Assembly (NCBI GenBank): GCA_002067515.1 | Contig: MVQK01000001.1 | Location: 1-56,349 of the forward strand | DNA: 56,349 nucleotides | Source: Pelotomaculum sp. PtaB.Bin013 | GTDB taxonomy: Bacteria > Bacillota > Desulfotomaculia > Desulfotomaculales > Pelotomaculaceae | Direction: 5' to 3' | Shown: positions 1 through 56,349 of the stretch, in pieces | Layout of the letters: each line of letters opens with the position of its first letter | How positions within the stretch are numbered: the first letter of the stretch is position 1 | The notes under the pieces: generated by a model | Database searches by the model: none | Told to the model about the DNA's origin: nothing | The model's input: the letters and a program-made list of their open reading frames with translations, nothing else | Program-made: the position numbers and the translations under genes

Positions 1-94
1 TCTCGCTGCTCCTGACATAATGATTGTCGGCGCAACCTCCGGCTGCACACGTCAATTATTGTCTCAGATTACCGCCCCCTTTGGCAAGAAAAAA

Positions 95-307
95 CTATTC
101 ATTTCCCGATAGGGAAACTGAGCGGCAACAGGCTAGGCGCTGCCCAGAAGTAATTTTGATGATGGGTATTTGATACTTCTTAGCTACCAGCGCGACAGTC
201 TCCAAAAATTCCGGAGTTACCATACCCGCCGGTGTGCGGGGTACTATTGCGTAGGTTTTCTTATCCCTTTGAATAAAGGCTCCGCGGGGAATATTTTGTT
301 CCGGCAT
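95..307 (-). pseudogene. Truncated nitrite/sulfite reductase-like protein, N-terminal fragment
   Basis: The first 57 or so residues (IPRGAFIQRDKKTYAIVPR, then PAGMVTPEFLETVA, then PIIKITSGQR) match the start of nitrite/sulfite reductase 4Fe-4S-type proteins common in sulfate-reducing Clostridia. Similarity stops after SGQR, and a short unrelated tail ends in a stop, so the siroheme and cluster-binding domains are missing. The start is well supported by GGAGG eight bases upstream of the ATG. I see no continuation in positions 1-94. A live gene would be several hundred residues long, so I read this as a decayed or deletion-truncated gene. The family call rests on memory of the N-terminal motif. 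Confidence 0.55.
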
Positions 308-434
308 TTATCATTCCTCCCTAAAGTGATACAAATTAAAATTCGTTGTTCTCCCGCCGTCTCCTTCTTCTAACAACAGATGGTAGCCGACCCGGCTCTC
401 ATTAATCAGCTAATGCATTTTGTCTATAGAGAAA

Positions 435-1178
435 TCAAGAGTATATATTAATTGTATTGTTACCGTCCCATTCAACTTTGTAGCCTAATGCTTCTAATAT
501 GAATCTTAGAGGCACCATTACGCTGTTCTTTATGATTATGGACGGAACCTCAAGTTGTACGTCTGTGCCATTGATGGAAGCAGTATTGTTGCCAACAATA
601 AATTTAATTATTTTATTATCTTTTGTTGCAATAACTGTCTGTGTATCAGGGAACCAGTTTACCTCTGCTCCAATCGCTTCAAAAATTGCTCTTAGTGGAA
701 CAAGCGTGTGGTCATCTTCAATGATCGGTGGCACATCAAATTCCAAGGGATTTTGGTTGAGTAGGACTTTAATCTGTGGCAAAACATTAATTTCTGCTGT
801 AAATGTTTTTAACGGCATTCTTGATTCCCATGGTCTGATGTACCAAAGACATATCGTTGTTTTTCCGGTTTTTGAAGCTTTATAAGACCAACATTCTTTT
901 TCCTCAGCGCCGATAATAGGTGGTTTTTCTGCTAGGGCTTGTGTATTACGAAATTCGTGCCCTGTTTCTTCCATTATGTAAGAATCTGGTTTTGTACTGT
1001 AATTCCATGAATAACCTGTTGATGGATTACTATCTAGAATCAAATCTACAGTTTGTTCTTCTTGTATGTACAATACTTCTCCATTATTATTTTCGTTTAA
1101 ATAGATTTGTCCTGCTGTAGCATTAACCGGATTCATTAAACATAATAACAAAAACAGTAATAATAAATATTTATTCAT
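435..1178 (-). CDS. Secreted chagasin-like (I42) inhibitor fused to a copper amine oxidase N-terminal-type domain
   Basis: A 247-residue exported protein. Residues 1-23 form a signal peptide with a Leu-rich core and an AxA-like end. Residues 30-135 carry the three loop motifs of chagasin-type cysteine protease inhibitors: NPSTGYSW at 51-58, a GAEEKECW loop at 90-97, and YIRPWE at 113-118. Residues 137-247 are two halves of the PF07833 fold (VPLRAIFEAIGAEVNW, then VPLRFILEALGYKVEW), often a cell-surface or wall-associated module in Clostridia. The ATG follows AAAGGTGGG. The likely role is inhibition of papain-like proteases at the cell surface, which is inferred. It stands alone, with no protease gene nearby. 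Confidence 0.8.
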   Translation of the reverse strand: MNKYLLLLFLLLCLMNPVNATAGQIYLNENNNGEVLYIQEEQTVDLILDSNPSTGYSWNYSTKPDSYIMEETGHEFRNTQALAEKPPIIGAEEKECWSYKASKTGKTTICLWYIRPWESRMPLKTFTAEINVLPQIKVLLNQNPLEFDVPPIIEDDHTLVPLRAIFEAIGAEVNWFPDTQTVIATKDNKIIKFIVGNNTASINGTDVQLEVPSIIIKNSVMVPLRFILEALGYKVEWDGNNTINIYS

Positions 1179-1245
1179 TATTAACCCACCTTTTATATTA
1201 GACGTGTTTAAATAAATGTTGGTTCAGCCTAAAGTAATTATAATC

Positions 1246-1323
1246 TGCGAGACGAGTAGAGGTATGTTGTGCGATTTGGTAAAAGGAATGTGCGGGGTGG
1301 CTGCTGTGGCAGCATTGATTTAA
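1246..1323 (+). pseudogene. C-terminal remnant of an unknown protein, copy 1
   Basis: A 25-codon open stretch ending in TAA reads CETSRGMLCDLVKGMCGV and onward. It aligns without gaps, and ends at the same codon, with the stretch at 3154-3231 (CETEQGLVCDLVKDRVGW). Two aligned copies with a shared stop position suggest remnants of one gene family rather than chance. No start or ribosome site fits either copy. I do not recognise the parent protein. Confidence 0.35.
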
Positions 1324-1409
1324 CACTAAAGTGGTAGATAATTTAACCAATAGGATTATTGTCTAATCTTTTTTTTGATAATACAACTAGAAAAACCTTT
1401 TTGCGCTTG

Positions 1410-1435
1410 GCCACTCTCAAGAGTGGCTTTTTCTT
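1410..1435 (+). terminator. Rho-independent terminator
   Basis: A perfect stem GCCACTCT/AGAGTGGC with a two-base loop is followed by TTTTTCTTTCT. It is a strong intrinsic terminator on the plus strand, with no intact plus-strand gene just upstream, so it is probably left from a lost gene. Confidence 0.7.
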
Positions 1436-1562
1436 TCTCTTGGCAGAATAATTTCCCTCCCCGCTGAACTATATAATGGACCCAGAAAATCGGACAGCCA
1501 AAAGTTGTAAATACTAAGAAGCCCAAATTCCTGCTTGTAACGCTTAATTTTGAGATCATGCT

Positions 1563-1905
1563 ATATCTTTAAGTTTTAATGGAGCAATATAGCTGTTTCC
1601 GGAACAACGAAGTTGAGATATTGGCAGGGCACGTATCAAAAGATCATGTACACTTATTGGTATCAGTACCGCCGCATCTGTCAGTGAGCAAGCTTGTGCA
1701 ATATATAAAGTGGTATAGTTCAAGGAAATTGCTGATGGAACACAAGGAACTAAACAAACAGTTCTGGGGACAATACTTATAGGCGAGAGGATATTTTGCG
1801 GCAAGCAGCGCAAATGTCACAGATGAAGTAATTATGGAATATATAAAGACCCAGGATATGGAAGAAAACCAGAGGGCGGATAGTTTTACGCTAGGAGATT
1901 TTTAA
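1563..1905 (+). pseudogene. tnpA: IS200/IS605-family transposase TnpA, inactivated
   Basis: The frame encodes the core of a Y1 (HUH) transposase: VEILAGHVSKDHVHLLVS holds the metal-binding HxH pair, followed by SVSKLVQYIKWYSSRKLL and QFWGQYL. A TAG at 1780-1782 replaces the Trp codon expected in the family motif GQxLWARGYF. The frame then continues as ARGYFAASSANVTDEVIMEYIK, which contains the segment with the catalytic-tyrosine helix, to a TAA at 1905. The N-terminal third is degraded. With no start and an internal stop, this copy cannot make active transposase. Confidence 0.8.
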
Positions 1906-1948
1906 GCCGCTTTAGCGGCTATTACCAACCAACCTGCTTTAGCAGGTT
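1905..1948 (+). repeat. Right-end hairpins of the IS200/IS605 remnant
   Basis: Two small perfect hairpins follow the transposase stop: AGCCGC/GCGGCT (1905-1920) and AACCTGC/GCAGGTT (1931-1948), each with a TTTA loop. Subterminal hairpins are what the family's transposase recognises at its ends. A matching left end is not evident. Confidence 0.5.
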
Positions 1949-2128
1949 GTGGTTGAGTTAGTTGACCAAAGCTATGGGGCTTTTGTTTGTTTATTGAAAT
2001 GTTTGCTGAATATACACAAAGTAGACACAACTTGGTAACACTTATATGTTAATATTAAAATGATGAAGGCAACCGGTTAGCTGCCGGATTAATACACCCT
2101 TATCAACAACCACACATCTTTCTCCCGC

Positions 2129-2160
2129 AAAGCTCGTCTTTTATTAAGGCGGGCTTTCTA
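2129..2160 (+). terminator. Weak intrinsic terminator
   Basis: Stem AAAGCTCGTCTT pairs with AAGGCGGGCTTT (two G-T pairs) around a five-base loop, then a T-rich tail. It lies about 80 bases upstream of the Spo0E-like gene and insulates it from upstream transcription. Confidence 0.5.
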
Positions 2161-2239
2161 CTCTCCAAAAATTATTCTCATTTCAGCAGAATGCTACATT
2201 ATTTACCGCGAACATATATTTGTTCTTGGGGGTGATTAT

Positions 2240-2401
2240 ATGTCCCGCATGGAACTGCTTACAGAGATAGAGCGGCTGCGGGCTGAAATGCATGGGCTGT
2301 ATGTCGCGGGGGTTGGCTATGATAAGGTGTTAGAGATTAACCAGAGGTTAGATAGGTTGATAGTGAAGTTAATAAGAATATCGCTGGTTAGGGCGCTATA
2401 A
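2240..2401 (+). CDS. Spo0E-like sporulation regulatory protein
   Basis: This 53-residue protein matches the Spo0E-type Asp-phosphatase family in size and pattern: MELLTEIERLRAEMHGLY, a short turn, then KVLEINQRLDRLIVK. The family signature is two helices with a SQxLDxLI-like motif; here the motif is NQRLDRLI. Such proteins dephosphorylate Spo0A-P and delay sporulation. The ATG has a GGGGGTGAT ribosome site seven bases upstream. It is monocistronic. A truncated relative with a similar start lies at 4250-4288. The Ser to Asn change in the motif is a mild deviation, so activity is probable but untested. Confidence 0.75.
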   Translation: MSRMELLTEIERLRAEMHGLYVAGVGYDKVLEINQRLDRLIVKLIRISLVRAL

Positions 2402-2411
2402 TTTGATATCT

Positions 2412-2617
2412 TTATTCAGGTGGCCAAAATATTCCTAATATCATGAATGTAGGATATGGATACCTTGTTCCAACTATAAAGTATGAGTCACGGTCGCCAT
2501 ACCAAAACTTATCAAGCCATTTTTCTTTTATTTTTTTCATAAGCGTCTTTGCATCGTATTTATACCGTCAGCCGCGAAAAGCTTCATATATTTCCCAGTC
2601 AATTAACAAAGATCATA
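2412..2617 (-). pseudogene. C-terminal remnant of an unrecognised protein
   Basis: On the minus strand the frame reads IDWEIYEAFRG, a TGA, then RYKYDAKTLMKKIKEKW, DKFWYGDRDSYFIVGTRY and TFMILGIFWPPE before a TAA. The sequence is compositionally protein-like and continues smoothly through the TGA, so it looks like the end of a decayed gene with one nonsense codon. No start is visible, since upstream stops block the frame. I cannot name the family. Confidence 0.4.
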
Positions 2618-2633
2618 CCCTTTGCAATTTGGA

Positions 2634-2987
2634 TCACTGCAAAGTGATCCCCATGACCAAGCTATACCGCCAACCCGTTGCACCTTGGTAAACATGTGAC
2701 CTGCAGATGTAGATTACTTGATAACCTGCTGCAACCGCTTCAGATGCATGTTCCTCTGAGTGAGGTAAATTGGGCATTACCGCAAAAGTCATGGGGCAGT
2801 TGATGCTGAACATTTCCTTAACGCCTGTGGTATCAGCCCCGCCAAAATCATCAATAACAATAGCGATTTTTGGATCGTCAACCAAAACAGAGGTTTGCCT
2901 ATATTTATTGGTAGTGGAGTTAAATATTATAAATAGCACAGTTATTGAAATTACAGTAACTATAATATAATATTTTTTTTCGCTTAA
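2634..2987 (-). pseudogene. Divergent polysaccharide deacetylase (YibQ/DUF610-like), broken
   Basis: The open frame begins with a hydrophobic anchor (YYIIVTVISITVLFIIF), then KIAIVIDDFGGADTTGVKEM and CPMTFAVMPNLPHSEEHA. These are hallmark segments of the divergent polysaccharide deacetylase family, where the DDFG aspartates bind metal. After GYQVI, where the family continues with an HLPMEP-type motif, the frame turns into unrelated sequence and stops. No good start codon or ribosome site precedes the anchor. The gene has lost both its C-terminal half and, probably, its start. Confidence 0.6.
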
Positions 2988-3153
2988 TTATAAAAAACAG
3001 ATATCTTCTTTTCATTAAACACCCAATAGTATTAATGTGAAAATTCTCTTTTAATACTACGCGAATATTAATGTTCTTATGTATGTCAACACCTTGCATG
3101 AGTCCAGACCCTCCCTGCTGCATTACCGCGAGCTAGGACCGCCGCGCTACCGG

Positions 3154-3231
3154 TGCGAGACTGAGCAGGGGTTAGTGTGCGATTTAGTGAAGGATCGGGT
3201 AGGGTGGGTGCTGGAGAGGGTTTGGGATTGA
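3154..3231 (+). pseudogene. C-terminal remnant of an unknown protein, copy 2
   Basis: Reads CETEQGLVCDLVKDRVGW and onward to TGA, colinear with copy 1 at 1246-1323. The open frame extends upstream to about 3109 (LLHYRELGPPRYR) without a start. The parent gene is not recognised. Confidence 0.35.
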
Positions 3232-3248
3232 ATCAGTAGCCATAAAAC

Positions 3249-3281
3249 AAAAACCCGGTCCATTATTGGATCAGGTTTTTG
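3249..3281 (+). terminator. Intrinsic terminator
   Basis: An imperfect stem (AAAACCCGGTCC against GGATCAGGTTTT) ends in a T run. It lies between the copy-2 remnant and the microprotein pair. Confidence 0.45.
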
Positions 3282-3364
3282 CTAAGGAGGTCTATACGGC
3301 AATCGGAACCGTGGCTAATATAACTTATTCCGGTGGTTTAAAATGGGTGCATAACCATTGATTA

Positions 3365-3391
3365 ACATTTTTATCGCTCTTGCATATTATG
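3365..3391 (+). promoter_or_regulatory. Possible mother-cell (sigma-K-like) promoter
   Basis: AC at 3365-3366, a 16-base gap, and CATATTATG at 3383-3391 fit the loose sigma-K pattern AC-N16/17-CATANNNT upstream of the microprotein gene. The pattern is short and could occur by chance. It is offered because the downstream products resemble sporulation peptides. Confidence 0.25.
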
Positions 3392-3416
3392 TAAAAAATC
3401 GAAAGGAGTGATATAG

Positions 3417-3548
3417 ATGGCATTCGGCGTAGATGGTGCTGGTTGCGGCACCGGTTGCGGAACTGGTTTTGGTAATTTCGGGTTTATTATTTTCTTGATC
3501 TTCATCCTGCTCATCTTTGGTGTGAGCTGTTGCGGAGGTTGTATTTAA
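3417..3548 (+). CDS. Gly/Cys-rich tiny membrane protein, YjcZ-like, copy 1
   Basis: A 43-residue peptide. A Gly/Cys-rich head (GAGCGTGCGTGFGNFG) is followed by one transmembrane segment (FIIFLIFILLIFGV) and a CCGGC tail. The layout resembles the YjcZ family of tiny Bacillus/Clostridia membrane peptides linked with spores. Its ATG follows GAAAGGAGTGAT. A paralogue begins 32 bases downstream and shares the hydrophobic core and Cys-rich tail, so the two form a tandem duplication and probably one transcript. The Cys content (five residues) is higher than I expect for YjcZ and could allow disulfide or metal cross-linking; that is inference. Confidence 0.65.
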   Translation: MAFGVDGAGCGTGCGTGFGNFGFIIFLIFILLIFGVSCCGGCI

Positions 3549-3580
3549 GTACGAATGTCTTATAAGAGGGGGGGATTTCC

Positions 3581-3715
3581 GTGTCTGAAGTTAAATCACA
3601 AGTAGTTAAATCTGAGGAAGCTTGTGGAATCGGTTGCGGTTGTGGTAGCCCAGCGTTCATAGTCTTCTTGATTTTGATCCTTCTCGTTTTTGGCGTGGGC
3701 TGCGGCTGTATCTAA
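3581..3715 (+). CDS. Gly/Cys-rich tiny membrane protein, YjcZ-like, copy 2
   Basis: A 44-residue paralogue of the preceding gene, starting at GTG behind AGAGGGGGGG. It has a charged head (SEVKSQVVKSEEACG), a GCGCG block, the same transmembrane core (FIVFLILILLVFGVG) and a CGCI tail. The longer hydrophilic head distinguishes it from copy 1. A strong hairpin terminator follows 33 bases after the stop, closing a two-gene unit. Confidence 0.65.
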   Translation: MSEVKSQVVKSEEACGIGCGCGSPAFIVFLILILLVFGVGCGCI

Positions 3716-3748
3716 ACTATAAAAACCCAAAATTGAAGGATGTGTTTA

Positions 3749-3783
3749 TAGCCACCGGTTTTATACGCCGGTGGTTATGATTT
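3749..3783 (+). terminator. Intrinsic terminator of the microprotein pair
   Basis: Stem AGCCACCGG/CCGGTGGTT with an eight-base loop is followed by a T-rich stretch. It directly follows the second microprotein gene. Confidence 0.65.
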
Positions 3784-3994
3784 TGATAATAGTAAAAAAT
3801 ACTTGCGGATGTGAATATATTAGCGTAACCACGATGCCGGGGTCTCTCTTTTTTCTTAGAAGGATAATTTTCCTTCCCTGCCGAACTACTCCCCATATTC
3901 ATGTGCAAGAAAAAGGAACTTCGATGTCTACAACTTTGGCGTATTGAATAGCTGAATAGTATTGTTAAAGTACATTGCACTGGAGGGACTAGTT

Positions 3995-4207
3995 ATTTTT
4001 GGGTTTGGAATAAATAATAAGACGGTAAAAGAACTTCGAAAAAACCAGGGCTTAACAGTCAAAGAACTTGCTCACATTTTAAAGTTAGATACGATAGATA
4101 TCATGAAAATTGATGATAAAAAGGTTAAAGATTTATCAGATCCTCTAAAAACAAAAATCATTCCCATATTAAGAGGAGATTACATTGATAAAATACCATG
4201 GTTATAA
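3995..4207 (+). CDS. Small XRE-like helix-turn-helix protein, start codon uncertain
   Basis: About 70 residues: NNKTVKELRKNQGLTVKELA followed by HILKLDTIDIMKI resembles a helix-turn-helix of the XRE type, and a conserved-looking tail follows (RGDYIDKIPWL). The best ribosome site, GGAGGG at 3982-3987, sits seven bases before an in-frame ATT at 3995, not before ATG, GTG or TTG. A TTG at 3962 is in frame but lies upstream of that site and lacks its own. Either ATT is a rare start or an original ATG has mutated and the gene is dying. No partner or target is apparent. Confidence 0.5.
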   Translation: MFGFGINNKTVKELRKNQGLTVKELAHILKLDTIDIMKIDDKKVKDLSDPLKTKIIPILRGDYIDKIPWL

Positions 4208-4249
4208 AAGCCGGCGTATTTCTGCCGAATTACTCCCCGAGGTGTTACC

Positions 4250-4288
4250 ATGACCCGCCAGGAGCTTATGGAAGACATAGAGTCCTAG
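4250..4288 (+). pseudogene. Truncated Spo0E-like gene start
   Basis: A GAGGTG ribosome site leads into MTRQELMEDIES and then TAG. The sequence parallels the start of the intact Spo0E-like protein at 2240 (MSRMELLTEIER). The rest is frameshifted or unrelated. It is interpreted as a decayed paralogue. Confidence 0.4.
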
Positions 4289-4357
4289 AGAGAGAAGCGC
4301 AGGTGCAGTATTTGCAGTTTTGGCGGTTTGATTAACTGGAGAGGTTTACTTCAAACA

Positions 4358-4390
4358 TAAGAAAAGCCGCAGCGTAAATGCGCCACGGCT
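4358..4390 (-). terminator. Intrinsic terminator, minus strand
   Basis: On the minus strand AGCCGTGGCG pairs with CGCTGCGGCT (mismatched centre) around a six-base loop, followed by TTTTCTT. It lies 22 bases downstream of the small acidic gene at 4412-4552 and ends its transcript. Confidence 0.6.
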
Positions 4391-4411
4391 TACCGGTAGA
4401 AACGCTATAAC

Positions 4412-4552
4412 TTATTTGTTATCTTTTACTTCTAAAGCTGTTTGTAAGCTTTCTCTTAATCTTTCAACTTCGATTTCGCCACAAATTATAATAACAATAC
4501 TATCTTCAATTGTAATACGGCAGCCACATTCTTTTTCTTCTTCGCATCCCAT
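4412..4552 (-). CDS. Small acidic Cys-containing protein of unknown function
   Basis: A 46-residue frame: a Glu/Cys-rich head (MGCEEEKECGCR), a beta-like stretch (ITIEDSIVIIICGEIEVE), and an amphipathic helix. It starts at ATG with AAGGGGA about nine bases upstream and is followed by a clear terminator. Start, ribosome site and terminator together argue that it is a real gene although it is tiny. I do not recognise a family. The three head cysteines could bind a metal. Confidence 0.45.
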   Translation of the reverse strand: MGCEEEKECGCRITIEDSIVIIICGEIEVERLRESLQTALEVKDNK

Positions 4553-4767
4553 TCATGATTTCCCCTTTATATTGTTAATTCTGACACCATGCTCTAAATG
4601 TATGCTGAACGGTAAAGAATAGACCACATTTTATGGCGGCTTCGTGTCCGGCAATAAGCGTGATTGGCTGTCTGTAATGAGCTGGGGGGGGAGTGGGCAC
4701 CAGTGGAAATGTGAGGAAAATAATAAATTATTTATTACGTGAAATAAAAACCCAGGGTATAAGGCAA

Positions 4768-5075
4768 GTGTTCATAAAGACACTTTGTGAACCACCTAAA
4801 ATGCGGGGTATAAGGCGGACAGTTTCGACTGTCCGCCTTTTGCTATGCCTTAAATTGCAGCTGGCAGTTCATCATCAAACAGCATTTCATCATCCATTCC
4901 GTAGAATTCTTCCATAGAGGGAATGTCAAATTCCTCTTTGACATCGTTCAGCATCCCAATGTCACGGTAGAGAATCCAAATATCCTGCGGAGCGGTACGG
5001 GAGTATTTCTCAGCCTTTTCGCCTACCACAACTTTTGCAATAAACATCCGAAGTAGTTCCGGCGTCAGTTCGGTA
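4768..5075. repeat. Direct repeat, left copy (element end plus recombinase 3' end)
   Basis: From GTGTTCATAA through the hairpin and the recombinase C-terminus this stretch matches 14110-14427 at roughly nine of ten positions by eye. The divergence means related but distinct elements rather than a recent duplication. Confidence 0.75.
4814..4841. terminator. Hairpin terminator beside the recombinase gene
   Basis: Perfect stem GGCGGACAGT/ACTGTCCGCC with a TTCG loop and TTTT on the plus-strand side. It separates the recombinase 3' end from flanking DNA and probably works in both directions. Copies recur next to the recombinase remnants near 14165 and 15064. Confidence 0.65.
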
Positions 5076-6550
5076 AGGTCGGTATACTTTTTCGCCTTTT
5101 CAATAAACCTGTCCACGTTGGTAAGGGAGTTCTTGAGGTTATCCATTCTCACTTCAGCCTTTGGCATACGTTCCCGTAGGGCTTTCTGTTCTGCGGTGTA
5201 CTCATCGGACAGGGTTCTATAGTGCTCATCCGGTATACGCCCCAGCACATTGTCCTCATAGAGCCGTTTGAAAAGTGCGGTAAGATCTAAATCCCTTTTT
5301 CGCATAACCTCCAGCTCTTTTTGCAGCGTGGTGATTTCTTTCCTCGTATCAGCCGTGTTTTTGCGGTTGATGCACTCCACAAACAGCGCTTCGTCCTGCC
5401 TTGCAAAGTGGGTCACACGCTTTAAGTCATCCAAAATCACCGTAGCAAGTTGGCTTTCCCGGATGTAATGGGCGGAGCAGGTTTCTTTGCCATACTTCTT
5501 ATAGGTGGAGCAGGCGAAATTGTTTTTGTTCTCGTCCATGGTGTGAGCACGGTGTAGTACCAAAGGCTTTCCACAATCGGCACAGATGACAAGTCCCGAG
5601 TACGGATTGGGATTCTCCATGTTTTTTCTCGGACGCTTTTTGTGCATTCGCACCTCATGGGCAATGTCCCAAATATCCTGAGTAATAATTGCTTCATGGG
5701 TATTTTCAAACCTCAACCATTCAGATTCCGGGCGGATGATTTGCTTTTTGTTTTTGTAAGATGCGGTTGTGTGTTTCAAATTAATTGTGTGCCCGAGATA
5801 GGTTTCGTCGTCTAATATTCTTAAAACAGTGTTTTTTGACCAGTTGCAAATCCTGGTTCTATCTAAATTAGTGAGTGCAATTCCAGTTTGGTTGTAATAT
5901 GAGTTTGAAGGGTTAACAACACCTTCTTCTGTTAACTGCTTTGCAATTTGACTCGGCCCTCTACCATCGGCGCACAGCTTGAAAATATGCTTGACCACTT
6001 CGGCGGCTTCTGGATCGGGAACAATCTTTTTGGGATTGCTCTCGTCTTTTTTGTACCCATAGGGCGACCTTGTTCCAACCCGTTCTCCGCGCTCAGCCTG
6101 TGCTTTCTTCACCGACCGAATCTTTTTACTGCAGTCTTTCGCGTAAAAATCGTTGAATAAGTTCCGGAACGGAGCAAAATCGTTGTCCCCATAGAGCGTG
6201 TCCACCGCATCATTGATCGCAATGAAACGAACATTGTTGTTGGGGAAGGTATGCTCCATGAGAAAGCCTGTTTGCAGATAATCCCTGCCGAGGCGGCTCA
6301 TGTCCTTGACGATCAGGGTTTCCACCTGCCCGTTTTCAATCAGCCCCATAATCTCATTCCACGAAGGACGGTTGAAGTTTGTTCCGCTGAAACCGTCATC
6401 AAACAGAAACCGAATATTGCCAAAGCCCTTTTCCTCAGCGTACCTGGTGAGAATCAACCGCTGATTCTGGATGCTGTTGCTTTCACCCTCCCGGTCATCC
6501 TCTTGGCTCAGTCTGCCGTAGAGTATGGTATATTTTTCGTTGTTTGCCAT
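4850..6550 (-). CDS. Large serine recombinase (TnpX-like)
   Basis: A 566-residue site-specific recombinase. The N-terminal resolvase domain has the catalytic serine in YGRLSQED (about residue 14) and the arginines of KDMSRLGRDY. A recombinase domain follows (PDPEAAEVVKHIFKLCADGRG), then a zinc ribbon (CADCGK, CSTYKKYG, CSAHYI) and a coiled-coil tail near 415-490. Such enzymes excise and integrate elements as circles using short att sites with a dinucleotide core. The start has AGGAGG upstream. The gene sits at the element edge, with a near-identical C-terminus repeated at 14194. It appears intact and is probably the enzyme that moves this element. Confidence 0.92.
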   Translation of the reverse strand: MANNEKYTILYGRLSQEDDREGESNSIQNQRLILTRYAEEKGFGNIRFLFDDGFSGTNFNRPSWNEIMGLIENGQVETLIVKDMSRLGRDYLQTGFLMEHTFPNNNVRFIAINDAVDTLYGDNDFAPFRNLFNDFYAKDCSKKIRSVKKAQAERGERVGTRSPYGYKKDESNPKKIVPDPEAAEVVKHIFKLCADGRGPSQIAKQLTEEGVVNPSNSYYNQTGIALTNLDRTRICNWSKNTVLRILDDETYLGHTINLKHTTASYKNKKQIIRPESEWLRFENTHEAIITQDIWDIAHEVRMHKKRPRKNMENPNPYSGLVICADCGKPLVLHRAHTMDENKNNFACSTYKKYGKETCSAHYIRESQLATVILDDLKRVTHFARQDEALFVECINRKNTADTRKEITTLQKELEVMRKRDLDLTALFKRLYEDNVLGRIPDEHYRTLSDEYTAEQKALRERMPKAEVRMDNLKNSLTNVDRFIEKAKKYTDLTELTPELLRMFIAKVVVGEKAEKYSRTAPQDIWILYRDIGMLNDVKEEFDIPSMEEFYGMDDEMLFDDELPAAI

Positions 6551-6633
6551 CGTTTAAAATCCTCCTTCTTGTTGTGGCAAACTGAATACGGTAACCCAAG
6601 CATACCGTAACAGGTTCCACAAGTCTACTGAAA

Positions 6634-6927
6634 TCAAGCGTTTTGGGGCGCTTTTTCCAAGTCACTTTCAATTACCGAGAGCATTTTTTTTGTGGGGGTA
6701 GAAACACTTTTTAAGGGGAACACGGAATGCACCCGGAACACCCTGTCCTCCACTACCATATCCCGTTCAATGGTGTGGGAGGCTTCATCTGTGTAAACAA
6801 AGGTGTCTGCAAAGGTACGGTGAGAGGTGCCCTCGCTGTCGCTTTGCCAAATGATTTCGGCGGTTTCGTAAGCGCCGAGGATATTGGTTTTCAGATAATG
6901 CTGTGCCGCTAATTTCTCGTTTGTCAT
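6634..6927 (-). CDS. Conserved mobilizable-element protein of unknown function
   Basis: 97 residues, starting behind AAAGGAGATG. It lies 12 bases downstream of the relaxase stop and 83 bases upstream of the recombinase start, so it is probably cotranscribed with the mobilization genes. The sequence is soluble and mixed alpha/beta (AQHYLKTNILGAYETAEIIW, then TFVYTDEASHTIERDMVV). It has no motif I recognise. Position between relaxase and recombinase suggests a role in element transfer or excision control, which is only inference. Confidence 0.6.
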   Translation of the reverse strand: MTNEKLAAQHYLKTNILGAYETAEIIWQSDSEGTSHRTFADTFVYTDEASHTIERDMVVEDRVFRVHSVFPLKSVSTPTKKMLSVIESDLEKAPQNA

Positions 6928-6939
6928 ATCGCATCTCCT

Positions 6940-8322
6940 TTACATCTTCATTTCAAAATCGTGTCCGCTGTGGTCATCTTCCTTTTGACCGACCGCTAAT
7001 TTCTTCTTCCTGCTGGTGTGCTGCGGTGGTTTCGTGGAGGCATCCTTTAGGGGAACAGGGTTGTCCAGCCTTTCCAAAGCGCGCCCCAGCTGAACCACAC
7101 TGCCGCCAATGCCAGCAAGATCAAGGGAATTACTATCCACAGCGGTGTCCATGTCAGGTGCGGCAGCCGCAGCTTCGGCAAAGAAAAATGCTTCTCTTTC
7201 TGTTTCCCAGCCTGTGACAACGTCTGCTGTATCTGCAGCAGGCTCTTTCTGATTTGCTCCAGCTCCGACCCCGCAGGTAGATTGTTCAGCTGTGTTTTGA
7301 GGCTGCGGTTCTGCTGCTGGAGAACTTTTACCTGCTCCTGCAGCTGGGTTATCCCATCCCAAATCAGCCCTTGATTGTAGAATAGATTGTCCAGCTTCTC
7401 CTGTGTTAGAGGACAAGACGGGCGGTTCTGTAATGGCTGCTGGGGAATCGGTTCGGCTGTCTGCGAGCCTGCGTTCCGCTGCTTCAATTCTTCTAAGCTC
7501 AAATTCACGTTCCATCATCTCCTTTAAATAGCGATTGTCATGGAGCTTGATATCCCGGCAGGACATGGTGTTTGGGCAGGTATAGGTGATGTATTTTCTG
7601 CTGCTTTCCCACCGAATTGAGTAGCCTTGTCGCTCCATATTTTTAATGAAATCTGCTTTTGTGCCGCTGGTCTTCATAGCAAAATCAATTGCGTTCATCA
7701 ATGAAAACTTCCAACTATGTCCCTTGGCAGCGGCACGGTATTCCCGGGATGCAAGACTTTGGGACTTGCCGCCAGTATAAGGCTTGAGGGTAGTCAGCCC
7801 ATATTGCTGACAAATTTGGTCTGAATACGCCCGAAGCTTTAGTAGTGTTTTGGGACCTTGGTGCAATTTCTTTCCGGTTTTAAAGCTGACTGAATTGATA
7901 ATAAAGTGAGAATGCAGATGCTCGTTGTCCACATGAGTGGCGATGACCACTTCATAATCGGGGTAATTATCCTCGGCGAATTTCATGGCAATCTCATGTG
8001 CAGTTTTGGGTGATATGGTTTCACCATCCTTAAAGGCTTGATCGTAATGATAAAACATCGTTTGGTCAGCCTTTTTAAAGCTGTTTTTGGTTGCCATGAA
8101 TTCTTGAAAAGCTGTTTCGGGACAGCAGTCTTTGCCGGAAATTAAGCGGATACATCCGGTCTTATCCGCATCCTCGGAATAGCTTTGGTAGTTGACGGTG
8201 TGGTCACAATTGAATTTCTCCGGCTCGATGCACACCTTGAAATCCTGCAAAATATATTCGATTTCATTTCGCATGGAGAAGGCATTTTGCTTTTTACAGG
8301 GGATGAAGTTGACCGTTGCCAT
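6940..8322 (-). CDS. MOBP-type relaxase (MobA/VirD2-like)
   Basis: A 460-residue DNA relaxase that would nick oriT and pilot the strand in transfer. The metal-binding histidines are clear in HVDNEHLHSHFIIN (about 130-143). The surrounding relaxase domain spans about 40-260. From about 270 on the protein is low-complexity and Ala/Gly/Pro-rich, and it ends in a basic, His-containing tail. The start at 8322 overlaps the mobC stop (TAATG) and implies translational coupling; an upstream ATG at 8340 lies inside mobC. A second gene is encoded in another frame within the 3' part (7047-7508), which may explain the odd composition of the tail. Confidence 0.85.
   Translation of the reverse strand: MATVNFIPCKKQNAFSMRNEIEYILQDFKVCIEPEKFNCDHTVNYQSYSEDADKTGCIRLISGKDCCPETAFQEFMATKNSFKKADQTMFYHYDQAFKDGETISPKTAHEIAMKFAEDNYPDYEVVIATHVDNEHLHSHFIINSVSFKTGKKLHQGPKTLLKLRAYSDQICQQYGLTTLKPYTGGKSQSLASREYRAAAKGHSWKFSLMNAIDFAMKTSGTKADFIKNMERQGYSIRWESSRKYITYTCPNTMSCRDIKLHDNRYLKEMMEREFELRRIEAAERRLADSRTDSPAAITEPPVLSSNTGEAGQSILQSRADLGWDNPAAGAGKSSPAAEPQPQNTAEQSTCGVGAGANQKEPAADTADVVTGWETEREAFFFAEAAAAAPDMDTAVDSNSLDLAGIGGSVVQLGRALERLDNPVPLKDASTKPPQHTSRKKKLAVGQKEDDHSGHDFEMKM
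7047..7508 (-). CDS. Out-of-frame nested gene in the relaxase: coiled-coil plus membrane-anchor protein (MobB-like)
   Basis: 153 residues entirely inside the relaxase 3' region, in another frame of the same strand. It starts at GTG (7508) with AAAGGAG ten bases upstream. The protein has an early helical region, a long Gln/Leu heptad-like stretch (about 55-105, for example LQEQVKVLQQQNRSLKTQL), a basic patch, and one convincing transmembrane helix (LWIVIPLILLALAAVWFSW, about 124-142). This regular architecture is unlikely in a chance antiphase frame. ColE1-family plasmids likewise nest mobB, which has a membrane segment, within mobA. I infer a membrane-tethering relaxosome accessory. No sequence homology to MobB is claimed. 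Confidence 0.6.
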   Translation of the reverse strand: MNLSLEELKQRNAGSQTAEPIPQQPLQNRPSCPLTQEKLDNLFYNQGLIWDGITQLQEQVKVLQQQNRSLKTQLNNLPAGSELEQIRKSLLQIQQTLSQAGKQKEKHFSLPKLRLPHLTWTPLWIVIPLILLALAAVWFSWGALWKGWTTLFP

Positions 8323-8627
8323 TATCGGTTCACCTCGCAAAGTACAGACAGTTTTTCATAGATACCACTTAGCTTCGCCTTGGTTTCTGCAAGGTAAACG
8401 GCATCCACCTTGCCCATGTTAGCAAGGGTTGTAAGCTGATTGAGGTTTCTGCCGATGGCCTTTAGCTCACTGATAAGCTCCTGCATCCCATCTACCACAA
8501 CGATTTCTTTATCGGTTATGGCTCGCTCTAAAAATTCCGTCATGGTAACCTTGCCGCGCCTGGCTTTTTGTTTCAGGGTTTTGTAGGTGCTTTCGCTGAT
8601 GCGAAAGGCAAAGGGTTTCTTTTTCAT
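8322..8627 (-). CDS. mobC: MobC-family relaxosome accessory protein
   Basis: 101 residues. The N-terminal half (FRISESTYKTLKQKARRGKVTMTEFLERAI) is a ribbon-helix-helix DNA-binding fold. The C-terminal half has the MobC signature AIGRNLNQLTTLANMGK. MobC proteins bind oriT and help the relaxase open DNA at nic. The start follows AAAGGAGAACC. The stop overlaps the relaxase start, so the pair is coupled. The likely oriT lies just upstream at 8640-8850. Confidence 0.85.
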   Translation of the reverse strand: MKKKPFAFRISESTYKTLKQKARRGKVTMTEFLERAITDKEIVVVDGMQELISELKAIGRNLNQLTTLANMGKVDAVYLAETKAKLSGIYEKLSVLCEVNR

Positions 8628-8639
8628 TGGCGGTTCTCC

Positions 8640-8850
8640 TTTCGATTTTCATTGCGCCAACGGCGCTCTATCAAGTGGGGTCCGGGGCGTCTGCCCCGAG
8701 CGAGCTGTGGCGGGCGTATAGCCCGACGCTCTGCTCGCCTCACCCAAGGGGTGAGAAAGCGTAACCGAAACCTTGGCGGTTTAACTGAAATAGGTGCGAT
8801 TCTGCATTTGTCCGCAACAGTGGCTCAATTTGCGGGTTTGAGGTGATTAG
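8640..8850. other. Candidate oriT / mobilization control region
   Basis: No gene is found in this stretch between mobC and repA. It holds clustered inverted repeats: GGGGC/GCCCC at 8685-8698, CGGGC/GCCCG at 8710-8724, and CACCC/GGGTG at 8742-8755. Its position directly upstream of mobC-relaxase is where oriT lies in related elements. The nic site cannot be set from sequence alone. Confidence 0.4.
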
Positions 8851-8856
8851 GTGTAT

Positions 8857-9957
8857 CTATGCCACCCCGCCGTCAACCTCGGCACACAGGGGCGGACAGC
8901 GGGCAACGGTGGCGGGATTGCAGCCCTGTGACAGTGCTGACGGCAAAGACGGTGAATTTCGGGGGCTTGATTCTGCCGTCATATCGTCATTGCCGTCATA
9001 GCAGAGAGAAAACTCCCTGCGCTCAAAGGTGCGGTTTTCGGAATAATGAATACCGTGCTTGTTAAGATGCGCCATGTGTTTGATGATTTTCTTTTTCAAA
9101 ACTGCTGGTCGCAATTCCAATTTCAAAGCCTTGGCAAGCTCCGTTGCAGTCCCAGTGAAGCAGCCAACCGATTTTATAAAATCAAAGAGAAGAATAATTT
9201 CCTCAGGGATAATCAGCTGCTTCATTTCAATCGGTTCCAACAGCTCCCATAAAAATTTGTTCTTGTTGAACTCCAAGAACAGTTCCCGTCCCTCGATATC
9301 CCTACCGGTGCAGATGAGCGTTGCGGTATTTTCAGTTCGCTTGTTTTTTTGCAGTACAAAGTTTGTATCAGCACCACCAGCAATACCGCTGGTGCCTGAA
9401 ATCATATTGAGCGGATCGGCATCACCTGTTTTACGGAGATGATGTACCAGCACAATGGCAATGTGATATTTGTCGGCAATTTGTTTTAGAGCATTGATAT
9501 CATCGTAGTCGGCTGCATAAGGATTCACATTTGCTGAAACGGTTTTGCGGACCTTTTGCAGGGTGTCAATCACAATCAGTCCTGTGCCGGGGTGCTCTTT
9601 GATAAAGCTTTCAATTTGGTTTTCCAGACCATGGCCGATAGCATCGCTCATAATGGCAAAGTGAAGTGTCGCCGGTGCTTCATCGGTAATTTTAAACAGT
9701 CTGCTTTGGATGCGGGAGAAGCTGTCCTCCAGACAGAGATAGAGCACATCGCACTTTCGGGTTTCAAAGCCCCACACCGGTTCGCCCTTTGCCGCCTGCA
9801 AGCAGACCCACAGTGCAAGCCAGCTCTTGCCGATTTTTGGTGAGCCTGCCAGCACATGCAGTCCTTCGGGTAGCAGATCGCTGACAATGAATTTCAGCGG
9901 TTCCATGGGTGTGGTCATCAAGGTTTCCGCATCCAGGGTTTTTAACTTTTTTGACAT
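8857..9957 (-). CDS. RepA-like AAA/RecA-fold ATPase
   Basis: 366 residues. Walker A is GSPKIGKS (38-45) and Walker B is LIVIDTLQ, followed by a HHLRKTG sensor-like loop. This is the pattern of RSF1010 RepA-type hexameric helicases and related mobile-element ATPases. The C-terminal 130 residues contain a winged-helix-like section (FTGTATELAKALKLELRPAV) and a low-complexity tail. The start follows GAGGAGGAATCAC. In this element it could support replication of the excised circle or strand transfer; that is inferred from family and context. Confidence 0.8.
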   Translation of the reverse strand: MSKKLKTLDAETLMTTPMEPLKFIVSDLLPEGLHVLAGSPKIGKSWLALWVCLQAAKGEPVWGFETRKCDVLYLCLEDSFSRIQSRLFKITDEAPATLHFAIMSDAIGHGLENQIESFIKEHPGTGLIVIDTLQKVRKTVSANVNPYAADYDDINALKQIADKYHIAIVLVHHLRKTGDADPLNMISGTSGIAGGADTNFVLQKNKRTENTATLICTGRDIEGRELFLEFNKNKFLWELLEPIEMKQLIIPEEIILLFDFIKSVGCFTGTATELAKALKLELRPAVLKKKIIKHMAHLNKHGIHYSENRTFERREFSLCYDGNDDMTAESSPRNSPSLPSALSQGCNPATVARCPPLCAEVDGGVA

Positions 9958-10125
9958 TTGTGATTCCTCCTCTTAATTCAATTTGCTTTGAAAAGCGCAA
10001 TAAATCGAATGTTGAAAACTTCTATTCCTTGTGATACCATTGTCCTATATTCAGAAACAGAAATACACAGCGAATCGCAGCAATGCCGTTTTGCGGAAAA
10101 TCGATTATTTGCGAGAGGAGTGCCT

Positions 10126-11214
10126 ATGGAACAATATCCATTCATCAAAGTTTTTGAGGGAAGTGACAAGCTGATTTACTCCATGGCTTATGCCTATCCG
10201 GACAAAGTGACGCAGTATGCGCAAAAGTTTATTGGCAATGGACTGATTGAATTTGTGGAAATGGATTTCGAGGAATACACAACACTGCTAACTGAAACGA
10301 AATCCATTCCGCTCGCTATGGAAAACTATCAGACAATCAGGAACAAAATATTTGATGTTGCAGAAACCATCGCGGACAAGCACCGCTATGTTTATTTCTT
10401 TTTAGTGGGCTTACTGAACAACATTTTGAAAGAACCCATTCACACTAAAGATGAATTTGAGGCCGCTTTGCTCAAACCCCTTGCAATTTGTATAGAGGAA
10501 TTGGAGCACATTTTAGAGCTGCAGGAGGTATGCACGAAAGCGGTCACCACTTGCTTAGATAGAGAAAGCCACTCGGACAAGGAAATGTCCCAGCGGCTTT
10601 GTGAGTTTGTATCGGAGTACCCCGGCTTTGCCGAGGCTGCTGTGAAAATAAAATACGAGCTGCTGCCGAAGAAAAATGGCAAGGTGGATATGGATACGCT
10701 TAAGGATATCCATGATTGGAATCTACGGGAAACAGATGAGCTTTTAGAAATCATGCACCAGGATGGCGAGGGTGTCAGTTTGATGCCATACTATCTGTTT
10801 GAATATTTGGATGAGCTGCTCTATTTTGAGTTTTCCGAGATGCTGAAAAACGCACAGTTCGTTAAGCGTTGCAAATTGTGCAGCCGCTATTTTGTGTTGA
10901 CCGATAAGCGTAAGCGGGATTTCTGCGACCGGCCTTATAAAGGCAATCGCACCTGCAAACAGGTTGGAGCAAAGCTGTTTTATGATCAGGGCATGCAGGG
11001 AAACGACTATTTGCTGGCTTTCCTGACCGAGTACAACAAGGTGTACTCTCGCCGTTACCGTGCGGACGGTAAATCGCCGGAAGAGTTTAGCGGCAAGGAC
11101 ATGTCCTCGGAGAAATATGCCCAGTGGGCAAAGCTGGCGCGTCAGGCTCGGAGCGATTATCTTGACGGGAAAATTACGGGAGAAGAAATGCTGGCGAAAA
11201 TCAAGGTGGATTAA
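10126..11214 (+). CDS. DUF6076-like mobile-element protein with zinc finger
   Basis: 362 residues, transcribed opposite to repA. The frame is open upstream to 9988, but GAGAGGAG six bases before the ATG at 10126 fixes the start. Residues 1-270 are helical and unrecognised. Near the C-terminus RCKLCSRYF is followed by DFCDRP and RTCKQVGAK, a four-Cys zinc-binding site resembling CGNR-like fingers. Proteins of this design are frequent in clostridial mobilizable elements (DUF6076 by memory). It may bind nucleic acid. Function is unknown. Confidence 0.65.
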   Translation: MEQYPFIKVFEGSDKLIYSMAYAYPDKVTQYAQKFIGNGLIEFVEMDFEEYTTLLTETKSIPLAMENYQTIRNKIFDVAETIADKHRYVYFFLVGLLNNILKEPIHTKDEFEAALLKPLAICIEELEHILELQEVCTKAVTTCLDRESHSDKEMSQRLCEFVSEYPGFAEAAVKIKYELLPKKNGKVDMDTLKDIHDWNLRETDELLEIMHQDGEGVSLMPYYLFEYLDELLYFEFSEMLKNAQFVKRCKLCSRYFVLTDKRKRDFCDRPYKGNRTCKQVGAKLFYDQGMQGNDYLLAFLTEYNKVYSRRYRADGKSPEEFSGKDMSSEKYAQWAKLARQARSDYLDGKITGEEMLAKIKVD

Positions 11215-11248
11215 ACGGGGTGCGTGTTTCGCAATTCTCCATGCAAAA

Positions 11249-11284
11249 CAACAAAGGCTGCTCCCGTTGGAACAGCCTTTGTTG
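11249..11284. terminator. Strong hairpin between convergent genes
   Basis: A perfect 12-bp stem CAACAAAGGCTG/CAGCCTTTGTTG has a 12-base loop. It sits between the ends of two converging genes (11214 and 11315). The T-rich flank favours the minus-strand transcript, though it probably acts on both. Confidence 0.6.
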
Positions 11285-11314
11285 CGGGATAGGATATAAC
11301 ACTTGCTTTCGGTT

Positions 11315-11830
11315 CTAATCCATACGTCCTACCATTTTATTGATGTCACCATCACCGTCCACGAAAATTGTAACATTGGGCTTATCGTTATCTTCAATCC
11401 AACCAAAGCCGAGAAAGTAGACCTGCTTTTGACCGTCTATTATTCGGGTGTCGCCCATCTTTGGCTCCCACGCCGTTACCGCCCTCGTGTTTTCTAAAGG
11501 TGTAGGTATGGGGATAGGGTTATCCTTTGGAGCAATGTTTATTAATATCTCCGTCGTGTCAGCTGGGTTTGGCGGCTCAAAATCGGTTTCTGTGTGGGTG
11601 TTGTCCTGCAGTGGGTTTTGGGTGCTGATTTCGGCGTTTTCTTCGCTCACAAGGGCTTTAATCTCTGCTGGTGAAGTCTTATCCCTATCGAGCCATAAGG
11701 ATGCAGAAACGGGGCTTGTGGCGGGAACTGGCGGCTCTTGCGGAGATTGATTGCACAAGGGAACAATCAGCAGAGAAATAATTGCTAATGCTGACACTGC
11801 CGTAATAAATTTAGCTTTCTTTTTCATCAT
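11315..11830 (-). CDS. Exported mobile-element protein, DUF6550-like
   Basis: About 171 residues when started at the ATGATG behind AAAGGAGAAG at 11830. A signal peptide or anchor (FITAVSALAIISLLIVPLC) leads into a Pro/Thr/Glu-rich linker and a compact C-terminal domain (WEPKMGDTRIIDGQKQVYF, then GFGWIEDNDKPN). The domain resembles DUF6550 of clostridial integrative elements by memory. The gene overlaps the end of its upstream neighbour by 20 bases, so translation is coupled. It is probably tethered outside the membrane. Role unknown. Confidence 0.55.
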   Translation of the reverse strand: MMKKKAKFITAVSALAIISLLIVPLCNQSPQEPPVPATSPVSASLWLDRDKTSPAEIKALVSEENAEISTQNPLQDNTHTETDFEPPNPADTTEILINIAPKDNPIPIPTPLENTRAVTAWEPKMGDTRIIDGQKQVYFLGFGWIEDNDKPNVTIFVDGDGDINKMVGRMD

Positions 11831-12134
11831 CGGCTTCTCCTTTCGGCATAAAAAATTGACCACAGTCATTGAAAACCTCCTCAAGACTGTGGTCATAGTT
11901 TTTCAGTTCCGTTGTAAGTTCCATTCCAAGCCCGAAGCCTTGGATGAAGCTTGCCTTACTTTGATAGTTACAAATCATTCCCAAGGCATCAATGATTCGC
12001 AGTACTGTTTTCCTATCTTCCTTTGACAGCCGGTCAATCAAAATTTTGTGGTTTTCCTCCACGGACAACTTAAGCTCATTAAAATCCTGTTGCTTAAAAA
12101 AGCTGTGGTATAGGTCGTCTAATCGCTTTGGCAT
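11811..12134 (-). CDS. Small soluble mobile-element protein, DUF6809-like
   Basis: 107 residues from an ATG preceded by AAGGAGGGAGAGA; the longer open frame upstream overlaps the restriction gene and has no ribosome site. It is all-helical, with a closing motif (SFIQGFGLGMELTTELKNY) like that of DUF6809 proteins, which are frequent cargo in clostridial elements. The upstream restriction remnant ends 60 bases before, on the same strand. No catalytic motif is visible. Function is unknown. Confidence 0.55.
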   Translation of the reverse strand: MPKRLDDLYHSFFKQQDFNELKLSVEENHKILIDRLSKEDRKTVLRIIDALGMICNYQSKASFIQGFGLGMELTTELKNYDHSLEEVFNDCGQFFMPKGEADDEKES

Positions 12135-12193
12135 ATTCTCTCCCTCCTTTAGCAACACAAGATACCATAAAAGAGAAAGAATAGCTATATGTT

Positions 12194-14110
12194 TTATATA
12201 TTTAACTTGAAATCTTTCCACGCCTTGGCTACTCTAAGTTCGGTGCCGTTTTCTAAAGCTTTAAAGTGTTGCTCGCCGCAATGGATTTTCAGTTGCTCGG
12301 TGGTACGCAAATTCCATGTATCTGCCACACCCTTGGTTTCCATGACAAAGTACAGCTTTTCGCTTCCATCCTTATCCATATATACCGCCCAGTCAGGATT
12401 ATAAGTTCCGATGGGTGTTTCAATTTTAAATCGGGACGGAATCTTGAAAAACATCTTTACATCAGGGTCGTTATCCAGCGCCACGGCAAAGGGCTTTTCT
12501 ATGGTGGAGCTGTCGTAAACAACATAATCGTATACGCTGTTTTTCACCGCTACTGCATCCTTATCAAGATTTGCAATAATTTCCGTTGCATCAAAAATCT
12601 CCATGGCATAATACTCCTGGCCATCCAGCTTGACATACTTAATGCCATCTATAGCAAGCTCGTGGCGATTTCTACGGATGATTTCCAATCCTTTCTCCAG
12701 AAACGCCTGCGGGTTGTGGAGAAAGTCGGCAGATCTGCCGCTTTCCATTAGGATACGGCGCACAGTGGCCCGTTTAATCAGTGTTTATTCGCTGATGATA
12801 TTGATGATGTGCGGCAGTGCTTCGTAGGTGGTTTCCAGATCGGTTACCTTGATGCCGCGCTCAAAGTGGGTAACGCCCGCATTTTCAATATTGATATCCG
12901 CCGTTTGTGTCATCAAACGCGCTTTGGGGATACGCGGCATTGTCTGCAAATCCCGAACGCTCCAGTCCACCAGCTTTTCGGTATCAATCTGCACACGGTA
13001 AGCTGTTTTTTGCTTAATCCTATCCCACAACTCGCGAAATTCCGGTGAAATCAGCACCTGTTTATTGAGCCGCACCGTTACCTCACGAGAGGCATCACGC
13101 AAAGGCGGACGCTGGTCAGCTCGAGTAATGATATTTTCAAAACGGCTGCGGGCTGCTTCAAACTTTTTAGGCAAGTCCAAAGTGCCGCTGAGCAGGGCGC
13201 TTTTCATGGTATCCTTTATTTTTCCGGTTTTCGTGATATAGTCTTTTTTTTCAAAGTGATTCATGAGCTGGGTGGCTTCCTCATAGCTCACCGTTTTTTC
13301 TACCGTGATAGTTTCAGTATAAGCTTGTCCGACAATATCGTCAGCCTTGACCGTTGCGCCTGTCTGAATTGCCAGTGCAAGGCTTTCCTTGGCTGTTTCC
13401 ATCTGCGGCGGAAGTGGGGCAGTCTGTTCCACAATTGCTGCCTTAGCTGATTCGGTTGGTGTGCCATCTTTGGTCAGATAGCCGTGAGTGACCATATAAT
13501 CCACTACGAGCTTTGCATCCTGTGCATCCACTGTCTTTTCCTGCACGATTTTTTCCTCGTAGGTCATGCCTTGGAATAGGCTAAGCTGTAAAATGCCAAA
13601 CTTTACGCCAGTCTCCGATTCGATTTCACGCTGCAAGGTTTCCGCAAACTCCGAAAAGCTCTCGTTCGCCATCACGTGCAGGACATTGATATTTTTATCT
13701 TCAATTCGCTCACCGTCTTGATTGACACAAAGGTGCAGACCTCGACCAACCTTTTGACGGCAGGTGAAGGTGGATTTTTGTTCAATCAGCGTACATACCT
13801 GAAAAACATTGGGGTTATCCCATCCCTCTTTCAATGCGGAATGCGACCAAATAAAACGAAGCGGGCAGTCAAAGCTGAGCAGCCACTCCTTATCCTTCAT
13901 GATGGTGTTATAGGTATCGTAATCGGCTATGGTATCGCCCTTGGTATCCTTGAAAGAACCTTTCTTGTCCTGCGAAAAATAGCCGTTATGGACAGCCTGC
14001 ACATCTGCGGGAAACTGCTTTTTCAGCTCTGCATATTTGGGCAGGTTCAAAAGCTCCTGATAGGTCTGCTCAAACATCTGCGTATAGATCCCTTTTTCGC
14101 CGTTAGGTGG
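12194..14110 (-). pseudogene. res: Type III restriction endonuclease Res subunit, 5'-truncated and interrupted
   Basis: The C-terminal two thirds of a type III Res subunit. The helicase part contains LRFIWSHSALKEGWDNPNVF and RQKVGRGLHLCVNQDG (motifs V and VI). The distal part carries the endonuclease signature PDWAVYMDKDG followed by ETKG, the PD-(D/E)xK core. A TAA at 12782-12784 separates residue ISE from TLIKRATVRRIL in the same frame, so a single nonsense change splits the gene. The 5' third with the Walker motifs is gone: coding sequence runs into the second element end near 14110. No Mod subunit is present. The product cannot cleave DNA as encoded. Confidence 0.8.
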
Positions 14111-14427
14111 GTGTTCATAAGGATACTTTGTGAACCACCTAAAAATTTGGGGTATAAGGCGGACAGTTTTGACTGTCCGCCTTTTGCTATGCCTTAAATT
14201 GCAGCTGGCAGATCATCATCAAACAGTATTTCATTATCCGTTCCGTAGAACTCTTCTATAGAAGGAATATCAAATTCCTCTTTGACATCGTTCAGCATCC
14301 CAATGTCACGATAATGAATCCAAATATCTTGCGGAGCGGTACGGGAGTATTTCTCAGTCTTTTCACTTACCACAACTTTTGCAATGAACATTCGAAGCAG
14401 CTCCGGTGTCAGCTCGGTTACCGCTGT
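14110..14427. repeat. Direct repeat, right copy (second element end)
   Basis: Counterpart of 4768-5075, including the hairpin GGCGGACAGT/ACTGTCCGCC near 14159-14182 and the recombinase C-terminus. Its outer edge is fused to the truncated res gene, which suggests that a second element had inserted into res. Confidence 0.7.
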
Positions 14428-14440
14428 GGCGTTTTCAATA
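14194..14440 (-). pseudogene. Serine recombinase C-terminal remnant, copy 2
   Basis: Seventy-four residues from TELTPELLRMFIAKVVVSEK to the end match the C-terminus of the recombinase at 4850 with eight differences. The frame continues briefly upstream (IENATAV) and then becomes unrelated, so the catalytic and DNA-binding domains are deleted. It shows a second, related element once ended here. Confidence 0.85.
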
Positions 14441-14614
14441 AGGGCTGTGTTCGGAAGTTGCACTTTGGGTCTGCTTGTCTCGCACAAAGCTGATACGGAG
14501 GCAGGAGGGTATTATTGATAATGATTTTGTGAAAAATTTATGCTCGCGGGGTATAACCAAATGATAAATTTTCAGATCGCAAGAATTAATCTGTTTTTTA
14601 TAAATTAGAATTTC

Positions 14615-14663
14615 TTGACGTTTCTTTTATACAATGATATACTTTTCATACCCCTATAGGTAT
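14615..14663 (+). promoter_or_regulatory. csoR promoter with overlapping CsoR-type operator
   Basis: TTGACG (14615-14620), a 17-base spacer and TATACT (14638-14643) form a good sigma-A promoter. ATACCCCTATAGGTAT (14648-14663) lies at the expected start of transcription and has the ATACC/GGTAT arms with a C/G tract typical of CsoR-family operators. Its reverse complement matches the feo operator at 14 of 16 positions. Autoregulation of csoR is the natural reading. Confidence 0.75.
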
Positions 14664-14693
14664 ATTGGGATATGCAGAAAGGAGTGTGACAAT

Positions 14694-14969
14694 ATGCGCC
14701 AGTGTATGGATGCGGATAATCTGCATAGAAGAATAAACAAAATAATGGGACAAATTAAGGCAATTGATAAAATGGTTGATGAGGATATCCCCTGTGAAGA
14801 TGTTTTAATCCAAATAAATGCGGCAAAAAGCGCTTTGCAAAAGGTTGGTCAGGTTGTTTTGGAGGGGCATTTAAATCATTGCGTCCGGGAAGGGATCGAA
14901 CACGGCGACGCCGACAAAACGATAGCAGACTTTTCTAAAGCAGTTGAACATTTTTCAAGAATGACATAG
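14694..14969 (+). CDS. csoR: CsoR/FrmR-family metal-sensing repressor
   Basis: 91 residues starting at ATGCGCCAG behind AAAGGAGTG. The all-helical CsoR fold is clear: LHRRINKIMGQIKAIDKMV, then CEDVLIQINAAKSALQKVG, then EGHLNHCV. The metal triad Cys34-His59-Cys63 reproduces the spacing of the copper sensor CsoR (Cys-x24-His-x3-Cys); the nickel/cobalt sensor RcnR has His at the last site. That points to Cu(I) or a thiol-type cue, yet operators like its own sit on the feo and P-type ATPase promoters. An inverted repeat and a terminator follow. It is flanked by recombinase remnants, so it probably arrived on a mobile element. Confidence 0.85.
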   Translation: MRQCMDADNLHRRINKIMGQIKAIDKMVDEDIPCEDVLIQINAAKSALQKVGQVVLEGHLNHCVREGIEHGDADKTIADFSKAVEHFSRMT

Positions 14970-15018
14970 TTCCAGGGAAAAAATAACAAACACAGAAAAG
15001 ACAGGCTTTAGGCGGGAC

Positions 15019-15058
15019 ATCATAGGGACAAAATGTGAACTGGATATATCCCTATGAT
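15019..15058. repeat. Perfect 10-bp inverted repeat
   Basis: ATCATAGGGA and its inverse TCCCTATGAT are separated by 20 bases, between csoR and the third recombinase remnant. It could be a transcript hairpin or an element-end feature. Nothing further supports either. Confidence 0.5.
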
Positions 15059-15063
15059 AGGGG

Positions 15064-15092
15064 CGGACAGCTTCGGCTGTCCCCATTTTTTT
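15064..15092 (+). terminator. Terminator after csoR
   Basis: Stem GGACAG/CTGTCC extended by flanking G-C pairs, loop CTTCGG, then ATTTTTTT. It ends the csoR transcript and resembles the hairpins beside the other two recombinase ends. Confidence 0.75.
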
Positions 15093-15094
15093 GC

Positions 15095-15290
15095 CTATAC
15101 AGGCTGAACGGCATCTTGGATATCTCCAAAACCGTACTCTTCAGATAGGGCTTCCTACGTCTTCTCTTGCTCCATCGATGTACCCATTGGCCTGCGCGGT
15201 AGTAAATCCAGATATCCTGATCGACGGTACAAGAATATTTCTGTGTTTTTACCCATCACAATTTTTTTCGGTATCTGATATTGACGGTAT
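15095..15290 (-). pseudogene. Serine recombinase C-terminal remnant, copy 3
   Basis: Read with frameshifts, the minus strand gives IPKKIVMGKNT, then QKYSCTVDQDIWIYYRAGQW, then EALSEEYGFGDIQDAVQPV and a stop. This follows the order of the intact recombinase tail (VVVGEKAEKYSRTAPQDIWI, RDIG, EEFDIPSMEEF). It is more diverged than copy 2 and clearly dead. Together with the hairpin beside it, this marks a third, older element end. Confidence 0.7.
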
Positions 15291-15386
15291 ACAGAATAAT
15301 GATATTCAAACGTCCAATTCCCGCAGAAGCACCATTAGTGGCTTCCGTTAATAGCGATATGGAATAAGCCCTCGCACTTGGAATGA

Positions 15387-15420
15387 GAAAAAGGCAATCG
15401 AAATTCGATTGCCTTTTCTT
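15387..15420 (+). terminator. Hairpin upstream of the feo promoter
   Basis: AAAAGGCAATCGAA pairs with TTCGATTGCCTTTT almost without a loop, followed by CTT. It insulates the feo promoter, which begins two bases later. Confidence 0.6.
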
Positions 15421-15421
15421 G

Positions 15422-15487
15422 TTGACAAAACCATACCTAAGGGGGTATACTCATATTGAGTTATGCCCATACCCCCATACCCATATG
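15422..15487 (+). promoter_or_regulatory. feo operon promoter with two CsoR-type operators
   Basis: TTGACA (15422-15427) and TATACT (15446-15451) are 18 bases apart. ATACCTAAGGGGGTAT (15433-15448) fills the spacer and overlaps the -10, so a bound repressor would block polymerase. A second C-tract site (CATACCCCCATACCC, 15468-15482) lies just downstream. The first site matches the csoR operator at 14 of 16 positions. Confidence 0.7.
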
Positions 15488-15552
15488 TTTTGGGCTTTGG
15501 TGTATATGCGATTCAGAAACTAATAAACAAGTTCCTTATACTGAAATGGGGG

Positions 15553-15771
15553 ATGTATTTGATACCGCTTGCAATAGCTCCCATAGGCGAGAAACACAAA
15601 ATACAGGCTATATACGGGAGCGAAAATGTACGTTCGCATTTGGAAAGTCTTGGCTTTACTTGTGATAGCGAAATAGGTGTTGTTTCTAAAACCTACGGAA
15701 ATCTAATTGTTATGGTTAAAGGTTCACGTGTAGCGTTAAGCGAGGATTTAGCAAAAAAAATTATGGTGTAA
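15553..15771 (+). CDS. Divergent FeoA-domain (SH3-like) protein 1
   Basis: About 72 residues with the FeoA plan: a PIGEKHKIQAIYG turn, SHLESLGFTCDSEIGVVSKT in place of RRLLDMGLTPGTEV, and a final VKGSRVALSEDLAKKI strand-helix. The start is uncertain. ATG at 15553 lies just three bases after GGGGG, whereas TTG at 15559 has ideal spacing and would align with the start of the next gene. It is first gene of the feo operon. It is probably a small cytoplasmic partner of FeoB, by family analogy. Confidence 0.65.
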   Translation: MYLIPLAIAPIGEKHKIQAIYGSENVRSHLESLGFTCDSEIGVVSKTYGNLIVMVKGSRVALSEDLAKKIMV

Positions 15772-15857
15772 TGTGTCAGGAGATAGAAAGAATGTTTTGC
15801 ATCAGCACAACTTAGCTATCCATACACTTATTCCATTGTGGAAAGGGGGATAGGTCG

Positions 15858-16109
15858 GTGACACTATCAACGGTCCCCTTTGGGGAAGAATATGTTATAA
15901 AGGGTATGTGGTGCAATGATTATGAACGTACACTATTGGAAACTGTTGGGCTGACTTGTGATAGTGTGGTCTATATCGTAACGAAGACATTTGGCTGTTT
16001 TCTCGTTGGGATAAACGGCACCTGTGTAGCATTAGACGAGGAATTGGCAAGAAGAATTATGGTGGAAATAAAGGAGGATTTGATATGGCGACACTACGAG
16101 ACACAGTAA
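15858..16109 (+). CDS. Divergent FeoA-domain protein 2
   Basis: 83 residues from GTG behind AAAGGGGGATAGG. It is a paralogue of the preceding protein (PFGEEYVIKGMWCND, then LLETVGLTCDSVVYIVTKTF, then INGTCVALDEELARRIMV). Both share the phrase GxTCDS, which the canonical FeoA downstream lacks. It has an extra Cys in the first loop. The 3' end overlaps the canonical feoA by 25 bases, so the two are translationally linked. Having three FeoA-like genes in tandem is unusual. Confidence 0.65.
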   Translation: MTLSTVPFGEEYVIKGMWCNDYERTLLETVGLTCDSVVYIVTKTFGCFLVGINGTCVALDEELARRIMVEIKEDLIWRHYETQ

Positions 16110-16306
16110 TTGGTAAAACGGTTAAAGTCAAAAAAATCCATGGCGAGGGTGCGGTAATACGCAGGATTATGGACATGGGCATTACCAAAGGCGCAGAGGT
16201 ATTTGTACGAAAGGTTGCTCCTCTTGGTGACCCTATCGAGGTACGGGTACGGGGTTATGAATTGTCATTGAGGAAATATGACGCTGAAATGATTGAAGTG
16301 GAGTAA
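16085..16306 (+). CDS. feoA: Ferrous iron transport protein A
   Basis: 73 residues, canonical FeoA: GKTVKVKKIHGEGAVIRRIM, DMGITKGAEVFVRKVAPLGD, then PIEVRVRGYELSLRKYDAE. The start has AAGGAGGATTTG upstream. FeoA is a cytoplasmic SH3-like protein that supports FeoB. It overlaps the upstream paralogue and is followed 62 bases later by feoB. Confidence 0.9.
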   Translation: MATLRDTVIGKTVKVKKIHGEGAVIRRIMDMGITKGAEVFVRKVAPLGDPIEVRVRGYELSLRKYDAEMIEVE

Positions 16307-16368
16307 TCCTTTTTTTTAGCCAGCGAGTTAGTCTATTATAACTTAACTTTTATAAAGGAGGGTGTTTT

Positions 16369-18555
16369 ATGCAAATTACAATAGCACTTGCCGGTAATCC
16401 AAACTCCGGCAAAACGACATTGTTTAACGCTATGACTGGTTCTACCCAGCGTGTTGGCAACTGGCCGGGCGTTACAGTTGACAAAAAAGAGGGCAGATTA
16501 AAGAAATTCAACAAAGACGCCACTTTGATTGATTTACCAGGTATTTACTCCTTATCACCTTATACGGTTGAGGAAGTGGTAAGCCGTGACTATTTGGTGA
16601 ATGAAAAACCGGATGTAATTATCAATATCGTAGACGCTGCGAATATTGAAAGAAACTTATATCTGACGACGCAGCTCTTAGATATTGGTATCCCTGTTGT
16701 CATTGCTCTGAATATGATGGACGTAGTGCAGAAAAGCGGAGATAAAATCAATTCAAAAGCCCTTTCCAAGGACCTCGGCTGCCCTGTTGTTGAAATCAGT
16801 GCATTAAAGGGAACGGGCATTAAGGAGCTGGCTGATACAGCAACTTCGGTTGCTCAATCGAAAAACCACGCCGCATTTGACCGCAAGTTTTCCTCGCCTG
16901 TTGAGGAAACGCTGGCAAAAATTGAAAGCCTTATTAAATGCAAGGTGTCGGACGACAATCTGCGGTGGTATAGTATAAAATTCTTTGAGCGCGATAAGAA
17001 AGTGCTGGAGCAAAACAAACTGCCGGGTAATATCAATAGCCAAATTGAACAGGCAATAAAAGCGTGTGAAGAAAAGCTTGACGATATAAGTTTGTCGATC
17101 ATTACCGGCGAAAGCTACGATTATATCGCTCAAATGATAAAAGATTCCGTTGTGAAGTCCGGCAGACAAACGACACCGTCCGATAGGATTGACGCCATTG
17201 TAACAAATCGTTGGATGGGCTTGCCTATATTTGTGCTTGTAATGTTTGTGGTTTACTATGTTTCGGTAACCTCTGTCGGAACACTTGTAACCGACTTTAC
17301 GAATGATATGGTCGTTGGCGAGTGGATACAAACCCCTCTTGGCGACTGGCTGACTTCCATCGGAACCGCCGACTGGCTGACAGGATTGATTGTTGATGGT
17401 ATTGTGGGCGGCGTTGGCGCGGTTTTGGGCTTTATGCCGCAAATGCTAATTCTGTTCTTCTTCCTTGCCATACTGGAGGATTGCGGCTACATGGCGCGTG
17501 TCGCGTTCCTGATGGACAGGGTTTTCCGCAAGTTCGGATTATCCGGCAAGAGCTTCATTCCCCTGCTTATTGGTACAGGCTGTGGCGTGCCCGGTATTAT
17601 GGCGGCACGTACCATTGAGCAGCAGCGTGACCGCAGAATGACAATTATTACAACTACATTCATGCCTTGCGGGGCTAAATTGCCCATCATAGCGTTAATT
17701 GCCGGTGCGCTGTTTGGCGGCGCATGGTGGGTTGCACCCTCGGCATATTTTGTCGGTATCGGCTCGGTTGTCATATCAGGTATTATGCTTAAAAAGACAA
17801 AACCTTTCATGGGTGACCCCGCGCCTTTTGTTATGGAGCTTCCCTCCTACCATTTCCCTGTGCCGGGGAATATTGGCCGCAGCATGTTAGAGCGCGTAAT
17901 CGCCTTTGCTAAAAAGGCCGTTACGGTTTACATGCTGGCAAGTATTTTGGTGTGGTTCACTTCCAGCTTTGGAGTTATAAACGGCACGTTTGGCATGGTA
18001 GATGATATGAACGACAGCGTTCTACATACTATTGGGACAAGTTTCATGTGGATTTTCAATCCGCTGGGCTTTGGCCGTTGGGAGGCTGCCGTTGCTACGA
18101 TCATGGGTCTTGCAGCGAAAGAAGAAATCGTCGGTGTGTTTGGTGTGCTGACTTCAATCGGCGACGCTGACCTTGCCTTTGAAATGGTGGACACAGCTAA
18201 TACGACCGGTCTTGCACCTATTGCGGCGTTATTCAACAGTGGACTGGCCGCCTATTCGTTCCTTGTGTTCAATTTGCTTTGTGCGCCTTGCTTTGCCGCC
18301 ATCAATACGATCCGGCAGGAAATGAACAATTGGAAATGGTCAGTATTTGCTGTTGCGTATCAATGCGGATTTGCATATTTAATATCTTTGTTGATTTACC
18401 AGTTTGGTATGCTATTCAGCGGAGGCGGAATTACAGCAGGTTCAATAGCCGCATTTATTATATTAGCAGCGTTTCTTGTTATGTTGTTTCGTCCTGTACC
18501 CGCACCCCACAAAAAACAGATTACAACCAATCAAAAAGTATCATCGTCAGTATAA
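16369..18555 (+). CDS. feoB: Ferrous iron transporter FeoB
   Basis: 728 residues. The N-terminal G domain shows GNPNSGKTT (9-17), DLPGIYSL, NMMD (115-118) and SALKG. A linker follows, and from about 285 the polytopic membrane part has the two gate motifs with conserved Cys (CGAKLPIIAL near 440 and LLCAPCFAA near 640). FeoB imports Fe(II) under anoxic conditions. It is preceded by AAGGAGGGTG and followed by a Cys-rich partner gene 14 bases on. Transcription is expected from the CsoR-type promoter at 15422. The length is normal for the Firmicutes type and no key residue is missing. Confidence 0.95.
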   Translation: MQITIALAGNPNSGKTTLFNAMTGSTQRVGNWPGVTVDKKEGRLKKFNKDATLIDLPGIYSLSPYTVEEVVSRDYLVNEKPDVIINIVDAANIERNLYLTTQLLDIGIPVVIALNMMDVVQKSGDKINSKALSKDLGCPVVEISALKGTGIKELADTATSVAQSKNHAAFDRKFSSPVEETLAKIESLIKCKVSDDNLRWYSIKFFERDKKVLEQNKLPGNINSQIEQAIKACEEKLDDISLSIITGESYDYIAQMIKDSVVKSGRQTTPSDRIDAIVTNRWMGLPIFVLVMFVVYYVSVTSVGTLVTDFTNDMVVGEWIQTPLGDWLTSIGTADWLTGLIVDGIVGGVGAVLGFMPQMLILFFFLAILEDCGYMARVAFLMDRVFRKFGLSGKSFIPLLIGTGCGVPGIMAARTIEQQRDRRMTIITTTFMPCGAKLPIIALIAGALFGGAWWVAPSAYFVGIGSVVISGIMLKKTKPFMGDPAPFVMELPSYHFPVPGNIGRSMLERVIAFAKKAVTVYMLASILVWFTSSFGVINGTFGMVDDMNDSVLHTIGTSFMWIFNPLGFGRWEAAVATIMGLAAKEEIVGVFGVLTSIGDADLAFEMVDTANTTGLAPIAALFNSGLAAYSFLVFNLLCAPCFAAINTIRQEMNNWKWSVFAVAYQCGFAYLISLLIYQFGMLFSGGGITAGSIAAFIILAAFLVMLFRPVPAPHKKQITTNQKVSSSV

Positions 18556-18569
18556 AGGGGTGACTGTTT

Positions 18570-18752
18570 ATGGAGTGGCTGGCTAACAATGCTTCTACAC
18601 TTATTATTGGCACGTTGCTTTTAGTGGCAGTAATATTTGCAATACGTTACTTGTGGAAAAAGGCAAAAGCCGGGCAATGTGTCGGTTGTTCAGAATGCGA
18701 CGGCCATCACGGAACAAGCGGCTGCCATTGTTCCACTAACAAAGAACAGTAA
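18570..18752 (+). CDS. FeoB-associated Cys-rich membrane protein
   Basis: 60 residues: one N-terminal transmembrane helix (TLIIGTLLLVAVIFAIRYLW), a basic turn, and a Cys/His-rich tail with CVGCSECDGHH and GCHC. It matches the FeoB-associated Cys-rich (P12-like) family found after feoB in Firmicutes, thought to take the place of FeoC. The tail could bind iron at the membrane. A strong terminator follows 9 bases later, so this is the last gene of the operon. Confidence 0.85.
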   Translation: MEWLANNASTLIIGTLLLVAVIFAIRYLWKKAKAGQCVGCSECDGHHGTSGCHCSTNKEQ

Positions 18753-18761
18753 GCATATAAA

Positions 18762-18806
18762 AACAGGGGTGCGACAGCAGGTACAGGCCGTCGCGCCCCT
18801 GTTTTT
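18762..18806 (+). terminator. feo operon terminator
   Basis: AACAGGGGTGCGAC pairs with GTCGCGCCCCTGTT around a 13-base loop, followed by TTTTT. It cleanly separates feo from the ATPase unit. Confidence 0.85.
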
Positions 18807-18844
18807 AGTAAGTACATAAGGTATCTTATTTGCTCTTATAAGTA

Positions 18845-18895
18845 TTGACATGGCATACGTATGCGAGTATTATATACCTATACCCCCATATGTAT
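18845..18895 (+). promoter_or_regulatory. P-type ATPase promoter with palindrome and CsoR-type site
   Basis: TTGACA (18845-18850), exactly 17 bases, then TATTAT (18868-18873). The spacer contains the perfect 12-bp palindrome GCATACGTATGC (18853-18864). Just downstream of the -10, ATACCTATACCCCCATAT (18874-18891) resembles the CsoR-type sites upstream of csoR and feo. Two different control elements therefore seem stacked on one promoter. Confidence 0.7.
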
Positions 18896-18912
18896 TAGAG
18901 AGGATGATGTAA

Positions 18913-20775
18913 TTGATAAAACTAATAAAAGACGGCGAAAAAAGGACTGTTGTATTTCTTATAATCTCATTCATTTCAGTCATATTCAGCTTCTTCAATG
19001 TCGGGAATTTACCCATTGACGCCGCATGGGTAGCAATTCTGCTGTGTGGCATTCCGATCATTAAGGGCGCCGTTGTCGGCCTTGTTACTGAATTTGACAT
19101 TAAAGCCGACGTGCTTGTATCCATCGCTTTAATCGCATCGGTGATTATTGGCGAGATCTTTGCCGCCGGTGAAGTAGCCTTTATTATGGCGCTCGGGGCA
19201 TATTTGGAGGAACGCACCGTGGCGAAAGCCCGCGCGGGCATTGAAAAATTGGTGCATCTCACCCCGACAACCGCAAGGGTTGTCAGAAATGGTGAAGAAA
19301 TCGTCGTCCCGGCCGAACAGGTCGGACTTGGTGATATTCTGCGTGTGCTCGCGGGCGAAACCATTGCGGTGGACGGCGTCATCATTAGCGGCCAAACCTC
19401 CGTAAATCAGGCCGTGATGACAGGCGAATCCCTGCCGGTGGACAAGAGCGCCGGAGACGAGGTTTTCAGCGGAACGGTCAACCAATTCGGCACCTTCGAT
19501 ATGAAAGCCACAAAGGTGGGCGAGGACAGCTCCCTGCAAAGGATGATCCGGCTGGTTCAGTCGGCGGACGCCGGCAAAGCAAAGATTGTCGGGATTGCGG
19601 ACAGGTGGGCTACCTGGATTGTGGTTATTGCCTTACTTTCTGCCGGCGGCACCTGGCTCGTTACAGGCGAAATCATACGCGCTGTAACCATATTGGTCGT
19701 GTTCTGCCCTTGTGCCTTGGTGCTGGCCACGCCCACGGCAATTATGGCCGGGATAGGAAACGCGACGAAATTCGGCATCCTGATCCGAGAGGGTGACGCG
19801 CTGGAAAGGCTATCCGAGATAAAACGAATCACCTTTGATAAAACAGGTACGCTTACATATGGAAAGCCCGATGTAGCGGCCGTTGAGAGCTTTGATTCCA
19901 GGCTGTCCGCTGATGAGTTGTTGTCCCTGACGGCCTCCGCGGAGCTGCGGAGCGAGCACCCGTTGGGCAAAGCCGTTGTAGCTTATTACAAGGCTGCCTC
20001 AAATATGGTTTTACCGGAACCTGAAGATTTTCAGATGCTTGCGGGACGCGGCGTTTCCGCCGCTGTGAACGGCCGCGCCATACTTGCGGGCAACGCGGAA
20101 ATGCTGCGGGACAACTCCATTCCGATTCCGCAGGCAATAACGGACAAAGCGGACGGATACCGAAACGACGGCTGCACCATCATTTTTGTTTCGATGGATG
20201 GTATTGCGTCAGGCTTTATCGCATTGTCCGATACTTTGCGCCCCGACGCAGTGGACATGGTCAGACGTATTGAAAAAATCGGCGTAAAATGCGTGCTGCT
20301 CACGGGTGACAACCACCATGCCGCTTCCCATATGGCAAAGATCGCGGGCATTCATGACGTGCATACCGATTGCCTGCCGGAAAATAAAATGTCGGTCATC
20401 GAACAGTATCAAAAGGGCGGCGAGCCGGTCTGCATGGTTGGCGACGGCGTAAATGACGCGCCTGCGCTGAAAAAATCGCATGTGGGAATTGCGATGGGGG
20501 GTATCGGCAGCGATATCGCTGTGGACGCCGCTGATATTGCCCTGGTCGGCGATGATATAAAGAACATTCCCCATTTGCTTGCCTTGTCGAAACGGACGAT
20601 GAATACCATCAAGCTCAATATGACGCTGTCTATGGCACTTAATTTTGCCGCCATTATTCTGGCCATGGCCGGGCTTCTCGGACCTGTTGTGGGCGCGCTG
20701 GTACATAATGTCGGCTCGGTCGCTGTTATTATTAATTCATCATTATTGTTAAATTGGAAGGAGCATGAAAGATGA
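18913..20775 (+). CDS. P1B-type metal-transporting ATPase lacking N-terminal metal-binding domain
   Basis: 620 residues. TGES at 170-173 (actuator), CPC at 265-267 in the membrane path, Asp309 in DKTGT (phosphorylation), HP at 349-350, GDGVND at 510-515. There is no N-terminal CxxC or His-rich domain; the protein begins directly with membrane helices. The last helix carries HNVGS (598-602) instead of the MxxSS of copper pumps or DxG of zinc/cadmium pumps, so its metal is not predictable from the standard groups. The start codon is TTG, 10 bases after AGAGAGGATG. It sits with CsoR-type sites, feo genes and a DtxR regulator; Fe(II), Mn(II) or Cu(I) export are all possible. Confidence 0.85.
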   Translation: MIKLIKDGEKRTVVFLIISFISVIFSFFNVGNLPIDAAWVAILLCGIPIIKGAVVGLVTEFDIKADVLVSIALIASVIIGEIFAAGEVAFIMALGAYLEERTVAKARAGIEKLVHLTPTTARVVRNGEEIVVPAEQVGLGDILRVLAGETIAVDGVIISGQTSVNQAVMTGESLPVDKSAGDEVFSGTVNQFGTFDMKATKVGEDSSLQRMIRLVQSADAGKAKIVGIADRWATWIVVIALLSAGGTWLVTGEIIRAVTILVVFCPCALVLATPTAIMAGIGNATKFGILIREGDALERLSEIKRITFDKTGTLTYGKPDVAAVESFDSRLSADELLSLTASAELRSEHPLGKAVVAYYKAASNMVLPEPEDFQMLAGRGVSAAVNGRAILAGNAEMLRDNSIPIPQAITDKADGYRNDGCTIIFVSMDGIASGFIALSDTLRPDAVDMVRRIEKIGVKCVLLTGDNHHAASHMAKIAGIHDVHTDCLPENKMSVIEQYQKGGEPVCMVGDGVNDAPALKKSHVGIAMGGIGSDIAVDAADIALVGDDIKNIPHLLALSKRTMNTIKLNMTLSMALNFAAIILAMAGLLGPVVGALVHNVGSVAVIINSSLLLNWKEHER

Positions 20776-20957
20776 AATCAATAATTTTTACAACCGCCGG
20801 CCTGCTCGTCGGAATCGCATTGATCGCAGGGGGCAGATATTATCTGCTGAAAGAAAAGGACGATAAAGATTCCGCTAAAATATACGGGACATTTGTAGGC
20901 ATCGGTGCCCTGATAGTAATAGGCATGGTTATTAAGATTATCGTGGCAGGTTTTTAA
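20772..20957 (+). CDS. Small two-helix membrane protein coupled to the ATPase
   Basis: 61 residues: a transmembrane helix (IIFTTAGLLVGIALIAGG), a charged middle (YYLLKEKDDKDSAK), and a second helix (FVGIGALIVIGMVIKIIVAG). Its ATG overlaps the ATPase stop (ATGA), and GGAGCATG precedes it, so the two are made together. I do not recognise a family. The coupling suggests an accessory subunit or stability factor for the pump. Confidence 0.65.
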   Translation: MKSIIFTTAGLLVGIALIAGGRYYLLKEKDDKDSAKIYGTFVGIGALIVIGMVIKIIVAGF

Positions 20958-21090
20958 TCGTTCCTTAATTCTGTGCCCTCTTTCCCTGTCAAATAAGCGC
21001 GCTGCTAACGGTACTCGCCAGTATTGTTTCCTGAGTTTAGACCTAAATGAAGTAATGAACCGAGGCGATGTAATAAGAGGTGTAAAACAA

Positions 21091-21501
21091 ATGGAAAAGT
21101 TATCTGCTGCAATGGAAAACTACTTGAAGACAATCTACTCCATATGCCGATTTAATACAATGACGCATGTGAGTGAAATTGCTGCGAAAATGAATCTAAG
21201 CAAAGCAAGCGTCTGTCGTGCAACAGATATTTTATCAGATAAGGGATTGAGCCGCAAAGATAAATATCGTGATTTATCTTTTACGGCCGAAGGGTTATAT
21301 CAAGCCGAGCTTATATCCAATAAGTACGATATCATTCAAACTTTTCTGAATGAAGTTTTGGATGTTGACCCATCTGTTGCAGAGAAGGATGCGTGCAGCT
21401 TTGAACACAGTATCAGTTTGAAAAGCTTGCAGTCGATGAAACATTGTATAAAAAACAATAAAATGGATGAAACCGTAAGGAAGAAAAGTGAGCAATTTTG
21501 A
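21091..21501 (+). CDS. DtxR-family iron-type metalloregulator
   Basis: 136 residues from the ATG behind AAGAGGTGT; the open frame extends upstream to 21055 but that start lacks a site. The N-terminal winged helix is typical (MENYLKTIYSI, SEIAAKMNLSKASVCRATDI). The dimer domain holds Cys102, Glu105 and His106 (ACSFEHSIS), the Cys-xx-Glu-His set of iron-responsive DtxR rather than the Glu-xx-Glu-His of MntR. The ancillary-site His is replaced by Tyr79 (NKYDIIQ). No SH3 domain follows. It ends the metal island and may control the ATPase or feo genes; the palindrome in the ATPase promoter is a candidate target. Confidence 0.8.
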   Translation: MEKLSAAMENYLKTIYSICRFNTMTHVSEIAAKMNLSKASVCRATDILSDKGLSRKDKYRDLSFTAEGLYQAELISNKYDIIQTFLNEVLDVDPSVAEKDACSFEHSISLKSLQSMKHCIKNNKMDETVRKKSEQF

Positions 21502-21556
21502 GTAAATACTTAATTTAGACAGATTATGGCTGGTTTTATATACAGCACGGAGTACG

Positions 21557-21589
21557 ACGGGTACGGTTATAAAAATCGTACCCGTTATT
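21557..21589 (+). terminator. Terminator of the DtxR-type gene
   Basis: Perfect stem ACGGGTACG/CGTACCCGT with an 11-base loop and a TATTTG tail, about 55 bases after the regulator stop. Confidence 0.7.
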
Positions 21590-21665
21590 TGCTTCCACTT
21601 AAACTATTATCCAGATAAATCAAAAGCGAGCTGTTCCGGAATAAAAAGCACCAATGCAATATTTA

Positions 21666-21716
21666 AAAAAGCAAATCCGAATCTCTTTCCGCAGGAAAGG
21701 TTTGGATTTGCTTTTT
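21666..21716. terminator. Long hairpin, probable bidirectional terminator
   Basis: AAAAAGCAAATCC pairs with GGATTTGCTTTTT. The inside of the hairpin also pairs in part (CTTTCC/GGAAAG). Runs of A on one side and T on the other suit termination in both directions. The remaining bases from 21502 to 22029 hold no gene I can support. Confidence 0.65.
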
Positions 21717-22029
21717 GCTTCCGTATTCAGCTTGCCGTATAGGGTGGGTTCACAACTTATCCTTATGACTACTCGCCTTAAACCCCGAGGTTTTATTTTT
21801 TACCGCTGTCCTTCTTGGTACTTTCGAACGTTGGCGTTTTTTCGTTGATTCTACTGGGGGAAAGAAAGCAAATAAGGGGGGTTGGGGAAAAATAAGCCGT
21901 CAATTTAACCGTCATTAATGAAAAAGAAAAAGACTTCCACGATCCAGAAGTCCCTTGTAAATTTCTTTTTAAAAAGCGCCTTTTTTTCTTCTTTTCAATT
22001 TTTACTGATTTAGTTATTAGTGAATTGAA

Positions 22030-22118
22030 TGGTGCCCGAGACCGGAATCGAACCGGTACGAGCCGCGAAGCTCGCAGGATTTTAAGTCCTGTGCGTCTGC
22101 CAGTTCCGCCACTCGGGC
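22030..22118 (-). tRNA. tRNA-Leu (anticodon TAA), CCA encoded
   Basis: The minus strand folds as a class II tRNA. The acceptor stem is GCCCGAG/CTCGGGC, the D arm contains GGCAGACGC, and the anticodon loop CTTAAAA gives TAA. A long variable arm (GAGCTTCGCGGCTC) is characteristic of Leu, and the T arm is TTCGATTCC. CCA is encoded at 22030-22032. It sits at the boundary between the accessory region and ordinary chromosome. Confidence 0.95.
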
Positions 22119-22292
22119 ATATAGCGCTAAATCGCAAAGCTATTTTAGCACATCCAAAATTGGATTGTCAACCGATCGATCATCATGCCGCTCTATTCAA
22201 TGAGAGGTATACTGTTATACAAGAAAGCAAAGAAGGAGTAAATGGTTGTTTGTAGAATCATGACTAAATATAAATGGTGAGGGGGAAATAAT

Positions 22293-24674
22293 ATGAACTT
22301 TGAGAAACTCAGAATACCGGTTGATAAACTAAGGCGAATTTGTAGCCGTGATGAGTTTGATTTTTGTAAAACAACTGTTGATGTTTCCCCGCTTGACGGA
22401 TTTATCGTTCAGGAACGCGCGGTAAGGGCTATGCAATTTGGCCTGGCCATGAACGCACCTGGTTATAATATTTTTGTCGTCGGACCTTCGGGCACGGGCA
22501 AAGGCACTTACACACAGGCTGTTGTATCTCAGGTGGCTGCGGGTAAACCCGCGCCGGACGACTGGTGCTATATACACAATTTTAATGACCAGGATCGCCC
22601 TATGGCTGTTTCATTACCTGCCGGAGAAGGTTACGGCTTTCAAAAAGACATGGAAGAATTGGTGGCCGACCTGCGGGTTGCCATACCAAAAGCCTTTGAA
22701 GACGGTGATTATGAACAACAAAAAAGTTTAATTATTGAATCCGTTCAGCAAGAGATGGATGGTTATTTCCAGGCGCTTGAACAGGAAGCGAGGGAATCTG
22801 GTTTAAATGTGAAACAGACCCAAAGAGGAGTTGTCTTTATACCGCTTAAAGATAACAAACCCATTCCACCCGAGGAATTTGACCGAATTCCTGTAGAAGA
22901 ACGCCATAAGATAGAAGAGAAAGGGCGAAGGCTGCAAAAAAAGTTTGATGAAACTTTGCATACCGGCCGGGTACTGGAAAAACAGGCCAAAGAAAAAATT
23001 GAAGAATTGGAAAAGCAAATTGCTCTATTTGCTGCAGGTCCCATTGTTGACAGGCTTTTGGCAAAATACGATCCATTTCCGCCAATTGTGGAGTATCTAA
23101 GAGAGGTATTAAGGGATATAACGAAAAACACTGTTACTTTTAAAAACCAGGTGTCTGAGCCGGCTGTGCCGTCTATTCCAGTCCAAATCCAGCAGGATGA
23201 TGTTGATCAATATACCCGTTACAAAGTCAATCTTTTCGTTACGAACAATAAAAATGCAGGAGCCCCTGTTATAACGGAACCCAGTACTAGTTATTACAAC
23301 ATTTTTGGAAAGGTCGAATATCGCAGCCATGTGCTTTCTTCCTATACGGATTTTACAATGGTAAAGCCCGGAGCGATTCACCGGGCAAATGGAGGATATC
23401 TCATTCTGCAGGCTAAAGATGTTTTGAGTGACCCGTTAACCTGGGATACGCTGAAGAAAGCTATCAAATACAGGCAAGCTAAGGTAGAAAATATAGGTGA
23501 ACAATATCGCCTTGTTCCGAATGCTACATTGAGACCGGAACCGATCCCGTTTAACGCAAAGGTAATTCTCATCGGTTCTCCGCATCTATATCAGCTATTG
23601 TATAGTATTGACGAAGACTTTCAGAAACTTTTTAAAGTTAAGGTTGATTTTGATACTGAAATGCCCCGGACTCCGGAAAACTTGCGCAAGTATGCTTCCT
23701 TTGTCAGTACCGTTTGCCGTGAAGACAACCTGATACATTTTGATTGGAGCGGTTTGGGCAAACTGACCGAGTACGGTTCTTACCTGGCGGGACATCAGGA
23801 TAAACTTTCCACTCGGTTTAATGAAGTAATTGAGATCGTTTATGAAGCGGCGGCGTTTGCTCAAATTGAAGGCTCTTCCTTTGTTGAATCAAGTCATGTT
23901 CAAAAAGCTATAAAAGAGAGGAGATACCGTTCCAGCCGGATAGAAGAAAAATTCCAAGAGTTAATTATCAATAATTCAATAATGATCGATACTCAAGGCT
24001 GTGTTGTAGGGCAAGTTAATGGTCTTGCCGTGAGCGAATTTGGTGGTTATGTTTTTGGCAGGCCGGTTCGTATTACCGCAAGGACATATCTGGGACGTGG
24101 CGGTATTATAAATATTGAGCGTGAGGCGCAAATGAGCGGTAGTATTCACTCAAAAGGCATCCTTATTTTGGCCGGTTACCTGGGTGGAAAGTTTGCCCAG
24201 AAAAAACCGCTCGGTATTACCGCGCAAATTACTTTTGAACAATTATATGACGGTGTAGAGGGAGACAGCGCTTCCAGTGCCGAACTTTACGCGATTCTAT
24301 CCAGCTTGTCAGGACTTCCTCTTAAGCAGTGTTTGGCGGTTACTGGTTCAGTTAATCAGTTCGGTGAGATTCAGCCAATTGGCGGAGCGACCGAAAAGAT
24401 AGAAGGTTTCTTTGATATCTGTAAAGCAAGAGGTTTATCAGGAGAACAGGGTGTAATAATACCGATTCAAAATTTAGAAAATTTAATGCTGAAGGAAGAA
24501 ATCCTTGATGCTGTGAATGAAGGTAAATTCCATATATACGCGGTTAAAGATATTGAAGAAGGCATTGAACTATTAAGTGGAGTTGCAGCGGGAAAAATGA
24601 TGGAAGACGGTACCTACCCCAAGGGTAGTGTTATGGACCTGGTCGAACAAAAGATTAATGAGAATAACAATTAG
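22293..24674 (+). CDS. Lon-related ATP-dependent protease (LonB-like, AAA_32 type)
   Basis: 793 residues. An N-terminal ATPase domain has the P-loop GPSGTGKGTYT (about 65-75) and a long coiled insert (about 145-255), then DRLLAKYDPF and the second half of the AAA fold. The C-terminal Lon protease domain has the catalytic Ser in EGDSASSAE (about 658) and Lys in GGATEKIEG (about 701), a spacing of 43 as in Lon. It degrades abnormal or regulatory proteins in the cytoplasm, by family. The ATG follows GTGAGGGGGAAAT. It stands alone, near the tRNA. Confidence 0.88.
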   Translation: MNFEKLRIPVDKLRRICSRDEFDFCKTTVDVSPLDGFIVQERAVRAMQFGLAMNAPGYNIFVVGPSGTGKGTYTQAVVSQVAAGKPAPDDWCYIHNFNDQDRPMAVSLPAGEGYGFQKDMEELVADLRVAIPKAFEDGDYEQQKSLIIESVQQEMDGYFQALEQEARESGLNVKQTQRGVVFIPLKDNKPIPPEEFDRIPVEERHKIEEKGRRLQKKFDETLHTGRVLEKQAKEKIEELEKQIALFAAGPIVDRLLAKYDPFPPIVEYLREVLRDITKNTVTFKNQVSEPAVPSIPVQIQQDDVDQYTRYKVNLFVTNNKNAGAPVITEPSTSYYNIFGKVEYRSHVLSSYTDFTMVKPGAIHRANGGYLILQAKDVLSDPLTWDTLKKAIKYRQAKVENIGEQYRLVPNATLRPEPIPFNAKVILIGSPHLYQLLYSIDEDFQKLFKVKVDFDTEMPRTPENLRKYASFVSTVCREDNLIHFDWSGLGKLTEYGSYLAGHQDKLSTRFNEVIEIVYEAAAFAQIEGSSFVESSHVQKAIKERRYRSSRIEEKFQELIINNSIMIDTQGCVVGQVNGLAVSEFGGYVFGRPVRITARTYLGRGGIINIEREAQMSGSIHSKGILILAGYLGGKFAQKKPLGITAQITFEQLYDGVEGDSASSAELYAILSSLSGLPLKQCLAVTGSVNQFGEIQPIGGATEKIEGFFDICKARGLSGEQGVIIPIQNLENLMLKEEILDAVNEGKFHIYAVKDIEEGIELLSGVAAGKMMEDGTYPKGSVMDLVEQKINENNN

Positions 24675-24730
24675 TTACCCACAAAAGTTTAGAGACAGAT
24701 AAATAGGTGACGGCAAAACTGAAGGAATAG

Positions 24731-25096
24731 TTATGTTTGCCGGCTCTCAAATAGCTTAAGTAATGCTTTACCAGACGCATCTTCTGGTGAATCCGAAAAA
24801 ATTTCTATTGATTCATCTTTGTAATACCATTGATTGCTCTCTTTAATATAACCAAGGACGAAGTCTTTTTTAGCTCTTATTCTTAGTTCATCGAGCAGCC
24901 TGCCAAGACGGGGCAGCCATACCAGTTCACCCATTTCCCGGAGGGATAAGACTATTTTTCTCTCTCTTTCATGGCGGGAGATAATTGGTTCAATAATTTC
25001 TTCGCCTGCTTCACCGAAAACAATTGTAAGGTCACCTACTCTAGGTTCCCATGATAAGTACTTGGCCAGTTGCTTGGCCAGAGATAAGCTGAGCAC
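24731..25096 (-). CDS. Conserved hypothetical protein
   Basis: 121 residues from a GTG start behind AAGGGGGTTATAC. The sequence is soluble and mixed: SLAKQLAKYLSWEPRVGDLT, IISRHERERKIVLSLREMGE and LGRLLDELRIRAKKD. No motif I recognise. The PRVGD...WLPRLGRLLDEL layout looks like a folded single domain. It is monocistronic and convergent with the protease gene. Confidence 0.55.
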   Translation of the reverse strand: MLSLSLAKQLAKYLSWEPRVGDLTIVFGEAGEEIIEPIISRHERERKIVLSLREMGELVWLPRLGRLLDELRIRAKKDFVLGYIKESNQWYYKDESIEIFSDSPEDASGKALLKLFESRQT

Positions 25097-25260
25097 CGTA
25101 TAACCCCCTTAATTTATAGCTAAATAATTAACGGGTGATAATGATAAATGAATTATAACACAGAATCTAATAAATTTCTTTAAAGTATACTGAGGTTGTT
25201 TAATAGTTTGTCATACCCTTTTTTAGCGGTTTGATAGGGGTCTGTGATGAATACCGGTAT

Positions 25261-25533
25261 CTATTTTATATATTTTTGGTCCAGCCCGGCAACGAAAACG
25301 AGGATCTTGGCTACCGCTTCATATAATTCCGGTGGTATCTCTTTTCCGATTCCCAGGTCGTACAAGGTTTTGGCCAGAGATTGGTCGCGGTACACCGGTA
25401 CTCCGGTTTTTTTAGCTATCTCTTTGATCTTTTGCGCTTTTAGTCCTTTACCGGCAGCTACCACTATTGGCGCGCCATCTTTGCCTGGTTCATAGCGCAG
25501 AGCGGTGGCAATTTCTTTCCGTAAATCTTCCAT
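25261..25533 (-). CDS. FlhB C-terminal-domain-like protein (FhlX-like)
   Basis: 90 residues from the ATG after GAGGTAAGTACT. It matches the cytoplasmic tail of the flagellar export protein FlhB: ATALRYEPGKDGAPIVVAAG, then KIKEIAKKTGVPVYRDQSLA and YEAVAKILVFVAG. The autocleavage motif NPTH is replaced by GAPI. Stand-alone FlhB-tail proteins are known to partially replace the FlhB tail in export switching. It begins 10 bases after a FliK-like gene, and the pair probably acts together in flagellar or related export control. Confidence 0.75.
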   Translation of the reverse strand: MEDLRKEIATALRYEPGKDGAPIVVAAGKGLKAQKIKEIAKKTGVPVYRDQSLAKTLYDLGIGKEIPPELYEAVAKILVFVAGLDQKYIK

Positions 25534-25543
25534 AGTACTTACC

Positions 25544-26140
25544 TCAAATTTCTCTATTGAGCAAGTAAGCTTCAAACTTAGGGAGCAATTCATTTGTAAG
25601 CCCGCCAAGACCTGCGCGGGCCTGGCTGGTTAAGGATACTTCATTAAATCCGATTTCCTTTAAGGCGTCTCTTATTGGAGAGAAATTTTCCCGAAGGATT
25701 TTACTGGAATTTTCGTTTTCAGTAAAATATTTGACAGATAAAAAATTGTTTCTCCATGACAGATTTATCCAGATGTGGCCCATATTATCAGTATCGATGT
25801 GAACAAATATTTCTGTAACCGGCCTGTCAACGGTTGCGGAATCGGCCGCGTTTCTCTCGTTTAACCTGGCAAAAAATCTGGCTTCCGGAAAAAGCTCAGA
25901 ACGCAGGGGCAGGGGGGTAAAGGCCGGTGAGTTGACAGTTGGTTCTATGATTTGCTTGGTTTCAACTCGCGTTGGTAACTTTTCAGGCTGGCTGTTATCC
26001 AGCGCTTCAAGCACTTTCTTGCCAAGAGCCATCGCATCACGTGTGCTTGCGGCGCCTTCCGGCTTAGGTGCGGGTGACACCTTGCTGATATTACGGTTGG
26101 TCATTTCAAAAAGTAAATTGGTTAATAAATTAATATTCAT
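25544..26140 (-). CDS. FliK-like hook-length control C-terminal domain protein
   Basis: 198 residues from the ATG nine bases after AAAGGGG (a TTG three codons upstream touches the ribosome site and is less likely). Residues 1-110 are a disordered Pro/Glu/Thr-rich linker. The C-terminal part (IFVHIDTDNMGHIWINLSW, then LRENFSPIRDALKEIGFNEV) has the pattern of the flagellar hook-length control domain. It is much shorter than FliK. It is paired with the FlhB-tail gene just downstream, mirroring the FliK-FlhB partnership. The other flagellar genes are not in this window. Confidence 0.65.
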   Translation of the reverse strand: MNINLLTNLLFEMTNRNISKVSPAPKPEGAASTRDAMALGKKVLEALDNSQPEKLPTRVETKQIIEPTVNSPAFTPLPLRSELFPEARFFARLNERNAADSATVDRPVTEIFVHIDTDNMGHIWINLSWRNNFLSVKYFTENENSSKILRENFSPIRDALKEIGFNEVSLTSQARAGLGGLTNELLPKFEAYLLNREI

Positions 26141-26281
26141 TGCTGCCAACCCCTTTCGATTAATCAGCCTATTTAAACAATCGACTCATCTATACTTTTT
26201 GTGAAGGGGGTAAGTTTTTAATAAAAAGGATTATAATGACAGAAGGAGAATGAATAAGATAGAGAATTTGGTGGTGTCTTA

Positions 26282-26962
26282 ATGGATTTGCCGGTTATAT
26301 TTACTACAGCTTTCATAATAGGCTTTTCGGGGGCTATGGTACCAGGGCCGTTGCTGACTGTGGCGATTGGTGAGAGTTTCCAATTGGGTTTTATCGCCGG
26401 TCCTTTGCTAATGCTTGGGCACGGACTTCTAGAAATAGCCCTGATCTTCGCGCTTGCCGGCGGACTCTCGGTTTTCTTGACTCAAACCCTTGTATCGCAT
26501 ATCATTGCAATAGCCGGGGGAATTTTCCTTGTTTATATGGGCTATGGAATAGCCAAGGACGCTTACATAGGGAAATTTTCATTTAACTTACAACAGGAAG
26601 ATACAGGATCTGAGAGCACGGTAATAAGTGAGTCAAGTGCAGTTGCTGTTGGGAAAAGGAGAATGCGCGTTGTTGCGATGGGTATTCTGGTCAGTCTTTC
26701 TAATCCATACTGGACGATTTGGTGGGCGACTGTCGGTCTGGCTTATATAACTATGTCTTTGAACAGCGGTTATACCGGTCTAACAGTTTTTTTTACAGGG
26801 CATATCCTGGCTGATTTCACTTGGTACAGCCTGGTGGCCGCGGTAGTGGCCGGCGGCAGAAAGTTTTTAAGCGGTGGTGTGTACAAGGGTGTTCTTTTAG
26901 TCTGCGGCGTTTTTATGATTGGGCTGGGAGGCTACTTTCTTTACAATGGCCTTTTTGCATGA
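26282..26962 (+). CDS. LysE-family amino acid exporter
   Basis: 226 residues with about six transmembrane helices and the LysE/RhtB opening GFSGAMVPGPLLTVAIGES. The middle loop (about 105-130) is hydrophilic, and NPYWTIWWATVGL is a family-like motif. It exports an amino acid or a similar small molecule; the substrate cannot be told. The start follows GGTGGTG. The next gene starts 55 bases downstream and could be cotranscribed. Confidence 0.85.
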   Translation: MDLPVIFTTAFIIGFSGAMVPGPLLTVAIGESFQLGFIAGPLLMLGHGLLEIALIFALAGGLSVFLTQTLVSHIIAIAGGIFLVYMGYGIAKDAYIGKFSFNLQQEDTGSESTVISESSAVAVGKRRMRVVAMGILVSLSNPYWTIWWATVGLAYITMSLNSGYTGLTVFFTGHILADFTWYSLVAAVVAGGRKFLSGGVYKGVLLVCGVFMIGLGGYFLYNGLFA

Positions 26963-27017
26963 ACATTTTAGCTTGCGGTAAAAATAAACCATGATAAAAA
27001 GGAGGAAGAATACTGTT

Positions 27018-28418
27018 ATGTCAATAGTATATTGCGGAATATGCCCGCACCCGCCGATTGCCGTGCCGGAAGTTGGCCGGGAAGAATCCAAAAAGGTTGT
27101 TGCGACCCAACAGGCGCTTGTTGAATTGGGTAGGCGGGTTAAACAAAGCGGTGCCGAGACGGTCGTAATAATATCCCCGCATGCTCCGCTTTTTCGGGAT
27201 GTGATTGCGATTAACCGGGTACCGGAGTTAATAGGGGATCTGGCAAGTTTTAGGGCGGGAGAACTAAAGTTTCGTCTGAACAACGACCAGTTGTTGGCTG
27301 ACAGTATTAACGGCCAGGCTGCCGGTTTGGGTATTGATATTTTAGATCTGAATGAAGATATTGAAGAAATATATGATATCAACCTGGACCTCGACCATGG
27401 TGTTACCGTGCCTCTTTATTTTCTCCAAAAGGGTGGCGTGGATCTGCCGTTTGTTCATGTGTCTATGGCCATTGCGCCGGTAGAGAAGCTTTATCTTTTC
27501 GGACTCGCGGTGCGCCGGGCTGCAGAGTCGCTGGGCCGAAAAGTAGCCTTGCTGGCTAGCGGAGACCTGTCTCACGGACTGACTAAGGACGCGCCCGGCG
27601 GCTACCTGCCGCGGGGTAAAGAATTCGATGAAGAGCTTGTCCGGTTGCTTTCCATTCCGGATATCGAAGGCGTGTTAAAAATGGATCAATCCTTGGTGCA
27701 ATTGGCTGGTGAATGTGGCTACCGTTCTATTGTCATGATGCTGGGGGCGCTGGATGGCTACGGTGTCAAAGCTGAGATTTTGTCTTACGAGGGGCCTTTC
27801 GGAGTCGGCTATATGGTGGCTTCCTTAGAACCGTCTGGAGAAAATATGGCGCAATCCATCCTGGCTAAAATGGAGGACGAGCAAAAAAATAAAATAGCGC
27901 TGCGCCGTGCGGAAGAAAGTTTCTTGGTGAGAGTTGCCAGGGAAACCCTGGAAAGACACGTTAAAGGCGAGCCCCCTGTGGATGTGTCAGGTGTACCTGA
28001 TGAATTCAAGAAGAGAGCCGGCGTTTTTGTATCAATTAAAAAACGTGGGAGTCTGCGTGGTTGTATCGGTACCATTACGCCAACCAAACGAAGCATAGCC
28101 GAAGAAGTGGCTGCCAATGCCATCAGTGCCGGGATAAACGACCCGCGCTTCCAGCCGGTTGGTCAAGAGGAATTGGCAGACCTGGAGTATTCTGTTGATG
28201 TGCTTCAGCCGCCTAGGCCGGTCAAAAGCTACGATGAACTTGATCCTAAAAAGTATGGGGTAATTGTCCGGACCGGGCTGCGGAGCGGCTTGTTACTGCC
28301 AAACCTTGAAGGAGTTGATACTGTCGAAGAACAGGTTTCCATAGCGCGCCAAAAAGCCGGAATCAAAGAGTATGAACAGGCGGAGTTGGAAAGGTTCGAA
28401 GTAACCAGGTATAAATAA
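27018..28418 (+). CDS. amrBA: AmmeMemoRadiSam system proteins B and A, fused
   Basis: About 466 residues in two domains. Residues 1-265 are a Memo/LigB-like extradiol dioxygenase fold (CGICPHPPIAVPEVG, IISPHAPLFRD, LDHGVTVPLYFL, LASGDLSHGL) with the conserved histidines. Residues 285-466 are an AMMECR1 domain with GVFVSIKKRGSLRGCIGTI and NDPRFQPV. The start ATG at 27018 follows AAGGAGGAAG; the ATG at 26991 has no site. The radical SAM partner follows 19 bases later. The trio is widespread in anaerobes and its substrate is unknown to me. Fusion in the order B-A is seen directly. Confidence 0.88.
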   Translation: MSIVYCGICPHPPIAVPEVGREESKKVVATQQALVELGRRVKQSGAETVVIISPHAPLFRDVIAINRVPELIGDLASFRAGELKFRLNNDQLLADSINGQAAGLGIDILDLNEDIEEIYDINLDLDHGVTVPLYFLQKGGVDLPFVHVSMAIAPVEKLYLFGLAVRRAAESLGRKVALLASGDLSHGLTKDAPGGYLPRGKEFDEELVRLLSIPDIEGVLKMDQSLVQLAGECGYRSIVMMLGALDGYGVKAEILSYEGPFGVGYMVASLEPSGENMAQSILAKMEDEQKNKIALRRAEESFLVRVARETLERHVKGEPPVDVSGVPDEFKKRAGVFVSIKKRGSLRGCIGTITPTKRSIAEEVAANAISAGINDPRFQPVGQEELADLEYSVDVLQPPRPVKSYDELDPKKYGVIVRTGLRSGLLLPNLEGVDTVEEQVSIARQKAGIKEYEQAELERFEVTRYK

Positions 28419-28437
28419 TCATAAGGAGTTATTATAA

Positions 28438-29439
28438 TTGCGAGAAGCTTTGTTTTATGAAAAAAAAGAGCAAAATTTGACTGCTTGCCGGCTCTGCCCG
28501 AAGCTCTGCACTATCCGGGAAGATAAGTCCGGTTTCTGCCGGGTGAGAGAGAATCGTAAAGGCACGCTTTACGCAGCCAACTACGGCAAAGTGACTTCTT
28601 ATGGCATGGATCCGATTGAGAAAAAACCTTTGTATCATTTTTACCCTGGTTCTTATATATTGTCCTTTGGCACTATGGGGTGTAACCTGCGTTGCGGATT
28701 TTGCCAGAACTGGAGCATTGCCCACGGAGATCCTGATACGGCTGATGTTACACCGGAACAAGCTGTCAATATGGCCAGACGGCAGATAGCGGACGGCTAC
28801 CCAAATGTCGGCATCGCATACACATATTCAGAACCTTTTATGTGGTACGAGTTCGTGTTGGATACAGCCCGGCTGGCCGGTAAGGCAGGGCTGAAAAATG
28901 TTCTGGTTACCAATGGTTACGTAAACGAGACTCCGCTGCGGGAAATTCTACCGTATATTGACGCCATGAATATTGACATTAAAGGTTTTACAGAAGATTA
29001 TTACCGGAAAAGTTGCGTTGGCAGGCTGGAACCGGTACTGCGAACGATTGAGATAGCTTATGCTCAAAGATGTCATGTTGAATTGACCAACCTGCTGGTG
29101 ACAGGTCTTAACGACTCTTCTGAAGAGATCGAAAAGCTGGTTGATTGGATTGTTTCCCTGGACCGGGAAATACCGCTCCATTTTTCCAGGTATTTTCCCA
29201 ATTTTGAAATGGATTTGCCGGCAACACCGCTTGAAACGTTAAGGCGAGCCGGGGATATAGCCAGGAAGAAGCTTTCCTATGTTTACATCGGCAACGCCCG
29301 GGAACTGGGTGCTCAAGACACCTACTGCCCCGAATGTGGAGAAAAATTAATTAGCAGAACAGGTTATAATATCCGCACAAATGGCCTTGATGGTGAGAGA
29401 TGCCGTAATTGTGGCAGGAGAATTAGTATCGTTGGGTGA
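28438..29439 (+). CDS. amrS: AmmeMemoRadiSam system radical SAM enzyme
   Basis: 333 residues from TTG nine bases after AAGGAG. The N-terminal Cys-rich stretch (CRLCPKLCTIREDKSGFC) precedes the SAM cluster motif CNLRCGFC (about 82-89) and a YTYSEPFMW motif typical of the PflA-like AmrS family. The C-terminus adds a zinc ribbon (CPECGEKL, then CRNCGRRI). It would generate a 5'-deoxyadenosyl radical to modify an unknown target, working with the fused B-A protein upstream. All cluster cysteines are present. Confidence 0.88.
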   Translation: MREALFYEKKEQNLTACRLCPKLCTIREDKSGFCRVRENRKGTLYAANYGKVTSYGMDPIEKKPLYHFYPGSYILSFGTMGCNLRCGFCQNWSIAHGDPDTADVTPEQAVNMARRQIADGYPNVGIAYTYSEPFMWYEFVLDTARLAGKAGLKNVLVTNGYVNETPLREILPYIDAMNIDIKGFTEDYYRKSCVGRLEPVLRTIEIAYAQRCHVELTNLLVTGLNDSSEEIEKLVDWIVSLDREIPLHFSRYFPNFEMDLPATPLETLRRAGDIARKKLSYVYIGNARELGAQDTYCPECGEKLISRTGYNIRTNGLDGERCRNCGRRISIVG

Positions 29440-29510
29440 TTTCGTGGCATAGATAGAGGACGTTTTAGAACAATTATGATTAAGGTTGGACCAAAGGTGC
29501 CACCAATATG

Positions 29511-29537
29511 CCGGCGCGTCAAAGCGCCGGTTTCTTC
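29511..29537 (+). terminator. Terminator after amrS
   Basis: Perfect stem CCGGCGC/GCGCCGG with a six-base loop and a TTTCTTCT tail. It is nested inside a longer inverted repeat, CCAAAGGT (29491-29498) against ACCTTTGG (29550-29557), giving a two-tier structure. Confidence 0.7.
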
Positions 29538-29571
29538 TAGTGAAGAGGGGACCTTTGGGCATGCACTTGAT

Positions 29572-30012
29572 TTAAGTTTTATGGTCTTTTAGCAGCATGT
29601 AAAGACTTTTTGTAAAATTTTTATCATCATCCGACGTCCTTTTAGCCGGTCCTTTGGTTCTGCCGCCGCTTCTCCGGTGTTTTGCTTTCAGTTCCCTTTC
29701 TTCCAGCAGAAAATCAATAGTGTCCGGGCTGAAAATACGTCCTGAAGGGGATAATGCCGCAGCCCCCTTACCCAGAGTCATTGCAGCCAGACCCCAGTCT
29801 TGTGTGATTACAATATCTCCTTTGACGGCTAATTTCATTATTTCCATGTCTGCCTCTTGGGGAGCGTTTCCAACCACGATATGATTTTCAGAATCGATCT
29901 TGTGATTGAAGTTGGCTACGGTAATCATAGGCAGTGAAAGTTGTGCGGCAGCCTGCCGGCATATTTCCAGCACACTTTTAGGGGTAGCGTCGGCGTCTAT
30001 TATTATTCTCAT
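29572..30012 (-). CDS. YaiI/YqxD family (UPF0178, DUF188) protein
   Basis: 146 residues: MRIIIDADATPKSVLEICRQ, HIVVGNAPQEADMEIM and VITQDWGLAAMTLGKGAAAL are family hallmarks, and a PIN-like nuclease fold is predicted for the family with acidic residues Asp6, Asp8 and Asp92-region. The C-terminus is basic (HRRSGGRTKGPAKR). Function is not established. The ATG follows GAGGATGG. Monocistronic and convergent with amrS. Confidence 0.85.
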   Translation of the reverse strand: MRIIIDADATPKSVLEICRQAAAQLSLPMITVANFNHKIDSENHIVVGNAPQEADMEIMKLAVKGDIVITQDWGLAAMTLGKGAAALSPSGRIFSPDTIDFLLEERELKAKHRRSGGRTKGPAKRTSDDDKNFTKSLYMLLKDHKT

Positions 30013-30186
30013 AAATTAATAACCATCCTCGAGTATATGTATAGGTATTTGCAAAAATCGTTGTTCCTAATCCATATAATGCTTTGTTAATGTTATAGAT
30101 TCACCTTCTTGAACTTAGGAGAAGTTATAAAATATAATTATATATTAAGAAAAGTTGATTCTCTATATGGAAGGGAGGTTAAAACA

Positions 30187-31164
30187 ATGCCTGCCAATCT
30201 CACACCAATATATTATAAAGCTGAAGAAAATTTTAAGAAAGCCGTTACTGTATCGGAAAAAATTGCCGCTCTGGAGGAAATGCTCGCGGTGATACCAAAG
30301 CACAAAGGTACTGAAAAGATGCAGGCAGATTTAAAAAAGCGCCTTTCCCGGCTTAGGGAGGAAGGGCAGAAGAAGTCAAAAAAAGGCCGTATAGATCCTT
30401 TCTGGGTGGAAAAGCAGGGCGCCGGACAAGTGGTATTGTTTGGGTTCCCTAACACCGGCAAGTCATCTTTACTTGCAACCGTAACCAGGGCCAGACCGAA
30501 AATAGCTGAATATCCCTTTACTACGACTTTGCCTATGACCGGTATGATGGCTTATCAGGATATTTTGTTCCAGATGGTTGATACACCACCAATCACAGAA
30601 GAATTGGTTCCTGACGGCCTGTCGGGCACTCTGCGTAACGCTGATGCTTTATTAATTTTGGTCGACGCTGGTTCGGATAATTGTCTTGAACAGCTTCTAA
30701 CGTGTTATGATTATCTAAAAGAAAAGAAGATTATGGCTGATGAGGTTTCGCCTGGAACGCGCGCCATATCAGCTGACCGGTGCATGGTGCTTGCAACCAA
30801 AGCAGAAGTGGATAATAGCGCTGAACATATTCAAATTATGAATGAACTTGGGCCGCCCGATCTTGAAATAATCCCAGTTTCAGCAACAACGGGGCTTGGC
30901 CTGGAAATAATGCGGGAAAAAATTTTTGAATTGCTGAAGATTATCCGGGTCTATACCAAAACGCCGGGCAAGGCGCCTGATATGAAAACCCCCTTTATAC
31001 TTAAAAAAGGGAGTAATGTGCTGGACTTAGCTGAAAATATTCATCGTGATTTACCGCAACTGATGAAGAACGTTAGGGTATGGGGTTCAGCCCGTTACGA
31101 AGGCCAGTCTGTCAACCGGGATTATCAATTATCTGATCGGGATATCGTTGAGATAAACCAGTAA
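30187..31164 (+). CDS. DRG/Obg-like GTPase with TGS domain
   Basis: 325 residues from the ATG nine bases after GGGAGG; the open frame begins at 30109 without a site. A helical head (ALEEMLAVIPKHKGTEKMQADL) is followed by a G domain with GFPNTGKSS (G1), FTTTLPMTG (G2), DTPP (G3, in place of DxxG) and VLATKAEVD (G4, in place of NKxD). The C-terminal TGS domain ends WGSARYEGQSVNRDYQLSD. It resembles the DRG branch of Obg GTPases found in anaerobes and archaea. The weak G3 and G4 motifs suggest altered nucleotide use. The role is unknown, perhaps ribosome-related. Confidence 0.78.
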   Translation: MPANLTPIYYKAEENFKKAVTVSEKIAALEEMLAVIPKHKGTEKMQADLKKRLSRLREEGQKKSKKGRIDPFWVEKQGAGQVVLFGFPNTGKSSLLATVTRARPKIAEYPFTTTLPMTGMMAYQDILFQMVDTPPITEELVPDGLSGTLRNADALLILVDAGSDNCLEQLLTCYDYLKEKKIMADEVSPGTRAISADRCMVLATKAEVDNSAEHIQIMNELGPPDLEIIPVSATTGLGLEIMREKIFELLKIIRVYTKTPGKAPDMKTPFILKKGSNVLDLAENIHRDLPQLMKNVRVWGSARYEGQSVNRDYQLSDRDIVEINQ

Positions 31165-31184
31165 TAAATTTAAGTAATATTTAT

Positions 31185-32144
31185 TTAGACACCTATCGTG
31201 TTTTCTGAGGGTAAAATAGAGAATGACCGGCAGTTCGTTAAAAGAGAACTTTTTATAGTTGAGCGATTTTTTAATTTTTGGCTGTACATATTGATGTCTG
31301 CCGTTTCTAAAGTATCTGCGAGAGGCTGTTCCGGTCCGTTTGAGGTTGCGCAACCTGTAGAGAGTGAAATTGGTGGTATCTTATTGAAATTATTGTATTT
31401 AAACATGGCGTCTGAAAGTTTTTTGCATCTTTGTTCAGCGACTTTTTGCGGAGTTCTGGCCAGCATAACAACGAATTCATCCCCGCCTATTCTAGTCACA
31501 ATATCTTCCTTGCGAAAAGTATACTTAAGTAGTTTAGCGGCTATAATGAGGGCTTTGTCGCCAAAACGGTGCCCCATGGTGTCATTAATTATTTTGAGGC
31601 CGTCAACGTCAATCATAATCATGCTGACGGGGTAATTATCACTGCCTTCAAGTAGTTTAATTTGCTCCTCAAAGTAGTAACGGTTATATAAACCGGTTAG
31701 TTTGTCATGGATAAGAAGGTTTTTGTAATGATCGATTTCTTTTTTATAATTTTGTTCGCCGCAGTAATCGGCTTCGGGTAACGCTAGCAGCCCGGAAATT
31801 TGAGTAGCGAAAGCGCTGCATATTTTTCTTGATTTTGGTGTCATTTCTGAGCGTTTTTTTAAAACTAGGTATAGTATTCCTTTATTTATTCCGTTCCGAT
31901 CTTTTAATTCGAATTGTATACAGTTTTTTAATTGTTGTATTTTTTCAAGATCTGAATTGATTAAGGGACTGGAAGAAATTATCTCATAGCCTTCCGAATT
32001 ACGACAACAAACCATGACTTGGCGCAGGTTGAGCGCTTTCCTGAAAGTATTTGTCAGGGACGCGACTATCCGCGCAGGTTCTTTTATTTGTGAAAAGCTA
32101 AGACAATATAGTTCCTCAAAAAGTTCCTTTTTCAAGAAAATCAC
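31185..32144 (-). CDS. Diguanylate cyclase with GAF-like sensor
   Basis: 319 residues. Residues 1-135 form a GAF-like sensory domain (LTNTFRKALNLRQVMVCC, FELKDRNGINKGILYLVLKK). The GGDEF domain has DKLTGLYNRYYF, MIMIDVDGLKIINDTMGHRFG and RIGGDEFVVML with an intact active site, so it should make c-di-GMP. The final motif reads ADINMYSQK where family members usually have ADKAMY. The GTG start has only a weak ribosome site. It is convergent with the GTPase gene and lies beside a cyclic-nucleotide-domain gene. Confidence 0.85.
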   Translation of the reverse strand: MIFLKKELFEELYCLSFSQIKEPARIVASLTNTFRKALNLRQVMVCCRNSEGYEIISSSPLINSDLEKIQQLKNCIQFELKDRNGINKGILYLVLKKRSEMTPKSRKICSAFATQISGLLALPEADYCGEQNYKKEIDHYKNLLIHDKLTGLYNRYYFEEQIKLLEGSDNYPVSMIMIDVDGLKIINDTMGHRFGDKALIIAAKLLKYTFRKEDIVTRIGGDEFVVMLARTPQKVAEQRCKKLSDAMFKYNNFNKIPPISLSTGCATSNGPEQPLADTLETADINMYSQKLKNRSTIKSSLLTNCRSFSILPSENTIGV

Positions 32145-32232
32145 TCTTTTGCGATGGTTATCTAATATTAATATCGTAAACTTGAATCAATTACTTTACA
32201 CTTTAAAATGTCTAAAAAGAATTATTATTAAA

Positions 32233-33444
32233 CTATTGCTGTCGCATATCTTGCCAGATTTCTCTTGCCCGTCCAACTATTCCCGGCAAAGTTTCTCTCG
32301 CAGGATGTTTTAAAATTGTATCCAACCACCTGAATCCTTCTTTTGAATTGCCTAATTTCAAATTCAATACCCCAAGAAGATAAATAATATTCATTTCCAG
32401 CCTTGGATCACTTAAATTTTCCTTTTCATAAGCTTCTTTAAAACGGGCTATGGCAAGCTGCAGGTATTTTATTTCTGAATTAATATCTTTCTTGAACCTG
32501 TATAACCAGCTCATTTTCAAGAATATATTGCCTCTTTTGGAATTTTTAATTTTAAGATTTTTCATCGAGAGTATAAATAGAAGAAATGCTTGAATTGAAT
32601 GTTCAAGGGTGCGTACTCCGCTGTAGTCAAAATTATCATGTTTCCATAATGGTTCGATCTGTTTAAGGATTTCCTCTTTTTGTCCGTCATTAAGTTTTAT
32701 TAGATAGGTTTCTTCGTTAAATGCATAACCGCATTGGGGACAAATTACTATTTCGTAGTAAATTGGATTTATATGTTCATAGTGGTTGCATAAATCATCA
32801 TCGACTTTTTTAATACGTAGAGAACTGGACCGGACGTGGGAAGTATTTATTTTATTATCACATATCGGACAGATATATTCTTTCCGGTACAGCATAGTTT
32901 TTATTTTTTCATCAGTCAGTTTTTCTTCAGGCAATAGTAATTCTGAAGTGTTATCAACGTCGTCTAAATTCAGTTTAAAACCGGATATGGTGTTAAATGC
33001 TTCGGTTAATTCCATATTTTTCATATTTGCCTGTCTAAGTCTTCTGCTTAGGTTAATAATTATTTTAATGGCAACTTCTTGGTTTTCTCTTAAAAAATCA
33101 AAAAATTGATTTCTCTCCAACTGAAAAAGGACTGTATCCTCAGCGGCCCTTGCATACGCGGAACGCCCCAACCCGTCGAGCAATGACATTTCGCCGATTA
33201 TCTCGGGAGGTGTCAACGTCTGAAGAATTATATCATTACCATTAGAGTCGAGATTATATATATCGACTTTCCCCGATAAAACAACATACATGCATGTTCC
33301 TTCACCACCTTCCTTGAAGATAGTCGAATTATTTGTAAATCGGACGACTTTTAAGTTTTTTACGAGTTCTTTTAAAATGCTCTCTTCTGTGTCTTTAAGG
33401 AAAGGGATTTTTTTCATAATCTTAATAGCTAGTTCTGTATCCAA
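32233..33444 (-). CDS. Cyclic nucleotide-binding domain fused to DUF2225 zinc/TPR protein
   Basis: 403 residues from TTG behind GGCGGTGAT. Residues 1-140 are a CRP-like cNMP-binding beta roll (FKEGGEGTCMYVVLSGKVDI, PPEIIGEMSLLDGLGRSAYA). Residues 190-395 match DUF2225: two zinc-binding Cys pairs (CPICDNK and CPQCGYAF) and TPR-like helices. There is no DNA-binding domain, so it is not a classical Crp regulator. The phosphate-binding cassette sequence GEMSLLDGLGRSA has the usual RSA form. It probably senses a nucleotide and passes the signal by protein contacts. Confidence 0.8.
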   Translation of the reverse strand: MDTELAIKIMKKIPFLKDTEESILKELVKNLKVVRFTNNSTIFKEGGEGTCMYVVLSGKVDIYNLDSNGNDIILQTLTPPEIIGEMSLLDGLGRSAYARAAEDTVLFQLERNQFFDFLRENQEVAIKIIINLSRRLRQANMKNMELTEAFNTISGFKLNLDDVDNTSELLLPEEKLTDEKIKTMLYRKEYICPICDNKINTSHVRSSSLRIKKVDDDLCNHYEHINPIYYEIVICPQCGYAFNEETYLIKLNDGQKEEILKQIEPLWKHDNFDYSGVRTLEHSIQAFLLFILSMKNLKIKNSKRGNIFLKMSWLYRFKKDINSEIKYLQLAIARFKEAYEKENLSDPRLEMNIIYLLGVLNLKLGNSKEGFRWLDTILKHPARETLPGIVGRAREIWQDMRQQ

Positions 33445-33631
33445 GATATCACCGCCAAAAATATTATTAATTTTTTTAATTATAACATAAAATGCTGAGA
33501 CAAATTACCTTAAATGTTTTCTGTTTGTTAAAAAGGAAGAAAAACCAATATTCGTTTGGCATGACAAAAATATTTTTGGTTTCTTTGCATACATCTTTCG
33601 TATGAATAATATATCTATATATTAAAGTCAG

Positions 33632-33772
33632 TTAAAAAATCAAATAAAAATAGACAAGTATAAGTGCGGCAAATACTGGATAGCCTAAGACAACAGAATA
33701 GTTATCTAAAACCTCAAATAGAATGTTTCCTTTTTTCCCATTTATTTTCTTATTGTTTTTAATCTGTTTCAT
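33632..33772 (-). CDS. Possible 46-residue single-pass membrane peptide
   Basis: A frame with a very basic head (MKQIKNNKKINGKKGN), then FEVLDNYSVVLGYPVFAALI and a hydrophobic end LVYFYLIF. The composition is protein-like, but no ribosome site precedes the ATG. It lies in an AT-rich intergenic region of about 410 bases between two divergent genes, which otherwise holds nothing I can support. Confidence 0.3.
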   Translation of the reverse strand: MKQIKNNKKINGKKGNILFEVLDNYSVVLGYPVFAALILVYFYLIF

Positions 33773-33862
33773 GAAATCATGGAAGGATTTTTTATTTATT
33801 AGCAGAACTTACTTCTGGTGTAGTTTTATTGCTAATATTTTTACCAGGTAAAGGGGATGGCT

Positions 33863-35098
33863 ATGGAGGTAATTAGTTATACGATCCAAGCGGTTTTAAC
33901 GGTGTTTACTTTTTATTGCTTTGTTATCTCGCTTTTCGGTTTTTACCGCAAACATGAGGACTGTTTACTACCGCCTAGTTCCCGACTTGCCGTAGTAGTG
34001 GCGGCCCACAATGAGGAGAGGGTCATCGGTGAATTAATAAGGAACCTTCATGGATTAAATTACCCAAAAGATTTATATGACATATATGTTGTAGCGGACA
34101 ACTGTATTGACGATACGGCGAAAATAGCGGCTGAAAGAGGCGCCCTGGTTATTGAAAGGTTTAACAATGTGGAGAAAGGGAAAGGTTATGCGCTTGAATA
34201 CGCTTTTAACGAAATATTTAATTCCGGCATAGAATATGACGCGGTTGTTGTCTTTGATGCGGACAACCTGGTTTCCAAAGATTTTTTAATGATAATGAAC
34301 ACACACTTGTTAAAGGGCGAAAAGATTATTCAGGGCTATTTGGACACAAAAAATGCCGAGGATACTTGGATAACTAAGGCTATCTATATATGTTACATTA
34401 TTACAAACCGTTTCTTACAACTGGCAAAATATAATTTAGGTTTGACCTGTGCCCTCGGAGGCACGGGAATGTGTCTTTCTGTTGATGTTCTTAAAAAGTA
34501 TGGTTGGGGTATGACTTCGCTGACTGAAGATCTTGAATTCCAGACAAAGGCGCTGATGAACAATCTTAAAGTCACCTGGGCGCACGACGCCAGGATTTAT
34601 GATGAAAAGCCGCTTACTCTGATGCAGTCATGGCGCCAGCGCAAACGCTGGATGCAGGGTCACTGCAACGTAGCCGGGCGTTATATGTTTAAATTATTGT
34701 GGGAGGGTATTACCAACAAAAATTTCGCGATGGTTGACGGGGCATTATATTTGGTCCAGCCGTTCTTTTGGATGTTTACCGGGCTAGGTATGATCACCAA
34801 TATCATTATCGGACCTGAGATATTGATGGAGAACCCCCAGTGGGCGGTATTAGGTTTCTTCGCCCAATTCTTTTACTTTAGCCTGGGGCTGGCGATGGAA
34901 AGAGTAAGACCAAAAGTTTATTGGTGGCTGTTTTTTTACCCGATTTTTGCTATTACATGGATTCCTGTTGCATACATCGGGTTTGCCATGCGCAAGAATA
35001 AAGAATGGAATCATACTTTGCATATCAGGGATATTAAACATGAAAATCTGCAGAATCTTTATTTGCCAGCCAAAGCTGATGACCGGAGGACCAGTTAG
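33863..35098 (+). CDS. Family 2 processive glycosyltransferase, membrane
   Basis: About 411 residues. An N-terminal membrane helix is followed by a GT2 catalytic domain with AVVVAAHNEE, VVFDADNLV, TEDLEFQTKAL and QRKRWMQG, the D, DxD, TED and QxxRW set of BcsA/HasA-type enzymes. Three or four C-terminal membrane helices follow. It builds an extracellular polysaccharide of unknown sugar. Two ATGs compete: the one at 33863 has AAAGGGG six bases before it, the one at 33857 touches it. No c-di-GMP-binding PilZ domain is present, although a diguanylate cyclase lies nearby. Confidence 0.85.
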   Translation: MEVISYTIQAVLTVFTFYCFVISLFGFYRKHEDCLLPPSSRLAVVVAAHNEERVIGELIRNLHGLNYPKDLYDIYVVADNCIDDTAKIAAERGALVIERFNNVEKGKGYALEYAFNEIFNSGIEYDAVVVFDADNLVSKDFLMIMNTHLLKGEKIIQGYLDTKNAEDTWITKAIYICYIITNRFLQLAKYNLGLTCALGGTGMCLSVDVLKKYGWGMTSLTEDLEFQTKALMNNLKVTWAHDARIYDEKPLTLMQSWRQRKRWMQGHCNVAGRYMFKLLWEGITNKNFAMVDGALYLVQPFFWMFTGLGMITNIIIGPEILMENPQWAVLGFFAQFFYFSLGLAMERVRPKVYWWLFFYPIFAITWIPVAYIGFAMRKNKEWNHTLHIRDIKHENLQNLYLPAKADDRRTS

Positions 35099-35154
35099 AG
35101 TTTAGGTATCAATTCTTGCCCCTAAAATAGGACGAAAATAATGATTAATTAGCA

Positions 35155-35195
35155 ATCCCGTACCACTTTGAGAGTGATACGGGATATCTTTTTTG
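35155..35195 (+). terminator. Terminator of the glycosyltransferase gene
   Basis: ATCCCGTACCACT pairs with AGTGATACGGGAT (one mismatch), loop of about five bases, then ATCTTTTTTG. Confidence 0.8.
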
Positions 35196-35346
35196 CTATT
35201 TCACGGAATATAAAATTTGATGTATAATTTACTCAGTTTGGAGCAGCGCTTGTTATTAGTGCGATTTTATTTGTAAAAGGTAACTTTTTACTATCCTGTT
35301 AACCCTTAAAAAGATTATTTTTACCACAGAATTATTATTGTATTAT

Positions 35347-35364
35347 TATGCATAATTATGTATA
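35347..35364 (+). promoter_or_regulatory. ARG box (ArgR operator) upstream of argJ
   Basis: TATGCATAATTATGTATA is an 18-bp near-perfect palindrome (one mismatched pair) and fits the ARG-box consensus TNTGNATWWWWATNCANA at 17 of 18 positions. It lies 119 bases upstream of argJ. ArgR bound to arginine would repress the whole cluster. I did not find a second good box in tandem. Confidence 0.65.
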
Positions 35365-35482
35365 ATTATAAATATTGGCATAAGCTTGATGGAAGAGTTT
35401 AATGTTAAAATGTACATACAATCAGTTGACTTGCGAAGATGTATTAATAAACATTTTCTAATTAAAATGGGAGGTTGCTTTA

Positions 35483-36694
35483 GTGGAGAGCGAATGTAAT
35501 CTATCCGGCGGAGTAACAGCGGCTGCCGGCTTTCAGGCGGGCACGGCTTCCGCCGGGATAAAGTATAAGATAAAAAAAGATATAGCTGTAATTTGTTCTA
35601 ACGTACCGGCAGTAGCTGCCGGGGTTTTTACTACTAACATTGTAAAAGCCGCGCCGGTTTTAGTTTCAATGGAACGTATTGCCGGAGGGAAAGCGCAGGC
35701 GATTGTTATGAATAGCGGAAACGCCAATGCGTGCAACGGTGAACAGGGGATGGGCGATGCTCTGGCAATGGCATCCGCGGCGGCCACCGTTCTGGGAATT
35801 CCTGAGGAACTTGTTCTTGTGGCTTCCACCGGGGTGATTGGACAGAAAATGCCTATGGAAAAAGTGCTGCTGGGTATTCGGCAAGCTGCCGGTGAAATAA
35901 GCGCGGTTGGAGGCACAATGGCAGCCGAGGCGATTATGACTACCGACACTGTTCCCAAAGAGACTGCCCGGAAAATTGTCATAGGTGGAAAAACGGTGAC
36001 TGTTGGCGGGATGGCTAAAGGTTCAGGGATGATTCACCCTGATATGGCCACCTTATTATGCTTTATTACTACAGACGCCGCAATATCTCCTAACTGTCTT
36101 CAGCGGGCACTAAAACATGCTGTTTCTTGCAGCTTTAACATGATTTCTGTAGATAGGGATACCAGTACCAACGATACGGCGGTAGTTCTTGCAAACGGTT
36201 TTGCCGGGAACCCGGTTATTGACAATGAAGGTGATGAATACATATCGTTTCGTGATGTTTTGACTGATGTCTGTGTTAACCTAGCTATAGATATTGCCAG
36301 GGACGGAGAGGGTGCGACCAAACTAATCCAAGTGGAGACACGCAACGCGCTTACCCTTGAAGATGCCCGCCTGGCAGCGAAGTCAGTAGCCGGGTCAAAT
36401 TTGGTCAAAGCAGCGATATTTGGCCGGGACGCCAACTGGGGAAGAGTTTTATGCGCCGCCGGTTACTCTGGGGCTAATTTTGACCCTGGTAGGGTAGATA
36501 TTTTTCTCGGGAACGAACAGGTTACTAAGAAAGGTTGTTCTGTCGAGTTCAGCGAGGAAAGAGCTTTGGAAGTTTTAAATAATGATACTGTAAGGATCAT
36601 TATTGATTTTAATATTGGAAAATATGATGCTACAGCCTGGGGTTGCGATCTTACCTATGATTACGTCAGAATAAATGGAGATTACCGGACATAG
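35483..36694 (+). CDS. argJ: Bifunctional ornithine acetyltransferase / N-acetylglutamate synthase
   Basis: 403 residues from GTG behind GGGAGG. ArgJ transfers the acetyl group from N-acetylornithine to glutamate and often also uses acetyl-CoA. The protein self-cleaves before a Thr in the KGSGMIHPDMATLL motif (about residue 190), which is intact. The C-terminal part contains GRDANWGRVLCAAGY. First gene of the argJ-B-C-D run, 118 bases after the ARG box. It makes the acetyl cycle possible without argE or a separate argA. Confidence 0.93.
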   Translation: MESECNLSGGVTAAAGFQAGTASAGIKYKIKKDIAVICSNVPAVAAGVFTTNIVKAAPVLVSMERIAGGKAQAIVMNSGNANACNGEQGMGDALAMASAAATVLGIPEELVLVASTGVIGQKMPMEKVLLGIRQAAGEISAVGGTMAAEAIMTTDTVPKETARKIVIGGKTVTVGGMAKGSGMIHPDMATLLCFITTDAAISPNCLQRALKHAVSCSFNMISVDRDTSTNDTAVVLANGFAGNPVIDNEGDEYISFRDVLTDVCVNLAIDIARDGEGATKLIQVETRNALTLEDARLAAKSVAGSNLVKAAIFGRDANWGRVLCAAGYSGANFDPGRVDIFLGNEQVTKKGCSVEFSEERALEVLNNDTVRIIIDFNIGKYDATAWGCDLTYDYVRINGDYRT

Positions 36695-36706
36695 GAGGGG
36701 TTTAGG

Positions 36707-37594
36707 ATGTCTACAGCCATTGAAAAAGCGGCTATTTTAGTGGAGGCTTTGCCATATATAAAGAAATTTTACGGCAAGACTGTTGTGATAAAATACGGCG
36801 GCCACGCTATGATTAACAATGAACTTAAAGAAGCCGTGCTTACCGATGTGGTGCTGATGAAATATGTTGGGATACAGCCGGTGATTGTTCACGGGGGCGG
36901 CCCGGAAATAACCGGAATGCTGAAACGGGTAGGCAAAGAGTCAAGATTTGTAGACGGTTTACGGGTTACAGACGAGGAAACCATGGAAATTGTCGAAATG
37001 GTTCTGGCAGGTAAGATTAACAAGGATATTGTAGCCCAGATCAACCGCATCGGCGGGCGGGCGGTTGGTTTGTCAGGCAAAGACGCGAACCTGTTCCAAG
37101 CGGTTAAAAAACTGCATAAGATACGGACGCCGGAAGGCAGGGAAGAAATGGCGGACATCGGGTTTGTAGGCGATATCAGCAGGGTTAATCCTGAGATAGT
37201 GGCCACGGCCATTGCCGAAGGGTACATCCCGGTTGTGGCTCCGGTGGCTGTCGGCGCTGCGGGAGAGAGCTATAACGTTAACGCCGACTATGCCGCAGGA
37301 CGACTGGCGGTGGCTCTCAACGCGGATAAGCTGATAATTCTTACCGACGTGGAAGGAATCATGGCCGACCGGAGCGACCCGCATTCTCTTATTTCAGTCC
37401 TGAGGGTAGATGAGGTACCCAACCTAATTAAGCAGGGAAAAATCGACGGAGGGATGATCCCGAAAGTAGAATGCTGTCTGGACGCCTTGGCCGGTGGAGT
37501 TAAATCTACACACATTCTTGACGGCAGGGTTCAACATTCCATTCTATTAGAGGTTTTTACGGATAAGGGAATCGGGACAATGGTGGAAAATTGA
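36707..37594 (+). CDS. argB: Acetylglutamate kinase
   Basis: 295 residues. Amino acid kinase fold with [11 protein letters not shown] (the first lysine contacts ATP), [10 protein letters not shown], and [15 protein letters not shown]. It phosphorylates N-acetylglutamate, usually the arginine-inhibited step in bacteria with the acetyl cycle. An N-terminal helix of the arginine-sensitive type ([16 protein letters not shown]) is present. It starts 12 bases after argJ behind AGGAGGGG, same operon. Confidence 0.94.
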
Positions 37595-37614
37595 CTTGTG
37601 AGGAGGAAATGTAG

Positions 37615-38565
37615 TTGAAATATAAGGTATTTGTTGATGGCCAGGAAGGTACTACCGGCTTAAAGATAAATGAACGTTTGTCAGGACGAGCGGATATAGA
37701 TATTCTCAAGATTGATCCTGAAAGACGAAAAGACCCCGAGGAACGCCGTGCGTTTTTAAATAACGCGGATATCGCTTTCTTATGTCTGCCTGATGACGCG
37801 TCCAGGGAATCTGCGGCGCTTGTTACCAATAACAGGACTAAAATTATCGACGCCAGTACTGCCCATAGGACTGATCCCAACTGGACATACGGTATACCGG
37901 AATTAAGCAAAAATCAGCGGGCGCTGATCAAGGATTCGCATAGAGTAGCCGTTCCAGGTTGCCATGCCACGGGGTTCAATATGGCTCTTTATCCGCTTAT
38001 CCAGGAGGGGATAGTACCGAAAGATTACCCGGTAACCTGTCAGTCTGTAACTGGTTATAGCGGAGGCGGAAAAAAATTAATAGAGAAATACGAAGGAACT
38101 GGCGCGGATAAAAAGAACCTAGAAAGTCCTCAGTTTTACGCATTAAGTTTGAAACATAAACATTTACCTGAGATGCAAAAAGTAAATGGGCTTGTATTTC
38201 CACCTCTGTTCACCCCAATTGTTGGCGATTTTTATCAAGGGATGGTTGTCGCGGTTCCTTTGTTAGCGAGATTGTTGAGCAAGAAAATTTCAGCCGAAGA
38301 TGTGCAAAATATTTTGGCTTCATATTACGCATCCGAACGTTTTGTGCGCGTTATGCCGTATGGATCGGAGAGTTACCTCGATAACGGGTTTTTAGACGCT
38401 ACCGGGTGTAATAACACCAACCGGATTGAAATATTTGTTTTTGGAGATAGTGAGCAGATATTGCTTTTATCACGCCTTGACAATCTTGGCAAGGGAGCTT
38501 CGGGAGCGGCGGTACAGAATATGAATATCATGCTTGGTTTAGATGAAGGGATAGGTTTAGAGTAA
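37615..38565 (+). CDS. argC: N-acetyl-gamma-glutamyl-phosphate reductase, type 2 (short)
   Basis: 316 residues from TTG eight bases after GAGGAGG. The start VFVDGQEGTTGLKI and the catalytic Cys in VPGCHATGF identify the short, type 2 ArgC rather than the approximately 345-residue type 1 with a GASGYTG start that is usual in Clostridia. It reduces the acyl phosphate to the semialdehyde with NADPH. It lies third, after argB, whereas most argC genes precede argJ. Both facts suggest that this copy was acquired or swapped in. Confidence 0.9.
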   Translation: MKYKVFVDGQEGTTGLKINERLSGRADIDILKIDPERRKDPEERRAFLNNADIAFLCLPDDASRESAALVTNNRTKIIDASTAHRTDPNWTYGIPELSKNQRALIKDSHRVAVPGCHATGFNMALYPLIQEGIVPKDYPVTCQSVTGYSGGGKKLIEKYEGTGADKKNLESPQFYALSLKHKHLPEMQKVNGLVFPPLFTPIVGDFYQGMVVAVPLLARLLSKKISAEDVQNILASYYASERFVRVMPYGSESYLDNGFLDATGCNNTNRIEIFVFGDSEQILLLSRLDNLGKGASGAAVQNMNIMLGLDEGIGLE

Positions 38566-38574
38566 GGAGGTTTC

Positions 38575-39774
38575 ATGATGAACACAAAAGAAATAATCGA
38601 GTTGGGCGATAAATACCTAATGCGCAATGTGGGACGCCTCCAGTTGGCCCCGGTGAAAGGCGAGGGCGCCTTGATGTGGGACGCCGACAGAAAGGAATAC
38701 CTGGACTTTGTAAGTGGCATTGCTGTCAACAATCTGGGTCACTGTCACCCGGAAGTAGTGGATGCTATTAGCCAGCAGGCTAAAAAGCTCATTCACTGCT
38801 CCAACCTGTATTACATTGAGCCCCAGGCGCTTTTGGCAAAGCTGTTAGCGGAGAATTCAGCCATGGATAAGGCTTTTTTTTGCAACAGCGGTGCGGAGGC
38901 CAACGAAGCGGCGATTAAATTGGCCCGTAAATACGCCAAGATCAAGCATGGAACGGAAAAGGTGGAAATTGTCACCGCCTTGAATTCCTTCCACGGCCGG
39001 ACCCTGGCGGCTATTACCGCGACGGGGCAACCTAAATATCAAAAAGGGTTTGAGCCACTACCTGGCGGGTTCAAATACGTTCCATTTAATGATTTAGATA
39101 CTTTGGAGCAGGCTGTCGGCCCGGCCACTTGCGCTGTGATGCTTGAACCGGTTCAGGGGGAAGGCGGTGTCAATGTGGCGTCGCGTTACTACTTGGAAGG
39201 AGTGAAAATGCTCTGCCAAGAACATGGCGCGTTGCTGATTTTCGACGAAGTGCAGACCGGTTTGGGGCGAACCGGACGTTTTTTGGCTTATCAGCACTAC
39301 GGTGTGGAGCCTGATATCATTACCCTGGCTAAAGCGCTGGGCGGGGGTTTTCCTATCGGCGCCATGCTGGCGACAGACGAAGTCGCCGCGGCTTTCCAGC
39401 CGGGGGATCATGCCTCCACTTTTGGCGGCAACCCGCTGGCCTGTGCTGCCGCGCTGGCTGCCATGGATTTGCTGCTTACTGGTGGCGTGGTGGAAAATGC
39501 AGCCGCCGTGGGCGCCTATATGTATGATAAGCTGGTGGAGTTGGCCGGAAAATATGATTATGTAAAAGAAGTTCGCGGGCTCGGCCTTTTGCTGGGAATT
39601 GAGTTAAAAATAGAAGGCAAGGATATCGTTAACGGTTGCCGTGAGAAAGGACTTTTAATCAATTGTGTCAATAATAATGTACTTCGTTTTATCCCACCGC
39701 TGACAATAACAAAGCAGGATGTAGACCATGCTGTGGGGATACTGGAGGGAGTTATGGGTAATTGCTCAGTATGA
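38575..39774 (+). CDS. argD: Acetylornithine aminotransferase
   Basis: 399 residues, starting at ATGATG behind AAGGAGGTTTC. Class III PLP aminotransferase with FCNSGAEANEAAIKLAR, LIFDEVQTGLGRTG and the PLP lysine in ITLAKALGGGFPIGAML (about 252). It makes N-acetylornithine from the semialdehyde, with glutamate as donor. It starts 9 bases after argC. The 139 bases after it carry no terminator that I can see, so transcription may continue into carB. Confidence 0.93.
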   Translation: MMNTKEIIELGDKYLMRNVGRLQLAPVKGEGALMWDADRKEYLDFVSGIAVNNLGHCHPEVVDAISQQAKKLIHCSNLYYIEPQALLAKLLAENSAMDKAFFCNSGAEANEAAIKLARKYAKIKHGTEKVEIVTALNSFHGRTLAAITATGQPKYQKGFEPLPGGFKYVPFNDLDTLEQAVGPATCAVMLEPVQGEGGVNVASRYYLEGVKMLCQEHGALLIFDEVQTGLGRTGRFLAYQHYGVEPDIITLAKALGGGFPIGAMLATDEVAAAFQPGDHASTFGGNPLACAAALAAMDLLLTGGVVENAAAVGAYMYDKLVELAGKYDYVKEVRGLGLLLGIELKIEGKDIVNGCREKGLLINCVNNNVLRFIPPLTITKQDVDHAVGILEGVMGNCSV

Positions 39775-39913
39775 CGTGACGCTTACCTGTAGGACGATTA
39801 GGGAGCTCTAATTCAAAGGAGCGAATGAGTCTACTGATTAGTAGAGAACTGTCTAAGTGAGCGAAGCAGTGAGTTTGACCTTCGCCCGAGAGTGAATGAC
39901 GGGAGGTTTGGCA

Positions 39914-42900
39914 ATGCCTAAGCGGAATGACATAAAAAAGGTTCTGGTAATAGGTTCCGGTCCGATTGTTATCGGTCAGGCTGCGGAATTCGACTATGCC
40001 GGTACCCAGGCCTGTAAGGCGTTGCGCGAAGAAGGTATTTCCGTGGTGCTGGTTAATTCCAACCCGGCTACCATTATGACTGATCTTGATATTGCGGATC
40101 TGGTTTACATAGAGCCGCTCTCATGGGAAAGCTTAGCCAGGATCATTGCCCGGGAACGCCCAGACGGACTGCTGCCTACCCTGGGCGGCCAGACCGGTCT
40201 GAATATTGCCGTGGAATTAGCGGAAAAAGGTGTGCTGGCTGAGTACAAAGTGAAGTTATTGGGAACCTCGCTGGAGGCTATTAAACATGCCGAAGACAGG
40301 GAGCTTTTTAAAAAGCTGATGCTCGAAATCGGTGAACCGGTGCCTGACAGCGCTATCGCTGAAAGCGTGGAAGAATGTCTTTCTTTCGCCAGTTTGAACG
40401 GTTATCCGGTCATTGTCAGGCCGGCTTATACCCTTGGCGGAACAGGCGGTGGGATTGCTTATAATGAGTTCGATTTAACTGAAGTTGCCAGCCGTGGCCT
40501 CAAGATGAGCATGATCGGCCAGGTGCTCCTGGAGCAAAGTGTTGCCGGATGGAAAGAGATAGAATACGAGGTAATGCGGGACGGCGCAAACAACTGTATT
40601 ACTATTTGCAATATGGAAAACATCGACCCGGTTGGTATTCATACAGGGGACAGTATTGTCGTAGCCCCGTCTCAGACTCTTTCTGATAAAGAATATCAGC
40701 TCCTGCGGTCGGCTTCTTTGCGGATTATTCGCGCGCTGGAAGTGGAAGGTGGATGCAACGTCCAGTTTGCCCTCGATCTTAAAAGTATGAATTATTTTGT
40801 AATCGAGGTTAATCCCAGGGTCAGCCGCTCAAGCGCGCTGGCTTCCAAAGCTACCGGCTACCCGATAGCGAAGATGGCCGCCAAGATAGCCATTGGGCTT
40901 AATCTGGATGAGATTGTCAACCCCGTTACCGGCAAGACCACGGCCTGCTTCGAACCGGCTTTAGACTATGTGGTTGTGAAGATACCACGCTGGCCTTTTG
41001 ACAAATTCGGCAGCGCTGACCGGACCCTGACTACTCAAATGAAGGCTACAGGGGAGGTTATGTCTATTGACCGTACTTTTGAAGGGGCGTTAATGAAAGC
41101 GGTGCGTTCTTTGGAGGTGGGTGTGGATAGCCTCCATTTGCGCGGGGCCGCTGCCTGGTCTGAGATGGAACTCCAGGATAATCTTTCATATCCCAACGAT
41201 CTTCGCCTTTTTGCCATAGCCGAGGCTTTCAGTCGCTTTTGGAGTATGCGTGAAATAGCCCAACTTACCATGATCGATTATTTTTATCTTAGCAAAATAA
41301 AAAAAATAATTGAGCTGGAATGTAAGCTGCGTGCCGAGGGCCCCAAGCCCTCTCAGGATTTGTTGCGCCGCGCAAAAATTTGTGGTCTGCCTGACTCTTT
41401 GATCGGCCGCCTGACCGGACGGACGGCGCGAGACGTGCGCGCTTTGCGCAAGGAGTATGGGGTTGTTCCCACTTATAAAATTGTTGACACCTGTGCCGCC
41501 GAGTTTGCCGCTGTCACTCCCTATTATTATTCAACTTATGAAGATGAGGACGAGGTGCCGGTTTCCGGGCGGCCAAAAGTGCTTGTTTTAGGTTCAGGGC
41601 CGATTCGCATCGGGCAGGGTATAGAATTTGATTACTGTTCTGTTCATTCAGTATGGGGGTTGCAAAAGGAGGGCGTCGAAGCCGTAATCATTAACAACAA
41701 CCCGGAAACAGTCAGCACTGACTTTGATACAGCCGACAAACTTTATTTTGAGCCGTTGACTCTGGAAGACGTGTTAAATGTAATAGAGAAAGAAAAGCCT
41801 CTCGGTGTAATTGTCCAGTTTGGCGGGCAGACAGCAATCAACCTTACCGCCGGACTTGTCTCAATGGGTGTTAAAATTCTCGGTACCCCGGTGGAAGGGA
41901 TTGATACAGCCGAGGACCGCGGCAAATTTGAAAAATTGTTAACGGAACTTGGTGTGCCGCAGTCGGAGGGAAAATCGGCAACAACAGTTGAAGCAGCCCG
42001 GGACATAGCCGAGAAGTTAGGCTACCCTGTCCTGGTAAGGCCATCTTACGTACTTGGCGGGCGCGCGATGGAAATTGTCAATAATACAACCGAGTTGTTG
42101 AAGTATATGGCTACTGCCGTTCAAGTTTCTCCCAGACATCCGGTGCTGGTTGATAAATATATTCTTGGAAAAGAAGTGGAAGTGGACGCTATCGGCGACG
42201 GGCGGGAACTTTTTATCCCGGGGATCATGGAACACATTGAGAGAGCCGGAGTACATTCGGGTGACAGTATTGCCGTTTATCCGCCCCAGACCTTAAGCCG
42301 CCAGGTGGTGGAAAAGATTGTTGAATATACTTTGAAGATCGGCCGGGCCCTGCAAATCTGCGGACTGATTAATATTCAGTATGTTGTAGATGACAGCGGG
42401 GTCTACGTCCTGGAAGTAAACCCGCGTGCATCACGCACTGTCCCAGTATTGAGCAAGGTTACCGGGGTTCCGATGGTTCAAGCGGCAACGAGAACAATGC
42501 TGGGCAGAAGTCTGGCGGATTTGGGTTACCATCCCGGACTGGGACCCGAGCATGGTTTTATCGCTGTGAAAGCGCCGGTATTCTCCTTTGAAAAGCTCAG
42601 CCAGGTTGAGATCTCGCTGGGACCTGAAATGAAGTCAACCGGTGAAGTAATGGGGGTTGACCGCACATTTTCTCATGCCCTGTATAAAGCGATGCAGTCA
42701 GCCGGTTTGCGGGTGGCGTTTAGCGGAGACGTGCTTTTTTCCGTAGCGGACCGGGATAAAGAGGAAGCTATACCTCTGGCGCGTGAATACGCTATCCTCG
42801 GGTTCCGGCTTCAGGCTACCACCGGTACGGCGGAATTCCTGAAAAAAGCTGGGCTGGCGGTGCATGAAGTAAAAGAAACGGTTACCTTAGTTCGTTCCGG

Positions 42901-43102
42901 GAATATAGCTCTGTTGATTAATACCCCCACCCGGGGGAAAAACCGCGAGCGGCCGGGCTTTTTGCTAAGGAGAACCGCTGCTGAATATAAAGTGCCTTGT
43001 CTAACTTCACTTGACACCGCGCGTGCGTTATCTGTAGTACTGCACTATCTAAAGCAGGGCGGAGGGCCGGAGCCGTTAAGCATGGCCGAATTCGGGGCGT
43101 AA
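39914..43102 (+). CDS. carB: Carbamoyl-phosphate synthase large subunit
   Basis: About 1062 residues from the ATG after GGGAGGTTTGGCA; the frame opens six codons earlier. There are two ATP-grasp halves ([20 protein letters not shown] and [20 protein letters not shown]), an oligomerization region in the middle ([13 protein letters not shown]), and a C-terminal MGS-like allosteric domain ([16 protein letters not shown]). CarB makes carbamoyl phosphate for ArgF, but it needs the glutaminase subunit CarA, which is not here. Placement between argD and argF ties it to arginine supply. Confidence 0.95.
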
Positions 43103-43141
43103 AGCGTAGCGTTGAGCTTTTTGAGGGAGGGGATATTATAC

Positions 43142-44083
43142 TTGGATGCAAAGAAAGTTGATTTAAAGGGGCGCGACCTTTTAAGCCTGCATGATTTCAG
43201 TCCGGATGAAGTGACTGCCATTATTGAGCTGGCCGGGGAATTAAAAGAAAAACAAAATTTTAAGATACCCCATGCTTGCCTGCAGGGAAAGGCTTTAGGA
43301 CTGATCTTTCAAAAGTCTTCCACCCGTACCAGAGTTTCCTTCGAGGTAGCCATGTACCAACTTGGAGGTTACCCGATGTTTTTAAACACAAATGACTTGC
43401 AGCTCGGGCGGGGCGAGAGTATCGCCGATACAGCCAGGGTACTCTCCCGCTACCTGGATGGCATTATGATAAGAACTTACTCTCATGCCGAAGTAGAAGA
43501 ACTGGCACGGTATGCCACCATTCCGGTGATAAATGGGCTGACCGACCTCCTGCACCCCTGCCAGATCCTGGCCGACCTGCAAACTATAAAAGAACGGAAG
43601 GGAACTTTTGCCGGTTTAAAGCTGGCCTATGTCGGGGATGGTAATAATATCTGTCATTCCCTGCTATTCGGTTGCGCCAAGGTGGGTATGGACATTAGTG
43701 TGGCCTGCCCCGAAGGATATATGCCTGATGGGGAAATCATCCGGTTAGCGAGAGAAGACACTTTGTTGACCGGCAGCAAGATGGAAGTACTGACCGACCC
43801 GGTTGAAGCAGTCTCGGGAGCTGATGTAGTAGTAACCGACGTCTGGGCCAGCATGGGGCAGGAAGCTGAACAGAACAGACGGGCCGGCGTATTCCCCCCG
43901 TATCAGGTCAATGAAAAGCTGGTTGCCCACGCCGCGCAAGATTACATCTTTCTTCATTGCCTGCCTGCCCACCGGGGCGAGGAAGTAAGCGCCGAAGTGA
44001 TTGACGGGCCGCATTCAGCAGTCTGGGATGAAGCGGAAAACCGCTTGCATGCTCAGAAGGCTGTTTTGGCTTTACTGTTATAA
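43142..44083 (+). CDS. argF: Ornithine carbamoyltransferase
   Basis: 313 residues from TTG nine bases after GGGAGGGG. The frame opens at 43112, but that part contains the ribosome site itself. Carbamoyl phosphate loop SSTRTRVSFEVAM, ornithine motifs TDLLHPCQILADL and HCLPAHRGEE are all intact. It forms citrulline from ornithine and carbamoyl phosphate. It begins 39 bases after carB and probably belongs to the same transcript. It ends just before an independent argG promoter. Confidence 0.94.
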   Translation: MDAKKVDLKGRDLLSLHDFSPDEVTAIIELAGELKEKQNFKIPHACLQGKALGLIFQKSSTRTRVSFEVAMYQLGGYPMFLNTNDLQLGRGESIADTARVLSRYLDGIMIRTYSHAEVEELARYATIPVINGLTDLLHPCQILADLQTIKERKGTFAGLKLAYVGDGNNICHSLLFGCAKVGMDISVACPEGYMPDGEIIRLAREDTLLTGSKMEVLTDPVEAVSGADVVVTDVWASMGQEAEQNRRAGVFPPYQVNEKLVAHAAQDYIFLHCLPAHRGEEVSAEVIDGPHSAVWDEAENRLHAQKAVLALLL

Positions 44084-44087
44084 TTTA

Positions 44088-44126
44088 TTGACATACGTGA
44101 ATAACTGTTGTAGAATTCTACAACAG
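44088..44126 (+). promoter_or_regulatory. argG promoter overlapped by a perfect 22-bp palindrome
   Basis: TTGACA (44088-44093), exactly 17 bases, TAGAAT (44111-44116). The palindrome runs from 44105 to 44126: the arm CTGTTGTAGAA is followed directly by its inverse TTCTACAACAG. It covers the -10 and the start point. It is too short-looped for a terminator and has no T run. It does not match the ARG box. Confidence 0.75.
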
Positions 44127-44228
44127 AGTAATATTATGCCTGATGATTGTGCTTAATGGCAATTTCATAACTATTGTTTAACAAGTAGCATAAAGTTAGT
44201 TCAACAATGTTAAGGAGATGTTGCACAA

Positions 44229-45434
44229 ATGCCTAAGGTTGTTTTAGCTTACTCCGGTGGACTGGATACATCAATTATTATCCCCTGGCTAATAGAAAAT
44301 TACGGTTATGAGGTTATTGCAATGGCGGCCGACGTGGGCCAGGGGGAGGAACTGGATCCTCTTAACGAAAAGGCCATTAAAACCGGCGCCAGTAAGATCT
44401 ATATCGAGGATCTCAAGCGGGAGCTTGTTGAGGATTACATATATCCCACTTTAAAAGCCGGCGCAATTTACGAAGGCAAATATTTGCTTGGCACTTCGAT
44501 GGCCCGGCCGTTAATCGCTAAAAGGATGGTTGAAATTGCTAAGAAAGAAGGCGCCGATGCGGTGGCGCACGGCGCCACCGGCAAGGGCAACGACCAGATT
44601 CGCTTTGAACTGGCGGTGAAGTCTCTCGCTCCGGAGTTAAAAATTATCGCTCCCTGGCGGGAATGGGATATTCGTTCAAGAGAGGATGCCATTGATTACG
44701 CCAATGCAAGAGGCATTGCGGTGCCGGTAACAAAGGAACGTGCTTACAGCATGGACCGCAACCTATGGCACCTGAGCCATGAGGGTATGGATCTGGAAGA
44801 CCCGTGGAACGAGCCGAAGCCGGATATTTTAGAATTAATCACACCGCCGGAAAAAGCTCCCGATAAGCCGGCCTACGTCAGCATAGAATTCGAATGTGGT
44901 ATACCCGTTAAAGTCGATGGGGCGGCACTTGATCCGGTAGCACTTGTTGAAAAGCTTAATAAGATCGCGGGGGAAAACGGTGTCGGCATCGCCGACATGG
45001 TGGAAAACCGGCTGGTGGGCATGAAATCCCGCGGTGTTTACGAGACTCCGGGCGGCACGGTCTTGTACCAGGCCCACCATGAACTGGAGTTGTTGACCCT
45101 GGACCGCGCAACTATGCATTTTAAAGAATTAGTAGCTTCCCGGTATGCCGAGTTGGTTTACGACGGGGTATGGTTCGCCCCAATCAGAGAAGCTCTCGAC
45201 GCTTTTGTGGACAGCACCCAGAGAACAGTTACCGGTACAGTGGTAATGAAACTATACAAAGGAAATTGCACACCGGCGGGCACAAAATCGCCATACTCCC
45301 TTTACAACCAGGAACTGTCCACCTTCAGCAGGGACGAAATATACAACCAGCGGGACGCGGAAGGTTTTATAAATCTTTTTGGATTGCCATTGAAGGTACG
45401 TGCGCTTATGGAGAAGAATGCGGGACTGAAGTAG
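44229..45434 (+). CDS. argG: Argininosuccinate synthase
   Basis: 401 residues. ATP-pyrophosphatase loop [15 protein letters not shown] near the start, then [16 protein letters not shown] and SYEL-type substrate region ([18 protein letters not shown]). It joins citrulline and aspartate with ATP. ATG follows AAGGAGATGTTGC. It has its own promoter about 115 bases upstream, so argG can be expressed apart from the argJ-argF run. A lipoprotein gene follows 34 bases later. Confidence 0.95.
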
Positions 45435-45468
45435 AATTAGCCTAAGCTTTATTTCTGGAGTCATCCTA

Positions 45469-46401
45469 ATGAAAAAGATTGCTTTTGCCACCGTTTTATT
45501 CTTATTAACTGTAGGTGTATTAACCGGTTGTTTTAATAATAAGGCACAAGAACAACCAGAAGTGCCCACAGAACAAGAAGGGGGAGGAGGACTTCCTTCC
45601 TCCTCCTCCGGTTTGGTTTTAAATATACCAGAGACATCTAAGGAAGAAATCCTAAATATACCTGGAAACATTGGGACGGGACAGCGTATATTTATTAATG
45701 AATCAGAGGTTGCGGTTGACGCGGCTGGGAATTTTAATGCCCAGCTAAAATTGGTTCCAGGGTTAAATTCCGTTTCGATAAAGGTTGTTTCATTTGATAA
45801 CAAATCAATTTACTCAACAGCAAAAAGCGTAAACTATATTCCTTCCAGCAACCCCAAATTGGATGTGACCATTCCGGGGACCTATAATTCTGACTCAGAA
45901 ACAATGATTATTAATGGCGTAACCGAGCCTGGATGTCAGGTGGATGCCAACGGCTATCGGGTAACACCTGATGAGAAAGGTAATTTTATCGTTAGAGTTC
46001 CGATGGAAAAGGGTGAAAATATAGTTAAAGTTGTTTCAACTAATCAAAAAGGAAAAACAAGCACTGTTCAGCAAGTCGTCACCTACAGTAAGCTTAATAA
46101 ACAACCTACGCTCGTTGTTTCATCGCCGCAACCGAAAGACGGTTATGTTTCCACTGAAAAAATTAAGATCAGCGGTTTTACTGAACCCAATAACTTAGTT
46201 GAGATTTATAACAACTATTACAATGGAGACACCGCTGTAAAAAGCTTGATCTTTAAAGGCACCACAAGTAACGGCCAGTTTTCCGCCGACGTGACCTTAT
46301 CTAAAGACGGTGGCGGCGTCAACGATTTGTTAATAGTGGCGACAAATGAATTTGGCGGGACTACATCTGAAACGAGAAATATTATTTATAAAGCTTCTTA
46401 G
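45469..46401 (+). CDS. Lipoprotein with three Ig-like repeat domains
   Basis: 310 residues. The lipobox LTGC puts the lipidated Cys at about residue 21. An acidic Gly/Ser-rich linker (encoded by a GGAGGAGGA/TCCTCCTCC inverted repeat) follows. Then come three related beta-sandwich units of about 75-85 residues, recognisable by repeated phrases such as INGVTEPGCQVDANG, ISGFTEPNNLVEIYN and endings like NEFGGTTSETRNIIYK. Such modules occur in cell-surface glucan- or wall-associated proteins. Weak ribosome site. Its place between argG and argH has no obvious metabolic sense. Confidence 0.75.
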   Translation: MKKIAFATVLFLLTVGVLTGCFNNKAQEQPEVPTEQEGGGGLPSSSSGLVLNIPETSKEEILNIPGNIGTGQRIFINESEVAVDAAGNFNAQLKLVPGLNSVSIKVVSFDNKSIYSTAKSVNYIPSSNPKLDVTIPGTYNSDSETMIINGVTEPGCQVDANGYRVTPDEKGNFIVRVPMEKGENIVKVVSTNQKGKTSTVQQVVTYSKLNKQPTLVVSSPQPKDGYVSTEKIKISGFTEPNNLVEIYNNYYNGDTAVKSLIFKGTTSNGQFSADVTLSKDGGGVNDLLIVATNEFGGTTSETRNIIYKAS

Positions 46402-46542
46402 CATAAGAAGAGAAATAGTTTTTTATAATATTATGATGTTATATTTTCTGAAAAAAGCTTGCCGGTGACGGACGCCGAGCCGAGTGCAGGAGGCGGTCAC
46501 TGGTAATTTATTTTGGTCTAAAAAGTGAAGAGGTAAATTAGA

Positions 46543-46725
46543 TTGAGTAAACTAGTTATTACATTTATCTGTGAGAACAGGCACGATATAGAAACAGTAA
46601 CCGTCGATCTTGCCCGCAGGGGAGAAGTGACCAAAGAGGAAATCTGGCAAATGCTGACAAAGGACAGCCGCTGTAAAAAATGCGGCAGTGACAAGTTTAT
46701 ATACCGGACCAGGTATAAGGATTAA
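46543..46725 (+). CDS. Small zinc-ribbon-like protein
   Basis: 60 residues from TTG behind GAAGAGGTAAAT. The protein has one beta/alpha unit (LVITFICENRHDIETVTVDL), a helix (KEEIWQMLTKDS), and CKKCGSDKF near the end; together with the upstream Cys10 and His14 (CENRH) it could form a single zinc site. Unknown family. The preceding 140 bases contain an imperfect inverted repeat (CCGGTGAC/GTCACTGG). Confidence 0.5.
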   Translation: MSKLVITFICENRHDIETVTVDLARRGEVTKEEIWQMLTKDSRCKKCGSDKFIYRTRYKD

Positions 46726-46735
46726 TAAATTTCTG

Positions 46736-46764
46736 TTGACTTAACCATAAATAGGTATTATAAT
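46736..46764 (+). promoter_or_regulatory. Strong sigma-A promoter of a 27-codon gene
   Basis: TTGACT (46736-46741), exactly 17 bases, consensus TATAAT (46759-46764). It directly serves the small gene at 46800. Confidence 0.8.
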
Positions 46765-46799
46765 CATTTTATTCCGCTAAAAGAAAGGAGGATGAGTGA

Positions 46800-46883
46800 A
46801 TGACTAGGGAATTAATTAATGAAATCCTGGAAGACATCGGATTAGAGTCAATCTATGATGACGAATACGGGAAGGAGGATTAA
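46800..46883 (+). CDS. 27-residue acidic microprotein with own promoter and terminator
   Basis: ATG behind AAAGGAGGATGAG encodes MTRELINEILEDIGLESIYD and a further seven acidic residues (DEYGKED). It is predicted as one amphipathic helix with a charged tail. A near-consensus promoter lies 36 bases upstream and a strong hairpin terminator starts 34 bases downstream, so it is a complete transcription unit of about 190 bases. It lies just upstream of argH but has no arginine run, so a classical leader peptide is unlikely. Function unknown; a small RNA role is equally possible. Confidence 0.6.
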   Translation: MTRELINEILEDIGLESIYDDEYGKED

Positions 46884-46917
46884 TCTAAGCGATGGATACT
46901 ATATCCGGAAGCAAATA

Positions 46918-46960
46918 GGAAGGAGGCAGATGAGTAAGGTGTCTGCCTCCTTCCTATTTA
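46918..46960 (+). terminator. Terminator of the microprotein unit
   Basis: GGAAGGAGGCAGA pairs with TCTGCCTCCTTCC (perfect 13 bp), an 11-base loop, then TATTTACTTTTG. It might also act as an attenuator in front of argH. Confidence 0.75.
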
Positions 46961-47103
46961 CTTTTGCAGAGCCGAACATAGCGCGTTATATGACTGAAGT
47001 GGTTGCCAAAATTGAATTTGTTCTTTTGCAGTACAAAAAACTCATGTTAAAATAATATTATAAATGTATATCTGCTGAGGATAAGCCAAAGGAGTGTCAG
47101 GTT

Positions 47104-48498
47104 ATGAGCAAGCTATGGAGCGGCCGCTTTCAAAAAGAAACCGATTGTCTGGTAGAAGACTTTCACTCGTCCATTTCTTTTGATAAGAGGCTTTATAAAT
47201 ATGACATCAAAGGCAGTATCGCCCATGCACAGATGTTGGGTAGGACCGGGATTATTTCGGCCGCGGAATCAGAGGAACTGGTCCGTGGGCTGGAAGAGGT
47301 GTTATCCGATATCGATGGCGGCCGGGTGGAGTTTACCGTTAGCGCGGAGGACATCCACATGAATGTGGAACAGTTGCTGACTGCTAAAGTGGGCGAAGTT
47401 GGTAAGAAACTACACACTGCGCGCAGTAGGAACGACCAGGTAGCCCTTGATATCCGCATGTATGTCAAAGACGAAATAGATCAAGTCGGCGCATTGCTTC
47501 GTCAGCTTCAAGCCGACTTATTGAGTCTGGCGGAAAAGCACATGGATACTGTAATGCCCGGCTATACTCACCTCCAACGCGCGCAGCCGGTAACGTTTGC
47601 GCACCATTTGCTGGCCTACTGCCAGATGTTTGGCCGGGATGAGGCCCGGCTGAGGGACTGCCGCCGCCGGACTGACGAGATGCCTTTGGGAGCGGGTGCC
47701 CTCGCGGGGACAACCTTTCCCCTTGACCGGGAATTTGTTGCTGACCAGCTTGGTTTTTCGTCAATTACCTGGAACAGCCTGGACGCGGTGAGCGACCGTG
47801 ATTTCGCGGTGGAGTTCACGGCGGCGGCTTCTTTAATTATGGTCCATTTAAGCCGGTTTTGTGAAGAAATAATCCTTTGGTCTACCGCCGAGTTCGACTT
47901 TATTGAACTGGACGACGCTTACAGCACCGGAAGCAGCATGATGCCCCAGAAAAAGAATCCGGATGTGGCCGAATTGATCCGGGGCAAGTCCGGCCGGGTT
48001 TTTGGGGATCTGCAGGCGCTGTTGACCATGCTAAAAGGGCTTCCTCTGGCCTACAACAAAGATATGCAAGAGGACAAAGAATCGCTTTTTGACGCTGTGG
48101 ATACCGTTAAAAAATGTCTGCTGGTTTTCGGACGGATGATTAATACGATGCGAGTCAAGAAAGACAATATGGCGGCGGCGGCAAAGGGCGGTTTCACCTG
48201 CGCCACCGACTTGGCTGATTACTTGGTGCGCAAGGGTGTGCCATTTCGCGAGGCTCACGCGGTAGTGGGGAAGGCAGTTTTTTACTGTCTGGAACAAGCC
48301 CGGAACCTTGAACAGCTAAGCCTTGAAGAATATAAAAAATTTAGTCCTCTGGTGGAAGAGGACGTGTATGAGGCCATAAATATCAAATGTTGTGTCGAAG
48401 CCAGACGGCTGACCGGCGGGCCGGCGGCGAAGGCGGTTATTGATGCTATTGACAAGATCAGACAGCGTTTAGCGGGAGGCAAAGCCTCATCAAGATAA
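47104..48498 (+). CDS. argH: Argininosuccinate lyase
   Basis: 464 residues. Fumarase/aspartase superfamily signature [12 protein letters not shown] (about 280-291), [15 protein letters not shown] and [16 protein letters not shown] are intact. It splits argininosuccinate into arginine and fumarate and finishes the pathway. The ATG follows AAAGGAGTGTCAGGTT. No separate promoter was convincing; transcription may come from readthrough of the microprotein terminator or from argG. Confidence 0.95.
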
Positions 48499-48503
48499 TT
48501 TAA

Positions 48504-48635
48504 GATTTTTACCGGACTGATCCCGGTTCCGGCGACTTTACAACCGGTGTTGTTTTCCTCAGCTATCCCCAGGAAACGCGGGTTTTGGACATTATGGACT
48601 TACTGCCCAAAGTGAAACAGTTGTGTGCTAAATAA
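48504..48635 (+). pseudogene. C-terminal remnant of an unknown protein after argH
   Basis: An open stretch without a start reads FYRTDPGSGDFTTGVVFLSY and ends TRVLDIMDLLPKVKQLCAK before TAA. The composition and the amphipathic last helix look like real protein. It begins just after a stop 5 bases past argH. I cannot name it. It may be debris of a deleted downstream gene. Confidence 0.3.
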
Positions 48636-48753
48636 ACTTGTCAGCCTTACCATCACTATCCCCTATGTAATCTCTGCCGCCTTGCCTCAACATCTGTAAA
48701 TCCATGATGTTCTTGGTTAAGGGCTAATTCGGCAATTCGACTAAAATGACGTT

Positions 48754-50067
48754 TTATTGTTGCGAGTCTGCAATATAACACATATCATCATGGGTAAAAG
48801 TGTTTTTACTGAAACCGGTCCTTTCGTAGTAAGCGGCCATGGCTGGAACTTGCGTTATTTCCAATTCCGGGTAGCGTAAAGCGGTAAGCTTGCCCCCCAT
48901 AACGCAGCCCTGGTCAATGTCAATTGTGTTGTTTACAAATACGGCTTCAGGAACAGGTGAATGTCCGTATACGATCAAAGCGTCACCTCTATACGATTGG
49001 GCCCAGTCCCGTCGGACCGGAAGGCCAGCTTCGGTTATCTCTCCAGTCGCATCTCCGAAGAAACAGAAGTTTCTTATCCGCCCGCTTACTTTTCCGATCA
49101 TATCCTCTTTAATTCCGCCATGGGAAACCACCAGCTTTCCTTTGTCAAGGATTAAGTAGGGTGGCGCTTCGCGGTAAAGTTTAAGAAATTCTTCTCTAAA
49201 AAACTCCCTTTCGTCTTCCGTTAGCGCTTCAATTTCAGCTACTGTCTTTTCCATGCCATGGGCGATTTTGACGTTTCTTCCTTCCAGGTAGCGTGAAAGC
49301 TTCCGGCAGTGGTTACCAGGAATATAAAGGGCGTTCCCCGAGTCGACCATTGCTTTTACCAGCCAGAAGCTGTCTAAACCGCGGGGTCCCCGGTCGGTGA
49401 GGTCGCCAAGAAAGACAGCCTTTCTACACGCCGGGTGAGCGTAGTGATTGGACCGGTTGCGGTAGCCGAGTTTATCAAGAAGCATGGTCAGCTCATCGAA
49501 ACAGCCGTGGATGTCTCCGATAATGTCGAAAGGCCCGGGCAAAGTAACCTCGTAGTTGCGAATATTAATTCTAAATGCAGGATTGTTTAGATCTCCTTCA
49601 GTGATAATATAAACATTGTCAAAACCCTCATTATGGGCGTCTCGCAGAGTCCGTTGAAGCATCTGCCGCATTTTTGCTATTACCGATCGGACCACCCGGC
49701 GCTCCCGCCCCGCATTCCGCGCCAGGCAAACATCCTCGGGTATATTAAAAATCAACAAGGTGATATTGAAACCGTATTTTCTGCCGATACGGAGAAGCTC
49801 ACCGCGGGATTGCCGGGTGATGGCGGTGGAATCGGCTACCGTAAAGCGGCCGAGGGACAGGCGGCGCTCAATGGTGAAGCGAAAAAGTTTGAACGCTTCC
49901 CTGGAAGCCGCCATGTTGGTTTCAGAGTCGCTAACCAGGAAACGGCATTGATCCGAAGACACTATCATTGTTTCTCTAAAATAACGGGAGGCAAAAGTGG
50001 ATTTGCCGCAGCCAGGCGTGCCGCATAACACCAGGAGGGTGGTTCCGGGTAATGAAATACCGGCCAT
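48754..50067 (-). CDS. Polynucleotide kinase-phosphatase (Pnkp-like) without ligase domain
   Basis: 437 residues. Residues 1-165 are a P-loop kinase (GTPGCGKST at 16-24) with a downstream Arg-rich lid (RNAGRERRVVRSVI). Residues 178-420 are a PPP-type metallophosphatase: GDIHGC, GDLTDRGP, GNHC, SHGG and YGHSP. The order matches the end-healing part of bacterial Pnkp, which repairs cut RNA. The usual C-terminal adenylyltransferase (about 400 residues more) is absent, and GNHC replaces GNHD. No hen1 gene lies nearby. It may heal RNA ends for another ligase or act on signalling nucleotides. Confidence 0.8.
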   Translation of the reverse strand: MAGISLPGTTLLVLCGTPGCGKSTFASRYFRETMIVSSDQCRFLVSDSETNMAASREAFKLFRFTIERRLSLGRFTVADSTAITRQSRGELLRIGRKYGFNITLLIFNIPEDVCLARNAGRERRVVRSVIAKMRQMLQRTLRDAHNEGFDNVYIITEGDLNNPAFRINIRNYEVTLPGPFDIIGDIHGCFDELTMLLDKLGYRNRSNHYAHPACRKAVFLGDLTDRGPRGLDSFWLVKAMVDSGNALYIPGNHCRKLSRYLEGRNVKIAHGMEKTVAEIEALTEDEREFFREEFLKLYREAPPYLILDKGKLVVSHGGIKEDMIGKVSGRIRNFCFFGDATGEITEAGLPVRRDWAQSYRGDALIVYGHSPVPEAVFVNNTIDIDQGCVMGGKLTALRYPELEITQVPAMAAYYERTGFSKNTFTHDDMCYIADSQQ

Positions 50068-50376
50068 GTCGACTACCTCCGCCGATTTGTTCCAGGTTTT
50101 TATAACAACCGCATCCTTATTGTTTAAGTTTAGCCTGAAGCATTGACGTTTATCCTGTCTTTTCGAGGAAAAGCGAAGCTTCTAATTATGCAGATGTAAT
50201 GACTTCGAGACGTTTTCTACGTCCGGTTACCCTCGCTTCGCCGACTGCTGTTACCGGCGCTCCGCAAGTCGTTTGCCGTAGATAGTGCCATCCCTTCAAT
50301 GGCCGGGTTAATGAATGCTTACATCCAGATTTCATAATCTATTACTGCAAATGTAAACATGTTAATGTTATTGGGG
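50068..50376. other. Intergenic stretch without recognisable gene
   Basis: Between the divergent Pnkp-like gene and the biotin operon I see no supported gene. The middle part (about 50210-50285) is GC-richer and contains partial repeats of CCGGTTACC/TTACCGGCG type that could form weak structure. Confidence 0.5.
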
Positions 50377-50437
50377 TTGACAATTGGCTGTGTGCATAAT
50401 ATATTAAAGTTAACCTTTGCCATGGATTAGGTTGACA
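50377..50437 (+). promoter_or_regulatory. Biotin operon promoter and BirA operator
   Basis: TTGACA (50377-50382), 17 bases, TATATT (50400-50405). GTTAACC, 14 bases, GGTTGAC (50409-50437) is the bipartite BirA operator placed over the transcription start. Biotinyl-AMP-loaded BirA would repress the operon when biotin is abundant. Confidence 0.88.
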
Positions 50438-50477
50438 ATAAAACAGGAAGTTGGAATTACAGAAAGAAGGTGATTTT

Positions 50478-51188
50478 TTGGCAAAAGGTTTGTTTATAAC
50501 AGGAACAGATACCGGGGTGGGTAAGACGGTAATCACCGGCGGCCTGGCCGGGGTTTTTAGGAAAAACGGGGTTAAAGCAGCGGCTTTTAAACCAGTGCAG
50601 ACCGGCGGGATTGAGAGTGGTGAGGGCCTGCTTTCTGAAGACGCTCTTTTTTACCAGGCGGCGGCCGGTTTGCCATACTCCAGGGACATGAACCCCTATT
50701 GTTTCAGGATGCCACTATCACCCAATATTGCCGCGCGGGTTTCAGAACAGATAATCGACCCCGCATACTTAGTTGATAAATACCATAACCTGACTTGCGA
50801 AAATGATTTTGTTCTGGTTGAAGGGGCAGGCGGGCTCTGCGTTCCCCTGGTAGATTACGGCTTTACCATGGCGGACCTGGCGCATCTGCTGGGTACTCCT
50901 TTGCTGGTGGTGGCCAGGCCGGGACTGGGCACAATTAACCACACTGTCCTGACGGTCAGGTACGCCTTGTGGTCAGGGTTAGAAGTAAAGGGGATTATTA
51001 TTAACGGTTACCGGGAGGAGCAGGCTACTTTAGCCGAGCGGACCAACCCCGAAGTTATTGAAGGGATGACCGGAGTGCCGATTCTCGGTATTGTGCCTTA
51101 TCTGCCGGAGATGAGTGTCGAGTCGGGTTGTGCCGGCGGTTTGTTGGAGACAATTGAGGAAAAAGTAGACTGGCGCAGGTTAATGTGA
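50478..51188 (+). CDS. bioD: Dethiobiotin synthetase
   Basis: About 236 residues from TTG after AAGGTGATTTT; the frame opens earlier at 50451 without a site. P-loop GTDTGVGKTVITGG, KPVQTGG and VEGAGGLCVPL are intact. It closes the ureido ring of dethiobiotin using CO2 and ATP. First gene after the BirA operator; bioA follows with about 15 bases between. Confidence 0.94.
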   Translation: MAKGLFITGTDTGVGKTVITGGLAGVFRKNGVKAAAFKPVQTGGIESGEGLLSEDALFYQAAAGLPYSRDMNPYCFRMPLSPNIAARVSEQIIDPAYLVDKYHNLTCENDFVLVEGAGGLCVPLVDYGFTMADLAHLLGTPLLVVARPGLGTINHTVLTVRYALWSGLEVKGIIINGYREEQATLAERTNPEVIEGMTGVPILGIVPYLPEMSVESGCAGGLLETIEEKVDWRRLM

Positions 51189-51203
51189 ATGGGGGGAAAA
51201 TCA

Positions 51204-52568
51204 ATGAAAAATTATACCAGCGAACTATTGGAGCAGTGGGATCGGGAATACATCTGGCACCCCTTTACTCAAATGCAGGAGTACATAAAAGACAGTCCTC
51301 TTGTTGTTGAAAGGGGGGAAGGAAGTTATCTCATTGACATTGAGGGGAAGCGTTATCTTGATGGTGTGTCTTCTCTCTGGGTGACTGTGCACGGGCATAA
51401 TAAAAAAGATTTAAACAGCGCCATTGAGGAACAATTAAATAAAATAGCCCACTCGACGCTCCTGGGTCTTGCTAATGTCCCCTCAATCTTACTGGCAAAA
51501 AAATTGGTAGAAATCACGCCGCCCGGCTTAAATAAAGTTTTTTATTCAGATAGTGGGTCCACTGCTGTAGAAATTGCCCTCAAGATAGCCTTCCAATACT
51601 GGAAACAGAAAGATGGCGGAGCTTTCAGCAAGAAAATAAGGTACATCTCCATGGGGGAGGCTTACCACGGGGATACCATCGGCTCTGTTAGCGTTGGTGG
51701 GATGGAGATGTTTCACGATATATTCAGGCCGCTTCTTTTTGACTGTGTGCATGTGCCAGCTCCTTATTGCTACCGCTGCCCGCTGGGTCTGGCCAAGCCT
51801 TCCTGCGGCATGGCCTGCGCTCAGGCTGTGGAAGAGGTAATGGCCAAAAGCCACCATGAAATCGCTGCTATGATTATTGAGCCTCTTGTACAGGGGGCCG
51901 CGGGGATGATCGTTGCCCCGGAAGGTTATTTAAGAAGGGTGAGGGAACTGTGCAGCCGCTACAATATTTTACTGATCGCCGATGAGGTTGCCGTCGGGTT
52001 TGGGCGCACGGGTAAAATGTTCGCCTGCGAACATGAAGGTGTGACTCCGGATTTGATGTGCCTCGCTAAGGGCATCACCGGAGGCTATCTGCCCCTGGCC
52101 GCTACGCTCGCCACATATGAAGTATATCAGGCGTTTCTCGGGACGCACTCGGAATGCAAGACTTTTTTCCACGGTCATACCTATACCGGGAATCCGGTGG
52201 CCTGCTCCGCGGCTCTGGCCAATATCAAACTAATTGAGGAAGAAAGAATAATTGGCGGACTGGGTGAGAAAATTTCATTTCTTGAGCAAGGCCTGAAAAG
52301 ATTTATTGGTCTCGCCCATGTGGGTGACATCAGGCAAAAGGGTCTGATGGCCGGTATTGAATTGGTGAAGAATAAAGGTACTAAAGAGCCCTACCTGTGG
52401 GAGGATAACATTGGGCATAAGGTCATCATGGAGGCCAGAAAAAACGGCCTTGTTATCCGTCCCCTGGGCAATGTCATAGTATTGATGCCGTTGCTGTCAA
52501 TGAGCATCCCGGAATTAGACCGGGTGCTTGATATCACCTATCATTCAATAGCCAAAATAACCGGTTAG
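51204..52568 (+). CDS. bioA: Adenosylmethionine-8-amino-7-oxononanoate aminotransferase
   Basis: About 454 residues; the ATG at 51204 follows GGGGGGAAAATCA, while the ATG at 51189 lies before that site. Class III aminotransferase with WHPFTQMQEY (a BioA hallmark), YSDSGSTAVEIALK, LLIADEVAVGFGRTG and the PLP lysine in CLAKGITGGYLPLAAT. It makes diaminopelargonic acid. An internal Cys-rich patch (CYRCPLGLAKPSCGMAC) is typical of Gram-positive BioA. Confidence 0.93.
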   Translation: MKNYTSELLEQWDREYIWHPFTQMQEYIKDSPLVVERGEGSYLIDIEGKRYLDGVSSLWVTVHGHNKKDLNSAIEEQLNKIAHSTLLGLANVPSILLAKKLVEITPPGLNKVFYSDSGSTAVEIALKIAFQYWKQKDGGAFSKKIRYISMGEAYHGDTIGSVSVGGMEMFHDIFRPLLFDCVHVPAPYCYRCPLGLAKPSCGMACAQAVEEVMAKSHHEIAAMIIEPLVQGAAGMIVAPEGYLRRVRELCSRYNILLIADEVAVGFGRTGKMFACEHEGVTPDLMCLAKGITGGYLPLAATLATYEVYQAFLGTHSECKTFFHGHTYTGNPVACSAALANIKLIEEERIIGGLGEKISFLEQGLKRFIGLAHVGDIRQKGLMAGIELVKNKGTKEPYLWEDNIGHKVIMEARKNGLVIRPLGNVIVLMPLLSMSIPELDRVLDITYHSIAKITG

Positions 52569-52622
52569 ACCGGAAAATATTATGGGATTTGCTAAATAAC
52601 TAGCTGAAGGAGCGCTTGACCA

Positions 52623-53798
52623 ATGAATTTTGTGGTGGAAGAAATGGAGCAATTGTTAAAAAAAGGATATTACCGGCAGATGCGGCGGCTGGACGGATCT
52701 CAAGCGTCCAGGACGGTTATCGGAGGGAAGGAATGCGTTCTCCTTTCATCCAATAATTACCTGGGTCTGACTGAGCACCCGGAGGTGAAGGAAGCGGCCA
52801 AGCTGGCTGTCGATCGCTGGGGTGCCGGCTCAGGCGGTTCGCGCCTGATTACAGGTAATTACGCGTTGCATGAGGAAATGGAAAAGGAAATTGCTCGTTT
52901 TAAAAGAGAAGAAGGGGCAATAACCTTTAGCTCAGGTTACATGGCAAATTTCGGGGTGATCCAGGCGCTGGTCGACAGGGGCGACGTGGTGTTGAGCGAT
53001 GAGTTAAATCACTCCAGCATTGTTGACGGTTGCCGTCTTAGCCGTGCGAAAGTTAAAGTATACCGTCACAGGGACATGGAACACCTGGAGAAAATATTAA
53101 GGCAGGCAAAAGGGTACCGGCGCCGTCTGATCGTTACTGACGGCGTGTTCAGCATGGACGGCGACCTGGCGCCATTGCCGGACATCGTGGCGCTGGCGGG
53201 GCAATACGGTGCTTTTGTTATGGTGGATGACGCTCACGGGACCGGGGTTTTAGGCAGGAGGGGAGCGGGCACAGTAGAACATTTTGGCCTGGAAGGCAAA
53301 GTTCAGGTGCAAATGGGCACACTGAGCAAGGCCCTGGGCAGTGCTGGAGCTTACGTGGCTGGGAAACGTGAACTAATCGACTATTTAAGGAACAAAACAA
53401 GGAGTTTTATCTATTCTACCGCGCCGGCGCCGGCGGCTGTGGGTGCTGCTCTGGCTGCTCTCCGCCTGGTTGAGCGGCAACCGGAAATTAGGGCGCAGTT
53501 ATGGGAAAATGCCCGTTATCTCAGGGTTGGTCTGAAAAGTATGGGCTATAAAGTACCGTCCGAAGACTCTCCCATCATCCCGGTTTTGATTGGGGACGCA
53601 GATAAGACTATGCATCTTGCGCAGGCTTTGCTAGAAGAAGGTGTTTTTGCTCCAGGTATCCGGCCACCGACGGTCCCACAGGGGACATGCAGAATCAGGG
53701 CGACGGTCATGGCTATCCATACCCGTGGTGATCTGGATCAAGCATTGTCTGCATTTGCCCGGGCGGGCAGGGATAATCAAGTGAAATTAGGCTGTTAA
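52623..53798 (+). CDS. bioF: 8-amino-7-oxononanoate synthase
   Basis: 391 residues. Alpha-oxoamine synthase with LSSNNYLGLTEHPEVKEAA, GSGGSRLITGNYALHEEME, DDAHGTGVLG and the PLP lysine in GTLSKALGSAGAYV (about 239). It condenses pimeloyl thioester with alanine. The family also contains 2-amino-3-ketobutyrate CoA ligase, but the place between bioA and bioB supports BioF. ATG behind GAAGGAGCGCTTG. Confidence 0.9.
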   Translation: MNFVVEEMEQLLKKGYYRQMRRLDGSQASRTVIGGKECVLLSSNNYLGLTEHPEVKEAAKLAVDRWGAGSGGSRLITGNYALHEEMEKEIARFKREEGAITFSSGYMANFGVIQALVDRGDVVLSDELNHSSIVDGCRLSRAKVKVYRHRDMEHLEKILRQAKGYRRRLIVTDGVFSMDGDLAPLPDIVALAGQYGAFVMVDDAHGTGVLGRRGAGTVEHFGLEGKVQVQMGTLSKALGSAGAYVAGKRELIDYLRNKTRSFIYSTAPAPAAVGAALAALRLVERQPEIRAQLWENARYLRVGLKSMGYKVPSEDSPIIPVLIGDADKTMHLAQALLEEGVFAPGIRPPTVPQGTCRIRATVMAIHTRGDLDQALSAFARAGRDNQVKLGC

Positions 53799-53819
53799 GA
53801 AATGTTTGGAGGTGGATTA

Positions 53820-54788
53820 ATGTTTGATGAGTTGGTTGAAAAAATAAAATCCGGCGGAGAGATAACTTTTGACGAGGCGCTGGCTATGGGTGAACTAACT
53901 GGTGAGCGGTTAAATGAACTCTTTCTGGCAGCTTTGCTGGTAACCCGCCACCTGCACGGCAACAGGGTGGATCTCTGTTCCATCATGAACGTGAAATCCG
54001 GCCGCTGTTCCGAGGATTGTATTTTTTGTGCCCAGTCGGGTCATTACCGCACTGACATAGATGTATATTCGCTACTTTCAGAAGAAGAAATCCTGGAACA
54101 GGCATTAGAAATGGAGGCAGAAGGAGCCCGCCGTTTTTCCCTGGTTACCAGCGGCAAAGGCATTTTAAATAGCGATTTTGATAAAATTCTTGCGATATTT
54201 GAAATTCTCAGGGAAAAGACCAGCCTCAATTTGTGCGCCTCTTTGGGAATAATCAATTACGATCAAGCGGTGCTTTTGAAAAAAGCCGGAGTGACCAGGT
54301 ATCACCATAATATAGAAACTTCCCGGAGTTTCTATGCGAAAATATGTACTACGCATTTATTTAATGAAAGAGTCGAAACGATCCGTGCTGCGGGAAAGGC
54401 CGGGTTGGAAATATGCGCGGGAGGAATTATTGGTTTGGGTGAAAGCTGGCGACAGCGGGTTGAAATGGCCTTCAAGTTAAAGGAACTGCATGTAACATCT
54501 GTGCCGGTAAATATCTTAACCCCCATCAAAGGTACCCCTTTATGGGGCAGCCACGTTCCTGCGCCATTGGAAGTGCTTCAGACGCTGGCCATGTTCAGGA
54601 TGGTCCTGCCCGGCGCGGTCATCCGCCTAGCCGGCGGCAGGGAAGCCGCCTTGCGGGATCTGCAGTCCACCGCGCTTCTGGCAGGCGTCAACGGGTTAAT
54701 GGTAGGTAATTACCTTACCACTAGCGGCAGAGGAATTGAGCACGACTTGCAGATGATTAAGGATCTGGAAATTGAAATATGGGAATAA
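53820..54788 (+). CDS. bioB: Biotin synthase
   Basis: 322 residues from the ATG after GGAGGTGGATTA; an ATG at 53802 lies upstream of that site. Radical SAM protein with CSEDCIFCAQSGHY (SAM cluster), the [2Fe-2S] ligands in SLNLCASLG and YHHNIETSRSFY, and a closing Arg in VIRLAGGREA. It inserts sulfur into dethiobiotin. Last gene of the operon, 21 bases after bioF. No bioC, bioH, bioW or bioI is in the window, so the pimeloyl source is elsewhere. Confidence 0.95.
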   Translation: MFDELVEKIKSGGEITFDEALAMGELTGERLNELFLAALLVTRHLHGNRVDLCSIMNVKSGRCSEDCIFCAQSGHYRTDIDVYSLLSEEEILEQALEMEAEGARRFSLVTSGKGILNSDFDKILAIFEILREKTSLNLCASLGIINYDQAVLLKKAGVTRYHHNIETSRSFYAKICTTHLFNERVETIRAAGKAGLEICAGGIIGLGESWRQRVEMAFKLKELHVTSVPVNILTPIKGTPLWGSHVPAPLEVLQTLAMFRMVLPGAVIRLAGGREAALRDLQSTALLAGVNGLMVGNYLTTSGRGIEHDLQMIKDLEIEIWE

Positions 54789-54822
54789 GACAGCAGTGTT
54801 AATATATGGATTCGTTGTTCAC

Positions 54823-55887
54823 TTACTTCATGAGCCCAAACACACCCAGGAAAACTTCCAGAAGGATAAGGAATATAATGGCAAGCTCCAGAAGTTCTGA
54901 GCGCTGATTAATATTCCTGTTGCTCAGCATGGTATAGCTTTGGGTTATAATTGTTATTTTCCTGTTGATGCTCTCAGCCCAATTTTTTGTACGCAAGATA
55001 GAAAGAGCGGTGCCATAAATACGGGCGTAAAAGACATCCTCGGTTACTTTTAGGGAATTGTCAATTCTTTCTGTGATTTCAGTGACGTCTACGATCAACT
55101 CCATCAACTGGTTCATGATCCGCCGGTAATGGTTCAGGCGCCTGAAGCTGGTCAGTTTTTCCGCTTCCTCGATGGCATCGTACATATTTTCCATTTCAAC
55201 GGTCAGTAGACTATCGTAATATCTTAATTCAAGAAGCTGAGAATTGGCGAACTCAAGCAGGTCGGGTATGTCGGTGCTCCCTGTGGAGTCATAAACCAGG
55301 GCGGAATCCCACGTAATTATAGTAAGATCCTCCAAGCCGTAGGAAAAAGAGTTGCGCAGGGTTTCGCGGCGCACTTCCTTGCTGACCGGTTCGGCTTCGG
55401 CCAGGAGCAATGGTACGGGATCCCAAGTTTCATCCCATTCTCTAAAGTAAAAAATAGTAAAATCTTCTACAAACCCGCTAAATGCTTCTTTGATCAAAGC
55501 AGTTGAGAGAATATTCCTGATATTGGAGAGTTGTTTTAAAAAAACAGGTTCTATTGTTTCTGAATTATAAAGCTCAATAGAAAGGTTTTTTATATCCTCA
55601 TATTTAATTTCTGACGGCAGGGGTAAACGCATGATAATTACAATTACACCGAGATCATAGATCTTACCCGTAAACTGTGCTTTATAAGTCCGGCTGCAGA
55701 GCGTTACCGGGATTTCTCCCAAGTCCACCGCCACAGGCGGATTTTTGAACTGGATTGACTTGGGTCTAATCCGTGAAAGGCGCATTCTTGAGGTCTGGTG
55801 TTCCTGGGAAAGGATTTCTTCCACACGGTGGAGATTGATTTCTTCAGCTGTATCATATAAGCGATATACCAATATGGAATTACTCAT
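54823..55887 (-). CDS. RMD1/YagE (DUF155)-like membrane protein
   Basis: 354 residues. The C-terminal 150 residues match the DUF155 layout: RRLNHYRRIMNQLMELIVDV, EDVFYARIYGTALSILRTKN, RKITIITQSYTMLSNRN, then one membrane helix (ELAIIFLILLEVFLGVFGLM) at the end. The N-terminal 200 residues are a soluble alpha/beta domain. Eukaryotic relatives sit in mitochondria and affect division or translation; the bacterial role is unknown. Convergent with bioB. The helicase-tail gene ends 2 bases upstream on the same strand, so the two are probably cotranscribed. Confidence 0.72.
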   Translation of the reverse strand: MSNSILVYRLYDTAEEINLHRVEEILSQEHQTSRMRLSRIRPKSIQFKNPPVAVDLGEIPVTLCSRTYKAQFTGKIYDLGVIVIIMRLPLPSEIKYEDIKNLSIELYNSETIEPVFLKQLSNIRNILSTALIKEAFSGFVEDFTIFYFREWDETWDPVPLLLAEAEPVSKEVRRETLRNSFSYGLEDLTIITWDSALVYDSTGSTDIPDLLEFANSQLLELRYYDSLLTVEMENMYDAIEEAEKLTSFRRLNHYRRIMNQLMELIVDVTEITERIDNSLKVTEDVFYARIYGTALSILRTKNWAESINRKITIITQSYTMLSNRNINQRSELLELAIIFLILLEVFLGVFGLMK

Positions 55888-55889
55888 GA

Positions 55890-56349
55890 TTAAAAACAGA
55901 GGGCGACTTCTTCCCGGTCCAATCGTCCCCGGATTGCCCTCACTCTCTCCGCTATAGATAAGTTGTCCCCAGCCGCGCGTTCAATCTGGCGGAGGAGGTC
56001 AATTTCCCTCCTGAAGATGGAAAACACGTCTCCTGGTTGAAAAGTTGACATTTCCAGCAACTCGTTAAAACTAGCGCCGTTGTACCATGCGTAAGCAAGC
56101 GCGCCAGGTAAATCCGACCAGACGCAGAATCTTTCCGGGACACCCATGCTGAGCAATTCCCATCTTATTTGAGAAGCTTCCCGCAAGGCGGGAATGTCCA
56201 GCCAGGTAGCCCGCGTGTTTTTACCGGGGACAAACTCGACGCCTGCCAACACAGCCGCAACTTCAGCCGGGTCGGCATCTTCAATAATTCCGGAAAAAGC
56301 CAGCTCGGTAACAAATATTTCCTGCACGTGCAGTTCAAGCGCAAATAAA
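55890..56349 (-). CDS. C-terminal part of a Ski2/Mtr4-like helicase (DSHCT domain), partial
   Basis: The frame is open to the window edge. The 150 or so residues visible resemble the DSHCT domain that ends Ski2-type DEAD/DEAH helicases: ELAFSGIIEDADPAEVAAVL, PERFCVWSDLPGALAYAWYN, GASFNELLEMSTFQPGDVFS and LRQIERAAGD. An internal GTG at 56327 could start a short protein, but I see no convincing site, and the upstream frame looks coding (ALELHVQ). The helicase core would lie beyond 56349. Confidence 0.7.
   Translation of the reverse strand, partial: LFALELHVQEIFVTELAFSGIIEDADPAEVAAVLAGVEFVPGKNTRATWLDIPALREASQIRWELLSMGVPERFCVWSDLPGALAYAWYNGASFNELLEMSTFQPGDVFSIFRREIDLLRQIERAAGDNLSIAERVRAIRGRLDREEVALCF

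Follow-up and report, generated by a model that had tools for sequence, protein, structure and literature searches.

A putative MobB-like membrane protein encoded out of frame within the relaxase gene of an integrated mobilizable element from Pelotomaculum

MobB proteins encoded out of frame and overlapping a relaxase gene are already known from the IncQ1 plasmid RSF1010/R1162 and, among Gram-positive hosts, from the staphylococcal plasmid pC221, in both cases with the same +1 offset as in the locus described here. The overlap of mobB with mobA is documented (PMC5572225), and, according to titles cited in PMC3297438 and PMC6098607, R1162 MobB stabilizes the relaxosome and the transport signals of the relaxase require RSF1010/R1162 MobB. 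The layout of pC221, whose mobB was read across the start of the sequence record, was also found in plasmids of Staphylococcus xylosus, Staphylococcus epidermidis, and Enterococcus faecium. In two of the small mobilizable E. faecium plasmids, the relaxase-overlapping single-TM ORF (L071, 3147-3623; L073, 2416-2892) is annotated as hypothetical or not at all, and the L071 copy, the one searched, had no Pfam match. In ColE1, the genes for MbeB and MbeD are nested in that of the MOBP-type relaxase MbeA.

The locus considered here lies in the window, that is, the whole stretch of 56,349 nucleotides that was analyzed, where a second ORF was found entirely within a MOBP-type relaxase gene (Table 1). 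A sequence-only reading had proposed this nested gene, and the list of ORFs agrees with it in strand, frame, coordinates, product length, and GTG start; the ribosome-binding site that it named is likewise present before the start codon. Like RSF1010 MobB, the predicted product is small, encoded fully inside the relaxase gene (mobA/repB in RSF1010) in the +1 frame (base 1 of each nested codon is base 2 of a relaxase codon), and ends in one C-terminal TM region, which follows a helical region as judged from hydropathy, sequence, and a weak structure model. However, the RSF1010 relaxase is of the MOBQ type and its host is Gram-negative. With pC221 MobB, the nested gene shares a MOBP relaxase, a Gram-positive setting, a +1 start in the 3' third of the relaxase gene, and a charged or helical middle followed by a TM segment, whereas the pC221 gene overlaps its relaxase gene by about 275 nt before running beyond the stop of the latter, has more than one C-terminal hydrophobic stretch, and belongs with a relaxase of a separate clade. 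The E. faecium ORFs are closer in having a single C-terminal TM and about 150 aa after a +1 start inside a MOBP relaxase, but their overlap is just 236 nt, and their relaxase groups with the staphylococcal clade.

Table 1. Coordinates of features in the window
Feature	Position	Strand	Basis and remarks
Integrated element	4763..21778		17.0 kb, probably composite; conspecific genome joins 4762 to 21779
Large serine recombinase (integrase)	4850..6550	minus	PF00239, PF07508, PF13408, PF14287
Small conserved gene between relaxase and recombinase	6634..6927	minus	ORF list, relatives
MOBP-type relaxase (host gene)	6940..8340	minus	466 aa from first TTG; PF03432, 3.9e-34
Relaxase C-terminal tail past the nested stop (...GQKEDDHSGHDFEMKM)	6940..7046	minus	Conserved in relatives
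Nested gene (MobB-like)	7047..7508	minus	153 aa, GTG start, +1 frame relative to relaxase; ORF call, openness in relatives, selection, structure model
Nested TM helix, approximate coding region	7065..7144	minus	Residues about 122-148; relaxase frame there is a QLGRALERL-like segment
Shine-Dalgarno AAAGGAG	7519..7525	minus	10 nt 5' of GTG; same bases are the relaxase K-E codons of KEMMEREF
MobC/NikA-like relaxosome accessory protein	8322..8627	minus	PF21983, 1.6e-14; PF05713, 3.6e-8

This resemblance in layout was not accompanied by a resemblance in sequence. The nested protein has no detectable relation to RSF1010 MobB (BLASTP E=1.2), with no NCBIfam match near cut-off, and it did not match PF03904 (DUF334), the family that recovered pC221 MobB as a positive control (1.4e-64). 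Comparison with staphylococcal MobB by hhalign gave a probability of 3%, so direct homology to that protein is unsupported. More generally, searches of Pfam and NCBIfam returned no match at family cut-off, and no Pfam hit with E up to 0.1 belonged to the MbeB or MbeD families; weak Pfam and PHROG matches (ZapB, DotU, YscO, and others) fell far under the cut-offs, were typical of coiled coils, and were set aside. Since the sequence tests against both RSF1010 and staphylococcal MobB were negative, the nested protein may be called MobB-like by layout, and membership of either MobB family is not supported. The ColE1-like arrangement had been proposed as new to Gram-positive elements; the MobB-like layout stands, but its novelty was overstated, as pC221 and other staphylococcal and enterococcal plasmids have a +1 mobB-like overlap, and RSF1010 and pC221 MobB, with their C-terminal TM, appear to be the better functional analogues. 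The gene described here is fully nested, and its product has no detectable sequence relation to either of these proteins. A literature search for a nested gene in such elements found no paper, most subscription papers lying beyond its reach.

The nested product has a short helix at its N terminus, followed by a helical or coiled-coil middle rich in Gln and Leu, then a basic stretch (KQKEKHFSLPKLRLPH), and finally a hydrophobic helix at its C terminus. This last helix, predicted from the outset to span the membrane, is borne out by hydropathy, with a Kyte-Doolittle maximum of 2.32 over 19 residues near residue 123. An AlphaFold2 model places helices at residues 5-13, 36-75, 80-102, and 123-151, which are weakly supported given the low confidence of the model (mean pLDDT, 61; pTM, 0.23). 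The long coiled coil that had been suggested for the middle of the protein is thus backed by these low-confidence helices and by a hydrophobic periodicity that was matched by only 6 of 2,000 shuffles, and a coiled coil in this region is a reasonable prediction.

The N-terminal half of the host relaxase contains an HUH-type nuclease domain (PF03432). The overlap itself had been described as low-complexity in the relaxase frame, which holds for most of it, a low-complexity linker, but not for two conserved segments: a QLGrxLErL-like segment over the nested TM helix and a TGWExERexFF motif. The latter lies over AGKxxEKxFS in the nested frame, where one glycine is invariant, and its retention in the relaxase indicates that the overlap is not just filler. 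The relaxase tail beyond the nested stop is a possible T4SS signal. In one related locus (L004), the relaxase frame is broken within the overlap by a TAG (codon 355, numbering from the upstream stop) and the nested frame is intact; we set this aside as a sign that the tail is dispensable, because L004 is a single metagenome assembly and the near-identical L007 is open at that position.

An open frame in a low-complexity linker could be a non-coding accident of codon usage. When synonymous codons of the relaxase were resampled and the nested frame was scored for openness and for openness with a TM segment, the frame at the window locus was open in 3.3% of resamplings (P=0.03), and open with a TM segment at P=0.003; at other loci, the corresponding values were 0.4 to 48% and, more rarely, 0.03 to 1.9%. 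Openness by chance is therefore not very improbable (0.004 to 0.48 in single sequences across loci), and a single sequence is suggestive of a gene rather than proof of one. The question is settled by conservation and by a phase shift of substitutions in relatives, for which variable sites were counted by relaxase codon position within four groups of related loci. In the window's group, pairwise difference rates at relaxase positions 1, 2, and 3 were 0.05, 0.04, and 0.22 upstream (5') of the overlap, 0.19, 0.13, and 0.10 within it, and again 0.05, 0.06, and 0.16 downstream (3') of the nested stop. The fastest position is thus relaxase position 3 outside the overlap and relaxase position 1, which is nested position 3, inside it. 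This shift between positions 1 and 3 was found across all four groups, with Fisher p-values from 1e-3 to 3e-14 (0.001, 1e-5, and 5e-9 in groups B, C, and D) that are indicative, since sites on a tree are not independent; in group B it was mild (0.123 versus 0.116).

Rates of nonsynonymous and synonymous change in both frames, a comparison that had been suggested as a check, point the same way. In our own counting scheme, in which changes were classed by their effect in both frames without correction for multiple hits, the N/S ratio of the nested frame (given relaxase-nonsynonymous change) was 0.33, 0.44, 0.52, and 0.25 in the four groups, while that of the relaxase frame in the overlap (given nested-nonsynonymous change) was 0.73, 0.53, 1.09, and 1.15. 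Purifying selection acts on the nested frame, and more strongly than on the relaxase frame in the overlap, with sub-regions that differ in constraint; in the TM part of group B, there is little in either frame. Stop codons in the second frame of close relatives, which would have spoken against a gene, were looked for, and none were found. Together with the conserved Shine-Dalgarno sequence, start, and TM segment, the phase shift and selection contradict a codon-usage accident, which we regard as extremely improbable, and from comparative sequence data the nested ORF is almost certainly a genuine protein-coding gene.

Relatives were collected by scanning genome contigs with the relaxase as the query, which gave 23 loci. 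In those covering the region, including loci whose relaxases are just 35 to 43% identical, the nested frame is uninterrupted and its C-terminal segment is hydrophobic; L022 and L024 have only partial or diverged copies, and L008 is masked at its start. AAGGAG occurs at the same 10-nt spacing to the nested start in 18 of 19 aligned loci, although its bases double as relaxase Lys-Glu codons, so that this conservation is not independent of the relaxase. A GTG, ATG, or TTG start is found at the same position in every aligned locus except L083, which has no Shine-Dalgarno sequence of the AAGGAG form and a TTG start two codons further on. The nested stop lies about 100 to 220 nt 5' of the relaxase stop in every measured locus. 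These features also bear on whether the second frame might be entered by ribosomal frameshifting, since two overlapping frames could yield a relaxase with a membrane-anchored tail, which would serve the same purpose. However, (i) most loci have an in-frame stop merely 2 to 5 codons 5' of the nested start, (ii) a good Shine-Dalgarno sequence precedes that start at fixed spacing, and (iii) the relaxase frame retains its own constraint 3' of the nested stop, which together make frameshifting highly unlikely.

In a tree of 54 relaxase sequences, all 24 sampled carriers of the nested gene fall in one clade of 27 (support 100/98), and more distant Tn1549/PcfG-like relaxases that were sampled do not have it. 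This distribution fits one origin and one or two losses, although a tree is no proof of this. Related relaxases without the second frame, anticipated as evidence against the gene, do exist (L039, L040, and L055); they are a minority in the clade and are compatible with loss, and they indicate that the nested gene is not indispensable to all such relaxases. L055 (G000:C7:8126-11851), a locus of the window's own genome, encodes a 43% identical relaxase that is shorter and is missing the overlap region and with it the TGWExER motif, but that retains a similar tail at its C terminus and is followed by the same small gene. Among 398 genomes from the phylum, a clear match (E below 1e-49) was found in four, including the window's genome, and 392 genomes of another order gave three further clear matches (L082-L084) besides one already found. 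The nested gene is therefore uncommon but widely scattered. The nearest relatives are mostly in Oscillospiraceae-type genomes, a pattern suggestive of transfer between lineages. With the nested protein alone as the query, no relatives were found in nearby genomes and plasmids or in phages, and a relaxase search of viral contigs gave no match.

The proposal that the gene resides in a chromosomal element is confirmed by a conspecific genome in which window positions 5-4762 and 21779-23281 are adjacent at 99.98 to 100% identity, representing the empty site (attB, GGGTATAAACC). A chimeric contig was suspected, as window positions 4763-20000 are nearly unmatched in that genome; this was rejected once the same genome proved to have 4762 and 21779 directly joined, at about 100% identity. 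The ends of the element are similar and inverted. A second copy of the left end, in the same orientation and with a recombinase 3' remnant, lies at 14103-14418; the element is therefore probably composite, suggesting that two elements accreted in tandem. Genes run in the order MobC, relaxase with the nested gene, and serine recombinase; an AAA protein is also encoded, and metal-related cargo (a metal-sensitive repressor [PF02583], FeoB, a P-type ATPase, and an iron-dependent repressor) occupies 14634-21501. No T4SS domain was recognized in Pfam matches of the larger ORFs, and with its integrase, relaxase, MobC, and defined site, the element thus qualifies as an integrative mobilizable element. 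Elsewhere in the window, the first ~130 bases (1-131) recur widely in the conspecific genome, often at contig ends, like a repeat or insertion sequence.

By analogy with the described MobB proteins, we consider it probable (roughly 0.7) that the nested ORF encodes a functional mobilization accessory protein of the MobB type, which would anchor the relaxosome at the membrane near a helper channel. The protein would be translated from its own ribosome-binding site within the relaxase mRNA and therefore be made together with the relaxase, and its single C-terminal helix would anchor it in the membrane. Basic residues before this helix suggest that the N-terminal part stays in the cytoplasm, where the helical region would probably oligomerize and bind the relaxase/MobC relaxosome. 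Because the recognizable genes of the element include none for a secretion channel, we propose that the relaxosome is probably held close to the coupling protein of a conjugative element residing in the same cell. Alternatively, a real nested gene could serve in exclusion (entry or surface) or in some other role at the membrane: the protein has no sequence link to a studied MobB, and small relaxase-overlapping proteins can have exclusion roles, as does ColE1 MbeD. However, every intact case recovered is embedded in a relaxase, in an element without a recognized T4SS, and the long cytoplasmic helical part would be more in keeping with a docking protein than with a small exclusion protein. We therefore consider such roles unlikely, and a MobB-like role the likely one.

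More tentatively, proteins of this kind may form a family, so far without a name, that docks relaxosomes through a membrane anchor and whose genes sit entirely within the relaxase genes of an old clade of mobilizable elements of the Bacillota. On this view, +1 TM-ended overlaps (IncQ, staphylococcal/enterococcal, and the window's clade) would have arisen more than once, and the dual-frame motif (relaxase TGWExER over nested AGKxxEK) would lock the relaxase tail to the anchor. The locus is a clear case of an overlapping pair whose inner frame is the more constrained. Little is understood about how, in Gram-positive bacteria, mobilizable elements that lack a channel dock on the secretion system of a helper. 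A conserved membrane anchor whose coding frame lies within the relaxase gene, where gene callers easily overlook it, is a concrete docking candidate that can be probed by mutations synonymous in the relaxase.
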